Shown: positions 1 to 48,887 of the stretch, in pieces
How the letters are laid out: every line of letters begins with the position of its first letter
Numbering within the stretch: the stretch's first letter is position 1
Origin: Nanobdellota archaeon
GTDB taxonomy: Archaea; Nanobdellota; Nanobdellia; Pacearchaeales; GW2011-AR1
Length of the DNA: 48,887 bases
Direction: 5' to 3'
NCBI GenBank assembly: GCA_018830525.1
Contig: JAHJSH010000029.1
Coordinates: forward strand, 169,697 to 218,583
The notes under the pieces: generated by a model
What the model was told of the DNA's origin: nothing
Seen by the model: only the letters and a program-made list of their open reading frames with translations
Databases searched by the model: none
Made by a program: the position numbers and the translations under genes

Positions 1-2
1 CT

Positions 3-293
3 ATGTTAAGAATAAAAAGAATGAGCGAGGTTGTTGGACGAAAAGTCTATACTGATTCTGGAGACCTTTTTGGAATGGTCGAGGAAGTTAACTTAATTGA
101 TAATAAGATTGATGGGTGGAGAATCGTCGTGGCTCGGGAGTCTGGGATGATTGAAGTTCTTGGTGGTGCTCGAGGGATTATTGTGCCTCATCAGTTTATT
201 AAGGCTATTGGAGATATTTTGATAATCAATAAGAATGCTGTTCCGGTTCAGGCAGAGGACGACGATATGCCTTTAGAAGAAGAACTAGCTTAA
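3..293 (+). CDS. PRC-barrel domain protein
   Basis: 96 aa ORF; MSEVVGRKVYTDSGDLFGMVEEV...RGIIVPHQFIKAIGDILII is PRC-barrel-like. Confidence 0.75.
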   Translation: MLRIKRMSEVVGRKVYTDSGDLFGMVEEVNLIDNKIDGWRIVVARESGMIEVLGGARGIIVPHQFIKAIGDILIINKNAVPVQAEDDDMPLEEELA

Positions 294-380
294 ATGTTAG
301 TTCATTATTAAATCTTAGATTTGCTGATGGGTTGGTTTAATCGTGGATAATTTTAAATAATCCCTTCTTATAATGTATTT

Positions 381-3083
381 ATGAAAAAGAGTTCGGAGTC
401 CTTTCAGAATCCTTTCATGTTTTTCTTGCTAGGCTCGAAAAAGAGAGGGGTTAGTGCGATTATTACTGCGGTTCTAATTATCTTGATTACTATTGCTGCT
501 ATTGGAATTATCTGGATGGCGATTGTTCCGCTTTTGAAAATGGATACTCTTTGTTCGGATATTTCTTCGCGAGTGAGTATTGATACTTCAAAAGGATATA
601 CTTATTATAATTCTGTTTATGATGTTATGGCTGTTCAGGTTAAACGAAATCCTGGGGGGAGTGCAAATCTTTCAGATGTAAGAATCACAATTAGTTTTGG
701 GGGGGGTTCGGGAAGTAAGATTGTTCCAGCTCCCGGGCCGGGTCAGGCGAGAGTTTATTTGTTTAATTTGAGTAACTTTGAGGGCGAGCCGACGAAGGTT
801 AGTGTTGCTCCAATTTTTTCGAAGGGGCGGAAGAAAACTGAATGTCCGGTTAGTTCTTTCTTGGAAGCCCCTTTCTTGAATGGAAGTCTTTCTGATGGAG
901 ATTATATCCTTTTTGGTGCTTGTGTTTCAGATGGAGATTGTGATGATGGGAATGATTGTACTTCGGATAGTTGCGGGGAAGAAGGTGAATGTGTTTATAG
1001 TTTGGTTACCAATGGTCTTCCTTGTCTTGGTGGAACTTGTCAATTTGGTGTTTGTGTCGAATGTTATACTTATCCTTTCTTGGGTCGTGTTGGTTATTGG
1101 AGTTTGAATGATTCGTTTGGCTTCGCTGTCGATAGTGTTGGAGATAATGATGGAAGTGTTTTTGGGAATACTCGGTTGTTGATGCACTTTGATGATGTCG
1201 CCGGGGCGACTTCGTTGTATGATGATGCGGTTGCTTATTGGAAGTTTGATGATACTGGTTTGGTTGCTGTTGATGAAAGTGTTAATGGAAATGATGGGAC
1301 TGTTGTTGGTGGGGTAACTGTTGGAGTTGATGGTGAGTTTGGGTCGGCTTATGAGTTTGATGGGGTTGATGGGTATGTTGAGGTTGGTGATGATGATAGT
1401 TTGGATTTTGGAACTGGAGACTTTACTGTTTGTAATTGGTTTAAATATAATACAGCAAATGGTCAGCAGGTCTGGTCAAAGAGGATAGAGTTAAAAGAGG
1501 ATATGGAGATGCAGATAGCTGGTAATCAATTAATTATTACAACAAGTTATGGCGAGTCTAAAGATTGGATTACTGTGGGTAATATTTTTGAAGGTGTTTG
1601 GTATTATTCATGTGTAGTACGGGATAATGGGAATGTTAGTTCATATGTTGATGGGGATTATAAAAATAGCACGTTTAATGAAGATAATGTTTCTACTTCA
1701 TCAGATTTCTATATTGGGAAGGATGGTGTGGCTGACCTGGAATTTTTCAATGGCTCAATCGACCAAGTAGCAATCTGGGATAAAGCATTAACTCCTTTGG
1801 AGATTTCTGAGATTTATAGGGAAGGGCTTGTGCGGGATGAGACGGCTTATAGGAATAACGGGCGGTTTAATGATAGTTCGGATGTGAAGGTTGTTGCTGG
1901 GGTTAGTGGTTTGGCTGGGGATAAGGCTTTGGAGTTTGATGGTGTTGATGATTATGTTGAAGTTGATGATGGGATTTTTACAGTAACTCAATCAGAATTG
2001 ACTTTAAGTTCTTGGGTCTATATTAATGAATTTAACTTGGGTCTATCGGGAGGAGACACTTCAACCCCCCTTATTTCTAGTTATAATAATTATGATTTGG
2101 GAAATGGGAAGGGGTATATGTTGAGAGCATTTCATAGAAATCTTAATGGTGAAAATACCTTGAGTTGGAAATTTAATATAATGGATGGCGGTCTTGGAAA
2201 AAGTATTGATTGTTTTACTCTCGGTGTATCTGCGTTTGAAGCTGATTATAAAAACAAATGGATCAACATTGTTGGGGTTTTTAAGGGAGATGACTATATT
2301 AAATTATATATCGGGGGACAGGAATGTTTTTCTGATTCTGCACCCAGTCAAATGATTCCAGATTTAACTTCTCCAGTGTGGGTTGGAAGGACTGGAGTTA
2401 ATCCAGGTTTCCTTAATGGCTCAATAGACGAAGTTGCAATTTATTCAAGGGCATTGACTGCGACGGAGATTGGGGAACATTATGATGAGAAGAAGGCGCA
2501 GTTTGTTGATTGGGGTGATGGTCAGGTTGGGGGTGCGATGGAGTTTGATGGAGTTGATGATTATGTTGATTTGGGAACGGCCGATTCTTTGAATGTTAGT
2601 AATAGCACTCTTAGCGCTTGGGTAAAAATCAATTCTTTTAGTACTGATGATAATGTCGGACAAGTGATAGCTTCAAGTTATGCCGTAAATTTGGGGGGGG
2701 CTATATTTTATTTAAACGGGAATTTGCAGGGAACTGGTGCATTACCTGGATTTAGGATGTTTGGAGGTATTGATCCTATTCCTAGTGCATTAAGTTCTGA
2801 AAATTTATTATTAGATAAATGGTATCATATTGTTGGTACTTATGATGGGACCAATATAAACATTTATACTGATGGGGACTTAAAAGACTCTAGATTATAC
2901 CTTGATGGAAAGGGATTTAATCAGTTTATTATTGGTAAAGCATCTTGGTATGATGGGCATTTTTTCAATGGCTCCATCGACGAAGTCTCTATTTGGAGTA
3001 GGGCATTATCGAAAGACGAGATTGAAGCGATTTATAATTTGGATAAGGGTGTGGGGATTTGTTCTTACCTAACTTCGATTTAA
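381..3083 (+). CDS. Pilin-like surface adhesin: class III signal peptide, Cys-rich DGNDCTSDSC segment and three LamG/concanavalin-like domains
   Basis: N-term KKRGVSAIITAVLIILITIAAIGIIWMAIV; three copies of (A)xEFDGVDDYVEV ... F(F/L)NGSIDEVAIWxxALTxxEIxxIY; upstream TATA-like ttttaaata about 25-30 bp before ATG. Confidence 0.8.
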   Translation: MKKSSESFQNPFMFFLLGSKKRGVSAIITAVLIILITIAAIGIIWMAIVPLLKMDTLCSDISSRVSIDTSKGYTYYNSVYDVMAVQVKRNPGGSANLSDVRITISFGGGSGSKIVPAPGPGQARVYLFNLSNFEGEPTKVSVAPIFSKGRKKTECPVSSFLEAPFLNGSLSDGDYILFGACVSDGDCDDGNDCTSDSCGEEGECVYSLVTNGLPCLGGTCQFGVCVECYTYPFLGRVGYWSLNDSFGFAVDSVGDNDGSVFGNTRLLMHFDDVAGATSLYDDAVAYWKFDDTGLVAVDESVNGNDGTVVGGVTVGVDGEFGSAYEFDGVDGYVEVGDDDSLDFGTGDFTVCNWFKYNTANGQQVWSKRIELKEDMEMQIAGNQLIITTSYGESKDWITVGNIFEGVWYYSCVVRDNGNVSSYVDGDYKNSTFNEDNVSTSSDFYIGKDGVADLEFFNGSIDQVAIWDKALTPLEISEIYREGLVRDETAYRNNGRFNDSSDVKVVAGVSGLAGDKALEFDGVDDYVEVDDGIFTVTQSELTLSSWVYINEFNLGLSGGDTSTPLISSYNNYDLGNGKGYMLRAFHRNLNGENTLSWKFNIMDGGLGKSIDCFTLGVSAFEADYKNKWINIVGVFKGDDYIKLYIGGQECFSDSAPSQMIPDLTSPVWVGRTGVNPGFLNGSIDEVAIYSRALTATEIGEHYDEKKAQFVDWGDGQVGGAMEFDGVDDYVDLGTADSLNVSNSTLSAWVKINSFSTDDNVGQVIASSYAVNLGGAIFYLNGNLQGTGALPGFRMFGGIDPIPSALSSENLLLDKWYHIVGTYDGTNINIYTDGDLKDSRLYLDGKGFNQFIIGKASWYDGHFFNGSIDEVSIWSRALSKDEIEAIYNLDKGVGICSYLTSI

Positions 3084-3148
3084 GTGGCGAGGTTAAGTTC
3101 TTAGTTAATTTTAGGAATATTTAAATAGGATTTAGGTTTGTGTAGTGT

Positions 3149-3637
3149 ATGGGAATATTTGCTAATGCTTTTTTTACGGAGATGCTTTTGCCGTTCTTAC
3201 TTGTGTTCGTCGTAGTTTTCGCGATTCTTCAGAAGTCTAAGATTCTTGGGGAGGGGAAGGCGCAGATTGATTCACTTGTTGCGATGGTTATCGGTCTACT
3301 TTTGATTGGTGTAAGGCAACCTCGAGAGATTATTGTGAATTTAATGCCGTGGATGGCGGTGGGTGTTGCGGTGATTTTGGTGTTCCTTATATTATATGGT
3401 CTTGTGGCTGGGGATTTGTCTAAGGCTCCCGACTGGATGAAGATTACTTTTGGAACTCTTGCAGGATTGTTTACTATTGGTGTTGTCGTATATGTTACCG
3501 GTTTTTATAATGTTATTGGAGATTGGTTTTCTGATGGGACAAGTGGAATTTGGTCTAATGTAATTATGGTTATCCTCGTGGTTGGGGCTATGGTTGTTGC
3601 AGTGGTTACTGGGAAGAAGAAGAAAAAGGACGATTGA
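3149..3637 (+). CDS. Multi-TM membrane protein, paralog 1 of 3
   Basis: LLPFLLVFVVVFAILQKSKILGEGKAQIDSLVAMVIGLL; TATA-like atatttaaata at about 3117. Confidence 0.7.
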   Translation: MGIFANAFFTEMLLPFLLVFVVVFAILQKSKILGEGKAQIDSLVAMVIGLLLIGVRQPREIIVNLMPWMAVGVAVILVFLILYGLVAGDLSKAPDWMKITFGTLAGLFTIGVVVYVTGFYNVIGDWFSDGTSGIWSNVIMVILVVGAMVVAVVTGKKKKKDD

Positions 3638-3675
3638 TAAGAAACATATATAAATGAGTTTTTTCTTAATTGACT

Positions 3676-4203
3676 ATGGGAATTACAGGGATGGTTACAA
3701 CTGTTACTGATGTGTTAAATATCTGGAACGATATTGGGGTGTTTTCTTATGTGATTCCGTTTCTTTTGATATTTGCAGTTATTTTTGCTATATTGGATAA
3801 AACCAAAATCCTAGGAGATAATAAGACTATTGAGTCTATTGTGGCTGCGGCTATTGGTTTGCTTTCTTTACAATTTGATTTTGTTTCGGAGTTCTTTGCA
3901 GTTATTTTCCCTCGGTTTGGGATTGGAATTTCAATATTTATTGTACTTCTAATTATGTTGGGTTTCTTCTATGGTGATGGTGAGTTGAAGAAAGGAAAGG
4001 TTGCTTGGATTGGTTGGACTGTGGGGATAGGAGTTGTTCTTTGGTCGCTTAGTGCTTGGGATCAATGGTCTGGAAATTCTGGCTTTGGTGGTTTCTTTGT
4101 CGAGAACATATGGTCGATTATAGTTCTGGCAGTCTTAGTTACAATAATTATTGTTACAGCTAAATCTGGGAAGAAGTCTGGTTCTTTGGGTCCGGTAAAG
4201 TAA
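3676..4203 (+). CDS. Multi-TM membrane protein, paralog 2 of 3
   Basis: SYVIPFLLIFAVIFAILDKTKILGDNKTIESIVAAAIGLL; ATG at 3676 preferred to the TTG at 3670. Confidence 0.7.
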   Translation: MGITGMVTTVTDVLNIWNDIGVFSYVIPFLLIFAVIFAILDKTKILGDNKTIESIVAAAIGLLSLQFDFVSEFFAVIFPRFGIGISIFIVLLIMLGFFYGDGELKKGKVAWIGWTVGIGVVLWSLSAWDQWSGNSGFGGFFVENIWSIIVLAVLVTIIIVTAKSGKKSGSLGPVK

Positions 4204-4683
4204 ATGGTAGCAGAAGCATCTGTTTCAGTGGTTGGATATTTTATGCCTATCTTTGCATTTTTATTAGTCTTTATTGTAATCTATGCCCTTTTGTTTAAGA
4301 CGAAAGTTCTAGGAGAAAATCAACCTGTCATGCTCTTTATCTCCTTCATCTTGTCTAGCTTTTTTATTGTTCAGGCTTCATTAGTTGAGTTTGTTAAATT
4401 TACTTCGGCTTGGTTTAGTGTAGTTATTATTGGAGTTTTCTTTTTGATTGCATTGCTCGGATTTTTGCCCGGGAAAGAGCCCCTTTCATTTTTAGGTAAG
4501 AATAATTGGTTTTCTTGGGTTCTCTTGGGATTAATTGTGGCCTTCTTTGTAATCTCTTCGGCTTATGTTTTCAATTGGGCACTTAATTGGGGGATGGTTC
4601 AGGAATGGTTTGATACTGGTTGGTTTGGAATGATTCTTCTCCTTGCTGTTGCCGCAGTTGTTTCTTGGAAGATTAAGAAGTAA
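4204..4683 (+). CDS. Multi-TM membrane protein, paralog 3 of 3
   Basis: YFMPIFAFLLVFIVIYALLFKTKVLGENQPVMLFISFIL; directly abuts paralog 2. Confidence 0.7.
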   Translation: MVAEASVSVVGYFMPIFAFLLVFIVIYALLFKTKVLGENQPVMLFISFILSSFFIVQASLVEFVKFTSAWFSVVIIGVFFLIALLGFLPGKEPLSFLGKNNWFSWVLLGLIVAFFVISSAYVFNWALNWGMVQEWFDTGWFGMILLLAVAAVVSWKIKK

Positions 4684-4694
4684 ATTTATTCATC

Positions 4695-4770
4695 AATTTC
4701 TTGGTAAAAAATTTTTTATGTGTAGAAGCACACTGCGAAATTTGTTCTCTGTGAAATTTACTGACTAAAA
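4695..4770. repeat. Intergenic long-hairpin element, copy A
   Basis: aatttcttggtaaaaaattttttatgtgtagaagcacactgcgaaatttgttctctgtgaaatttactgactaaaa aligns by eye over its whole length to 31154..31229; same central stem-loop TGTGT-AGAA-GCACA. Confidence 0.6.
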
Positions 4771-4797
4771 TAACTTTTTGTTAAGGAGGGTTTAGGA

Positions 4798-5583
4798 TTA
4801 TTTAGCTAACTTTCTTAACTCATTAAAATTATCAACTAGCGGGTTCATTAATTTTGAAACGGTTCCGTGAAGATTGTTTAGGTCTTTGTGAATCATCGCG
4901 TTGCTTTCTCCGAATTCTCCAATTTTTCCGATGATTGCTTGTTGGAGTTTGTCTATCGAATTTTCAATTCTCTTTAATCTATCATCGATGTCATCAACCT
5001 TTTCTTGGATTGCATTTTTGAATGAAACTAAGTCTCCAGTTTTTTCTTTGAACTCATTTAGTTTTTCTATGACAACTTGTTCGGCAATTTCTGAAATTGT
5101 TTCGGTATCTATTCCCCCTTGTGGTGCGTAATAATCTTGGTCTGAATATGCTTGCGGAGTTTCAGGGTAGTAGTAATCTTGGCCTCCGTCTTGGGGAGGA
5201 TATGCTTGTTGTCCATCTTGCGGAGGATAAATTTCTGGACCGGGAGCCATTGGAGGTTGCATCTGTTGTGCTTGTGGTGGGCCCTGGGGGGCTTCCTCTT
5301 CAAGTCCTGTGCTCATCATTGATTGTTGCATTCCTGCCTGGTTTGATAGACCCCTCCGTGCTTGCATCTGTGGGGCTTGGGCTGGGGGTTGTATCGGAGG
5401 GGCTTGTGTTAAATGTTTTCCCATCCCGGGGGCGGGTGAAGAAACTGCAGCCTTAACTCTTGCTTGATTTAACGAGTCATTAATATCTCTGAGGGGAACA
5501 CCTTCGTTCTGTAATCTTGTAGAAATTTCTCCATCATCCATCCCCTCTCTTTGTAGTCCCATTATCTTTTCTAATACATCCAT
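4798..5583 (-). CDS. Protein with Pro/Gln/Tyr-rich linker and C-terminal coiled coil
   Basis: PQMQARRGLSNQAG...YPPQDGQQAYPPQDGG then heptad-like IAEQVVIEKLNEFKEKTGDLVSFKNAIQEKVDDIDDRLKRIENSIDKLQQ; possible pilus/archaellum accessory. Confidence 0.65.
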   Translation of the reverse strand: MDVLEKIMGLQREGMDDGEISTRLQNEGVPLRDINDSLNQARVKAAVSSPAPGMGKHLTQAPPIQPPAQAPQMQARRGLSNQAGMQQSMMSTGLEEEAPQGPPQAQQMQPPMAPGPEIYPPQDGQQAYPPQDGGQDYYYPETPQAYSDQDYYAPQGGIDTETISEIAEQVVIEKLNEFKEKTGDLVSFKNAIQEKVDDIDDRLKRIENSIDKLQQAIIGKIGEFGESNAMIHKDLNNLHGTVSKLMNPLVDNFNELRKLAK

Positions 5584-5638
5584 ATTATTCTGTGGGTTTT
5601 GTAGTTTTTATTTCTTTACCTAAGGCACTAACAGTTTC

Positions 5639-6058
5639 TTAAGGTTTCAACTTTCCTTTATTTAGTTGAACTTCATTCATACCTTCTTTCTTAGATAGTT
5701 TTGCATCTATTAATTCTTCAACATCCTTTCTCCTCATAAATTCTAATGGTTGGAAATCTTTTAACATTCGCTCAATTATAACTACTTCATCTCTTTTTAC
5801 AAACTTATTGACTTCAGAAAGGAGGTTATTTGAAATTCTTTTTATTTTTTCTAAGTCTTTTTTTATCTCCAAGTTTTCTTTTTTTATCTCCTTTAATTCG
5901 TCTTCTAGTTCTTGTCTTGATGAAATTAAATTTTTTCCCAGAAGTAAAACTCTTTCCCTGATTAATCTATTTCTTTCATCGATGTCTCTAAGTCTAGTGT
6001 TGAAGTCTGCTAAAAGAAATTGAACTTGATCACCTTGTGGAGTTGGAGCCTCTGCCAT
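5639..6058 (-). CDS. Coiled-coil protein
   Basis: QELEDELKEIKKENLEIKKDLEKIKRISNNLLSEVNKF; same strand and adjacent to the preceding coiled-coil gene. Confidence 0.6.
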   Translation of the reverse strand: MAEAPTPQGDQVQFLLADFNTRLRDIDERNRLIRERVLLLGKNLISSRQELEDELKEIKKENLEIKKDLEKIKRISNNLLSEVNKFVKRDEVVIIERMLKDFQPLEFMRRKDVEELIDAKLSKKEGMNEVQLNKGKLKP

Positions 6059-6200
6059 TTAATTTGTTGGTTACAGAAGTTTATAATTCTTTAGGATATG
6101 GAATTCATATTGGGAACAATCTGTTATTGTAAATAAAATCTAATGGTTTTATCACACATACATTTTAATATAAGACATCCATTATTTTTTAATAGAGAGT

Positions 6201-6398
6201 TTGGAAAAAAAGGCTGATGTCTTTGATGCGATTAAAAGAATTGGGGTGATTGTGTTTCCTTTTATTGTGGGGTTGGCTACATATGCAGTTTCTAAGAATT
6301 GTGGTTCTCTTGATCCTGCAGTTGTTGGTACTCTTGTATCCGCCCCGGCTTTTGTTTATTCTCGGCTAGTTATTGGTAATGACTATAATCTTTTTTAG
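6201..6398 (+). CDS. Small membrane protein (TTG start)
   Basis: IGVIVFPFIVGLATYAVSKNCG...; TATA-like cattttaatata about 35 bp upstream. Confidence 0.45.
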   Translation: MEKKADVFDAIKRIGVIVFPFIVGLATYAVSKNCGSLDPAVVGTLVSAPAFVYSRLVIGNDYNLF

Positions 6399-6517
6399 AG
6401 AATCAATTATACATATATTTTAATATGTGTTTTTGTAAATTATACTGGGGTGACTAAAAATAAACTTTAGAAAAGTTTTACGTTTTTATTTGCCAGATAG
6501 GGGGGAGAAAATAAAAA

Positions 6518-9500
6518 ATGATGTTTAAACCGGGCGCGCCATTGTATTCTTATGAGATTATTCGGGAATCTGGGGAGAATGTTATGTACATTAATTATCT
6601 TGGTGCGAACTTTACTCCTTCCTTGATTGAATCCCCAATTGTGATGGCTAGGACGCTTGATAACCTTAAGGAAGATTCAAATATTAGTCGAATTGTTTTT
6701 GTCCAACAGAGAAATTATTCCCATGACTTTACACAGGTGAAAATGTTGATTGAAGTTTCCAACCTTTTTGATTTTTTAATTAATCGGGAACGAATCGTTT
6801 CTCCTGAAAAATTATCTCATCTGGGCAAGGATTATTATGTTGCTTATGCTTTTTTGAATCATATTCTTAATGAGGTTTTGAAACAAGATCCGATTTTGGC
6901 TTATAGGGAATTAAGGAGCGCGATTTTTGAACAGAAAGCTTTGTTGGGGGAGGGGGGAGATAATGAAGACTATATTCGGGTTTTGGAAAAGGTTGAAGGT
7001 TATTTTGAAGATTTATTATTGGTTAAAAAGTTGAAGCCTTCTTTTGATTCTTATTCTTCCGGAGATAGGGATATTTATTCAGAGGTTTTTAGGGCGGATG
7101 CGATGCCGAATTTTACCTTTACTCGAATGGTTGCGCGAATCCCTGACGATGCTGAAATTATCAAACAGTATGAAATAGCGGAAGGGCCGGATAAAAGTTT
7201 GGTTACTATTTTTGAGCGTCCGAATAAAGCGAAGCTTGTCTATCACTTGTCACCTCCGGAATATAGTCTTAATGAGGATCATCATATGTTGTTGAATCTT
7301 GCACGGCAGGTTTTAATTGAGCATCGGCCGTCCGAGGAAGAATTTAATGATCCGGAGCGGACTCGGCAGGTTTTTCTTAATGTTGCTAGGGATTTGCTTT
7401 CAGATTTGGCGCAGAGTAAGAATCTTAGTTTGAATTACATGGAGTTGGGGAAGTTGGCGAATATTCTTGTGAGACATACGATTGGTTTTGGAATTTTAGA
7501 AGTTTTGCTTCAGGATGAGAATTTACAGGATATTGTTATTAACGCTCCGGTTAGTTTAAGTCCGGTTTTTGTAAGGCATAATGAGTTTGATGAGTGTGTT
7601 ACTAATTTGATTCCTTCTCAAGAGGATGCGGATTCTTGGGCGGCAAAGTTTAGGATGATTTCGGGTCGGGCGCTTGATGAGGCGAATCCGATTTTGGATA
7701 CTAATTTGGAATTGAAAAATGCGAGTGCTAGAGTTGCAATTATCCAGCAGCCACTTTCTGCAGGAGGAATTGCTTATGCTTTGAGGCGACATCGTAGCAA
7801 ACCGTGGACTTTGCCTTTATTTATTAAAAATAAAATGATAGATAGTTTAGGTGCGGGACTTTTGAGTTTTATGGTTGATGGGGCTCGAACGATGTTGGTT
7901 GCTGGGACAAGAAGTTCAGGTAAATGTGTTGATGGGGATACATTGATTCAATTAAGTGATGGAGGAATAAAAAAGATTAGAGATTTGGTTGGAGAGAAGA
8001 AGAAAGATATAGAAGATGGAGAGATATTTAGTCCAAAAGAGAAATTTGGGGTTAAGTCTTTAGAAGGAATGAAAATTAGTGAGAAGGAAATAAGTGATGT
8101 ATGGAAGAGGATTTCTCCTGAAAAGGTTATTCAAATAAGAACAAGAAGTGGAAAGCAGATTATTACTACAAAAGAACATCCTTATTTTATTTATGAGGGG
8201 GGTATAAAAAATAAGAGGGCAGATTCTCTTGAAAAAGGTAATTTGATTGTTAGCCCGCGAAATTTGAAATTTGATTTAGATGAACAGAAAATTAATTTAA
8301 AAGATAATAACTATTTAGTGAATGAGGGGGGGGTAAGTTATGTTCTGAAAGGCGGAACTAATTCTCAAGAAGTTTTATTTCCAAAAACAGTAACTAAAGA
8401 ATTAGCTGAAATTATTGGAATGATAATCGGTGATGGGCATTTGGATGAATGTAAATTAGAATTTCATAATCAGTCTATTGAATTAAGAGAGAGGTATATT
8501 AAATTGTTAAAGATGTTTGGGGTGAAATATAGAATTTTTGATTCTCATACTACAACTGTTGTGCAAGTAACTTCTAGAATGTTAAATAGGTTATTGAGAG
8601 ATGTTTTTGAAATTCCTTTTGGGAAAAAGTCTGATAAGGTTGTTATCCCTCAAATAATACTAAAATCTAATAATAATGTTTTGGCAAGATTTTTAAGAGG
8701 GTATTTTGATTGTGATGGTTATGTTCCAAAAGACAAAAGAGACTTGGAGATTGTTAGTGCAAGTAAAATGATGGGGGAGCACTTGAAGCTGGCACTTTTG
8801 CGGTTTGGCATTACACCTTTTTTGAAGATTAAGAAAATTAATGGAGAAAATTATTATAGAATATTGATTAGAGGAAGTTTTGTTAATGATTATGCTAAGA
8901 ATATTGGTTTTTTTCATCCATTTAAAAAAAATAGATTAGAGCAAATTAGTTGTAGGGATTTTATTGAAAATTCTAATACTGATGTAATTCCTGAAGGTAA
9001 TGAGATAATTAAAAAGTTAAGAAAAGAATTAAGGGTTTGTCCACAGGATGTTAGAATTGTTACTGGAAAAGATTATTGGGCTTATGAAAATGATAAATAT
9101 AGGGTTACAAGGAGTTGGTTTAGAAAACTTGTTTATTTTTACAAAAACAGGTTTGATAATTTGAAGACTATGGGGGAGGATATTGTGAAGTTAAAGAATT
9201 TTGTTAATTTCAATTATACTGATTATTTGGAAAACATCAATAAGTTGAGGAGTTTACTCGGAGTTTCTTATTCTTTCTTGGCAGGAGAATTGGGTATGTC
9301 TGAGGCAGGCATAAGAAAAATTTTGAAAAATAAGAAAATTAGCAATTATGGGGTTTTAATTAAAACTTTTGGTTTGTTTAGATTTTTGAAAGAAAGGTAT
9401 GATGCAGTTTTTGGGTTAAAAGGAAATGGTTTGAGGGTTGATTGTATCCCTGAATTAGTTAAAGAAGGGGTTGTTAGTTATGCAGAAATAGGGAGGGAGT

Positions 9501-12415
9501 GCAATATTCCAGAGAGTAGTTTGAAATATTATTGCTGTGGTAATTCTGTCCCTGTTGAAAGAAAAGAGGTAATTGAAAGATGTTTAATTGGATTAAAGAT
9601 TAAAATGTTATTTAGTCTTGAGAAGTCGTTTGATTTAATAGATAATATTTCTATTATTAGTGAGTCTATTAATTTTGGTATGATTTTAGCTAATATGAGA
9701 AATGAACTTGGCATATCTAATGAAGAATTTGCTAAGCATGGAATTTCTGTTGGAAGCGTAACGAACTTTTTTTGTGGGCATTCTAAACCAAGCATAGAGA
9801 CTCTTAAGGCGATGGTTGGTTGTATTATGGGGGTTTATGAGTCTTGTGTTAATGATGGGAACTTTGAATTAATTAAGGAAGCAGATAAATTGGCAAGTTC
9901 AGATATTTATTGGGATGAGATTTTGAGTGTTGAGGAGATAGATAAGGTTGATGATTATGTTTATGATTTAACTGTCCCAGAGGCGCATAATTTTGTTGCA
10001 AATGGGATTGTTGCTCACAATACATCTTTGCTTGGAAGTTTGTTGTTGGAGATTATGCCGAACCATAGAGTTATTACTATCGAAGACAGTGTTACAAAAG
10101 ATGCATTGATGGTTGTAAGGCGAAATGGTCTTTATGAGAAGATAAGTATTGGAAATTTGATTGATGAACAGGTAAGTAAATATGGGTTTATTGATTTGGA
10201 TGGTAGAGAGAAGTCTTTTAATTTAGAAGGTATAGAAGTTTTTTCTTTTAATAAAGATGGTAGAATTGTCTTATCTAAGCCAAGTAAGTTTATTCGACAT
10301 AAAAATACTAAAGATATTTATGAAGTAGAGACTGCTTCTGGAAAAATTATTAATGTTACTAAAGACCATTCACTTTTTTCTTTAGATGTGGATAATTTAA
10401 TTAAACCCATAAAGCCCATTAATTTAAGGGAAGATAATTTTATTGCTATTCCTAGAAAACTTAATTTTGGCAATAAGAGAGACTTTATAGACATCTTGCC
10501 ATTTTTGGGAGATATTGAAAAAAAGATTTATGTTTTGGGGGCTCCGATTAATAATTATTTTGATGGGAAAAGAAAAGAGTTGTTCGATTTTTGTTCTAAA
10601 TTAAATTATAAAAAAGCGACTATTCAGTCTTGGACTAGAAATAAAGTTTTGCCTTATGAGGTATATAATAAATTAAGGGAACAGATTGGCGAAGGAGATT
10701 TTTTTATTAAAAGTTTTTCTTCATCTAAAATTATTCCGACTAAGATAATGTTAGATGAGGATTTTTTAAACTTTTTAGGTTTATGGCTTGCAGATGGTTG
10801 TTATGGTAAGAATTCTGTTTTGATTTCTGTTCAGGAAGAGGAGAATCGTGAAGTGGTTTGTAGAGTTGCTAAGAAATTGGGCATGAATGTTAAGGTTCAT
10901 AGTGACGAGTTTACTTTTATGTTGAATTCGGGGTTATTTCGAGAGGTGATGGAAAGAGTATTGCTTTTTTCAGGAAATTCTTATACCAAGAAAATTCCTA
11001 ATTGGATTTATGGGCTTTCAAATAAACAGGTTGGGTGGATGTTAAGAGGATTTTATAGTGGGGATGGGTGTGCAATAGATAAAGAGATTGTTTTTTCAAG
11101 TTGCTCTAAAGATTTAATAAAAGATATTTCTACATTGCTTTTGAGGTTTGGGATTATTCTTCGATATTCTAGTGTTAAGAGAAAAGATAAGTGTACTAAT
11201 TGTCGGATTGGGGACGGCGAGATGATTAAACTTTATAAGAAGAATATTGGGTTTTTGGTCGATAAGAAAAGGGAGAGGTTGGATAAATTATGTTCTAGAA
11301 AATCAAATCATGATACTTCTGATATAATCCCCTTGAGCTTAGAGGTTAAAAATAAATTATCTAAAGAAATTGGTGGTGATTTTAATTTTTATGATTATGT
11401 TACTCGGAATAATAATTTGGGGATAAGAAAGTTAAGATCTTTTGTTGATATTTTAAAAGGGGGTGATTTGAAGGAAAAATTAACTCGTCTTGTTGGTTGT
11501 GATATTTATTGGGATAAAGTTAAGAGTGTTAGGAAGATTAACTATAAAGGTTATGTTTATGATATTTCTGTTCCAGGGGATGAAAATTTTATTTGTGAAA
11601 ATATTTTGGCACATAACACTTTAGAATTGCCAGTTTCAGCGATGAGAAAATTGGATTATGATATTTTGTCGATGAAAGTTCGTTCGGCTTTGGCTGGGGA
11701 ATCTACAGAGGTTGCGGCAGAGGAAGGAATCCGAGCTTCGCTTCGTCTTGGAGATTCGTCTTTGATTGTTGGGGAAATTCGTTCGGCAGAAGCTAAGGCT
11801 TTGTATGAAGCGATGAGGGTTGGTGCTTTAGCGAATGTTGTTGCAGGTACGATTCATGGAGGCTCTCCGTATTCGGTTTTTGATAGGGTTGTTAATGATC
11901 TTGGTGTTCCGGTTACTTCTTTTAAGGCAACAGATTTGATTGTTGTCGCGAATCCAATTAAGTCTCCTGATGGTTTGCATTCTTGGAGAAGGGTTTTGCA
12001 AATTACGGAGGTTCGAAAGCATTGGACTAAAGATCCTTTGACGGAGGGAGGTTTTGTTGATTTGATGAAGTATGATGTGGAAGAAGATATATTAAAACCT
12101 TCGGAGGATTTGATTAATGGGGATTCGGAGATTATCAAGGATATTGCGTCGAATGTTAAGGGTTGGGCAGGGAATTGGGACGCGGTTTGGGATAATATAA
12201 TTCTTCGTCAGAAGATTAAACAAGAAGTAGTTGATTTTGCAGAGAAAATGAAACAACCAGAGTTATTAGAAGCAGAATTTACTGTGAAATCGAATAATGC
12301 GTTTCATCAGATTAGCGACGAGGTTAGCGAGGAAATTGGTTTGCCGACAAGTGAAGTCGTTTTTCCTAAGTGGAAAAGATGGTTGGAGAAAGAGAGTAAA
12401 CGTGTAGGTTTATAA
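6518..12415 (+). CDS. Type II/IV secretion-family ATPase (TadA/ArlI-like) containing two inteins
   Basis: Exteins: VAGTRSSGK|TSLLGSLLLEIMPNHRVITIED|TLELPVSAMRKLDYDILSMKVRSALAGEST...GEIRSAEAKALYEAMRVG...AGTIHGGSPYSVFDRVV; 756 aa without inteins. Confidence 0.93.
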   Translation: MMFKPGAPLYSYEIIRESGENVMYINYLGANFTPSLIESPIVMARTLDNLKEDSNISRIVFVQQRNYSHDFTQVKMLIEVSNLFDFLINRERIVSPEKLSHLGKDYYVAYAFLNHILNEVLKQDPILAYRELRSAIFEQKALLGEGGDNEDYIRVLEKVEGYFEDLLLVKKLKPSFDSYSSGDRDIYSEVFRADAMPNFTFTRMVARIPDDAEIIKQYEIAEGPDKSLVTIFERPNKAKLVYHLSPPEYSLNEDHHMLLNLARQVLIEHRPSEEEFNDPERTRQVFLNVARDLLSDLAQSKNLSLNYMELGKLANILVRHTIGFGILEVLLQDENLQDIVINAPVSLSPVFVRHNEFDECVTNLIPSQEDADSWAAKFRMISGRALDEANPILDTNLELKNASARVAIIQQPLSAGGIAYALRRHRSKPWTLPLFIKNKMIDSLGAGLLSFMVDGARTMLVAGTRSSGKCVDGDTLIQLSDGGIKKIRDLVGEKKKDIEDGEIFSPKEKFGVKSLEGMKISEKEISDVWKRISPEKVIQIRTRSGKQIITTKEHPYFIYEGGIKNKRADSLEKGNLIVSPRNLKFDLDEQKINLKDNNYLVNEGGVSYVLKGGTNSQEVLFPKTVTKELAEIIGMIIGDGHLDECKLEFHNQSIELRERYIKLLKMFGVKYRIFDSHTTTVVQVTSRMLNRLLRDVFEIPFGKKSDKVVIPQIILKSNNNVLARFLRGYFDCDGYVPKDKRDLEIVSASKMMGEHLKLALLRFGITPFLKIKKINGENYYRILIRGSFVNDYAKNIGFFHPFKKNRLEQISCRDFIENSNTDVIPEGNEIIKKLRKELRVCPQDVRIVTGKDYWAYENDKYRVTRSWFRKLVYFYKNRFDNLKTMGEDIVKLKNFVNFNYTDYLENINKLRSLLGVSYSFLAGELGMSEAGIRKILKNKKISNYGVLIKTFGLFRFLKERYDAVFGLKGNGLRVDCIPELVKEGVVSYAEIGRECNIPESSLKYYCCGNSVPVERKEVIERCLIGLKIKMLFSLEKSFDLIDNISIISESINFGMILANMRNELGISNEEFAKHGISVGSVTNFFCGHSKPSIETLKAMVGCIMGVYESCVNDGNFELIKEADKLASSDIYWDEILSVEEIDKVDDYVYDLTVPEAHNFVANGIVAHNTSLLGSLLLEIMPNHRVITIEDSVTKDALMVVRRNGLYEKISIGNLIDEQVSKYGFIDLDGREKSFNLEGIEVFSFNKDGRIVLSKPSKFIRHKNTKDIYEVETASGKIINVTKDHSLFSLDVDNLIKPIKPINLREDNFIAIPRKLNFGNKRDFIDILPFLGDIEKKIYVLGAPINNYFDGKRKELFDFCSKLNYKKATIQSWTRNKVLPYEVYNKLREQIGEGDFFIKSFSSSKIIPTKIMLDEDFLNFLGLWLADGCYGKNSVLISVQEEENREVVCRVAKKLGMNVKVHSDEFTFMLNSGLFREVMERVLLFSGNSYTKKIPNWIYGLSNKQVGWMLRGFYSGDGCAIDKEIVFSSCSKDLIKDISTLLLRFGIILRYSSVKRKDKCTNCRIGDGEMIKLYKKNIGFLVDKKRERLDKLCSRKSNHDTSDIIPLSLEVKNKLSKEIGGDFNFYDYVTRNNNLGIRKLRSFVDILKGGDLKEKLTRLVGCDIYWDKVKSVRKINYKGYVYDISVPGDENFICENILAHNTLELPVSAMRKLDYDILSMKVRSALAGESTEVAAEEGIRASLRLGDSSLIVGEIRSAEAKALYEAMRVGALANVVAGTIHGGSPYSVFDRVVNDLGVPVTSFKATDLIVVANPIKSPDGLHSWRRVLQITEVRKHWTKDPLTEGGFVDLMKYDVEEDILKPSEDLINGDSEIIKDIASNVKGWAGNWDAVWDNIILRQKIKQEVVDFAEKMKQPELLEAEFTVKSNNAFHQISDEVSEEIGLPTSEVVFPKWKRWLEKESKRVGL
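7925..10021 (+). mobile_element. Intein 1 of the TadA-like ATPase (699 aa), LAGLIDADG type, Walker A insertion
   Basis: Starts CVDGDTLIQLSDG after GSGK-type P-loop; ends VYDLTVPEAHNFVANGIVAHN before T; LAGLIDADG-like IIGMIIGDGHL and FLRGYFDCDGY. Confidence 0.95.
10088..11617 (+). mobile_element. Intein 2 of the TadA-like ATPase (510 aa), LAGLIDADG type
   Basis: Starts SVTKDALMVVRRNG; ends VYDISVPGDENFICENILAHN before T; LAGLIDADG-like FLGLWLADGCY and MLRGFYSGDGC; splits ITIED|TLELP. Confidence 0.93.
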
Positions 12416-12428
12416 ATTTGAGAAGGTT

Positions 12429-12746
12429 ATGGGCTTTATGAAAGGGTGGATAAAGACTGGACTTTTGGCCGTGGCTGTTTATGTGGCGGTTTTCTTTTTT
12501 AATAAGTTTTTTTTGAGTCAAGTTCCTGATAATATAATTATTAGGATTGTTAATGCACCTGTTTATTTCTTGTTGCAACTTTTTGGGATTGTTTCAGCTG
12601 GAATTGTTTTTTGGATAGGTATTTTGGCTTATTTCTTATTAGGCGTTATACTCTTTTTTGTTGCTAAGTTTTTGGACAATGTAACTAAGCATAACCGTTT
12701 CTTGAAAGAAGATGAAGGTCCAGAAGTTACTAAAGAAAATATTTAA
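12429..12746 (+). CDS. Small two-TM membrane protein
   Basis: WIKTGLLAVAVYVAVFFFNKFF... and IVFWIGILAYFLLGVILFFVAKFL. Confidence 0.6.
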   Translation: MGFMKGWIKTGLLAVAVYVAVFFFNKFFLSQVPDNIIIRIVNAPVYFLLQLFGIVSAGIVFWIGILAYFLLGVILFFVAKFLDNVTKHNRFLKEDEGPEVTKENI

Positions 12747-12749
12747 ATA

Positions 12750-12774
12750 GTAACTAATAGTTACAATAAGTAAC
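12750..12774. promoter_or_regulatory. Operator-like overlapping inverted repeats
   Basis: GTAACTAaTAGTTAC perfect 15-bp palindrome (12750-12764) plus GTTACaataaGTAAC (12760-12774), between TATA-like ATTTAAATA (12741-12749) and ATG 12779. Confidence 0.6.
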
Positions 12775-12778
12775 TCCT

Positions 12779-12940
12779 ATGGGGAAGAAGAGTGGTGATT
12801 CAGTTGTAAAGATAGATTCTAGCTTATTGGCAGATGTCGAAGCGTTTATTAATTTAGATGAAAATAAATTTAGGTACGTAAACCGGAAACAGTTTATTGA
12901 TATTGCTGTTGCGGATTATTTAAGGAGGATGAAAAAGTGA
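12779..12940 (+). CDS. Small ribbon-helix-helix-like protein (53 aa)
   Basis: MGKKSGDSVVKIDSSLLADVEAFINLDENKFRYVNRKQFIDIAVADYLRRMKK; not in supplied ORF track (short); overlaps next start as GTGA. Confidence 0.6.
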   Translation: MGKKSGDSVVKIDSSLLADVEAFINLDENKFRYVNRKQFIDIAVADYLRRMKK

Positions 12941-13386
12941 AAGAACTAAAAATAGATATCGCAGATTATTTTCTAATCTTTATAATAATCGGAGGTTTTC
13001 TTCATTTTTTATTCCCTATTAGGCAGATTATTTTCTATCCCCTTACTCTTATTGGACTTTTTCTTTTTTTTATCGGGTGGATTCCAAATGTTTGCATAGG
13101 AATTTATTTTAGAAAAATTGGAACTTCAATTCCATCGCACAAAATGCCTAAAAAATTAATTACTTCGGGGTACTTTAGATTTAGCAGAAATCCCGTTTAT
13201 CTTGGAATTTTTGTATCTTTATTGGGTGAGGCAATATTTTTAGGGTCTATTGTAACATTTATTGTCCCTGTTTTATTTTTTATTCTTGTTAGCATTTTTA
13301 ATGTGCCCTTTGAAGAAAAGAATCTTGAAAAACAGTTTGGAAAGAAATACCAAGATTACAAGAAAAAGGTTAGGAGGTGGATTTAA
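12937..13386 (+). CDS. Isoprenylcysteine carboxyl methyltransferase (ICMT)/PEMT-like membrane methyltransferase
   Basis: LITSGYFRFSRNPVYLGIFVSLLG...FEEKNLEKQFGKKYQDYKKKVRRWI signature. Confidence 0.75.
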   Translation: MKELKIDIADYFLIFIIIGGFLHFLFPIRQIIFYPLTLIGLFLFFIGWIPNVCIGIYFRKIGTSIPSHKMPKKLITSGYFRFSRNPVYLGIFVSLLGEAIFLGSIVTFIVPVLFFILVSIFNVPFEEKNLEKQFGKKYQDYKKKVRRWI

Positions 13387-13391
13387 TCCCC

Positions 13392-15566
13392 ATGGCACCG
13401 AGTACTGAAGACATTTTGAAGAAATATAGGGCGAAGATAGATAGGCAACTGAGTGATTACAATGAGAGTCCGACCCCGCAAGGGAAATTTTCTAAGAGTT
13501 ATGATACGTTTAGAGCTTCTATGATGCCAGAGTTTTCTCGATATGAGCGTTGGTGCAAATCGATTGGGAATTTTTTCACGATGAAACTTGGTGAAAAGGA
13601 TAATGCTCGAATTTCTCGGGCGATTGAAATTGCACATTTGAATGTTACTCCTTCTGAAGTTGTGGTCTTCGCTACGATGTTGATGTTTTTGGTGATGTTT
13701 GGTGGAAGCTTGATTATTACTGCGGTTTGGTTTCTTGGGGGAGGACTTAGTATCGGATTATTGTTCTTGCTGTTTCTACTTTCTGTCTTTTTGTTTTTCT
13801 ATGCTTCAAAGACTCCAGAACGACTTGCGGTGAAGTGGCGTCTTAAGGCGTCGTCGCAAATGGTCCCGGCGATTTTGTATATTGTTATTTATATGAAACA
13901 TACTTCGAACTTTGAGAAGGCAGTGGCTTTTGCGGCGGAACATTTAGAACCTCCATTATCTACAGATTTCCGGAAAGTTTTTTGGGACGTCGAGGTTGGG
14001 AAATTTTCTACAATTAAAGATAGTGTTGACAATTATCTTGCGGGATGGAAGGATTATAGTTTGGAATTTGTCGAAGCTTTTCATCTGATTGAATCGAGTT
14101 TGTATGAGCCGGAAGAGACGCGAAGAGTAGCGGTTCTTGAGAAATCTTTACAGGTTATCCTTGACGGTGTTTATGATAAGATGTTGAAATATACTCACGA
14201 GGTGAAGGCGCCTTTGACAAGTGTTTACATGCTTGGGATTATTTTGCCTACACTGGCTTTGGCAATTTTGCCTTTGGCTTCTACGATGATGGGGGGCGCG
14301 ATTCAATGGTATCATGTTATGATCTTGTTTAATTTGATTATCCCGCTTTTGGTTCTTTATTTGACTGGGAATGTTATGATGCAGCGTCCGGGAGGTTATG
14401 GGGAGACGAGTCTTTTGGAGAAGAATCCGCTGTATGCTAAATATAAAAGTAATGCGGCGTATTGGAAAGGTTTCTTTATTGGGTTGCCTTTTATTTTGAT
14501 TGGTCTGATTCCGTTCTTTTGGAGATATACTAATATTCCGCTTTGGTTGAATATGGCGAGAGATTACACTTGGGCAGAGCTTGGTATTGGATTTATGGGG
14601 GGTGGTTATGCTTTTGGGATTGTTGACCCTCTTACCGGGGTGTTGTTTGGTCCTTCGGGTGCTTTATCTTTAATTTTGAGTTTGTTTGTTCCAGTGGGTG
14701 TTGCGATAATATTCATTGTTGCATACCATGATAAAACAAAGGACTTGATTGTTTCTCGTCAGAAATATAAGGAAGTTGAAAATGAATTTACTTCTTCATT
14801 ATTTCAATTGGGTAATCGGCTTGGGGATGGTATTCCTGCAGAGATTGCATTTGCTAAGGTGATGGATTCTACGAAGGGGACGGCTACTGAGGGTTTCTTT
14901 AGGATGGTCAATGAGAATATTCAGCAGTTAGGTATGGGCTTGGAACGGGCGTTGTTTGATCCGCGTCGTGGCGCGGTTATATTTTATCCTTCACAGTTGA
15001 TTGCGACTTCGATGAGAATTTTAATTGAGTCGGTTAAGAAGGGGTTGAAAGTTGCGGCGAGGAGTTTGATGTCTATCTCGGAATATGTTAAGAACATTAA
15101 GAAAATTAATGATCGGTTGAACGATTTGCTTGCGGATATTATTTCTGATATGAAATCTAATATGGTTTTCTTGGCTCCGTTGCTGTCAGGGATTATTGTT
15201 GGTCTTTCTGGGATGATTGCTACGATTCTTGGGGGACTTGCGGGGATGGCCGAATCGGGAGGCTTGGGTGGAGGCGAAGAGATCATAGGGGCTGGAGGAA
15301 TTGGGGGTCTTTTGGGAATTTTCGATCCAGTCACGATGATTCCCACTTATTGGCTTCAGATTGTTGTTGGGATTTATTTGATTCAGATTGTTTTTATTTT
15401 GACATCTACTTTAGTTACGATTAAGTCTGGGCGGGATCAGTTACAGACTACTTCTGAGACTGGGAAGAACTTGAAGAAGACCATAACTCTTTATTTCATC
15501 GTGGCTCTCGTGGCGATTGTTGGATTGACGCTTATTGGGGCGGTTGCTCTAGCGGGTTTGACTTAA
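13392..15566 (+). CDS. Type II secretion F-family / TadC/ArlJ-like pilus assembly membrane protein
   Basis: Duplicated GspF-like topology; IVIYMKHTSNFEKAVAFAAEHLEPPLSTDFRKVFWDVEVG and LFQLGNRLGDGIPAEIAFAKVMDS...; ATG 13392 preferred to GTG 13377. Confidence 0.85.
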   Translation: MAPSTEDILKKYRAKIDRQLSDYNESPTPQGKFSKSYDTFRASMMPEFSRYERWCKSIGNFFTMKLGEKDNARISRAIEIAHLNVTPSEVVVFATMLMFLVMFGGSLIITAVWFLGGGLSIGLLFLLFLLSVFLFFYASKTPERLAVKWRLKASSQMVPAILYIVIYMKHTSNFEKAVAFAAEHLEPPLSTDFRKVFWDVEVGKFSTIKDSVDNYLAGWKDYSLEFVEAFHLIESSLYEPEETRRVAVLEKSLQVILDGVYDKMLKYTHEVKAPLTSVYMLGIILPTLALAILPLASTMMGGAIQWYHVMILFNLIIPLLVLYLTGNVMMQRPGGYGETSLLEKNPLYAKYKSNAAYWKGFFIGLPFILIGLIPFFWRYTNIPLWLNMARDYTWAELGIGFMGGGYAFGIVDPLTGVLFGPSGALSLILSLFVPVGVAIIFIVAYHDKTKDLIVSRQKYKEVENEFTSSLFQLGNRLGDGIPAEIAFAKVMDSTKGTATEGFFRMVNENIQQLGMGLERALFDPRRGAVIFYPSQLIATSMRILIESVKKGLKVAARSLMSISEYVKNIKKINDRLNDLLADIISDMKSNMVFLAPLLSGIIVGLSGMIATILGGLAGMAESGGLGGGEEIIGAGGIGGLLGIFDPVTMIPTYWLQIVVGIYLIQIVFILTSTLVTIKSGRDQLQTTSETGKNLKKTITLYFIVALVAIVGLTLIGAVALAGLT

Positions 15567-15605
15567 TTCGGAAACATTTATAAAGAAAAAGGACTATGAG
15601 ACTGT

Positions 15606-15779
15606 ATGAAGAGGATGAATGAAAAAGGGCAATTGGATTTATTGAATATTATTTTTGGTCTTATTGTGATTTGTGGGGGGATTGTTATTTCTTTTGGGAT
15701 GGTGAATTTGGGAAGTTTGGTTGTGACGATGGGATTGTTGCTGGAGTTATTTAAATTAGTTATTCAGAGGGGTGTGTAG
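15606..15779 (+). CDS. Small pilin-like membrane protein (57 aa)
   Basis: MKRMNEKGQLDLLNIIFGLIVICGGIVISFGMV; TATA-like atttataaa at about 15573; read directly, not in ORF track. Confidence 0.55.
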   Translation: MKRMNEKGQLDLLNIIFGLIVICGGIVISFGMVNLGSLVVTMGLLLELFKLVIQRGV

Positions 15780-15923
15780 ATGGTTGAATCTTCTTTAATT
15801 ATAGGGGCGGCGATTATTGTAATAAATTTGTTACCTATTATTTTTAAGAAGTATAAATTGTTGGTTGTGACAGGAGCGATTTCGGTTTTTCTTGCTATGT
15901 TATTACTGACAGGGGTTGCTTAA
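15780..15923 (+). CDS. Small membrane protein (47 aa)
   Basis: MVESSLIIGAAIIVINLLPIIFKKYKLLVVTGAISVFLAMLLLTGVA; abuts preceding stop codon. Confidence 0.5.
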   Translation: MVESSLIIGAAIIVINLLPIIFKKYKLLVVTGAISVFLAMLLLTGVA

Positions 15924-15924
15924 G

Positions 15925-16407
15925 ATGGAAAATAAGAGGGGTGCTGAGATGACTATTGGTACGATTGTAATTATTGTTTTGGCTATCGCTGTTTTGGTTT
16001 TCTTGATTTTTGGTTTTACGACGGGTTGGTCTAATTTATGGGATAGAATAGGAATTTATGGCGGTTCTGGAGAAAATATTAATGATTTGAAGGTTGCGTG
16101 TGCGGCTGCATGTGCGCAAGGTGATTCTTATGGTTTTAATGATAAAGTTCGGGAAGTGTGGAATGAAGATAAGATGGGTAATAAGGCTGTTACCTGTAAG
16201 GATTTGGTTGGAACTGTAAAACTTACTAATCGTGGAAAAGCAGTTACTGCACCTGTTATGGGGGCTTATGATGCTACTTTAATGGTTCAAGCAGAAATTG
16301 ACGCAGATAAGAAAAAAGTGGATGATGCTTATGCGGTTGCACAAGTTGATTTTGCTAAGGCGACTAAGGATCTTATTGGTGCTGTTGATGATTGTCCTAA
16401 CTTGTAA
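15925..16407 (+). CDS. Pilin-like protein, class III signal
   Basis: MENKRGAEMTIGTIVIIVLAIAVLVFLIFGF: KRG then hydrophobic helix; ATG 15925 preferred. Confidence 0.7.
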   Translation: MENKRGAEMTIGTIVIIVLAIAVLVFLIFGFTTGWSNLWDRIGIYGGSGENINDLKVACAAACAQGDSYGFNDKVREVWNEDKMGNKAVTCKDLVGTVKLTNRGKAVTAPVMGAYDATLMVQAEIDADKKKVDDAYAVAQVDFAKATKDLIGAVDDCPNL

Positions 16408-16458
16408 TTTTTAGTAATCTTTATTAATCTCTAAAGTGTGACTAGTATATGGAAAAGT

Positions 16459-16521
16459 AAGTTCCAAAGGAACTTTCATGTCATTTTCAATGAACAAAAA
16501 TGAAAGTAAGTCTTGCGACTT
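16459..16521. other. Tandem related hairpins in an intra-operon gap
   Basis: AAGTTCC-aaa-GGAACTT (16459-16475) and AAGTC-ttgc-GACTT (16508-16521), both preceded by AAGTA-like sequence. Confidence 0.5.
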
Positions 16522-16553
16522 TCGATTCCATTTTATATGGAGGAAAAATAAAA

Positions 16554-16694
16554 ATGGAAATGGAGGAGATAGTTAAGTTGATTGTCGTTGTTATTGTTTT
16601 GGTTATAATGGTGGGTGCTACAATCTTTTTGTTGAAAGGAAAAGGGGGCGCTCTCTTGGATGGTATTAAGAATCTCTTGAGATTTGGAAGATGA
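16554..16694 (+). CDS. Small membrane protein (46 aa)
   Basis: MEMEEIVKLIVVVIVLVIMVGATIFLLKGKGGALLDGIKNLLRFGR; ggagg about 11 bp upstream. Confidence 0.6.
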   Translation: MEMEEIVKLIVVVIVLVIMVGATIFLLKGKGGALLDGIKNLLRFGR

Positions 16695-18022
16695 ACTCTC
16701 GTGGTGCTATGACGGTTCCGAAGCTGGTTGCGATAATTCTGGCTATTGTCGTCTTGGTTATGTTGGTTTTTGGGGTGACACATCTTAAGCCACTTTATAA
16801 TCGGGTCGGAGATATGTTCGATAGTGTTTTGTATTTCTTTGGAATGGGAGATGATGGCGGAAGAGGGGAATGTAGTAATGATATAAAAGTTTCAAGTTAT
16901 GATGATGGCGGCACTCTCTTAGATATTGTGGGAGTTCCGAAGGATGAACGGGAAAGTGCATTTTTTATTATTTGTGACGATGGGACTTGCGGGGTTGATT
17001 TTTCTTCAGGGGAAGATTATCAGATTAAGGATGGAAGGTTTGAGTCTTCTTGGGATGGAGAGGTTTGGGGTTCTAAGGAGGACTATTTGTTTTGGAGGAA
17101 TGCCAAAGATACAAAAGAAGATTGGGAAGTGTATAATGGTGTTTTGGATTTGATGGAGAAGGAGTTAGAGAAGGGAGAATTTAAGAAGATATACGATGAA
17201 AGGGTTACAAAGTCTTTTTGGTTGTATGGAAATGGGGAGGGGGTGGGCGATGCTTATTATGCTTATTGGGAAAGTGGAGTTTGGTATTTTTATTCTGGAA
17301 GTAATCCTATTGACCGAGAGACCCAACCTATGATGTCTATTGAGCAGGCAATTTCAAAATTTTATGAAGTGGTTGGGAAGGGTAATGATGATGAAGTATA
17401 TTATGTCGAGAAGTTGCCGGTTCTTAAAACGATAGAATATCTGTCTGCGGGCGGGACTCCCGAAAATATATTTGATGAAAACAAGAAGGTGTTGGATAGG
17501 CAATTGAAAAGTGGTGAGATTACTCAAGAGCAATATGATGAAGAAATAAATTCTGGTTGGAAGCCGATTAATTTTTTGATTGGGGGGAAGAATTATGAAT
17601 TAGATAATACTGATGAGCGAGATAGGTTGGCTATTGAAGTTGAGAAAATTGTTAAGCGGTTGGCTGAAGAGGCGAAGATGACTGAAGAAGAAATTTCTAA
17701 CTTGAGGGCTGTTGTGAATGGGGGGGAAGTTCCTGCCGGCGATTTTATTTATACTATGAATTTGGAAATGGCTAAAGGTTATCCGAAAATTGTTCTTACT
17801 AATGGGACAAGAGAATATTATTTAGAGTTTGATAATGATGTTAAGACTTTGCGAGAGAGTCCTGAAGTTCACTTAAGACATTATCCCTTGGAGCTTACAG
17901 ATAATAAACCTAACCAGGCATTTAAACCGAGAGAGATAGACTATAAACTTCCGAAGAATGAATGGGATAAATTTTACAAATTAAATTTAATTGAAGATTT
18001 TATTAGAACAAAATGTCGTTAA
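16691..18022 (+). CDS. Large pilin-like protein
   Basis: MNSRGAMTVPKLVAIILAIVVLVMLVFGV; ATGA overlap with previous gene. Confidence 0.65.
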   Translation: MNSRGAMTVPKLVAIILAIVVLVMLVFGVTHLKPLYNRVGDMFDSVLYFFGMGDDGGRGECSNDIKVSSYDDGGTLLDIVGVPKDERESAFFIICDDGTCGVDFSSGEDYQIKDGRFESSWDGEVWGSKEDYLFWRNAKDTKEDWEVYNGVLDLMEKELEKGEFKKIYDERVTKSFWLYGNGEGVGDAYYAYWESGVWYFYSGSNPIDRETQPMMSIEQAISKFYEVVGKGNDDEVYYVEKLPVLKTIEYLSAGGTPENIFDENKKVLDRQLKSGEITQEQYDEEINSGWKPINFLIGGKNYELDNTDERDRLAIEVEKIVKRLAEEAKMTEEEISNLRAVVNGGEVPAGDFIYTMNLEMAKGYPKIVLTNGTREYYLEFDNDVKTLRESPEVHLRHYPLELTDNKPNQAFKPREIDYKLPKNEWDKFYKLNLIEDFIRTKCR

Positions 18023-18519
18023 ATAAAAGGGCAAATCTTGTAACAGATAATACTGTTGAGTTGATTATCGCGGCGGCGGGGATCGTTGTTTTGATTTTTC
18101 TGTTGATTGCGTTGTATTCTCCGACTTATGATGAGAATGCCGAGACTGCGAAATCTTATCTTCAAATGTTTAATGAGCAAGTTAGTTCTGCGGATTCATT
18201 GGTTGAAGGAAGTTTGACTTTTTGGGGGCCTGAAACTGAGAATGTAAAATTTTATCTTGCTTACTTTGGGGATTTGTCAAGATTTGATAAGGAAATTGAA
18301 AAGGAAAAAGTGATTTTTGTTACGCGTAAGAGAAATGAAAATGCGATTTGTGTTTGTTATGGGAATGCTGAGAAGATGAATTGTAAAAATTGTAAGGAAT
18401 TGGATTTGCCAGTTGAGTTGAAGGTTTCTGGTTATGATAAATTTCCCCCGTGGGTTTTGGATGAAGTTAAGCAATTGAAGATAACTAAAGTTGGGGGCAA
18501 GTATTTGTTCTCGATGTAA
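18013..18519 (+). CDS. Pilin-like protein
   Basis: MSLNKRANLVTDNTVELIIAAAGIVVLIFLLIALY; CxCxGNxxxxxCxxC segment. Confidence 0.65.
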   Translation: MSLNKRANLVTDNTVELIIAAAGIVVLIFLLIALYSPTYDENAETAKSYLQMFNEQVSSADSLVEGSLTFWGPETENVKFYLAYFGDLSRFDKEIEKEKVIFVTRKRNENAICVCYGNAEKMNCKNCKELDLPVELKVSGYDKFPPWVLDEVKQLKITKVGGKYLFSM

Positions 18520-18520
18520 G

Positions 18521-18637
18521 ATGAAGAAGCGGGGACAACTTGTTGGGAAGGAGACGATAAAATGGATAATTTATATTGCGTTGATTATTGCGGTAGGGTT
18601 TTCGATTAGACTGATTTTTAAGAGGGCTAGTGGCTAA
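18521..18637 (+). CDS. Very small pilin-like membrane protein (38 aa)
   Basis: MKKRGQLVGKETIKWIIYIALIIAVGFSIRLIFKRASG; read directly, abuts previous gene. Confidence 0.55.
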   Translation: MKKRGQLVGKETIKWIIYIALIIAVGFSIRLIFKRASG

Positions 18638-18673
18638 GGATAATTTTATTAAGTTAATTTGGTAGTTATTTCT

Positions 18674-19555
18674 ATGAACAAACGCGGAGATTATAAATGG
18701 GATGTTATGATTGCATTGATACTTGGGTTGATTGTTTTGAGCCTTTCGCTTTATTTTATTTTCCAAGAATATTTTAATGAGGATATGATTAGTCAGGAAT
18801 CTTGTCGTCAAAGTGTTATTTTGCGGGGGAATCTCCCTGAAGGAGAAAAGGCAGGGATTACTTATGCGAGTTTTAAGGATGACTTCCCTCTTAAATGTAA
18901 GACTCAGGTCGTTACTATTGATTATGAGGATACGGAGAAGGCGGGAAAACTCATAGCAGATACCTTGGCCCAATGTTGGTATCTTTTTGGAGAGGGGGAG
19001 TTACAGATATTCCCTGCAGATAAATATGGGTTCGAATCATTTTGTACTCCTTGTGCAAGGATTCATTTTTCTCCAGAAGTAAAATCTTTTTACGAGAAAA
19101 ATGAGATAGATGTTTCGGTGGCTCTGGGGAAAGTCTTTCAAGATGCTACTTATAAGACTTATTTGAGTCAGGCATTTCAACCTTCTGTTGGGGTGAATTG
19201 GATGGTTGCGAATAGTGATAAGTCAATAAATGAGTTTAAATTTTCTGGGAATAAGTTTTTGGTTGATGATGCTCAAACCTCCGGAGTGTTAGACAGCATC
19301 CAGAATTATTTTATAGGAGGTTTGGCAGATGTTAATTTGCCTAGGTATATTAATTCCTCCAATGGAGATATGGTTATATTCTTCAGCCAGGTAATTCGTT
19401 CAGATAAGAATGAAGTTTTTGGATATAACCCTCTCCTATTTTATTTTCAGATAGATCAAACTCCTGACCCATTTAAGGAGGTTGATAAGGATTTTATCGA
19501 GGCAGGAGAGTGGAATGCTGCTATGTGTGATCAATTTGATGGGATCCCTGCTTAA
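18674..19555 (+). CDS. Pilin-like protein
   Basis: MNKRGDYKWDVMIALILGLIVLSLSLYFIFQ; ATG 18674 preferred. Confidence 0.65.
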   Translation: MNKRGDYKWDVMIALILGLIVLSLSLYFIFQEYFNEDMISQESCRQSVILRGNLPEGEKAGITYASFKDDFPLKCKTQVVTIDYEDTEKAGKLIADTLAQCWYLFGEGELQIFPADKYGFESFCTPCARIHFSPEVKSFYEKNEIDVSVALGKVFQDATYKTYLSQAFQPSVGVNWMVANSDKSINEFKFSGNKFLVDDAQTSGVLDSIQNYFIGGLADVNLPRYINSSNGDMVIFFSQVIRSDKNEVFGYNPLLFYFQIDQTPDPFKEVDKDFIEAGEWNAAMCDQFDGIPA

Positions 19556-19556
19556 G

Positions 19557-19961
19557 ATGGAAAAAAAAGTTCAATTTCAGAGAAATCTCCTCTATCTTTC
19601 TCATTTGAGAATTCGAAAAAAAGGAGAAGTTTTGAATCAGGTGCTAGTGCATATTGTTTTAGTGGGGCTTATCTTTGCGATTTTTGTTTTTGCTACTGCA
19701 GGGCGGATTAATGGTCGTGATGTGAAGCAACAGGTTTTGGAAAAAGAGCTTGCGCTTTTAATTGATTCGGCGGAGGGGGGGATGGAGTTTGGGATTCAGA
19801 AGGCGATGATTAATGGGAAGATAAATAATGTTGAGATTAAAGAAGGGCGGGTTTATGTGACTGTCGAGGGTTTGGCGGCGACGAAGGGTTATCCGTATTT
19901 TTCTAAGTATTCTGTAAGTGTCCGTGAAGAAGGAAATAAATTTGTGGTGAGTGTGCGATGA
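19557..19961 (+). CDS. Pilin-like protein
   Basis: RIRKKGEVLNQVLVHIVLVGLIFAIFVFATAG: KKG|EVLN prepilin-like site. Confidence 0.65.
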   Translation: MEKKVQFQRNLLYLSHLRIRKKGEVLNQVLVHIVLVGLIFAIFVFATAGRINGRDVKQQVLEKELALLIDSAEGGMEFGIQKAMINGKINNVEIKEGRVYVTVEGLAATKGYPYFSKYSVSVREEGNKFVVSVR

Positions 19962-20437
19962 TAAGTAAAAGGGGGGCGATGGGTGAAGGAGTCTTTATGA
20001 TTTATCGTCTTCTTTTAGTGAGTGTTATTGCGTTTGCGATTTTTGGGATTTCTTCTATTTTTTATGCTTATGAAATTGAGGTTAGAGATTCTGAGGCGGT
20101 TATTTTGACGAGGCAAGTTAGTGAGTGTTTGGCTCCGGAAGGAGTTTTTAATTTAGATTTGATATCTGAAGATTCTCGGAAGAGTATTTTATCTTATTGT
20201 GGATTATCTAATGAAAGATTTTATGTTGGTGTCGAAGTGTTGAATGAGGCTGGAGATGTTATTGCAGAATTTTCTCAAGGAGATTCGGGTTCAGGCTGGG
20301 TTCGGAAACTTACTCAAGGGGCAGGGCAATATGACCCGGGTTATAGGATATTTGAATATCCTGTTTTAATTGGGCAAGGGATAAGTGAGATTGAAGGAAA
20401 GATTAAAATGGAGGTGATTGTGAGCCATGAATTCTAA
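19958..20437 (+). CDS. Pilin-like protein
   Basis: MISKRGAMGEGVFMIYRLLLVSVIAFAIFGISSIFY. Confidence 0.65.
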   Translation: MISKRGAMGEGVFMIYRLLLVSVIAFAIFGISSIFYAYEIEVRDSEAVILTRQVSECLAPEGVFNLDLISEDSRKSILSYCGLSNERFYVGVEVLNEAGDVIAEFSQGDSGSGWVRKLTQGAGQYDPGYRIFEYPVLIGQGISEIEGKIKMEVIVSHEF

Positions 20438-20705
20438 ACGAGGGATTTTGGGGGGGATTATAGCTACTTTTGTTGCGACTGTTGTTATCTTGATAATCCT
20501 CATAATCTTTGTTTTTGCTTCAGGGATTATAAAGAAAGTAGCGGGAGTTGATGAAGGTGTTAGAGTTTTTAATGAGGCTGATGTGGGGATACCAAATATT
20601 TTTAATTATCTTCCAAATTATTTGAGGTTAGCAGAAGTGAAAGTTTCTGCAAGACAAGGAGATTCTATTGAAATGGCGGTTCGGGAGGCGGGATATGTAC
20701 GATAA
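20427..20705 (+). CDS. Pilin-like protein
   Basis: MNSKRGILGGIIATFVATVVILIILIIFVFASGI. Confidence 0.65.
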   Translation: MNSKRGILGGIIATFVATVVILIILIIFVFASGIIKKVAGVDEGVRVFNEADVGIPNIFNYLPNYLRLAEVKVSARQGDSIEMAVREAGYVR

Positions 20706-21309
20706 AAGTAACTTCAGAGAAGTTTCAATTGTTAATCACGGAAATCGGATTAACAAAAGGGCACAATTTTTCTCGATGTATCTTGTATTGCTAACTTTGT
20801 TGATGGTCGGGACAGTGATTGGGTTTTACCATATTCAACAAAAGAATGTTGGAAATTCTTTGGTTTCTCCTAAAGCAGTTTTAGATATTCGGGATGACTT
20901 AGATGTTTTTGAGTTAAGGGAAGTTGAATTAATCAAGAGTTCTTTGAATTCTGCGAGTGGTACTTTTCCAGAGGATGATTTTATAGATTCTTTTAGGGGG
21001 ATTTTTATTTCTGGATTTATGGCAGACGAGTCCATGGAAAATTTTATTTTGAGGGATTTGACTTGGGAAGGAGTGAGTTTCGAAGCGGCTGCTAGAGCGA
21101 ATTTTCAGAACTTTCTTGAAGGGGGACTTTATACTCGAAGTTTAACTATGTCTGAGGATGGAAAATTGATTTTTACTCGAGCGAAGGTAATAAAAAGTTC
21201 TCTTTTGGAGGCTAGTGATAAAAGTAAAGTAAATTTCCCGGTAGATTTTTCTTTTGATTTTGGTCAGGAATATATTATAAATTCTAATTTTGAGGTGACC
21301 AAGAGATAA
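20695..21309 (+). CDS. Pilin-like protein
   Basis: NRINKRAQFFSMYLVLLTLLMVGTVIGFYHI; ATG 20695 preferred. Confidence 0.6.
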   Translation: MYDKSNFREVSIVNHGNRINKRAQFFSMYLVLLTLLMVGTVIGFYHIQQKNVGNSLVSPKAVLDIRDDLDVFELREVELIKSSLNSASGTFPEDDFIDSFRGIFISGFMADESMENFILRDLTWEGVSFEAAARANFQNFLEGGLYTRSLTMSEDGKLIFTRAKVIKSSLLEASDKSKVNFPVDFSFDFGQEYIINSNFEVTKR

Positions 21310-21369
21310 TGGATAAAGTAATCTTAGAAAAGTTTCATGAATCCATTTGTACTTTTTTGGGCTTGTAAA

Positions 21370-21546
21370 ATGGATTACGGTGGGATAGATAAGAGGAGAA
21401 CGAAGAAGGATTTGAAGAGGAAGCGACTTGCTCGGGGATATAAACGGGGAGGGCAGTTTAGAACTCAGAATGTGAATGAAGTTGGGGAAGAGGAAACGGA
21501 CAATAAAAAGGCAAAGAAAATAAAAAAGAAAAATAGGAAGTATTGA
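21370..21546 (+). CDS. Small highly basic protein
   Basis: MDYGGIDKRRTKKDLKRKRLARGYKRGGQFRTQNVNEVGEEETDNKKAKKIKKKNRKY; ATG 21370 preferred. Confidence 0.5.
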   Translation: MDYGGIDKRRTKKDLKRKRLARGYKRGGQFRTQNVNEVGEEETDNKKAKKIKKKNRKY

Positions 21547-21619
21547 GGATGTTCGTCGTAAGGTGTTTGTAGAATTGGGCGTTAGATAGATTTAAATAAA
21601 ATAAACTGATTATAGTGAT

Positions 21620-21724
21620 ATGAAAAAGAGAATGCTTAAAATGTTCCAGATTTTTGTTTGGATAATGGGGGTTGTTGCCGTCGGGTTGCTTGTTTGGGGG
21701 ATTTATAGGGCGCTGTCTACATGA
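21620..21724 (+). CDS. Single-TM small protein (34 aa)
   Basis: MKKRMLKMFQIFVWIMGVVAVGLLVWGIYRALST; TATA-like atttaaata about 25 bp upstream; ATGA overlap with next ORF. Confidence 0.45.
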   Translation: MKKRMLKMFQIFVWIMGVVAVGLLVWGIYRALST

Positions 21725-21903
21725 TGAAAGTTGTTAATGGCTTTGCGGTTTTTTCTCAGGCAATTAATATCTTGCTTTTTATTTATTTTGTAATTGTTTT
21801 ATTAAAATTAAATGCCCTTGATGTTACAGGACTTTTTATAAGTGCTTTTGGAATTTTGACCTCACTTGCTTCTAATATTGTTTCTGTTTTGATGGAAGAT
21901 TAA
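21721..21903 (+). CDS. Two-TM small protein (60 aa)
   Basis: Hydrophobic, operonic with prepilin peptidase. Confidence 0.5.
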   Translation: MMKVVNGFAVFSQAINILLFIYFVIVLLKLNALDVTGLFISAFGILTSLASNIVSVLMED

Positions 21904-21904
21904 G

Positions 21905-22771
21905 ATGGAATTTGGATTTTTGTTTTGGTTGTTTTTTGTAGGAATTGTTGTTGCGAGCTTGCAAGATTTGAAACGGCGAGAAGTTGATAATTGGTTGAAT
22001 TTGTTTTTAATGTTAGCGAGTTTTTCATTTATCTTTTTTAGGTCGATTTTTGAACAAGATGCAACAATTATTTTTCAGGCAGGATTTGCCTTAGTGCTCC
22101 TCTTTATTTTTATGAATGTTTTTTATTATGGAAGGGTTTTCGCGGGGGGTGATGCGAAGTTATTGTTTGCTATGACGGTATTTTTTATTGGCGCGACTTT
22201 TGTAGCTACGTTAGTTAATATTGGAGTCTTTCTTTTGTTCCTAATGTTTGCTGGATCAATTTATGGTTTGATTTATTCGGCGGTTTTGTACGTCCAGAAT
22301 TTTGAAAAAGTTAATAAGAAAATCAAGGAAGGCTTTTCGATATTGTGGGTTCGTTATTTGATTGTTTTAGGAGTTATCTTGTTTGCATTTAGTTATGTAA
22401 ATTGGTGGTATCCTCACTTATTTTTTGGTTTTGGTTGGGGCATGCTATTTTTGTTTTTTGCAATATTCGCTTTGGTGTTGCCGCTGCTTTATGTTTTTGC
22501 TAAGGGTTTGGAAAAAGTTTCAATGATGCGGACGATTTCTGGAAAGGAACTTCGGGAGGGTGATTGGTTGGTTGATGATATAAAAGTTGGGCGAAAAACG
22601 ATTAAGGCCGATTGGGATGGTTTGTCTTTGGAAGATATTAAATTATTGAGGAGCAAAAAGAGGATTAAGATTAAGGAAGGTTTGCCGTTTGTCCCAGCGT
22701 TTCTGATTGCTTTTATATTATATGTTTCTTTTAGAGAATGGTTTATAGAATTGTTAATTAGATTGGCTTAA
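21905..22771 (+). CDS. Archaeal prepilin peptidase (A24 family, ArlK/PibD/EppA-like)
   Basis: Aspartyl motifs LQDLKRREVDNWLN and FAGGDAKLLFAM (GxGD); multi-TM. Confidence 0.9.
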   Translation: MEFGFLFWLFFVGIVVASLQDLKRREVDNWLNLFLMLASFSFIFFRSIFEQDATIIFQAGFALVLLFIFMNVFYYGRVFAGGDAKLLFAMTVFFIGATFVATLVNIGVFLLFLMFAGSIYGLIYSAVLYVQNFEKVNKKIKEGFSILWVRYLIVLGVILFAFSYVNWWYPHLFFGFGWGMLFLFFAIFALVLPLLYVFAKGLEKVSMMRTISGKELREGDWLVDDIKVGRKTIKADWDGLSLEDIKLLRSKKRIKIKEGLPFVPAFLIAFILYVSFREWFIELLIRLA

Positions 22772-23364
22772 TTAGGAATTCTCGGGGGCATCTTGAATAA
22801 TTCTTCTCCGGTATCAACTGGTGAAGGTTCTTCTTCAGTTTTTGGTTCTTCAACCCTTAATATTTCTTCTTGTAGGGTTTTAAGTTCCTCTTCGGTTGCT
22901 TGTTTTCGCTCGGTCTCTCCACCATATATTGGAATTAACTCAATTAATGGATGTTCCATGATTTTAATTTCATTTGATTGAACTGCTTTTGGTTTAAACT
23001 TTTCTTTAAGTTTTTTTATAATCTCTTTGGCGAGTTCTTGTGCTGAATCTCCTATATTGTCTGAATGTTCTTTTGGGACAATTAAAGTGTGACCCCTACT
23101 GAGAGGATTGATTTCTAAGACTGCGATATTTTCTTCATTCTCTCCGATTCGAAACGAGGGGGTTTTTCCTCCAGTTATTGAACAGAAAATGCATTCTCCT
23201 CCGAGGTGAGTGAGTTGATTCTGTTTTACAAAGTTTTCAACCTGGTCGGTAGTCATTGATTCTACTTGCTTTTTTATTTGTTCTTGTTTGTCTTCTGGGA
23301 AATTAGATAGTTGTTTCAGAAGTTGCCCTTTTATCTTTTTGGATTCTTCATCGGTTAATGTCAT
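22768..23364 (-). CDS. HIT-like protein with degenerate histidine triad
   Basis: CIFCSITGGKTPSFRI...EINPLSRGHTLIVPKEHSDN matches HIT N-half; expected HxHxH replaced by EHPLIELIP. Confidence 0.75.
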   Translation of the reverse strand: MTLTDEESKKIKGQLLKQLSNFPEDKQEQIKKQVESMTTDQVENFVKQNQLTHLGGECIFCSITGGKTPSFRIGENEENIAVLEINPLSRGHTLIVPKEHSDNIGDSAQELAKEIIKKLKEKFKPKAVQSNEIKIMEHPLIELIPIYGGETERKQATEEELKTLQEEILRVEEPKTEEEPSPVDTGEELFKMPPRIPN

Positions 23365-23394
23365 GAGTATTGTATGCTATTTAGAATTATAAAG

Positions 23395-23574
23395 TTATTG
23401 AATATTATTTTCTAAACCATTTTTTTGTTCCTTTGTGGGTTTTGCAGTTTTATAGTCTGCGAGATTTCTGTAGAATTTTATTTCCTTGGCAATATATTTT
23501 CCGAAACGAGAGTCTTCAATTGGGGGGGGATCTCTTTGATATGTATTAATTCTGTTTGTTTTTAATATTTTCAT
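23395..23574 (-). CDS. Small uncharacterised protein (59 aa)
   Basis: MKILKTNRINTYQRDPPPIEDSRFGKYIAKEIKFYRNLADYKTAKPTKEQKNGLENNIQ, read directly between HIT-like gene and EF-1beta. Confidence 0.4.
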   Translation of the reverse strand: MKILKTNRINTYQRDPPPIEDSRFGKYIAKEIKFYRNLADYKTAKPTKEQKNGLENNIQ

Positions 23575-23603
23575 GGTATTTTCAAATTTCTTTTAAGAAA
23601 TAT

Positions 23604-23879
23604 TTATCCAACTACTCTCCGGTAGTCGATTAGTTCAACAGATGAAATGCCTTCAATTTCGCCGAGTGCTTTTTCTACAGTCTCCGATTCTTCATCTTCA
23701 GAAAGTGCAATTGTTACAATAAGTGCGTTAAGTCCAAATGCAATAGGTTCTTCTTTTGCTTCATTGAAAACCCCTGATTCGAAAGTTTCTACGGCCGTTT
23801 TAATATCTGTCTTCATCTTTTCTAAATCTACATCAACGCTAGTAGGCATTATTTTGAATTGGATTCCGGCTGTTGCCAT
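23604..23879 (-). CDS. ef1b: Translation elongation factor aEF-1beta
   Basis: FKIMPTSVDVDLEKMKTDIKTAVE...EEPIAFGLNALIVTIALSEDE. Confidence 0.9.
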   Translation of the reverse strand: MATAGIQFKIMPTSVDVDLEKMKTDIKTAVETFESGVFNEAKEEPIAFGLNALIVTIALSEDEESETVEKALGEIEGISSVELIDYRRVVG

Positions 23880-23889
23880 TTTAAACTAT

Positions 23890-24036
23890 TTATGGTCCTT
23901 GGTATTCGCACTTAGGGCATTTATATTCTATAGATAAGCTTCTACACTTGTCACATCTGAGAATTTCTCCTTTACATTTCGGACAAGGGAATTTGACGCT
24001 TTTCGCGGTTTCTTTACTACAACTTATACATTTCAT
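23890..24036 (-). CDS. Zn-ribbon protein (48 aa, HVO_2753-like)
   Basis: MKCISCSKETAKSVKFPCPKCKGEILRCDKCRSLSIEYKCPKCEYQGP; CxxC pairs; adjacent to EF-1beta as in many archaea. Confidence 0.8.
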   Translation of the reverse strand: MKCISCSKETAKSVKFPCPKCKGEILRCDKCRSLSIEYKCPKCEYQGP

Positions 24037-24122
24037 AATCAATTGTCTGAATTTTGGTTTATAAAACTTGTTATGGTGTGAATCCCAATAATACTTAAAT
24101 AGTCCGCCAGATTTTCTAAATC

Positions 24123-25100
24123 ATGCAAAATTATGAGTTACTTATTGAGAGAATAGTTAAATCATCTGGGTTGGATAAGGAAGAAGTTGAACGGAAGGTT
24201 GAGGCGAAAAAGGCGAAGTTGTCCGGACTTATTTCTAAGGAGGGCGCGGCCCAGATTATTGCGGCAGAGTTGGGTATTAGTTTTGAAGATCAGGATTTGA
24301 AGATTAGCGAGTTGATGGGGGGAATGAGGCGGGTAAATGTTGTCGCAAAAGTTATTAATATTTTTCCAGTTCGTGAATATTCGAAGAATGGGCGAGAAGG
24401 GAAGGTTGCTAATTTTATTGTTGCGGATGATACTGGGAATACGAGGGTTGTTCTTTGGGATACAAATCATATTTCTTTAATTGAAGAAGAGAAGATTAAG
24501 GTGGGTGATGTTGTAGAGATTAAGAATGCTTCTACGCGAGATAGTGAGATTCATCTGTCTGGGTTTTCTGAACTGAAAAAAAGTTTGACAGTCATAGGGG
24601 ATGTCAAAACTGAGACGACTGTTAGTGAGGGAACTCTTGCAGAAGTTAAGCGGGGGCAGAGTGTTAGAATTCGGGGGGTTGTTGTTCAGGTTTTTCAGCC
24701 GAGATTTTATTCAGTTTGTCCGCAATGTAATAAGAAAGTGATTGCAGTAAATACGGGTGCACTCTCTGAAGAGGGCAAGGGAGAAGGTTTTAAGTGTGTG
24801 GAGCATGGACCTGTTGCTGTTCCAAAAGATAGGGCTATTTTGAATTTTGTTCTCGATGATGGGACAGACACAATGAGGGTGGTAATGTTTAGTGACCAGA
24901 TTGTTTTATTAATCCCGGAAGAAGATTTGAAAGATGCAGAGAAGGCGATGGCATTTAGGGATGATTTGATTGGAACGGAAATTTATTTATCAGGGAATGT
25001 TAAAAGGAATCAGATGTTTAATAATTTAGAGATTGTAGCTTCGGGTGTTGAGAAGATTGATGTTGAGGCTTTGATTGGTGAGTTGAATAAGAAAGATTAA
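24123..25100 (+). CDS. RPA-like single-stranded DNA-binding protein (OB folds, zinc finger)
   Basis: RRVNVVAKVINIFPVREYSKNGREGKVANFIVADDTGNTRVVLWDTN; CPQCNKKV...FKCVEHG. Confidence 0.85.
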   Translation: MQNYELLIERIVKSSGLDKEEVERKVEAKKAKLSGLISKEGAAQIIAAELGISFEDQDLKISELMGGMRRVNVVAKVINIFPVREYSKNGREGKVANFIVADDTGNTRVVLWDTNHISLIEEEKIKVGDVVEIKNASTRDSEIHLSGFSELKKSLTVIGDVKTETTVSEGTLAEVKRGQSVRIRGVVVQVFQPRFYSVCPQCNKKVIAVNTGALSEEGKGEGFKCVEHGPVAVPKDRAILNFVLDDGTDTMRVVMFSDQIVLLIPEEDLKDAEKAMAFRDDLIGTEIYLSGNVKRNQMFNNLEIVASGVEKIDVEALIGELNKKD

Positions 25101-25124
25101 AAGTATACTCCTATTTAATTACTG

Positions 25125-25586
25125 ATGTTATTCAAAACACATATTGTATTTTCTCTTGCAGTTTATTTTTTGCTTAGTTATTTTATTGAGATGCCTTGGT
25201 ATGTTTTGATTTTTGTTTTGTTGGCTACGGCATTTGTTGATATTGATATTAAAAATAGTCGGGCGGGAAATCGTTGGTACCTTCGACCGTTTCAGATTTT
25301 TACTAAGCATAGGGGGATGTTGCATAGTTTGTTTATCGGGCTTTTGTTGAGTTTAGTTATTGCTTCTATTAGCCAATGGGCGGGCGTTGGATTTTTTGTA
25401 GGATATATTTCGCATTTGTTTTTGGATTGTTTGACTCGGTCGGGGGTTGCATTGTTTTGGCCATTTAGTTGGAAGATTAAAGGTTTTGTGAAAAGTGGGG
25501 GGATTATGGAACAAGTTGTCTTTGTTTTATTACTTTTGGGTGATATTTTTGTCGTCGGTAAGTGGTTTTTCTATTATTTAGTTTGA
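25125..25586 (+). CDS. YdjM-family predicted metal-dependent membrane hydrolase
   Basis: FKTHIVFSLAVYFLL...TKHRGMLHSLFIGLLLSL...GYISHLFLDCLTRSGVALFWPF. Confidence 0.8.
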   Translation: MLFKTHIVFSLAVYFLLSYFIEMPWYVLIFVLLATAFVDIDIKNSRAGNRWYLRPFQIFTKHRGMLHSLFIGLLLSLVIASISQWAGVGFFVGYISHLFLDCLTRSGVALFWPFSWKIKGFVKSGGIMEQVVFVLLLLGDIFVVGKWFFYYLV

Positions 25587-25601
25587 AGCATATAAATGCT
25601 T
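25586..25601. promoter_or_regulatory. Palindrome overlapping a TATA-like element
   Basis: AAGCAT-ataa-ATGCTT about 27 bp before ATG 25628. Confidence 0.35.
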
Positions 25602-25627
25602 ATAAAGAAAAGGGAATTTCTTTAGCT

Positions 25628-25816
25628 ATGGTTACAAATGATTGTCCTAATCTAAGTGATGAGTGGATTCCTTCGGATGGAATGACTACCGACTCAGGGT
25701 ATATGTGTAACAAAACTAATAGTCCTTGCAGGATTAATGATTATGAAACCTGTGATATCTATTTAGCAGGTCAAGATTCTGATGATGGGTTGGAAGGAGT
25801 TGCTAATGGCAATTAA
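25628..25816 (+). CDS. Small Cys-containing protein (62 aa)
   Basis: MVTNDCPNLSDEWIPSDGMTTDSGYMCNKTNSPCRINDYETCDIYLAGQDSDDGLEGVANGN; overlaps radA start by about 10 bp. Confidence 0.5.
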   Translation: MVTNDCPNLSDEWIPSDGMTTDSGYMCNKTNSPCRINDYETCDIYLAGQDSDDGLEGVANGN

Positions 25817-28800
25817 ATCCGATGAAGAAAAAATCAAAGAGGCTATTTCTTCGTCCCCAAGGGATGACTCTGGTGAGCCCGACGAAGAGATTGAAGAAAA
25901 AGGGATTCAGACGATTAAAAAAGCTAAAGAAGAGAAGAAGGCTCAACTGATTGATATTCCGGGTGTTGGTCCGGGTGCAGTTGCTAAGTTGGAGGCTGCA
26001 GGGATTTATGATTTGATGGGGCTTGCGGTTTTGACTCCGACACAATTGGCTGAGACTGCGGGGATGAGTGAGACTGTTGCTAGAAAAGCAATTCAAGCAT
26101 CTCGGTCGATGATGGACATGGGATTTACTGATGGTCTTGCGCATGAGGAGAAAAGGAAAGAATTATTTTTTATTACAACAGGTTCCAAGAATTTGGATAA
26201 CCTTCTGGGTGGAAAAGGGATTCAGACGAAGTCCATTACTGAGGCTTTCGGGGCTTTTGGGAGTGGAAAATGCATAAGTAAAGATACAAGTGTTTGTTAC
26301 TTTAATGATACGCGAATGCATGTTGAGAGTATTGAAGAGACATATAATAAATATAATGTCGGGCAAGAAAGCAAATTTGAAGAAGGATTTGCAGTTCCTG
26401 TTCAAACAGTTAAGGTGCTTGCGTGGGATGATGGAAAGATGTCCGTTGTTCCCGCATCTCACCTATATAAAGAAAGGGTGAAGCAACTTTATGTTTTAAG
26501 AACAAAAAGAGGAAGGGTGCTTAAAATAACGGGCAATCATCAATTATTAGGTTTTGAAGGGGGGGTTAGGTGGAAAAAAACCTCGGAACTACAAGAAGGA
26601 GATTTAATTGCTTCACCAAAAAATATAAGTATGGTCAGTGAAAGTTTGTATGATGAAGATGATGCTTATTTTTTAGGATTGTTTGCTGCTGAGGGGAGTT
26701 TTAACCCTTTTTCAATATCTAATAGTTCTAATAAAATTAGGGGGTGGGTCTGTGAATATATTAAGAATAAATTTGGATACTCGCCTATAGTACGGGAAGA
26801 TAAAAGAAGAAAGAATACTGTCTATACAATTCTTTTAAGAAACAAAACAAGAGTTATCATGGATGGACTTGATAAGTGTAATTCTTCCGATAAATTTATT
26901 CCGGAGGGAATTTTTCTTTCTTCTGAGAGTGTAATTTTGTCTTTTCTGGGGGGATATTTGGATGGTGATGGGGAAGTATCTGAATATGATATTTCTGCAA
27001 CAACTAAAAGCAAAAGATTCGCAACACAGTTAACTTATCTTCTTCTAAGGTTGGGGATTTCTTCATCTCTTAAAAGAAAGATAGTAGATAATGTTAATTA
27101 TCATATTGTTCGGATTTGTGGGGAAGACAGGGAAAAATTAAAAGAAATTAAATTTCTGATTAAGAGTTTTAATTCAAAATTAAAAAATAGTTCATTTGGA
27201 TATCCGAGACAGATTATTAAATTTTTAAGTGATTTGTATAAGGAGAGTATTGGAGGAAACAGGGGAAGTTTAAGAAAGTTATTTGGGAAGGCGAATAATA
27301 ACTCTACTGCATATAAGAATTTAACAAATTCTTCTTTTGCAAAAGTAATAAATTCAGGTACCTTGGAGGAAATTGAAAATATATTTTTTATCCAGAAAGA
27401 AAATTATCTTGGGATATTAAAAGAGCTTGAAGATGATTTTTCGCTTGAAATCTTAAGAGATATATATCCGAGACTTCCTTTTGCATTTAATTGCTTGTCT
27501 GAGGGTTTGGGCGTTAAAAAGTCAACTATGAGAAATTATTATTTGAGGAGTATTCCTAATACTAAAAAGGAGCTTTTAAGAAATTTGATAATCAATGAGT
27601 TAAGAACCAGAGTTGATACCATTTGTCTTGCGTTATCTTTAATTGGAGAGATAAAAATATTTAATTGGGATGTTGTTGAATCTAGCGAAATAGTAGATTA
27701 CAATGATTTTGTTTATGATTTTGTTGTTCCCGAGGGTCATTCTTTTATTGGAGGAAATATGCCTACAATGATGCATAATACTCAACTTGCTTTGTCCCTT
27801 GCCGTCGGTGTTCAACTTCCTGTTGAACAAGGTGGGGCAAATGGGAAGGCGGTATATATTGATACTGAAGGAACTTTTCGTCCGGAGCGAGTTAGGCAAT
27901 TCGCTGAGGGTATCGGGGCGAATCCCGATAAAGTTTTGAAGAATATCTTGGTTGCTCGAGCATTCAATAGTTTGCCGTATGATGAGAAAGTTTATTATTT
28001 GGAAAATGGGGAATATAAGAGAGGGGTTATTGGGGATGTTGTGAAGAATAGCAAGAAGGATGTGGTAGGGTTTTCTTTTGATTTGTCTACGGGGAGGATG
28101 GTGAGGGCTAAAGTTTCGAATTTGATATCTCATTATGTTCCTAAGGGGGAAGTGATATACAAAATTAAGACAAAGTATGGGAGAGAGGTTAGAGTTACTG
28201 GTTCGCATTCTTTGTTTAAGGGAGTTAGGAAATCTTCAAGGGGAAAGGCTACGGTTAAGCGAGAGAAAAATAATATGAGACCAGAATGCGTTGAGGCTAA
28301 AAAATTGAAGGTTGGTGATTATATTGCTATATCAAGATATTTACCGATGATTGATAAAGACAGAAGGGTTGTTGATTTAATTAAGGAGGTTAAGAAGTTT
28401 CCTGATAAGATTAGAAAGGAGATAGAGATTGGGAAGAAGGGTGTTTCGCTTAAGCATACTGGGAAAAGGGATAGAAGGATTTTTCCTAAGAATATTGAGG
28501 TTGATGGGGATTTGCTTTGGTTACTTGGTTTTGCTGTTGCCGAGGGAAATTCTCAATATAAAGAAAGGTTTGTTAGAATTAGACTAAGTTCGGAGACTAG
28601 GTATTTAGAGAGGGCGAGAGAGATTATTTATGAAAAGTTTGGAATAGATTCGTTTTTGTATGAGAAGAGTCATAGTTTACTTATTTCTAGCAGATTGTTT
28701 GCTTTGATATTAAAGTATGTTTTCGGGGTTGATTTAGGATTGAAGTCTCCGGATAGAGTTATTCCTGATTGGATTATGCAATTGCCTTTAAATAAGTTGA

Positions 28801-31133
28801 AGAGTTTTATTAAGGGATTTTGGGACGGGGATGGTTATCATGCAGAGAGTGTGAGGAAGAGGAGGATTATTTTTTATACTTCAAGCAGGGAGCTTGCTAA
28901 TGATTTATCTATCGCATTGCTTAGATTTAGATTGATGTCTAACATACTCGAGATTAAGTTGGATAAGAGAGCGGATTACAAGGATTATTGGAGCAAGCAT
29001 TACAGAGTTGAAGTTGCGGGAGTTAGTAAGGATGAGATTTTTAAGTTGGAAGAGGTTAGCCAGAATTTGAATGCTCCTGAGTGGAATGATTTGGTTTTTG
29101 CTCGAATTAAGGGGATTGAGAGAGAGGTTTTAAAGAAGGAAGAGGAAGTTTTTGATTTTGAGGTTGCTAGTAAGGGGGAGGATTATGAGAATTTTTTGGG
29201 TGGAATTGGGGGTATTTGTTGTCATAATAGTGACCATCAAATGTTATTATTGGATAAGGTTAGTGAGATGATTAAAGATGGTGAGCCGATTAGGTTAATG
29301 ATTATTGATTCTTTGACTGCGCACTTTAGGGCCGAGTATTCAGGACGAGGACAATTAGCAGACAGACAGCAGAGGCTAAATAGATATTTGCATAATTTGA
29401 TGAAAATTGCTGAGCAGAATAATTTGGCGGTTTATGTTACTAATCAAGTTATGAGTGATCCGGCACAAATGTTTGGTGACCCGACAAAGGCAATTGGGGG
29501 GAATATCGTCGGTCATGCATGTTTGACTGGGGAAAGTATTATCCAGTTATCCGATGGAAGTTTTAAGAATATTATGGATGTTAGTGGGGACAAGATTGTT
29601 TGCGGAAACTTTAGTGACTTGAAATTTGGGAATTCCTTTTCAGATGTGCGTTCTATTAATAATCAGGTTGATAAGGTATATAGTATTGTTACGACAAATA
29701 GGATTAAGAGTTCTGGGTTGCATCGATTTTTTTGTGTTGAGAATTTTAATGTAATCGAGAAAGAGGCGAAGGATTTAAGGGAAGGGGAGTTTATTGCTCT
29801 TGCGGGAAAATTGAATATTGAGGGAGAAGTTCAAAGATTACCAGATTTCGGTGTTAAGAGGGTTGGGAAGATTTCATTTGAGGATTCTGGGATTGTTGTG
29901 AGTAAACTGAAAGAGGCGGGGATTTCAAGAGATGAAATTTGTGATCAGATAGGAATTACAACAAGACAATTTAGAAGAGTTTTGAATCAAGAAAGTATTA
30001 CGTCTATGAATGTTATAGATAATTTGAATAGTGGACTTGGTCTTGAGTTACAATGTGTTCCGGTTATGACTTACAAGCACAAAGGATTGATGATTCCAAC
30101 TGTAATGAGTGTAGAGTTTGCGCAGATATTAGGATATTTTATGGGCGATGGAAATTTTGAAAACAGAGGCGTTAGGTTTAGGGATGCGAGAAGAGAGGTA
30201 TTAGAGGGTTATAATGAATTATTTGAAGGTGTTTTTCAGAGGAAAGGGAGTATAACAAAAGTTAAGGATAAGAATTGTTTTAGTTTGGATATTAATTCAA
30301 AAGGGATTAGGGATTTTATGGAGAATGTTTTGAGAGATGTTTATGATTATATTGGGAGGAGTTCTTGTGAAGTTGTCGGTGGGTTTGTTCGAGGTTTTGT
30401 CGATGCTGAGGGACATATTGATAAAGATAGGAATAGGATTAATATTTCTCAGAAGAATAAAGGGGTGTTGGAATATTTACAATTGTTTTTACTTAGATTT
30501 GGGATTAGGAGTTCGCTTTCTGTTGATATTGGGGCAAAGAAAATGAACTATCTTTTGATTGATGGTCGGGATGTTGAGGGATATTTAAAAATAGGGTTTA
30601 GTGCAGAGGATAAACAGGAGAGATTATTAGAATGTATTAATAGAATAAATAGTAGTTATAAAAAAGAAATGATGCCTGTTGGAAGAAAAGAGTTGTGGAA
30701 TTTAGTCAAAGATGTAGGGCTTAAGCCTTTTTTGTTGATGAAGTTTCGGGGGGTTGGTTATAAGTGGGTTAATAGGTTGGAATTAGAAAAAGTGTTTGAT
30801 GCTTTGATGAATGTTGAGATTAAGGATAGGCAGATTAAACAGAAGATTAATTTTATATTTAATTTATTAACTGGAGAGTTTAGATTTGAAAAAATTAGAA
30901 AAATTAAGATTAGGGATAATAAGGATAAAGAATTGTTTTATGATTTTTCTGTTCCAGAAGGTCAGAATTATATAGCGAATGGATATGTGGTTCATAATTC
31001 CACCTACAGAATGTACCTCCGTCGGGGAAAGAAAGATTCCCGGGTTGCTAAGTTAATTGATAGCCCTGATTTGCCGGATAACGAGACTGTATTTATGATT
31101 GAGACTAACGGATTGAGAGACATTGAGGTTTAG
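25806..31133 (+). CDS. radA: DNA repair/recombination protein RadA with three inteins
   Basis: Exteins: [24 protein letters not shown]..., [20 protein letters not shown]...[14 protein letters not shown]...[14 protein letters not shown]...[29 protein letters not shown]...[20 protein letters not shown]; 359 aa after intein removal. Confidence 0.97.
   Translation: [1775 protein letters not shown]
26271..27779 (+). mobile_element. RadA intein 1 (503 aa), Walker A insertion
   Basis: [15 protein letters not shown] ... [37 protein letters not shown]-like [11 protein letters not shown] and [11 protein letters not shown]. Confidence 0.96.
27969..29228 (+). mobile_element. RadA intein 2 (420 aa), Ser-initiated
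   Basis: [24 protein letters not shown] ... [26 protein letters not shown] and [11 protein letters not shown]. Confidence 0.95.
29520..30998 (+). mobile_element. RadA intein 3 (493 aa)
   Basis: [18 protein letters not shown] ... [37 protein letters not shown] and [11 protein letters not shown]. Confidence 0.96.
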
Positions 31134-31135
31134 AT

Positions 31136-31237
31136 ATTTTTATTTTTAACGAAAATTTCTTGATAAAATAATTTCTTATGTGCGAAAGCACACGGCGAAT
31201 TTTTTTATCCGCGAACTTTCCTGTTAAAAATAAAAAT
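31136..31237. repeat. Intergenic long-hairpin element, copy B, with 15-bp perfect terminal inverted repeats
   Basis: ATTTTTATTTTTAAC (31136-31150) / GTTAAAAATAAAAAT (31223-31237); apical TGTGC-GAAA-GCACA; core aligns to 4695..4770. Confidence 0.7.
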
Positions 31238-31305
31238 TTGGAAGTTTGTTAACGGCGTTGATTTTAGAAAAGTATTTAAATTGGTTTTTCTATGAGTTAT
31301 GGAGG

Positions 31306-34300
31306 ATGGTGAAAGGTTTTAGGTTATTTTTATTAGGCTTTGTGTTAGTTGTTGGTGTCTTTTTGAGTTTTGGGATTGTTTCTGCTGATTTTGCTAATTG
31401 TTGGGATTTTAGTGGGACGACATCAGCTACTTGTACTGCTTCTAATGGGGGGGGTGTTTGCCAATGGAAAACTTCTGCTGATGATGGCTGGTGTTATGAT
31501 GCTGTGGGATGTTGTATGGATATTGGATGTTGGGATTATGATGGCACTAATCAGGCTGCGTGTGAAACGAATAATGGTCTTATGAATTGTACCTGGGATC
31601 CGTATATGACTATGTGGTATCCTAATGGAACCGCGGGTCCTGCAGGGATGTGTATGATGGAGTGGACGGGAGATATGGTGTGGGGTGGAATGACTGATGG
31701 TCCTTGGGTGTATAATGGAGATAAGGCGGCATGTGGTCTTAATAATTATATTTGGAAAGCTAACGATGCTAATTAAAATGTTTGGTGTGATATTAAAAGT
31801 TTGAGTGATGCTCAGGCTAAAAATCCTTCTGCGACAGCGACGGACATTGGGTGTTGTGAGCAAAATGGGTGTTGGAATTATGATGGAAATGAGACGGCTT
31901 GTATTGCGGTATTGAATCAGAGTTGTTCTTATCAAAATTCTACATTTGGTTCGGGATGGTGTATGACTAAACAGTGTAGTGAAGTTACGAATAATGTTAG
32001 TTGTAATTATCTTGCTCAAACATTATATATGCCTTGCTCTTGGAATGAGGGGGAAAGTTCTTGTTCGGATTCTTATGGGGATGGGGGTTTTGGTTATTTT
32101 AATGATACCGATTCTTGTTTTAGTGCGGGGGGATGGTATAATTCTACTGGTCAATGTGTAATGCCTACTGGTGGAGATACCTTCGGGGGCGGGGGGGGAG
32201 GTTTTATGTTCGCTGGAGAGGCTCATTGTTGGTTTGCAGATAATCAACCTACTGTTTGTAATAATGTTACTGGATGTGCCTATTGTGTTGCTGGAGATGG
32301 ACTTTCTGGAATAGAAAATTCTTCTAGTATATGTAATGGGAAGCAGGCAGGATATTGTGAAGGGCATGATACTTGGGATACTGGAATTTATCTTGATGCG
32401 AATAATAGTGCGAATTTGGCTTGTACAGATATATTGGTGAAGTCTGCTTGTAAGTATGGTCCATTGCCTAATTGTAAGTGGACTAATAGTACTAATTCTA
32501 CAGGCCCTTTTTGTTTTGTAGGTACGAGTTCTGAAAGGGTGTCTGCTCCACCGGTGCCTTATTGTGAACACCCAGATTCTAAGAATAATTACAGTATGTG
32601 TTCTCAAATGATTGAGGAGTTTATGATGCCATGTATTTGGGATAATAGTTCTGCGATTGTAAAGAATTGTACATTTAATTCTGGTGCAGTGTTTGGTTCT
32701 GGGGTGGTAGATGTGGGGTTAGTTGGTAGTGAGATTGCATGTACTTCTTCGGGAGGAACTTGGCAAACTGAATATTATGTTGAAGGAGATATCTTGAAGC
32801 AGGATTCATGGTGTGAGATGACAGGATTTTTTGATGTTGATAATGGTGGTCAGGAAGCGAATAAGGCAAATTGTGATACTTCATGTTGGGCCTGTGAATT
32901 CCAGAGTAACGGAACTGCCTGGGATACCGTCGCTAATGTTGAGGCTGCTTGTGTTGGTTCGGCCCTAGGATATTGTCAATGGACAAATGATACAAGTGTG
33001 GGTGCTACTGCAGCGTTTAATGGATTTGGATGGTGTGATTATCCGCAGGAAATGGCGACTGCAGGTTCGGGAGATTGTAATACTAATTGTGAAGATTGTG
33101 GTTTTATGAATGCTCCTTATAGTGCTTGTGTTGGAAGTGTTGCTAATAATGGAACTGGTTGTAAATGGGTGAATGAGAGTGCGAGTGGTAATTTGACAAC
33201 ATCAGGATATTGTGTGGATAAATCTAAGAAGGTTTGTAGTGGGGATTGCTTTTCTTGTTATAATGTGGGAGATTGTCAGAATAGTGCAATTAATTGTTCT
33301 TGGGATACTACTTCTAATTTGTGTAGTCCTGATGGATATACTGGAGAGATTTGTTTTGATGGGATAGATAATGATAATGATATGACTATTGACTGTGGAG
33401 ATACAGATTGTGGTTTTGATAATTTCTGTGGAGGAAGTGCGATTGGGGGGGATTGTTTTGCGAAGACTGATAAGGCGACCTGTAATGCTACTGTGGCATT
33501 TGGAAGTTCGAATTGTAACTGGATAAATGATACTTGGAATTTTGAGGGATGGTGTGATATGCCTGGAGCTAACTGTTGGAAGTTTGGGAATGATTTAGCT
33601 ACTTGTGGGGAAACTCTGGGATGTACGAATGTTTCTATTGGGATGGTGGGTGCTGCCAATATGTGTGATGTTAATATGACTAAAATGAATGATGCTACTT
33701 GTTGGAATTATTATAATGAAACGAGTTGTGGAACCGCTTCTACAACTTGTCAGTGGAAGAATGATACTTGGTGTGCGGAGAATCCTACAGATACTTGGTG
33801 TCTCGCAAATCCGAATGCGGGATGGTGTGATTATAAACCGTTTGCTACATGTATGGATTTGAATTCTAGTTCTTGTTCTGCGAATGCTAATTGCACTTGG
33901 CAGGAGGATAACTATTCAACTCAAGGGGGTTGGTGTAATGTGGCATGTATGAATTGGAGTATTGGTTCGGAGGAACAATGTGAGGCGACTGGTACCTCAG
34001 GCACGGGATTATGTGAATGGAGAGATATGAGTGCGACTTGTCAGCCGGAGATGTTTATGACTATGGGTATGGCTGGGGCTGGGGGGAAGACAGGTTGTTG
34101 GCAATATGATGGAAATCAGACGGGGTGTCTCGCTGCGAATGTTACTTGTACATATAAGAATGATACGTATTCTCGTAATAATTTGTCTGCGACGGAACCT
34201 TCTGGATGGTGTATGGATAAGGGAGAGTATCAACAATTCGGGAGTTCGGATGGAGGGGATGTTCATCAGCTTGCTATGGATGCCGGAAATTCTTTTGGTC

Positions 34301-35973
34301 AGTATGGTCCTGAGGCAGAGCCTGGAGTGAGTGATGAAGTAGATATTATGGGAATGGGGATGAGAGTTAGTGCAGAAGGATTGAACTTTGGTGCTGGGAT
34401 ATTTAATATAAGTGATTCAATTATTTGTAATGGTCGTAATGTTGGGGCTGGAATGGGACAGAATGGAACGGTTTCTATTGGGACGTTGGGGGCTGGGAAT
34501 AGTTCGGGAGCATTCTATTGGTATTTGGACACCGATGGTATTGAAACTGGAGGTTGTAAGGCTATAGGAGATGCGAATTATTCAGGATATGAATTTAGGA
34601 TTAATTATGTTGCAAGGAATGATAGCACTCTTGGAGTTGTTGAGACGAAGCAGTTAATGAGATGTAATAGTGGGAATTGGACTGCGACAAATGCGCTCGT
34701 TACAACAAATAAGCAAATGAGCTGTGGAGAGATAGGTGGAGTTATGGTTGCAGTTAGTTCTCAGGATATTGAATCTTTCACAGAATACAGTAAGACTGCG
34801 AATATGAGAGTTTATATGGCTAGTGCAGATAGTTCCCACTCGAGAACGAATCCTTCAGATTATGTTGGCCCGGGATATTATACTCCGGGAAGTATAGATT
34901 TTGGATTTATTGATTGTTCAAATCCTAACACAAAGGACCCGAAGTGTAAAAATATGCAAAAGTTTGGATTTAATGTATTTGAAGAATGTATGAATGGGGT
35001 GGATGATAATGAGGATGGATTAGCGGATTGTGCCGACCCTTTATGTACATTTACTCCTAAGTGTGCTGGGGGAACATCTTTTAATTTCTCAGCTAATGCT
35101 AGTGATAAGGTTGCACCGACGGTAATTTTTAATAAGGTGGATAAATTGTCTGATGGTGCATTTATGAAGGTGGATACTAATGAGGCGTCTAATATGAGTG
35201 TGCAGTTTTACCTTAATGATTCTACTTGTAAGATATTGAATACGACTATTAACGATCTTGGGACGGAGACTTATCAGAATTATTCTAAGTTTAAGCCGTT
35301 CCATGCTTTGGATATAATAAATGGGGCAAATAGATTAGGATTTGATTTAATAAATGGTACTGCTTATTATTACAAGATTAAAACGTGTGACCCTTCAGGA
35401 AATTGTGCGGTTTCGGCATGTTCCAATTTTACTACGAAGACTAGTCAGATTGATAAGGCGTTTATCTTTAAGCTTGATTTGCCTGCAGGATATACAGTAG
35501 ATATTCCCGCATTGAATAAGACTGGTTATAACTTTACGGAGTATTTTAATATTAGTGGAGTTCTTACGGCGTTTGATGTGGGGATTAAGACAAATACTTC
35601 GGGGACTAAGAATATGAATTTTACAGTTCATAGTAACTGTGCAGATAATTTGAGTATCGGATTTTATGGTGTAAATGTTTATGGACCGGTTAAGATTGAT
35701 ATGAGTAGTGCGTTTATCTGTAATGCGGGAACTAATATGATGGGGATGAATTCGAGTTTGAAGAAATGGAATAAGTTAATTGATGAGATGCATCTTGGGG
35801 GGGCTAGTGATTATATCCAGATGAATGTTCCGGTTGCGTATTCTTCTGCGAATACATTTAACTTTGTGGACGATGCAGGTGAGGGTGCTCAAGATGTTGA
35901 TGATTATGTAAATTGTGCTTCGGGAGGTACTGGTGTGACTGCTTGCCAGGTTCCTGTATCACTAGGATTTTAG
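31306..35973 (+). pseudogene. Giant secreted Cys-rich repeat protein gene interrupted by an in-frame TAA (31774-31776)
   Basis: Signal peptide MVKGFRLFLLGFVLVVGVFLSFGIVSA; Cys/Trp repeats (CWxYDGNxTxC...C.WxNDT...GWC) on both sides of the stop in one frame: YIWKANDAN*NVWCDIKSLSDAQ. Confidence 0.7.
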
Positions 35974-35974
35974 T

Positions 35975-36385
35975 ATGGAAATGAAAAAAGAGTTTGTTTT
36001 TGTTTTGATGTTTGTTTTGATGTTAAGTCTCGTTGCTGGTGCAGGATATAATGTCGTTGTTCCTACTACGACTACGCCTCCGCCTTCTTCTTCTAGTGGG
36101 GGTGGCGGCGGTACAACAACGATCACAACTACAACTAATGCCACGGATAATGAGACTGTTCCAGCCGATGGAGATGAAGGTTCTGTTGATGAAGACGAGG
36201 GGATTGGGGATGCAGTTAGCGATGGAATAGATAATGTGAAAGATTTTATTAAGAATATTGGATTAAAGGAAATTTTTATTCTGATTAGTGGTTTAGCAGT
36301 TATTGGTGCTTCCGTTTGGTATTTTTTGAAGGACAGAAGAAAGGGGTATGTTGAAGTTAAGGTTAAAGGAAGTAAGAAAAAATAA
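35975..36385 (+). CDS. Secreted/anchored protein with Thr/Pro/Gly-rich stalk and C-terminal TM
   Basis: Signal peptide, PTTTTPPPSSSSGGGGGTTTITTTTNATDNET, TM IFILISGLAVIGASVWYFL. Confidence 0.65.
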   Translation: MEMKKEFVFVLMFVLMLSLVAGAGYNVVVPTTTTPPPSSSSGGGGGTTTITTTTNATDNETVPADGDEGSVDEDEGIGDAVSDGIDNVKDFIKNIGLKEIFILISGLAVIGASVWYFLKDRRKGYVEVKVKGSKKK

Positions 36386-36389
36386 TTTT

Positions 36390-36620
36390 CTAGTAATTGG
36401 GTCTGTGGGATAATCCGAATTCTTTTTTTCTTTTTCCTGTCAAGGTTCCTATTGCTGAGCAAGTGATAAGGATTGCAACTGGAAGGAGGAGGGCTATTGG
36501 ACTTTTCACGAGGAAGGCTGAAGGGATCATTAAAATTGAACCGACAATTGTTCCGATTGCAAGACCTCTTGCCCAGGAAGGGGTTATGTACCAATCTTTG
36601 ATTATAAATTTTCTTTTCAT
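36390..36620 (-). CDS. Small two-TM membrane protein
   Basis: ARGLAIGTIVGSILMIPSAFLV and IALLLPVAILITCSAIGTL with basic flanks. Confidence 0.5.
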   Translation of the reverse strand: MKRKFIIKDWYITPSWARGLAIGTIVGSILMIPSAFLVKSPIALLLPVAILITCSAIGTLTGKRKKEFGLSHRPNY

Positions 36621-36669
36621 ATTATTGCTAGGGATAAGTATTATATATTCTTTTTGATTGAATATTATT

Positions 36670-37281
36670 ATGGAATCAAATAAAACTTCATCAGAATTTA
36701 ATTTTCTTGAAGCAGCTCTTGTAAAACGTACAGAGTTATTTAAGAATTGTACTAATATCGTCGTCGGTAAGGGGAATATTAATGCAGATATTTTGTTCGT
36801 CGGGGAGTCGCCGGGACGGAACGAGGACGAACAAGGGATTCCTTTTTGTGGTGCTGCTGGAAAAAATCTTGATAAGTTATTGGATAATGTTGGGTTGAGT
36901 CTTGAGGATATTTATGTGGCTAATATTTTGAAGTGCCGGCCTCCAGAGAATCGAGATCCTTTGCCTGAAGAGATTAAGGCACATACTCCTTGGTTGTTGA
37001 AACAGATTAGAGATATGCAACCGAAGGTTGTTTGTAGTCTTGGAAATTATGCTACGAAGTTTTTTCTTGCGTTAGGTGATGTTGATGAAATGAAAAGCCA
37101 ACCAGGGATTACTCAGGTTCATGGAAAAGTTCAAGATATTGAGATTGATGGATTGAAGATTAAATTGATTCCATTGTTTCACCCGGCCGCGATAATTTAT
37201 AATCGAACGAAGTTGACTCCGCTTTGGGAAGAAGATATGAATGTTGTTAAGAAAGAAGTTGGGCAGAAAAATTTATTTTAG
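36670..37281 (+). CDS. Family 4-like uracil-DNA glycosylase
   Basis: ILFVGESPGRNEDEQGIPFCGAAGKNLDKLL...ANILKCRPPENRDPLPEE...LIPLFHPAAIIYN. Confidence 0.88.
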   Translation: MESNKTSSEFNFLEAALVKRTELFKNCTNIVVGKGNINADILFVGESPGRNEDEQGIPFCGAAGKNLDKLLDNVGLSLEDIYVANILKCRPPENRDPLPEEIKAHTPWLLKQIRDMQPKVVCSLGNYATKFFLALGDVDEMKSQPGITQVHGKVQDIEIDGLKIKLIPLFHPAAIIYNRTKLTPLWEEDMNVVKKEVGQKNLF

Positions 37282-37428
37282 TTATCTTCTTTTGAAAGGT
37301 GCGCTTCTTGGTGGCGCGTTTTGTATATGGGAGAATTGGTAGTGTGCGGACTCGGTTTCTGAATTACACTTTGGACAGGAATCTTTGAAAGTATATTTTT
37401 TACACTTTGGACATTTTTTTAGAGTCAT
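37282..37428 (-). CDS. nop10: H/ACA RNP protein Nop10
   Basis: MTLKKCPKCKKYTFKDSCPKCNSETESAHYQFSHIQNAPPRSAPFKRR; follows aIF2alpha with ATGA overlap. Confidence 0.8.
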   Translation of the reverse strand: MTLKKCPKCKKYTFKDSCPKCNSETESAHYQFSHIQNAPPRSAPFKRR

Positions 37429-38129
37429 TTTTCCTCTGATGCAAAGAATTCACACTTGTATTTTTTTGCCTTTTTCTCAATTTCTTCAATGATTTCAACC
37501 ATTCGTTTTTTTCCTTCCTTAAAGTCTTCTACGATTAATGTCAATCTGAATTGTCCTGCTGAAATGTAACCTATAGATACATTATCATCCTTAATATCAA
37601 AAATTTCTTTAATTTTTTTTACCCCATCGTCTTCGAGTGATTTAAGTTTGATATTATGTTTTAATTCTTGTTTTTTCTTTCTCTCTTTCGTTATCTTTTT
37701 CATTGATTCTTGATTTTCTTTGGGAATATATTTTGTTATTAGTTTTTCATCTTCTCTTGCATTATCGAAAAATTCTGAGAGGGTTGGAAAATCTTTGAGT
37801 ATTTTTTCAGATACTTTCTCTACTTCTTTTCCGAGAATTTGATTGAATGCTGCCTTTATTGCCTGTTCTTGTTTAAATTTTTGCATCACTTCCTTTTTTT
37901 CTTTTGAAGTTACTCTCCGAAGAGATAAATGAAAATTGTCTCCCGATATTCCTAAGACCTTGCAGACGATTTGTTTGTTTGGTACGACGTATTGTCGCAT
38001 GAATTTTATTCTTCCCGGGGCAATCTCTGAAGAGATAATGGTTCCTTGTTTTCCGTTTGGCAGTTCTACCGATGTGATTGTGTTGCTAACTTCTTTCACT
38101 TTGCATAGGACTAAGTCTCCTTCTTTCAT
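37425..38129 (-). CDS. eif2a: Translation initiation factor aIF2 subunit alpha
   Basis: MKEGDLVLCKVKEVSNTITSVELPNGKQGTIISSEIAPGRIKFMRQYVVPNKQIVCKVLGI S1 domain; ATG 38129 preferred over TTG 38240. Confidence 0.88.
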   Translation of the reverse strand: MKEGDLVLCKVKEVSNTITSVELPNGKQGTIISSEIAPGRIKFMRQYVVPNKQIVCKVLGISGDNFHLSLRRVTSKEKKEVMQKFKQEQAIKAAFNQILGKEVEKVSEKILKDFPTLSEFFDNAREDEKLITKYIPKENQESMKKITKERKKKQELKHNIKLKSLEDDGVKKIKEIFDIKDDNVSIGYISAGQFRLTLIVEDFKEGKKRMVEIIEEIEKKAKKYKCEFFASEEK

Positions 38130-38151
38130 GATTTCTTTCTTTTTAGAAAAT

Positions 38152-38252
38152 CTCGTTACACGAGTACCCTTCGGGCAAAATTTCTCTTCCACCCAATTGG
38201 TGTACCTCTGCTGAGGCAAAGTAGAAAAACTTCTTTCCAAAACTTCGTTTTG
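38152..38252 (-). promoter_or_regulatory. Multi-hairpin 5' leader of aIF2alpha
   Basis: Five tandem stem-loops: CTCGT/ACGAG 38152-38164, CCC/GGG 38167-38175, CACC/GGTG 38190-38202, CCTC/GAGG 38205-38216, CAAAAC/GTTTTG 38238-38252. Confidence 0.5.
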
Positions 38253-38347
38253 ATTTAATTATCATGTAATTTGTTAAGAATTTGTTTATTTAAAGCTTTA
38301 CGAACTGTTTTACCCTCGCATATTTTATTAGATAGGCTGGGGCAGGC

Positions 38348-38518
38348 TCACAAAACTTCTTCTACTCTTGAACGGATCTTTGCTTTTCCACTGGAGGGTA
38401 GGGCTAAAATAGTGTTGCATTCTAAACATCTGACTTTTGTAGAGGCTTTCCCAAAAATTGTTTGAGTGCCCTTACATTTTGAGCATTTTACTCGGATGAA
38501 TTTTCCTGTTCTTTCCAT
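38348..38518 (-). CDS. rps27e: Ribosomal protein eS27 (S27e)
   Basis: MERTGKFIRVKCSKCKGTQTIFGKASTKVRCLECNTILALPSSGKAKIRSRVEEVL. Confidence 0.88.
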   Translation of the reverse strand: MERTGKFIRVKCSKCKGTQTIFGKASTKVRCLECNTILALPSSGKAKIRSRVEEVL

Positions 38519-38555
38519 AAAAATAGGTGCGGAAATCGGTTTTTAAGTTTAATGG

Positions 38556-39905
38556 TTATATTTTTACAATCTCAATTTCGAGTTCTTTCTTTAGGGCTTC
38601 GATAAATGAGATTTCTTTATCTTTTTCAACAAGACAACCTGCCGCAAAATGATGCCCTCCGACTTCTGCAATAGTTTCGGGATTTTGGGCTTTAAATTCT
38701 GTAACTGTGTTTTCCAATACTTCTTTTAAATTTCTTCCTTCTCGTCCGACAATTCTTGCGGAAACTTTTATTTTATCCTCGTTGTATGCCATTCCGATTA
38801 GGATTGTTCCTTCTTCATAGGTTGGTGATGATGAAAGCATTGAACAAATTGTTCCAACGATTGCGTCTTTGATTTGGTCTTTTGCGTTTAAAATAACGAA
38901 ACCTTTTCCTCGCACTTTATCCATTTTTTCAGCAATCCTCAATCCTGAAACTAATTCTTGTTTGTATTCGGTATAGATGTCTAATGCTCGAGCTTTTGCT
39001 TTTTCGCTTCCGAGACAGTATGTGATTGCAGTGTCATGATATCCGAGTCGGGAGCATGCGTTGATTAATACTGAAATTTCTCGGACGTCTTCTTTAGTGT
39101 TGAAGAATTTTAGGATATAAAGATTCCCGATGATATCTTCAACTCGGTCATGTTGTGCTCTTCGGATCATTATGGCAGTTATTAATTTTGACATTTCGTC
39201 GTCGGATAAATCAAGTAAACTTTTATCATAACCAATTCCGGTTTCTCTTAGAAGATTTTGGACTCCAGGTCCGTCGCCGGTGACTCCCGGGATGTAAGGT
39301 GATGTGGACCATTCGAGTGCTCTTCTTAGCGGTCTTGTTGCCGGATAAAGTACGATTCCCTTTCTTATGTTTAGGTCATGAGTGTCTCTTACTATTTGTT
39401 GGTTTACCTTGGATAGGTCTGATTCATGTCGGTCTCCTATCATTCCAATAATTGCTAGGGGGGAGAGGTCTTGATTGTTTGTGGAGATTGTTTTTGAGAA
39501 AAGATAGCAAACTCCTGCGCCGGTACATTCATTTTCTTTAGGGTTATCAGTTAAATGGGGATTTAGGATTTTTATTTTGTCGTTTAGTTTTGAAGAATCT
39601 AATTCGTGGTGATCTAAGATGAAAATTGGTTCTTTCAGGTTTTGAAAATAGTCTAGACTTCCCGAAGCTAAGTCGCTGAATACAATTACCTCTTTTGGTT
39701 GTCGTATTAATTCTTTTTTGATTGTATCTTCTTCTAGTCCTTTGACTATTTTTATCGAGAATTTTTTATCGAGTCTTCTAAAAGTCTTTGCTAGGATGGA
39801 TGCGGAGGTGATTCCGTCAGTGTCATAGTGGCTTATGATTCTTATCGGTTTGTCTTTTGAAAATTTCAGAAATTCTTGCGCGAACTGTTCAACCTCTTTT
39901 AACAT
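38556..39905 (-). CDS. DHH-family phosphoesterase, archaeal RecJ/GAN-like
   Basis: IRIISHYDTDGITSASIL...FILDHHELD...; C-terminal VGGHHFAAGC. Confidence 0.9.
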   Translation of the reverse strand: MLKEVEQFAQEFLKFSKDKPIRIISHYDTDGITSASILAKTFRRLDKKFSIKIVKGLEEDTIKKELIRQPKEVIVFSDLASGSLDYFQNLKEPIFILDHHELDSSKLNDKIKILNPHLTDNPKENECTGAGVCYLFSKTISTNNQDLSPLAIIGMIGDRHESDLSKVNQQIVRDTHDLNIRKGIVLYPATRPLRRALEWSTSPYIPGVTGDGPGVQNLLRETGIGYDKSLLDLSDDEMSKLITAIMIRRAQHDRVEDIIGNLYILKFFNTKEDVREISVLINACSRLGYHDTAITYCLGSEKAKARALDIYTEYKQELVSGLRIAEKMDKVRGKGFVILNAKDQIKDAIVGTICSMLSSSPTYEEGTILIGMAYNEDKIKVSARIVGREGRNLKEVLENTVTEFKAQNPETIAEVGGHHFAAGCLVEKDKEISFIEALKKELEIEIVKI

Positions 39906-39944
39906 GAAGTGAATAATTTAGACTAGCTTAAAAAGATATGTATG

Positions 39945-40133
39945 ATAAAATAAATTTTAGGTCTTTTTGTAGTCTTACGGCAAAGCCGTGCGGAAAAATT
40001 GGTCGCGCCTAATTCGCAATTTGCATTTGCAAATCGTTATTTTTGGCAAAAGCGAATTGCTCACGCTTGCTGTGATTTTTACCCTGTAGGTAGTTCTGGT
40101 GAACTAAGATTTAGGTACTAAAATAAATTTTAT
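39945..40133. other. Structured intergenic element with near-inverted termini (candidate ncRNA or small element)
   Basis: ATAAAATAAATTTTAG / CTAAAATAAATTTTAT termini; ACGGC-aaa-GCCGT, ATTTGC-attt-GCAAAT nested in AATTCGC...GCGAATT, AGTTC-tggt-GAACT. Confidence 0.45.
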
Positions 40134-40489
40134 TTTTCTCTGGATTCCTTTGCCGAGATTCCAAAGTATTTTCTTGTGATGTTCAGTCTAGATTGTGCGT
40201 GTTGAAATTTGTGTTTAGCGTGTCGGTCTGTGATATTGTTTTTAAGGTGTTCTTTCATCTTTGTAACTTTCTTTTCGGCGTTCTCAAGGTCTTCGTTAAC
40301 TTCTATTCCAAGTTCGGTCATATATGCTTTCAATTTCTTTCCGAAAACTTTTGTAGATGGAATTCCATATTGGTCTCTAAGAATGAATCCGATTTGTGAA
40401 GGAGAATGCTTTTCGGATAGCTCTAAGATAACTTTCTTTAATTCGGGTTCTTTCATTTTAACCCATGTGGGTTTTGTCATTTCTGTCAT
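40130..40489 (-). CDS. rps15: Ribosomal protein uS15
   Basis: WVKMKEPELKKVILELSEKHSPSQIGFILRDQYGIPSTKVFGKKL...ITDRHAKHKFQHAQSRLNITRKYF. Confidence 0.93.
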   Translation of the reverse strand: MTEMTKPTWVKMKEPELKKVILELSEKHSPSQIGFILRDQYGIPSTKVFGKKLKAYMTELGIEVNEDLENAEKKVTKMKEHLKNNITDRHAKHKFQHAQSRLNITRKYFGISAKESREK

Positions 40490-40633
40490 GTTATAACTGG
40501 GAAAAATTGGTTTTTAAAGTTAATTGAAGGTTATTCTAAAGGCTTAAAAATGTATAAATTCTTAGAATTAGATTAGCTCTATAGTCTAAAGTAACGGCAT
40601 AATCGTTTCATAAAGACCATGTTGCTATTATAT

Positions 40634-40706
40634 AGTCCCGTAGTCTAGTGGTCAAGGATCTAGGCCTTTGAAGCCTGGGACCCAGGTTCGAATCCTGGCG
40701 GGGCTA
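40634..40706 (+). tRNA. tRNA-Gln (anticodon TTG)
   Basis: Acceptor AGTCCCG/CGGGGCT; anticodon arm AGGC-CTTTGAA-GCCT; T arm CCAGG-TTCGAAT-CCTGG. Confidence 0.93.
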
Positions 40707-40713
40707 TTTATGC

Positions 40714-40730
40714 AGATTGCAAAGCAATCT
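40714..40730. terminator. Perfect hairpin just downstream of tRNA-Gln
   Basis: AGATTGC-aaa-GCAATCT. Confidence 0.35.
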
Positions 40731-40814
40731 GTTCTTGATAATTTTCAGGAAATGAGAACCTAGTGTTCGATGAGCAAAAGGATTTTTAGAAATTAAATTA
40801 TGATAAGGAAATAC

Positions 40815-40838
40815 TTTTGTGAACACTGGTGGGGCTAT
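40815..40838 (+). repeat. tRNA-3'-end-like repeat, copy 1
   Basis: ttttgtgaacactggtggggctat; resembles GGTTCGAATCCTGGCGGGGCTAT of tRNA-Gln and copy 2. Confidence 0.5.
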
Positions 40839-40870
40839 ATGTACATCATGGTCTTTTTATGGGAACTATG

Positions 40871-42034
40871 TTATTTTTTTAGGAATTCTTCAATAGGTAT
40901 ATGGGTAAATTCTTTTGATACAACTTTTTCTTTTGTGATTAAAATGAATTCAGTTATATGCTTCTTTTTTTCTTTAAGTTCAATTAGCCCTTTATATTCT
41001 CTTTCAGGTATTTTTTCAGAAGAAACCACATTAATTGCCCTGCCCTCAGAAATAAAGTCAACTTCGTTTTTGTCTGCCCAATAATATAACTGATCTTTAT
41101 TATTTTTTCTTAATTTTTGTGCGATAAGTGCTTCAAAAAGATGTCCTTCACTAATTCTTTGAGATAAAACTGTTGTTAATCCATTATCTAATGTATAATA
41201 TTTAGAAGCTCTCCCAGCAGTATATTTTGTTTTTGCTGAATATGAGAAGAATGGAACTTCAAAGATTAGGTAAGCATCAATAAGATAAGAAAGATAATTC
41301 TCTGCTGAACGAGGATTTATCCCTAATTCTTTTGCGAGTTTGTTTGGACTTATTTTTAAACCGGTGTTTGAAAGCATGTATTGTGCAAGTGCTTTGAATT
41401 GTTGCGTTGCAACTATTGAATATCTTTCAAATATGTCTCGTAGCAGTATATCATTAAAATATTGCAATAAGAGCAGTTTCTTTTTCTCAATATCTTTTTC
41501 AAGAACTACTTCTGGGAAACCCCCATATAAAAGATATTCCCTAATGTTTCCAAGTTTTTTTTCTTTTATTTCCGAATAACTAAAAGGGAAGATTTCAAAG
41601 GTTATATTTCTTCCAGTAAGGACTGTGGCTAAGGAAGGTGCAAATAGGGAAATATTAGAGCCACTGATTATAAACTTTTTATGGGACTCGATATCATAAT
41701 GTGTTCTTAACCAGCTTTCAAATCCCTTAATTTTTTGTATTTCATCAAAGAAATAATAATCATAGTTTGGAAATTCTTTTAAAACTTCTTCAAGCAGTGA
41801 AATATTAAGATATTGTAAAAATCTGTAATCATCAAAATTAATGTAAACGCATTTCTTTTTTGTTCTACTGGCTATTTGTCTCAAAATAGTGGATTTTCCA
41901 CATCTTCTTATCCCTTTGATAATTATAATCTCTGGGCGAGAAAGCCATGTTTCTATTTTGTCTAAATACTCTTTTCTAATCATCCCTTTTTGTGTGAATT
42001 TTGTTATTGCTACATTTTTTATTGCTTCTTTCAT
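40871..42034 (-). CDS. AAA-family ATPase with DUF4143-like C-terminus
   Basis: IIIIKGIRRCGKSTILRQIASR...YYFFDEIQKIKGFESWLRTHYD...KKFIISGSNISLFA...LTGRNITFEIFPFSYSE. Confidence 0.88.
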   Translation of the reverse strand: MKEAIKNVAITKFTQKGMIRKEYLDKIETWLSRPEIIIIKGIRRCGKSTILRQIASRTKKKCVYINFDDYRFLQYLNISLLEEVLKEFPNYDYYFFDEIQKIKGFESWLRTHYDIESHKKFIISGSNISLFAPSLATVLTGRNITFEIFPFSYSEIKEKKLGNIREYLLYGGFPEVVLEKDIEKKKLLLLQYFNDILLRDIFERYSIVATQQFKALAQYMLSNTGLKISPNKLAKELGINPRSAENYLSYLIDAYLIFEVPFFSYSAKTKYTAGRASKYYTLDNGLTTVLSQRISEGHLFEALIAQKLRKNNKDQLYYWADKNEVDFISEGRAINVVSSEKIPEREYKGLIELKEKKKHITEFILITKEKVVSKEFTHIPIEEFLKK

Positions 42035-42284
42035 AACAATGTGTGTTTTTATGATTTATAAAGGTTTGTAGTGCAGTGCGAACTGAATTAAAATAGAGAT
42101 TTATGTGTCTAAAGAAGAGGGTCAAGAACTACTGGAAGAAATGGGGGAAGAGTAAGAATATTAGAAGTATGGTACCATATTATCTATCCATTTTATCTCG
42201 ACAATATTTATAAATAAAACTAGTCTTATTATGTCAACAAACTGCTGAAATGATTTAAAACAAAATCCAGCAGAATGGACAAAA

Positions 42285-42308
42285 GGTTGTGAGCCCTGGT
42301 GGGGCTGT
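42285..42308 (+). repeat. tRNA-3'-end-like repeat, copy 2
   Basis: ggttgtgagccctggtggggctgt. Confidence 0.5.
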
Positions 42309-42373
42309 TTTTTTATTTTATATGCATATTATAGCACAATAATCTTTAAGAGTTATTGTTTTTTTGTGAGAAT

Positions 42374-42670
42374 ATGATGAGTTGGATGAAGGCATATGAA
42401 AGAATTAGTTTTTTGACTGGCGTTAAACTTAAGGATGCGAGTTCTGGGAGTTATGTATTAATTACGAATCCAGATAATAAATATTATGCGCGTGTCGGGG
42501 TGTTCGTGGATAAAAAATCTTTACAGGATAGGATATATGTTAAGTTTAATGGAAAAAGGAAGCTTGAGGAGTTTGATACTAGTAAAGAAGGAAATGAAGT
42601 TATTTGGTCGCGTAATGTTCCTGAGCTGTTAAAAAATTTGGATGATTTGTATAAGTTGTTTTCTGATTAG
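42374..42670 (+). CDS. Hypothetical protein
   Basis: MMSWMKAYERISFLTGVKLKDASSGSYVLITNPDNKYYARVGVFVDKKSL...; ATG 42374 preferred. Confidence 0.5.
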   Translation: MMSWMKAYERISFLTGVKLKDASSGSYVLITNPDNKYYARVGVFVDKKSLQDRIYVKFNGKRKLEEFDTSKEGNEVIWSRNVPELLKNLDDLYKLFSD

Positions 42671-43266
42671 TGTTTATATCTTCCACGCCTTTCTACAACT
42701 TCTAATCTTTCGATAATTTTTTTTGAATCTGGCCAAATATAACCTTTTTTGAATTCTTCAAATAGGTCTTCGTGGTTTTGGTAGTGTTTTGCTTCAAGGG
42801 CTTGTTTGATTAGATGTAGGTCGACTGCCTTGTCTTCTAGTTTTGTTGAGATGAATCCTAGGCCGAAATCGATTATGAATACTTTTTCATCTTTCCAGAT
42901 TGTGTTTGATGTTGTAAGGTCGCCATGGATGATGTTGTTTTCGTGTAATAGGGCGGTTTGCTTTCCTAATTGTCTCATTATTTTGAATTGGAGTTTTTCA
43001 TTATAATTGTTTAAGGTTTCGGAAAGTCGGTCTCCTTTGATGTATTCGATTTGGATTGAGAACTTTTCGGTGTTGAGGACTTTTGGGACGCTTGCTCCTG
43101 CTTCGAGGGCTTTGGTTAGAATCTTTGCTTCGGATTTTGTTCTTCGTGTTCGGATTTGGTTGTCGAGTTGTGGGTGTCGATATGATTTTGGGATTCGGTC
43201 TTTTAAGATTATTTCATCTGAGAGGAATATTTTTGCTTCGGCTCCTTGGGCGATTAGTTTGTTCAT
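42667..43266 (-). CDS. bud32: Bud32 (PRPK) KEOPS-complex atypical kinase
   Basis: LIAQGAEAKIFLSDEIILKDRIPKSYRHPQLDNQIRTRRTKSEAKIL...NIIHGDLTTSNTIW...IDFGLGFISTKLEDKAVDLHLIKQAL. Confidence 0.95.
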   Translation of the reverse strand: MNKLIAQGAEAKIFLSDEIILKDRIPKSYRHPQLDNQIRTRRTKSEAKILTKALEAGASVPKVLNTEKFSIQIEYIKGDRLSETLNNYNEKLQFKIMRQLGKQTALLHENNIIHGDLTTSNTIWKDEKVFIIDFGLGFISTKLEDKAVDLHLIKQALEAKHYQNHEDLFEEFKKGYIWPDSKKIIERLEVVERRGRYKH

Positions 43267-43673
43267 TTTGTTGATTGAATTATGAATAAGATGAAAATTG
43301 TCAGGAGGATTAGGACGATTGTTGAAAGTATCCTAAATATTGTCTTCGGAAATAGGATTAATGCAGAAACATAAAATGCTCCGACAATTGCGGCGTATAG
43401 ATTGAGTAAATAGTTTTTGTATTGAAGTTTTTGATTAATTCTTCTGTCTCCAGAACTAACTCTCCAAATTATTAGAAAGCCAAGTATTAACCATAAAATA
43501 AATGTTATTAACCCATAGGAAATAATGTTTTCTCCACTAGTCCTTAAATATTCTATAGTGAACCCAATTATTGTCCCCCCGATTATTCCGCTAATGAGGT
43601 TGTTGTAAAAATCTAAACTTTTCCTAGGTTTTTTGTTTACCTTCTTATCCAATTTTTCCAGAAAATTTCTCAT
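43263..43673 (-). CDS. Multi-TM membrane protein
   Basis: Several hydrophobic helices; 4-bp overlap with bud32. Confidence 0.5.
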   Translation of the reverse strand: MRNFLEKLDKKVNKKPRKSLDFYNNLISGIIGGTIIGFTIEYLRTSGENIISYGLITFILWLILGFLIIWRVSSGDRRINQKLQYKNYLLNLYAAIVGAFYVSALILFPKTIFRILSTIVLILLTIFILFIIQSTK

Positions 43674-43693
43674 TTTACAATTTCATCTTCCCT

Positions 43694-44467
43694 TTAAACT
43701 TCTTCGCCATCTTTTTTGAGTTCAAGGTATTTTAGATATATTTTAGCCATCTTTATTGTGGATGATAAATAATTACTAGATTCGGAATAATCTGGGAAAT
43801 ACTCTTTGTCATGAAGTATAAAGTTTCTTGCTGATTTTATTGCCTCTAAAAATGATTTAGAGGTTTGTTTTGATTTTTCTCCCTTATTTATTGCTCCGAC
43901 ATCTTCCAGTTTTTTTACTTTATCTTCCTCTGTTGTGCCTTCTGCCTTTATTTGTTCAAACATATAAAGGGTAGCTCTCGCGCTTATCATTCCACAGGCA
44001 AGGAGATGTTCTTCTTTGAGTTCTTCAATAGCTTCTTTTATATTTCTTGCTATAGATTTCTTAATATTTCCTTTTTCAAGTTTTGTTAAGTCTTCTCTGA
44101 ATCCAGATAGAGTTTCTTTTTCTTTGACGCTTAATTCTGGTTTTAATTTTTTCTCTATTTTGTCTATTATGGTGCTGAGTTCTTCTTCTAAAACAATAAG
44201 GAGGGCATTCGCCTCGTCAATTTTTGAAAGATTATCTATTCCATTTGAAGATTCTGAGGAATCTGTCGTTTTTCTAGAAGTAAAAATTAAATCCATTGCT
44301 TGTTTTAGTATTGTCCTTATAGATTCCAATCTTCCAGTAGTCTTAAGAAATGAAGTATTCCCCCCATATTGCCCAAGAAATTTTCGAGTGTTTTTTATTG
44401 TTTCCAGCGTCCTATAACACTTTTTTAGATTTATTTCTGTGGAAAAATTATCTGTTACCATCTTCAA
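43694..44467 (-). CDS. Hypothetical helical protein
   Basis: 257 aa, charged helical; 4-bp overlap with srp54 stop. Confidence 0.6.
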   Translation of the reverse strand: MKMVTDNFSTEINLKKCYRTLETIKNTRKFLGQYGGNTSFLKTTGRLESIRTILKQAMDLIFTSRKTTDSSESSNGIDNLSKIDEANALLIVLEEELSTIIDKIEKKLKPELSVKEKETLSGFREDLTKLEKGNIKKSIARNIKEAIEELKEEHLLACGMISARATLYMFEQIKAEGTTEEDKVKKLEDVGAINKGEKSKQTSKSFLEAIKSARNFILHDKEYFPDYSESSNYLSSTIKMAKIYLKYLELKKDGEEV

Positions 44468-47400
44468 ATTTTAATCTTCCCTTTAAATCGCTTCGCCATT
44501 TTCTGCATCATCTTTTTGTCAATCTTTCCTTCGGCTAAACCTTCTGCTGAACTCATACCCATCATATCTTTTATCATTTTATACTGTTTTAGGAGTTCTC
44601 GGATTTCGGTTGTTGTTGTTCCACTTCCTTTCGCGATTCGTTGAATCCTAGAAGTTTGTTTTTCCATAACTTCAGGGTTCTCAATTTCTTCTTCAGTCAT
44701 ACTTGAGATTGCGTTTTTCCAATGAGCCATTTTCTTTTCTTGTTTTGCTAAAACATCTTTTGGGACTTTTGCGGCGTTCATTCCTGGAATCATTCCAAGC
44801 ATTTTATCCATGCTTCCAAGTTTGTTCATCTGTTCTAATTGTCCGTATAAATCTAGGAGTGTGAATTTTCCTTCTTGCATTCTTTCTTCAATTCGCTTTT
44901 GTTGTTTTTCGTCTGTTGCGGATTTGACATGTTCGAGAAGTGCATTAAGGTCGCCCATTCCGAGAAGTCTTGAGATGAAAGATTCTGGGTCGAAGATTTC
45001 TATTTCATGAATTTGTTCTCCAATACCGATGAAGAAGACTTGTGCTTTTGTTTCGGCGCAGGCGGTTAAGGCCCCCCCGGCTTTTGAGGTTCCGTCCATT
45101 CTCGTGATGATTACTCCGTCAACTGAAAGTGCTTTTTGAAATTCTTCTGCTTGTGTTTTTGCGGCTTGTCCGATGTCGGCAGGCATAACTAAAATCCTGT
45201 AATCAGGTTTCAAAGTTTTATCTAGCTTTTCTATTTCTTTAATTAATTCTTTGTTAAGTCCGTCTCGCCCGGCCGTGTCTATTAGAACTAAGTCGTATTT
45301 TTTGAGTTCTTTTGCATATTGTTTTATTATTTTTATTGGGTCTTTTTCTTTTTTGTCGATGAATACTGGGAGCTTTGCTTTCTTTGCCATTTGTTCGAGT
45401 TGGTCCATTGCTGCAGGTCTTTGAGTGTCCAGTCCTAGAAGTGCGACTTTTCTTCCCCGTTTTGCATAATAGAATCCTAGTTTTGCGATTGTTGTGGTGT
45501 TGTGAATAATGATTCCTTCTGCGATGAAACTATGATTATCTTTAACGGTTAAGTCATAAACATATTCAGAGTCATTTTTTATTTTATTGGTGTTTTTTAC
45601 TTGAATCCAACTTACATCTGAATTTACAATGTTTTTAATATTGGCTAGACTGCTTTGAGAATCAAAATTTTTATACATTTTTAAAATTTGATTGTCCCTT
45701 GTTGTTAATTCTATACTTGAAGGTGTTTTTGTTATTATTTCATTTTTTTCAAGAGAATAAATTATACTGTTTATGGATTCTTTTGAATGGTTTTCTAAGC
45801 TATCGTTTTTAATGTCGTTTAAGAATAAATTGAATTTTCCTTTTTCTTTAGAGATGTAGAGTAGGAATAGTTTTAGTAATTTCTCTCTTGAAATAAAACC
45901 TTTCTTTTCATAAATCCCATAACTATAGACTGCGTTGTTTTGTATCTCCCCAATTGAGAATCCAAGATTTAGTCTTAATTGTTTTAAGGATTTCCCCATT
46001 GGTATCATATCTTGTTTTCCACTTCCTTGAATTAATCCAATTTTCTTATAATTATTTGAGGCGTCTTGTTTTCTTTTTACTTTGTATCCAATAATTTCGT
46101 TGTATCTTTCGGCATTTTTTGCTGTGATAGATAGTCTGAAGTATTCCCTGTTATTAATTTCTTTTTTGGAAAATGAGGAAACTATTTCGAATCTATATAG
46201 AAGCATGTTTAGTTCCTTTAATAGGGATTGGCTTTCTGAGGATATTTCGATATGTCTACGGTTTTTTGAAGGATATGAGTCGCAATCAAAATATGCTTGT
46301 ATGAAATTTCTTGCTGTTTCGTTGTCTGATTTTAATATTTGTTTTGGGATTTTAAGACTTCTTCCCTTTTTCCCAGGGGTTAGGTTGAATATTGACATTA
46401 GTTCTACGAGAGTTGTTGATACTAATCTTATTTGATAAAGATTTTTTGTTCTTTTGTCTTTATTTATTGAAGGGGAAAGATTGAATAATATTTTTGATAA
46501 TTCTGTAATTCTTTCTATTATTTCCGGGTCTTCGTTTGTAATTTCAATATAACTTTTTTCTATGTGTCCATCACCTATTAAATATCCTATAAATTCTGAA
46601 AATTCTTTTGTTAGATATAATGGGAATGTTATTATCTTGTTGCCGTTTTTGCTTTTCAGTCTAATACTTTTGTGATTTATTTTGTTTATTAGTTCTAAGG
46701 GTATTTTTCCTTTTTTTAATTTACTTGTAAAACAGCAATAATTAACTTTGTTTTTTAGTTTGCTGTGAATTTCTTTTAGATTTTTGTCTTCTTTTTTCAG
46801 AATATTTTTTATTTCTTCTTGGGAAAGATAGGTTGATAGATTTAGTTTCTTTATATCATTGAATAGGTTTATTGTTTTTCCGTCTACGGTATATTTTTGT
46901 GGAATTGCTACAAAGTCATTTGGAGTTATTTCTTCTGCTTTTATTTGGATTACGTTTCCTTCTCGAAGTACGAAAAAGGGGTGTTCTGGGGTGACTTTTA
47001 TGGAATAATCATTTCCGTTATCAAGATGTACTTCAATTAGGTCTTCTTTTTTTAATTTCCATAGGTGAGTTACTTCTTTGTTTTCTATTCTGCAAGTTTT
47101 TGGGTTAAAGGAGGGAACGGTGATTTTTTTATTTTCTACATTTATTAGCTCTCCATCGTTTAATTTTTCGGATTTTATAGAGATATATCTGTTGTAGAGG
47201 TTTTCTGCGGAAATTATTTCTCCAGAGGTTAGTTGTATTTTGCATTTTTTGTGGACGCACTTTCCAGCACCATAAAGACCCATAAACATAATGCTTGCTT
47301 TCTTTGGAAGTTTAAGCTCAGTTTTTTGACCAAGAAGTAAACTGATTTCATCATGAATTAATTTGACTAGTTGTTCCTTCTTATCGATTCCTTTGATTGT

Positions 47401-47586
47401 TTCATCGTAAGCTAGATTTTTTATCTTCTGGGAGAGTGCGAAGACTAATTCTACATTTACGTCCGCTTCAATCAGTGCCCTTTGGATATCTTTTACGATT
47501 CCATCTATGAGTTTCTTATCTACAAAGATTGCGTTTGAAATCTTTTTCATTCCGGATTTCAAGGCCGAGCCTAGTTTATCTAGCAT
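44464..47586 (-). CDS. srp54: Signal recognition particle protein SRP54 with one intein
   Basis: MFMGLYGAGK|TTTIAKLGFYYAKRGRKVALLGLDTQRPAAMDQLEQ...LVLIDTAGRDGLNKEL...TRMDGTSKAGGALT and M domain; 453 aa after intein removal. Confidence 0.96.
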   Translation of the reverse strand: MLDKLGSALKSGMKKISNAIFVDKKLIDGIVKDIQRALIEADVNVELVFALSQKIKNLAYDETIKGIDKKEQLVKLIHDEISLLLGQKTELKLPKKASIMFMGLYGAGKCVHKKCKIQLTSGEIISAENLYNRYISIKSEKLNDGELINVENKKITVPSFNPKTCRIENKEVTHLWKLKKEDLIEVHLDNGNDYSIKVTPEHPFFVLREGNVIQIKAEEITPNDFVAIPQKYTVDGKTINLFNDIKKLNLSTYLSQEEIKNILKKEDKNLKEIHSKLKNKVNYCCFTSKLKKGKIPLELINKINHKSIRLKSKNGNKIITFPLYLTKEFSEFIGYLIGDGHIEKSYIEITNEDPEIIERITELSKILFNLSPSINKDKRTKNLYQIRLVSTTLVELMSIFNLTPGKKGRSLKIPKQILKSDNETARNFIQAYFDCDSYPSKNRRHIEISSESQSLLKELNMLLYRFEIVSSFSKKEINNREYFRLSITAKNAERYNEIIGYKVKRKQDASNNYKKIGLIQGSGKQDMIPMGKSLKQLRLNLGFSIGEIQNNAVYSYGIYEKKGFISREKLLKLFLLYISKEKGKFNLFLNDIKNDSLENHSKESINSIIYSLEKNEIITKTPSSIELTTRDNQILKMYKNFDSQSSLANIKNIVNSDVSWIQVKNTNKIKNDSEYVYDLTVKDNHSFIAEGIIIHNTTTIAKLGFYYAKRGRKVALLGLDTQRPAAMDQLEQMAKKAKLPVFIDKKEKDPIKIIKQYAKELKKYDLVLIDTAGRDGLNKELIKEIEKLDKTLKPDYRILVMPADIGQAAKTQAEEFQKALSVDGVIITRMDGTSKAGGALTACAETKAQVFFIGIGEQIHEIEIFDPESFISRLLGMGDLNALLEHVKSATDEKQQKRIEERMQEGKFTLLDLYGQLEQMNKLGSMDKMLGMIPGMNAAKVPKDVLAKQEKKMAHWKNAISSMTEEEIENPEVMEKQTSRIQRIAKGSGTTTTEIRELLKQYKMIKDMMGMSSAEGLAEGKIDKKMMQKMAKRFKGKIKI
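45499..47259 (-). mobile_element. SRP54 intein (587 aa), Walker A insertion
   Basis: GAGK|CVHKKCKIQLTSGEIISAENL ... VYDLTVKDNHSFIAEGIIIHN|TTTIAK; FIGYLIGDGHI and FIQAYFDCDSY. Confidence 0.96.
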
Positions 47587-47677
47587 AGAAATAAGGGGAA
47601 ATTGTGGATTAATAAGTTTTGGGTTTGGTAAAGAAGGGCTCAGATAACTTTAAATATTTCTTTATCGGTTTAAAGAT

Positions 47678-48232
47678 ATGGATAAAGGGGAAAAAGATAA
47701 GATAAAAAATTATGTTCGATATCTGTTGAGTCAAGGTCGCTCAAAAAAACAGATTCATGATGAACTTGTGGGAAAGGGTTTTGATCGTTTTTTAATTAGG
47801 GAGCTTGTTTATCCTAATTTGAAATTATTGGTTTATTCGGGGATTGTTTTGATTGCTATGATTCTGATTATTGGGTGGTTTTATTTTTTCATGATGATTT
47901 CAGGGAATAATATTGATATTAAACCAATTGCAAAAGAGACTACTCTGGAAAGTGTTGGAGGAATTGAGGTTAGTAATGTAGAGATAAGGGAAGAGAATGG
48001 AAATAAGATTATCGAGGTTTACCTGAAGAATAATTTAGATGAGGATTATGACGCTCCGATTGAAATAAAGGCTATGTCTGGAGAGTTTTATTTGACTTGG
48101 ATGGAATTGAGGGGGATTGCTCCTGGGAAAACTTTGAAAAGTTCCGCGCCAGGTTTTAAGACCCCGGAAAAAACCGTTAAGATTTCTTTGAATTCTCAGG
48201 AAGTTTATGAGGAGGTCTTTTTATTCGCATGA
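47678..48232 (+). CDS. Single-TM protein with extracellular-type domain
   Basis: N-term helical YLLSQGRSKKQIHDELVGKGFDRFLI, TM LLVYSGIVLIAMILIIGWFYFFMM; TATA-like tttaaata about 22-29 bp upstream. Confidence 0.55.
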   Translation: MDKGEKDKIKNYVRYLLSQGRSKKQIHDELVGKGFDRFLIRELVYPNLKLLVYSGIVLIAMILIIGWFYFFMMISGNNIDIKPIAKETTLESVGGIEVSNVEIREENGNKIIEVYLKNNLDEDYDAPIEIKAMSGEFYLTWMELRGIAPGKTLKSSAPGFKTPEKTVKISLNSQEVYEEVFLFA

Positions 48233-48495
48233 AGTTTAAATTTAATAAATATAAAGTTGTAATTTCTGTTTTAGTTATCCTTCTGATTTTGTCGTTGGGA
48301 TATATCTCTTTTGATAGTTGGAAAGAAAAAAAGAATTTGAGGGAAATTTCAATTTATCAGGCTGGGATGAACGAGGGATATGCTCAAGCGATAATAGGTG
48401 TTATGGCTCAGGCAGATTCTTGTGATCCGGTTTCAGTTTATGAGGGGAATAATACTGTTAACCTAATAAATGTTGAATGTTTGGTACAAGAATGA
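48229..48495 (+). CDS. Single-TM small protein
   Basis: YKVVISVLVILLILSLGYISF; ATGA overlap with previous gene. Confidence 0.55.
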   Translation: MKFKFNKYKVVISVLVILLILSLGYISFDSWKEKKNLREISIYQAGMNEGYAQAIIGVMAQADSCDPVSVYEGNNTVNLINVECLVQE

Positions 48496-48887
48496 AAAGA
48501 GGATTAGTTTTGTTAGTGATTTTATTTAGTTTGAGTTTTGTTTCTGCGGTTGATGATGCGAATATCTTTGGGCATAAGATGACTGAGATTGCTTGGGGGG
48601 ATGGAAGTACTTGTAGTAGTGGAGTTATCACGGGGATAAGTAGTTCAGGGACGGCGGCTTGTGGTGTTTCTACTGCTAATTCTTTGGCTGCATTAGATGG
48701 AACTCCGGCTCAAGCGGTTTATGTTGATAATGATGGGAGGGTCGGTATTGGGATGACGGCACCTGATGTACCTCTTAGCGTAGCAGGAAATGTAAGGGCA
48801 TTGAATTTTATAGGACCAGAGGATATTCAGTTCGGTATTTATACTAATAAAGATTATTCTTCCGGAGCGGCGATTCAATTTTATGGA
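48492..48887 (+). CDS. Secreted protein with tail-fibre-like repeat, truncated by window end
   Basis: MKRGLVLLVILFSLSFVSA signal peptide; YVDNDGRVGIGMTAPDVPLSVAGNVRALNFIG; open at window end. Confidence 0.6.
   Translation, partial: MKRGLVLLVILFSLSFVSAVDDANIFGHKMTEIAWGDGSTCSSGVITGISSSGTAACGVSTANSLAALDGTPAQAVYVDNDGRVGIGMTAPDVPLSVAGNVRALNFIGPEDIQFGIYTNKDYSSGAAIQFYG

Follow-up and report, generated by a model that had tools for sequence, protein, structure and literature searches.

Dispersed imperfect palindromes of the ERIC/NEMIS type are about 100-150 bp long, lie in transcribed intergenic DNA and are found in both orientations, without tracking particular gene ends. In REP sequences and REPINs with RAYT (Y1) transposases the ends are conserved and the hairpin varies, and RAYT genes adjoin them (PMC3116915). 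Some transcripts of Haloferax were found to be terminated by hairpins (PMC7237163), and in Methanococcus termination takes place at U-tracts with aCPSF1 (PMC8716108). How the 3' ends of RNAs are set in archaea, and above all in DPANN archaea, is poorly known, and an element that is present on both coding and stable RNAs gives a handle on this process. The hairpins of about 107 bases reported here are an undescribed family and belong to no described family found in this analysis. No Rfam family model matched at the element over the gathering score, either in the window (the whole stretch of 48,887 nucleotides that was analysed) or at the other loci, and a known Rfam RNA was rejected, since nothing was detected at the element even at a low threshold. 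The papers searched for hairpins of Pacearchaeota, and for dispersed hairpins at stop codons in archaea, gave no description of it.

The original prediction placed two diverged copies of one hairpin element in the window, each directly behind the stop codon of an operon. Alignment of positions 4695-4774 with 31154-31233 gave 76% identity over 80 columns, with 19 differences, one of them a 1-nt gap. The local alignment score (SW) of the two copies was 73, in comparison to 24-27 for the runner-up place of either copy on both strands of the window, and the end-to-end alignment claimed for the copies at 4695 and 31154 is thus real. The pattern TTATGTGNNNAAGCACACNGCGAA, with up to three mismatches, matched twice in the window, in none of 100 shuffles, and only twice in the whole 963-kb genome. 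The apical exchange was also as described, copy 1 having U-G where copy 2 has C-G, and the outer AATTTC/GAAATT pairing was perfect in copy 1 but had one mismatch in copy 2 (GAACTT). The proposed extent of 76 nt was too short, as the aligned stretches are the cores of elements of about 107 nt (Table 1). Copy 2 does follow its stop codon (31131-31133), whereas the stop codon of copy 1 lies inside the element. When folding was compared with shuffles, copy 2 reached a z of -3.5 and copy 1 a z of -1.1; because copy 1 alone folds no better than shuffles, whereas copy 2 does, copy 1 was regarded as an eroded member of the family. As to the host genes, radA of the window genome contains three inteins (1783 aa); most relatives have none, and G011 has at least one, at the first site. 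The three tandem paralogues upstream of copy 1 form a family of small membrane proteins without assignment, and several relatives have elements in this cluster.

Table 1. Positions of the two elements, their parts and their host genes in the window.
Feature	Position	Strand	Remarks
Copy 1, full model length	4675-4780	+	R1 80.4 bits, E 4.9e-13; basal stem eroded; overlaps stop codon 4681-4683
Copy 1, apical part	4716-4736	+	internal-loop strands TTA 4716-4718 and CTGC 4733-4736
Copy 1, apical stem	4719-4723 / 4728-4732	+	TGTGT / GCACA; loop AGAA
Copy 1, host gene	4204-4683	+	159-aa membrane protein, last of three tandem paralogues (3149-4683)
Copy 2	31134-31240	+	R1 99.4 bits, E 5.5e-17; begins one base past radA stop codon
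Copy 2, basal stem 5' arm	31136-31150	+	15 nt, 100% complementary to 31223-31237
Copy 2, basal stem 3' arm	31223-31237	+	pairs with 31136-31150
Copy 2, outer internal loop	31160-31162 / 31209-31212	+	UUG (5' strand) / CCGC (3' strand)
Copy 2, apical part	31176-31196	+	TTA and CGGC 31193-31196
Copy 2, apical stem	31179-31183 / 31188-31192	+	TGTGC / GCACA; loop GAAA
Copy 2, host gene	25782-31133	+	radA; Rad51 domain match, Intein_splicing x3

A first search gave 16 additional matches in seven relatives. With a covariance model built from 14 copies (R1), elements were detected at E <= 0.01 in 13 of the 16 genomes of the genus, the other three having none, and 18 of 180 genomes of the family (Pacearchaeota) were positive. 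A second model (R2), built from 31 copies of subtype 2, identified 19 of the 180 genomes, including all 18 found by R1. Besides this genus, a few others in the family carry elements. G010, G015, G002 and G202 were rich in elements, and the sisters G005, G007 and G013 had none. Matches in a class-wide draw of 378 genomes were confined to members of this family, and exact-pattern scans of 84,980 species gave matches solely in Pacearchaeota-type MAGs. A virus-borne element was rejected, as the exact-pattern scan of viral contigs gave no match. The window genome (G000) carries three copies, namely copies 1 and 2 and one behind the 16S rRNA (G000:C5:13118-13220; L074), and 111 copies from all genomes were examined in detail.

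The basal part of the element is a stem of 14-16 pairs, followed by a small internal loop and 6-7 pairs. Then comes the outer internal loop, with UUR on the 5' side opposite CNGC or GCNGC on the 3' side, and about 12 pairs. A second, similar internal loop (5' UUR, 3' CNGC) leads to 5 pairs and a free four-base loop. The apex shared by the aligned copies reads UUAUGURYnnnnRYACACnGCGAA, and the arms are altered yet complementary. The unpaired bases of the internal loops are conserved. Subtype 2 has a distinct middle, UACUUCGUUGnAAGAACnCU ... CnAACCUUnCGCCUCGUCU. In an alignment of 60 copies 94% of the cells were paired, in comparison to 35-51% in slid registers, and 35 of the 40 pairs had changed on both sides with complementarity kept. 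Double changes were found in 426 cells, as compared to 116 after shuffling (none of 500 shuffles reached the observed number), and the covariation score was 0.496 versus at most 0.116 in slid controls. Subtype 2 alone had double changes in 31 of 37 pairs. The claim of a real dispersed element, kept in sequence and structure 3' of genes, was therefore supported by about 110 copies with strong covariation, and the covariance-model search did not give just two weak matches genome-wide with no covariation. Kink-turn and bulge-helix-bulge (splicing endonuclease) motifs were rejected for the internal loops, since comparison by hand on both strands gave no fit. Four elements (L107 2106-2238, L098 1787-1930, L094 2445-2590 and the one at the 3' end of radA in G012, L133/L141) were broken at varying points by inserts of 26-39 nt, mostly a hairpin plus ACCCC...GGGGC, so that a second, small hairpin element lies within the first one.

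The elements lie at gene ends and on the strand of the gene. An ORF on the same strand preceded 97 of the 111 copies, with its stop codon between -31 and +23 nt from the element start. The stop codon formed the first three bases of the element in 45 copies, ended at base 9 in 13 and at base 16 in 8, the last being a TAG within the CUUAG of the basal arm. Stable RNA genes preceded another 8 copies, and the predicted location 3' of operons accordingly holds for gene ends but is not restricted to mRNA operons. Three of these hosts were 16S rRNAs (in L051 and L052 the element lay 0-1 nt past the end of the Rfam 16S match, and L074 was recognised by its CACCTCC end), three were SRP RNAs (L065 by Rfam, L044 and L090 by similarity), one was a tRNA-His (L115) and one a tRNA end with a group I intron (L036). 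The remaining copies had a gene end solely on the opposite strand (3/111) or on neither (3/111). The order in the rRNA operon was 16S, element, tRNA-Ala, 23S. The protein hosts were for the most part housekeeping genes, and included S7, S10, EF-1A, EF-2, aIF-1A, RadA, RPA, RFC-L, DnaG, RtcB, GINS51, gyrase A, LeuRS, GAPDH and pilus-type ATPases, some of them identified from the C-terminal sequence. In L074 of the window genome the 16S rRNA match by Rfam and the CACCTCC 3' end lie about 960 nt apart; the stretch between them (10222-11181) holds an ORF and is probably an intron near the 16S end. In L036 (1253-1456, G011) the Rfam group I intron immediately precedes the tRNA-like 3' end.

The roughly 50 nt behind the element were rich in T and poor in C, and the base of the hairpin had no fixed U-tract. 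The promoter of the next gene often lies directly behind: an exact TATA-like box was present within 90 nt in 31% of the copies and in 4.6% of random windows, a contrast that overstates the excess over ordinary intergenic DNA because the random windows include coding DNA. Where inspected by eye, these boxes fitted the next gene on the top strand. A replication-oriented element, with one strand per contig, was rejected, as the copies go with the genes, and the ORFs of the contig are themselves unevenly divided between the strands (113 plus and 38 minus). The near-palindrome GTTATGTAACTT or a close variant was found about 8-20 nt behind many elements of G010 (L075, L077, L087, L091, L093) and was not seen behind elements of the other genomes.

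Eighteen host protein families had the element in at least two genomes: rpS7 and radA in 7 each, EF-1A in 5 and 15 further families in 2-4. For radA one of the seven copies carried a 35-nt insert, and the element was absent from five genomes with a readable 3' flank. At rpS7 it was present in 6 of the 14 genus genomes, and G012 had a remnant of the 5' arm. The host gene of copy 1 carries it in G000 and its orthologues in G010 and G015, and in G003 and G008 a converging gene lies a few bases past the stop. With sister species lacking it at the same gene and three genus genomes lacking it altogether, the element is dispensable. Two histories were detected within it. The basal arms of orthologous copies had a mean identity of 0.72 versus 0.64 for unrelated pairs (0/300 permutations), whereas their cores were no more alike (0.63 versus 0.62; 70/300 permutations). 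Cores from different genes of one genome were in turn more similar (0.665 versus 0.623; 0/300 permutations), and in extreme same-genome pairs the cores were up to 98% alike and the basal arms 62%. The basal arms track the host gene and the cores track the genome, which indicates that the stem is inherited with its locus, while cores are exchanged between loci and homogenised within a genome.

Next we compared the two strands. The apical helix had about 13 or more G-U wobbles, all of the sense kind, and no A-C. In the helices outside it, G-U was found in 49 cells and A-C in 80, and G-U was no commoner than the other mismatches either. The tRNAs of these genomes had 78 G-U in 887 pairs, far more than the elements outside the apical helix; the program marks allowed pairs alone, which makes the A-C count of the tRNAs uninformative. 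The bottom strand folded better in 93 of 111 copies with RNA energies and in 103 of 111 with DNA energies. The orientation with the host gene, the adjoining RNA ends and the sense-type apical wobbles suggest a sense RNA. However, rare G-U and bottom-strand folding fit selection for DNA complementarity or arm-to-arm copying in replication, and covariation alone is thus no proof of RNA function. The original prediction implied a folded RNA; this is plausible but falls short of proof, since neither the wobble pairs nor the folding energies favour the sense strand.

We favour, with moderate confidence, the explanation that the family defines and guards RNA 3' ends. In this model a long rod would close the sense transcript, be it an mRNA, pre-16S rRNA, SRP RNA or pre-tRNA. 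Within the rod the two similar internal loops, each with UUR opposite CNGC and spaced by roughly one helical turn, would form with the apical stem a recognition site for a putative lineage-specific protein. The 3' end may arise in the U-rich sequence that follows immediately, either through the U-tract/aCPSF1 route usual in archaea or through cleavage; the rod itself would block 3' exonucleases and set the RNA apart from the next unit. The explanation is favoured by the placement at gene ends on the strand of the gene, the double changes in both subtypes, the sense-type wobbles of the apical helix, the T-rich sequence and TATA-like boxes behind the element, its recurrence at the same genes in different species and the likeness of orthologous basal arms. 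The termination by hairpins in Haloferax and by U-tracts in Methanococcus was also counted in its favour. The scarcity of G-U outside the apical helix, the folding of the bottom strand, the absence of a fixed U-tract and the dispensability speak against it, and the site between 16S and tRNA-Ala/23S would be odd for a plain terminator. A hairpin element acting at the DNA level, non-autonomous and mobile or driven by gene conversion and surviving mainly at gene ends, is a possible though not a probable alternative. Its complementarity would come from cruciform or single-strand DNA folding or from arm correction by template switching, and its cores would spread by ectopic conversion. This would suit the equal rarity of G-U and A-C in the basal and middle stems, as DNA symmetry predicts, as well as the better bottom-strand fold, the tracking of genome (0/300) and not locus (70/300) by the cores, and the patchy presence with near-clean empty sites and the one 5'-arm remnant at rpS7. 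It is harder to reconcile with the near absence of reversed copies at gene ends (3/111), the exact adjoining of stop codons and of mature rRNA, SRP and tRNA ends, the conserved unpaired bases of the internal loops, and Y1 transposases that do not track the elements.

If the element were a terminator for transcription from both sides, both strands would have to fold and exact pairs alone would be kept. The symmetric wobble counts, the converging gene on the far side of 28 copies and the TATA boxes directly behind are in line with this; most copies, however, lie between co-directional genes, and the symmetry was unchanged when only copies lacking a converging gene were counted (G-U 40, A-C 59). 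Gene context thus did not support bidirectional termination as the cause of the symmetry, and we consider this explanation unlikely. We regard as very unlikely a functional small RNA from the bottom strand, transcribed toward the end of the host gene: that strand does fold better and its internal loops are purine-rich, but the TATA boxes inspected by eye suit the next top-strand gene and the apical wobbles are of the top-strand kind. A fixed-distance promoter for such an RNA was rejected, since TATA-like boxes stood at no single spacing. The region is AT-rich and copy 1 alone has no significant fold, as expected for chance similarity or low-complexity matches; the covariance-model search, the shuffles (0/100), the next-best scores and the covariation leave practically no room for it. 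A further, tentative extension of the 3'-end explanation is that mRNAs, 16S rRNA, SRP RNA and tRNAs of one archaeal lineage share a common 3'-end module. Genes would exchange its recognition core and keep their own basal stem, which would make it a modular and partly mobile end-processing system with a dedicated binding protein.

The element predicts the positions of 3' ends, the genes under a shared regulator and the existence of a lineage-specific binding protein. The combination of a locus-bound stem with a genome-homogenised core is an unusual case of concerted evolution in a short hairpin. It also calls for caution, as covariation can arise without proving RNA function.

In comparison to known systems, the element resembles ERIC/NEMIS-type repeats in being an imperfect palindrome of similar size and setting, and differs from them by tracking orientation and gene ends. 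Like REPINs, it is a short, dispersed, extragenic and lineage-specific hairpin with compensatory changes and many copies per genome; here, in contrast, it is the core that is conserved, the ends differ according to the host gene, and the orientation follows the gene. A Y1 transposase (PF01797) was found in only 6 of the 16 genomes; at least seven genomes that carry elements gave no match, and it was absent from the element-rich G015, G003, G002, G008 and G009. With no tracking Y1 transposase and no conserved palindromic ends, the basal arms varying with the host gene, REPIN/RAYT was rejected. The window genome itself had about ten PF01797 matches (G000:C2, C19, C35, C22, C18, C30), a larger number than in its sisters; four of them were short fragments that all scored 29.6 bits.

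The attC sites of integrons, those of archaea among them (PMC9668308), are similar in having a hairpin right behind the stop codon, oriented with the gene strand and folding better on the bottom strand; the better bottom-strand fold and the position directly behind the gene agree with attC and are insufficient for membership. The hosts here are housekeeping genes and rRNA, and the core is conserved, unlike in attC. Both attC boxes (RYYYAAC/GTTRRRY) were present in 0 of 111 copies and RYYYAAC in the left 45 nt in none; the integron integrase TIGR02249 was over the cut-off in 0 of 16 genomes (69-87% complete), with sub-threshold recombinase matches as in control genomes. Integron attC was rejected on the absence of the R boxes and of the integrase. 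Archaeal hairpin and U-tract terminators (PMC7237163, PMC8716108) differ from the element, whose copies are homologous and conserve the internal loops and the apex; it also overlaps the stop codon, is found inside the rRNA operon as well and has no fixed U-tract. They share with it a hairpin at the 3' end of the gene, T-rich sequence behind it and the next promoter close by, and the element probably works like a 3'-end hairpin.

Follow-up and report, generated by a model that had tools for sequence, protein, structure and literature searches.

A prepilin-rich, probable type IV pilus-like locus with a fused platform protein in a Pacearchaeota archaeon

Relation to described type IV filament systems

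In the type IV filament superfamily, a prepilin peptidase trims the leader from each pilin precursor, and an ATPase together with a platform protein polymerises the helices. Among the archaeal type IV pili (Makarova, Koonin and Albers 2016, PMC4858521), the locus described here is most like the clade 1 or Epd pilus of Methanococcus, with which it shares an ATPase, a platform (predicted in our locus), an A24 peptidase and the presence of at least five minor pilins per locus. The Epd platform consists of two proteins, whereas that of our cluster is one fused 730-aa protein, and none of the cluster pilins that were tested matches a known family. The bacterial Tad pilus and its archaeal relatives (PMC6668835) are alike in that the cluster ATPase falls near CpaF/TadA; in contrast to Tad/Epd-like pili, the cluster is without a split TadB/TadC pair, and such a pair is found on a different contig (C22) of the same genome. 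A further parallel exists with the priming complexes of type II secretion systems (T2SS) and type IV pili (GspH-K; PilY1 with minor pilins), in which a conserved, mostly single-copy pilin set also stands beside a variable large pilin, although no link in sequence or fold was found. The literature comparison drew on open-access papers. Within DPANN archaea, a survey of pili reported assembly genes and no pilins (PMC9563170), and the cognate pilins of nanoarchaea were not identifiable (PMC4858521).

The stretch of DNA that we analysed (48,887 nucleotides; hereafter the window) belongs to contig C28; the draft genome comprises 963 kb and is 86% complete. The source organism is a Ca. Pacearchaeota archaeon, tiny and probably host-dependent, and the nearest relatives of the platform protein in the window come from Ca. 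Pacearchaeota metagenome-assembled genomes. From 13377 to 22771, on the plus strand, a 729-aa TadC-like platform is followed by a series of small and medium membrane proteins and then by an A24 prepilin peptidase. We conclude with good confidence that this cluster encodes a Pacearchaeota machine dedicated to assembling a type IV pilus-like structure, separate from the conventional two-platform pilus locus of the same genome. Most likely its product is a dedicated pilus in which several pilins make up the tip or priming complex and a variable slot is taken by an adhesin.

Assembly proteins, candidate pilins and their processing sites

The secretion ATPase (TadA/GspE2-like; 6518..12415, plus strand) matches T2SSE and is interrupted by two inteins, which the sequence places in the P-loop (GTRSSGK/T) and in the IEDT motif; its intein-free orthologues are about 760 aa long. 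In a profile search with these orthologues, the best PDB relatives were GspE2 (8.6e-31), CpaF (6e-27) and FlaI (2e-16), and a comparison with the canonical, second ATPase of the same genome gave an hhalign E of 1.4e-31. The locus has the VirB11/PilT-type secretion ATPase by which membership of the type IV filament superfamily is judged. As gauged by these profiles, the cluster ATPase is a true secretion ATPase and a divergent member of the superfamily, nearest to GspE2 and CpaF rather than to the FlaI of archaella. The platform (13377..15566, plus strand), with about 9 hydrophobic segments, is predicted to be a similarly divergent member of the GspF/TadC type: Pfam T2SSF matched 2 of 12 such platforms (best 1e-4), and hhalign returned E=4e-5 to a TadB-like profile and 0.12 to a TadC-like one. 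The peptidase (21905..22771, plus strand) matches PF01478 above the cut-off (E=5.5e-8) and is a standard A24 member, as the preliminary description of this DNA had proposed for the gene that follows the prepilins; its sequence shows GGDAK and, upstream, an Asp. Between the ATPase and the platform (12429-13386) we also observed a membrane protein of 105 aa and a methyltransferase resembling PEMT, neither of which was matched in the fetched loci.

That description had placed a cluster of prepilins between the platform and the peptidase, and all ten of the class III sites that it quoted were located there, between 15606 and 21309, in genes on the plus strand (slashes below mark the putative cut). 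The candidate major or shaft pilin is p2 (ENKRG/AEMT, 160 aa; 15925..16407), of which the first 35 residues, forming the helix, are 69% identical among near relatives vs 18% for the remainder, or head, where three cysteines are invariant. Of 142 class genomes, 138 contain a match to its family, many of the distant matches spanning little beyond the helix, and p2 is sometimes multicopy. By virtue of this conserved helix, the highly variable head and the occasional presence of several copies, p2 appears to be the likeliest shaft pilin. The 443-aa p3 (NSRG/AMT; 16691..18022) occupies a slot of variable size and is a candidate adhesin; clear orthologues of the window protein were found only near its genus.

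Widely shared among the compared loci are p4 (NKRA/NLV; 18013..18519), with invariant cysteines, and p9 (SKRG/ILGG; 20427..20705), each in 36/41 loci, p6 (NKRG/DYK, 293 aa; 18674..19555) and p8 (SKRG/AMG; 19958..20437), each in 37/41, and p7 (RKKG/EVLN; 19605..19961) in 38/41, the start of p7 being a TTG at 19605 or farther upstream. The remaining prepilin-like genes are more restricted. The 57-aa p1 (NEKG/QLD; 15606..15779) is weakly conserved, and p5 (KKRG/QLV, 38 aa; 18521..18637) was seen, apart from the window, in just two near relatives. The prepilin p10 (NKRA/QFF; 20695..21309) occurs in close relatives, with similar genes in loci L164-L168; its start is uncertain, in that no canonical start codon immediately precedes the site, position 20731 is GTT and the closest ATG that we found in frame (20695) gives a 23-residue leader. 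Adjoining the peptidase is K, a small basic protein rich in Lys/Arg and without a transmembrane (TM) segment (21370..21546, plus strand; 32/41 loci), and a small 2-TM protein (21721..21903, plus strand), matched only in the window, is of uncertain membership.

Several of the aligned pilin heads contain invariant cysteines. AlphaFold models of middling confidence gave p6 an N-terminal helix (residues 9-34) with a mixed head (pLDDT 69, pTM 0.70) and p2 a helix that bears a small head (pLDDT 73, pTM 0.47), so that the N-terminal helix is present in both, and a fold search with these models returned no PDB match for either head. The window pilins had no trusted match in Pfam or NCBIfam; alignments of p2, p8 and p7 likewise hit no trusted Pfam family, and the corresponding profiles gave nothing significant against the PDB.

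Class III motifs are short, and ordinary small membrane proteins with basic N-termini could in principle mimic them by chance. Genes were called and sites scored with our own scripts rather than FlaFind, a site being a basic leader ending in (K/R)(G/A) and followed by a hydrophobic helix. Across the 38 loci in which platform and peptidase are co-directional, such sites occur in 228 of 301 genes (76%) of the platform-peptidase interval vs 13 of 564 (2.3%) elsewhere in the same loci (Fisher p ~1e-124, a value that overstates independence given that the loci are related). By this scoring rule, the class III sites postulated for the cluster do extend to most of its members. The sites are also kept in orthologues over dozens of genera (p4 55/63, p6 58/62, p7 53/55, p8 44/53 and p9 45/50) and adjoin a peptidase, an ATPase and a platform, all of which makes mimicry by chance extremely improbable.

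The ten sites listed in the preliminary description are correct, but its list omitted a 46-aa small subunit, m (16554..16694, plus strand), that is leaderless here but whose orthologues, in most of the family, have a K(K/R)G preceding the helix. A GGAGG lies 10 nt upstream of the ATG at 16554. In the genus of the window the protein begins MEMEEIVK, while in most relatives K(K/R)G-IISEYLPW or a similar sequence is found; with the SEYLPW motif of these relatives, the small helical subunit may resemble the Flp pilins of the Tad pilus. When the helices are aligned, the Met lands at mature position +1, and in several relatives a stop codon immediately upstream rules out a longer leader. A comparable situation is found at the p3 slot, whose occupant in much of the family lacks a leader and starts with M(A/S)ELT; overall, the slot varies between a short leaderless protein and leadered ones that reach about 650 aa. 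We tentatively suggest that these leaderless forms of m and of the p3 slot, with a Met at about the mature start and no cleavage needed, might be naturally pre-processed pilins if they are still assembled, though we consider this rather doubtful. To our knowledge, naturally pre-processed type IV pilins have not been reported. In leaderless m the charges on either side of the helix are reversed, so that an opposite topology and a different role are conceivable as well.

Conservation of the locus and its neighbourhood

Conservation was assessed in 40 loci from relatives and 80 loci retrieved from genome contigs via the platform, the two sets partly overlapping. Of 141 genomes of the family, 137 have the platform, and at the level of the class it was found in 276 of 285. 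The recurrent gene order is ATPase, platform, m, p3 slot, p4, p6, p7, p8, p9, p1 or p10, p2, K and peptidase, with inversions and relocations in some genomes and, in the genus of the window, a p2 copy directly after the platform. In loci from other orders of the class, genes of the same kinds adjoin the platform and recognisable sets recur; p8 is order-wide, with weak matches near the platform in the other orders. Three platform loci (L090, L113 and L148) had no recognisable pilins beside the platform. Judged from these comparisons, the locus is conserved across the whole class of such archaea, and the synteny across DPANN relatives that had been put forward as a check is found, with gene order kept family-wide and sets recognisable beyond. 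The earlier interpretation as a multi-pilin machine is partly supported overall, in that a prepilin cluster with an A24 peptidase and a TadC-type platform is conserved as a unit.

Upstream of the ATPase, similar neighbours also recur. Three mutually related multi-TM membrane proteins lie on the plus strand, namely a (about 4-5 TM; 3149..3637), b (3670..4203) and c (4204..4683), with similar proteins near the ATPase in 69, 69 and 55 fetched loci, respectively; they are tied to the machine by conserved neighbourhood only. Divergent to the ATPase, on the minus strand, are a soluble protein whose charged C-terminus is probably a coiled coil (4798..5583; 78 loci), in which no signal or TM was seen, and a small coiled-coil protein (5639..6058; 81 loci). 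We considered the latter as a relative of FlaC and rejected this, since FlaC_arch matched just 2 of 24 members (E about 0.007) at the chance level of coiled coils. The three multi-TM proteins and the two soluble, apparently coiled-coil ones may be accessory parts. Elsewhere in the window we noted a RadA-like gene, apparently with three inteins (25782-31133), and a 1390-aa Cys-rich protein without a Pfam match, possibly a surface protein (31801-35973).

A second pilus locus and competing readings

The same genome encodes, on contig C22, a conventional, TadA-like ATPase, separate TadB-like and TadC-like platforms and PilA-type pilins. In this locus (L154:1351-12152) the PilA-type pilins, of which there are several, are accompanied by a repeat-containing pilin-type protein of 628 aa; shortly after it lies a HerA-like ATPase with an intein (L154:13240-15663). 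The peptidase of the window is the sole A24 match detected in the genome, and 21 of 22 family genomes have one match each. Although an 86%-complete genome could miss a second peptidase, the recurrence of a count of one across family genomes suggests that a single enzyme serves both pilus systems.

The window also encodes a protein of 888 aa (417-3083) that combines a class III N-terminus of the PilA type with three lectin domains resembling LamG/ConA. We considered it as an adhesin of the machine in the window and rejected this: its N-terminus RGVSAIITAVLIILITIAAIGIIW matches that of the PilA-type pilins on C22 KGISAIVATVLIILITVAAVTIIW, and a similar protein occurs in just one other fetched locus. 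Because of this N-terminal match and this rarity, we assign it to the C22 system, of which it is probably an adhesive pilin. An ARAGORN call of a tRNA-Stop(tta) at 321-412 overlaps the start of this gene and is probably false, as Rfam gives only a Gln tRNA.

The presence of a separate conventional pilus locus and of many distinct conserved pilins would also fit a pseudopilus secretion device, in which a short filament of many minor pilins serves as a piston or anchor for exporting surface proteins and no long pilus is made. T2SS has several minor pseudopilins, which the many pilins of the cluster resemble. Archaea, however, are not expected to have an outer-membrane partner, no cargo gene was recognised beside the cluster, and p2 resembles a surface-exposed pilin that is sometimes multicopy; we regard this device as unlikely, though worth keeping in view. 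DNA import has been proposed for DPANN pili (PMC9563170), and a competence-like pilus could scavenge nucleotides, yet no uptake gene was recognised in the annotated parts of the neighbourhood and this function seems improbable. A fused platform and the coiled-coil proteins adjoining the ATPase might instead recall an archaellum or a derivative of one, but the ATPase matches FlaI far more weakly than GspE2 and CpaF, and the archaellin family PF01917 was matched in 0 of 20 family genomes, so that we give an archaellum very little credence. The preliminary description had stated that its reading would be refuted if the cluster matched an archaellum or pilus operon already described in full; the searches made here brought up no such match and, besides the archaellin result, no Pfam, NCBIfam or PDB relative of the tested pilin families was found.

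We hypothesize that, in the dedicated pilus that we favour, prepilins would enter the membrane and the A24 peptidase would cut off their short basic leaders after G or A, whereupon an ATPase hexamer acting on the fused platform could polymerise the mature helices into a filament. In this filament p2 would be the likeliest shaft subunit, while p4, p6, p7, p8 and p9, with p1 or p10, may form a priming or tip complex as bacterial minor pilins do. The p3 slot would present a binding head, and its variation in size suits a head that is itself variable. The product could be a surface filament, whether short or long, that serves in attachment; a partner cell is a plausible target and a reasonable guess, and adhesion to a host is a plausible candidate role. 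The reduced genome of this archaeon holds two pilus loci with one detected peptidase between them. More generally, the locus supplies a set of candidate pilins for a DPANN machine of class-wide occurrence that was missed by Pfam and NCBIfam profiles, and with such a set in hand a role in episymbiosis becomes testable.
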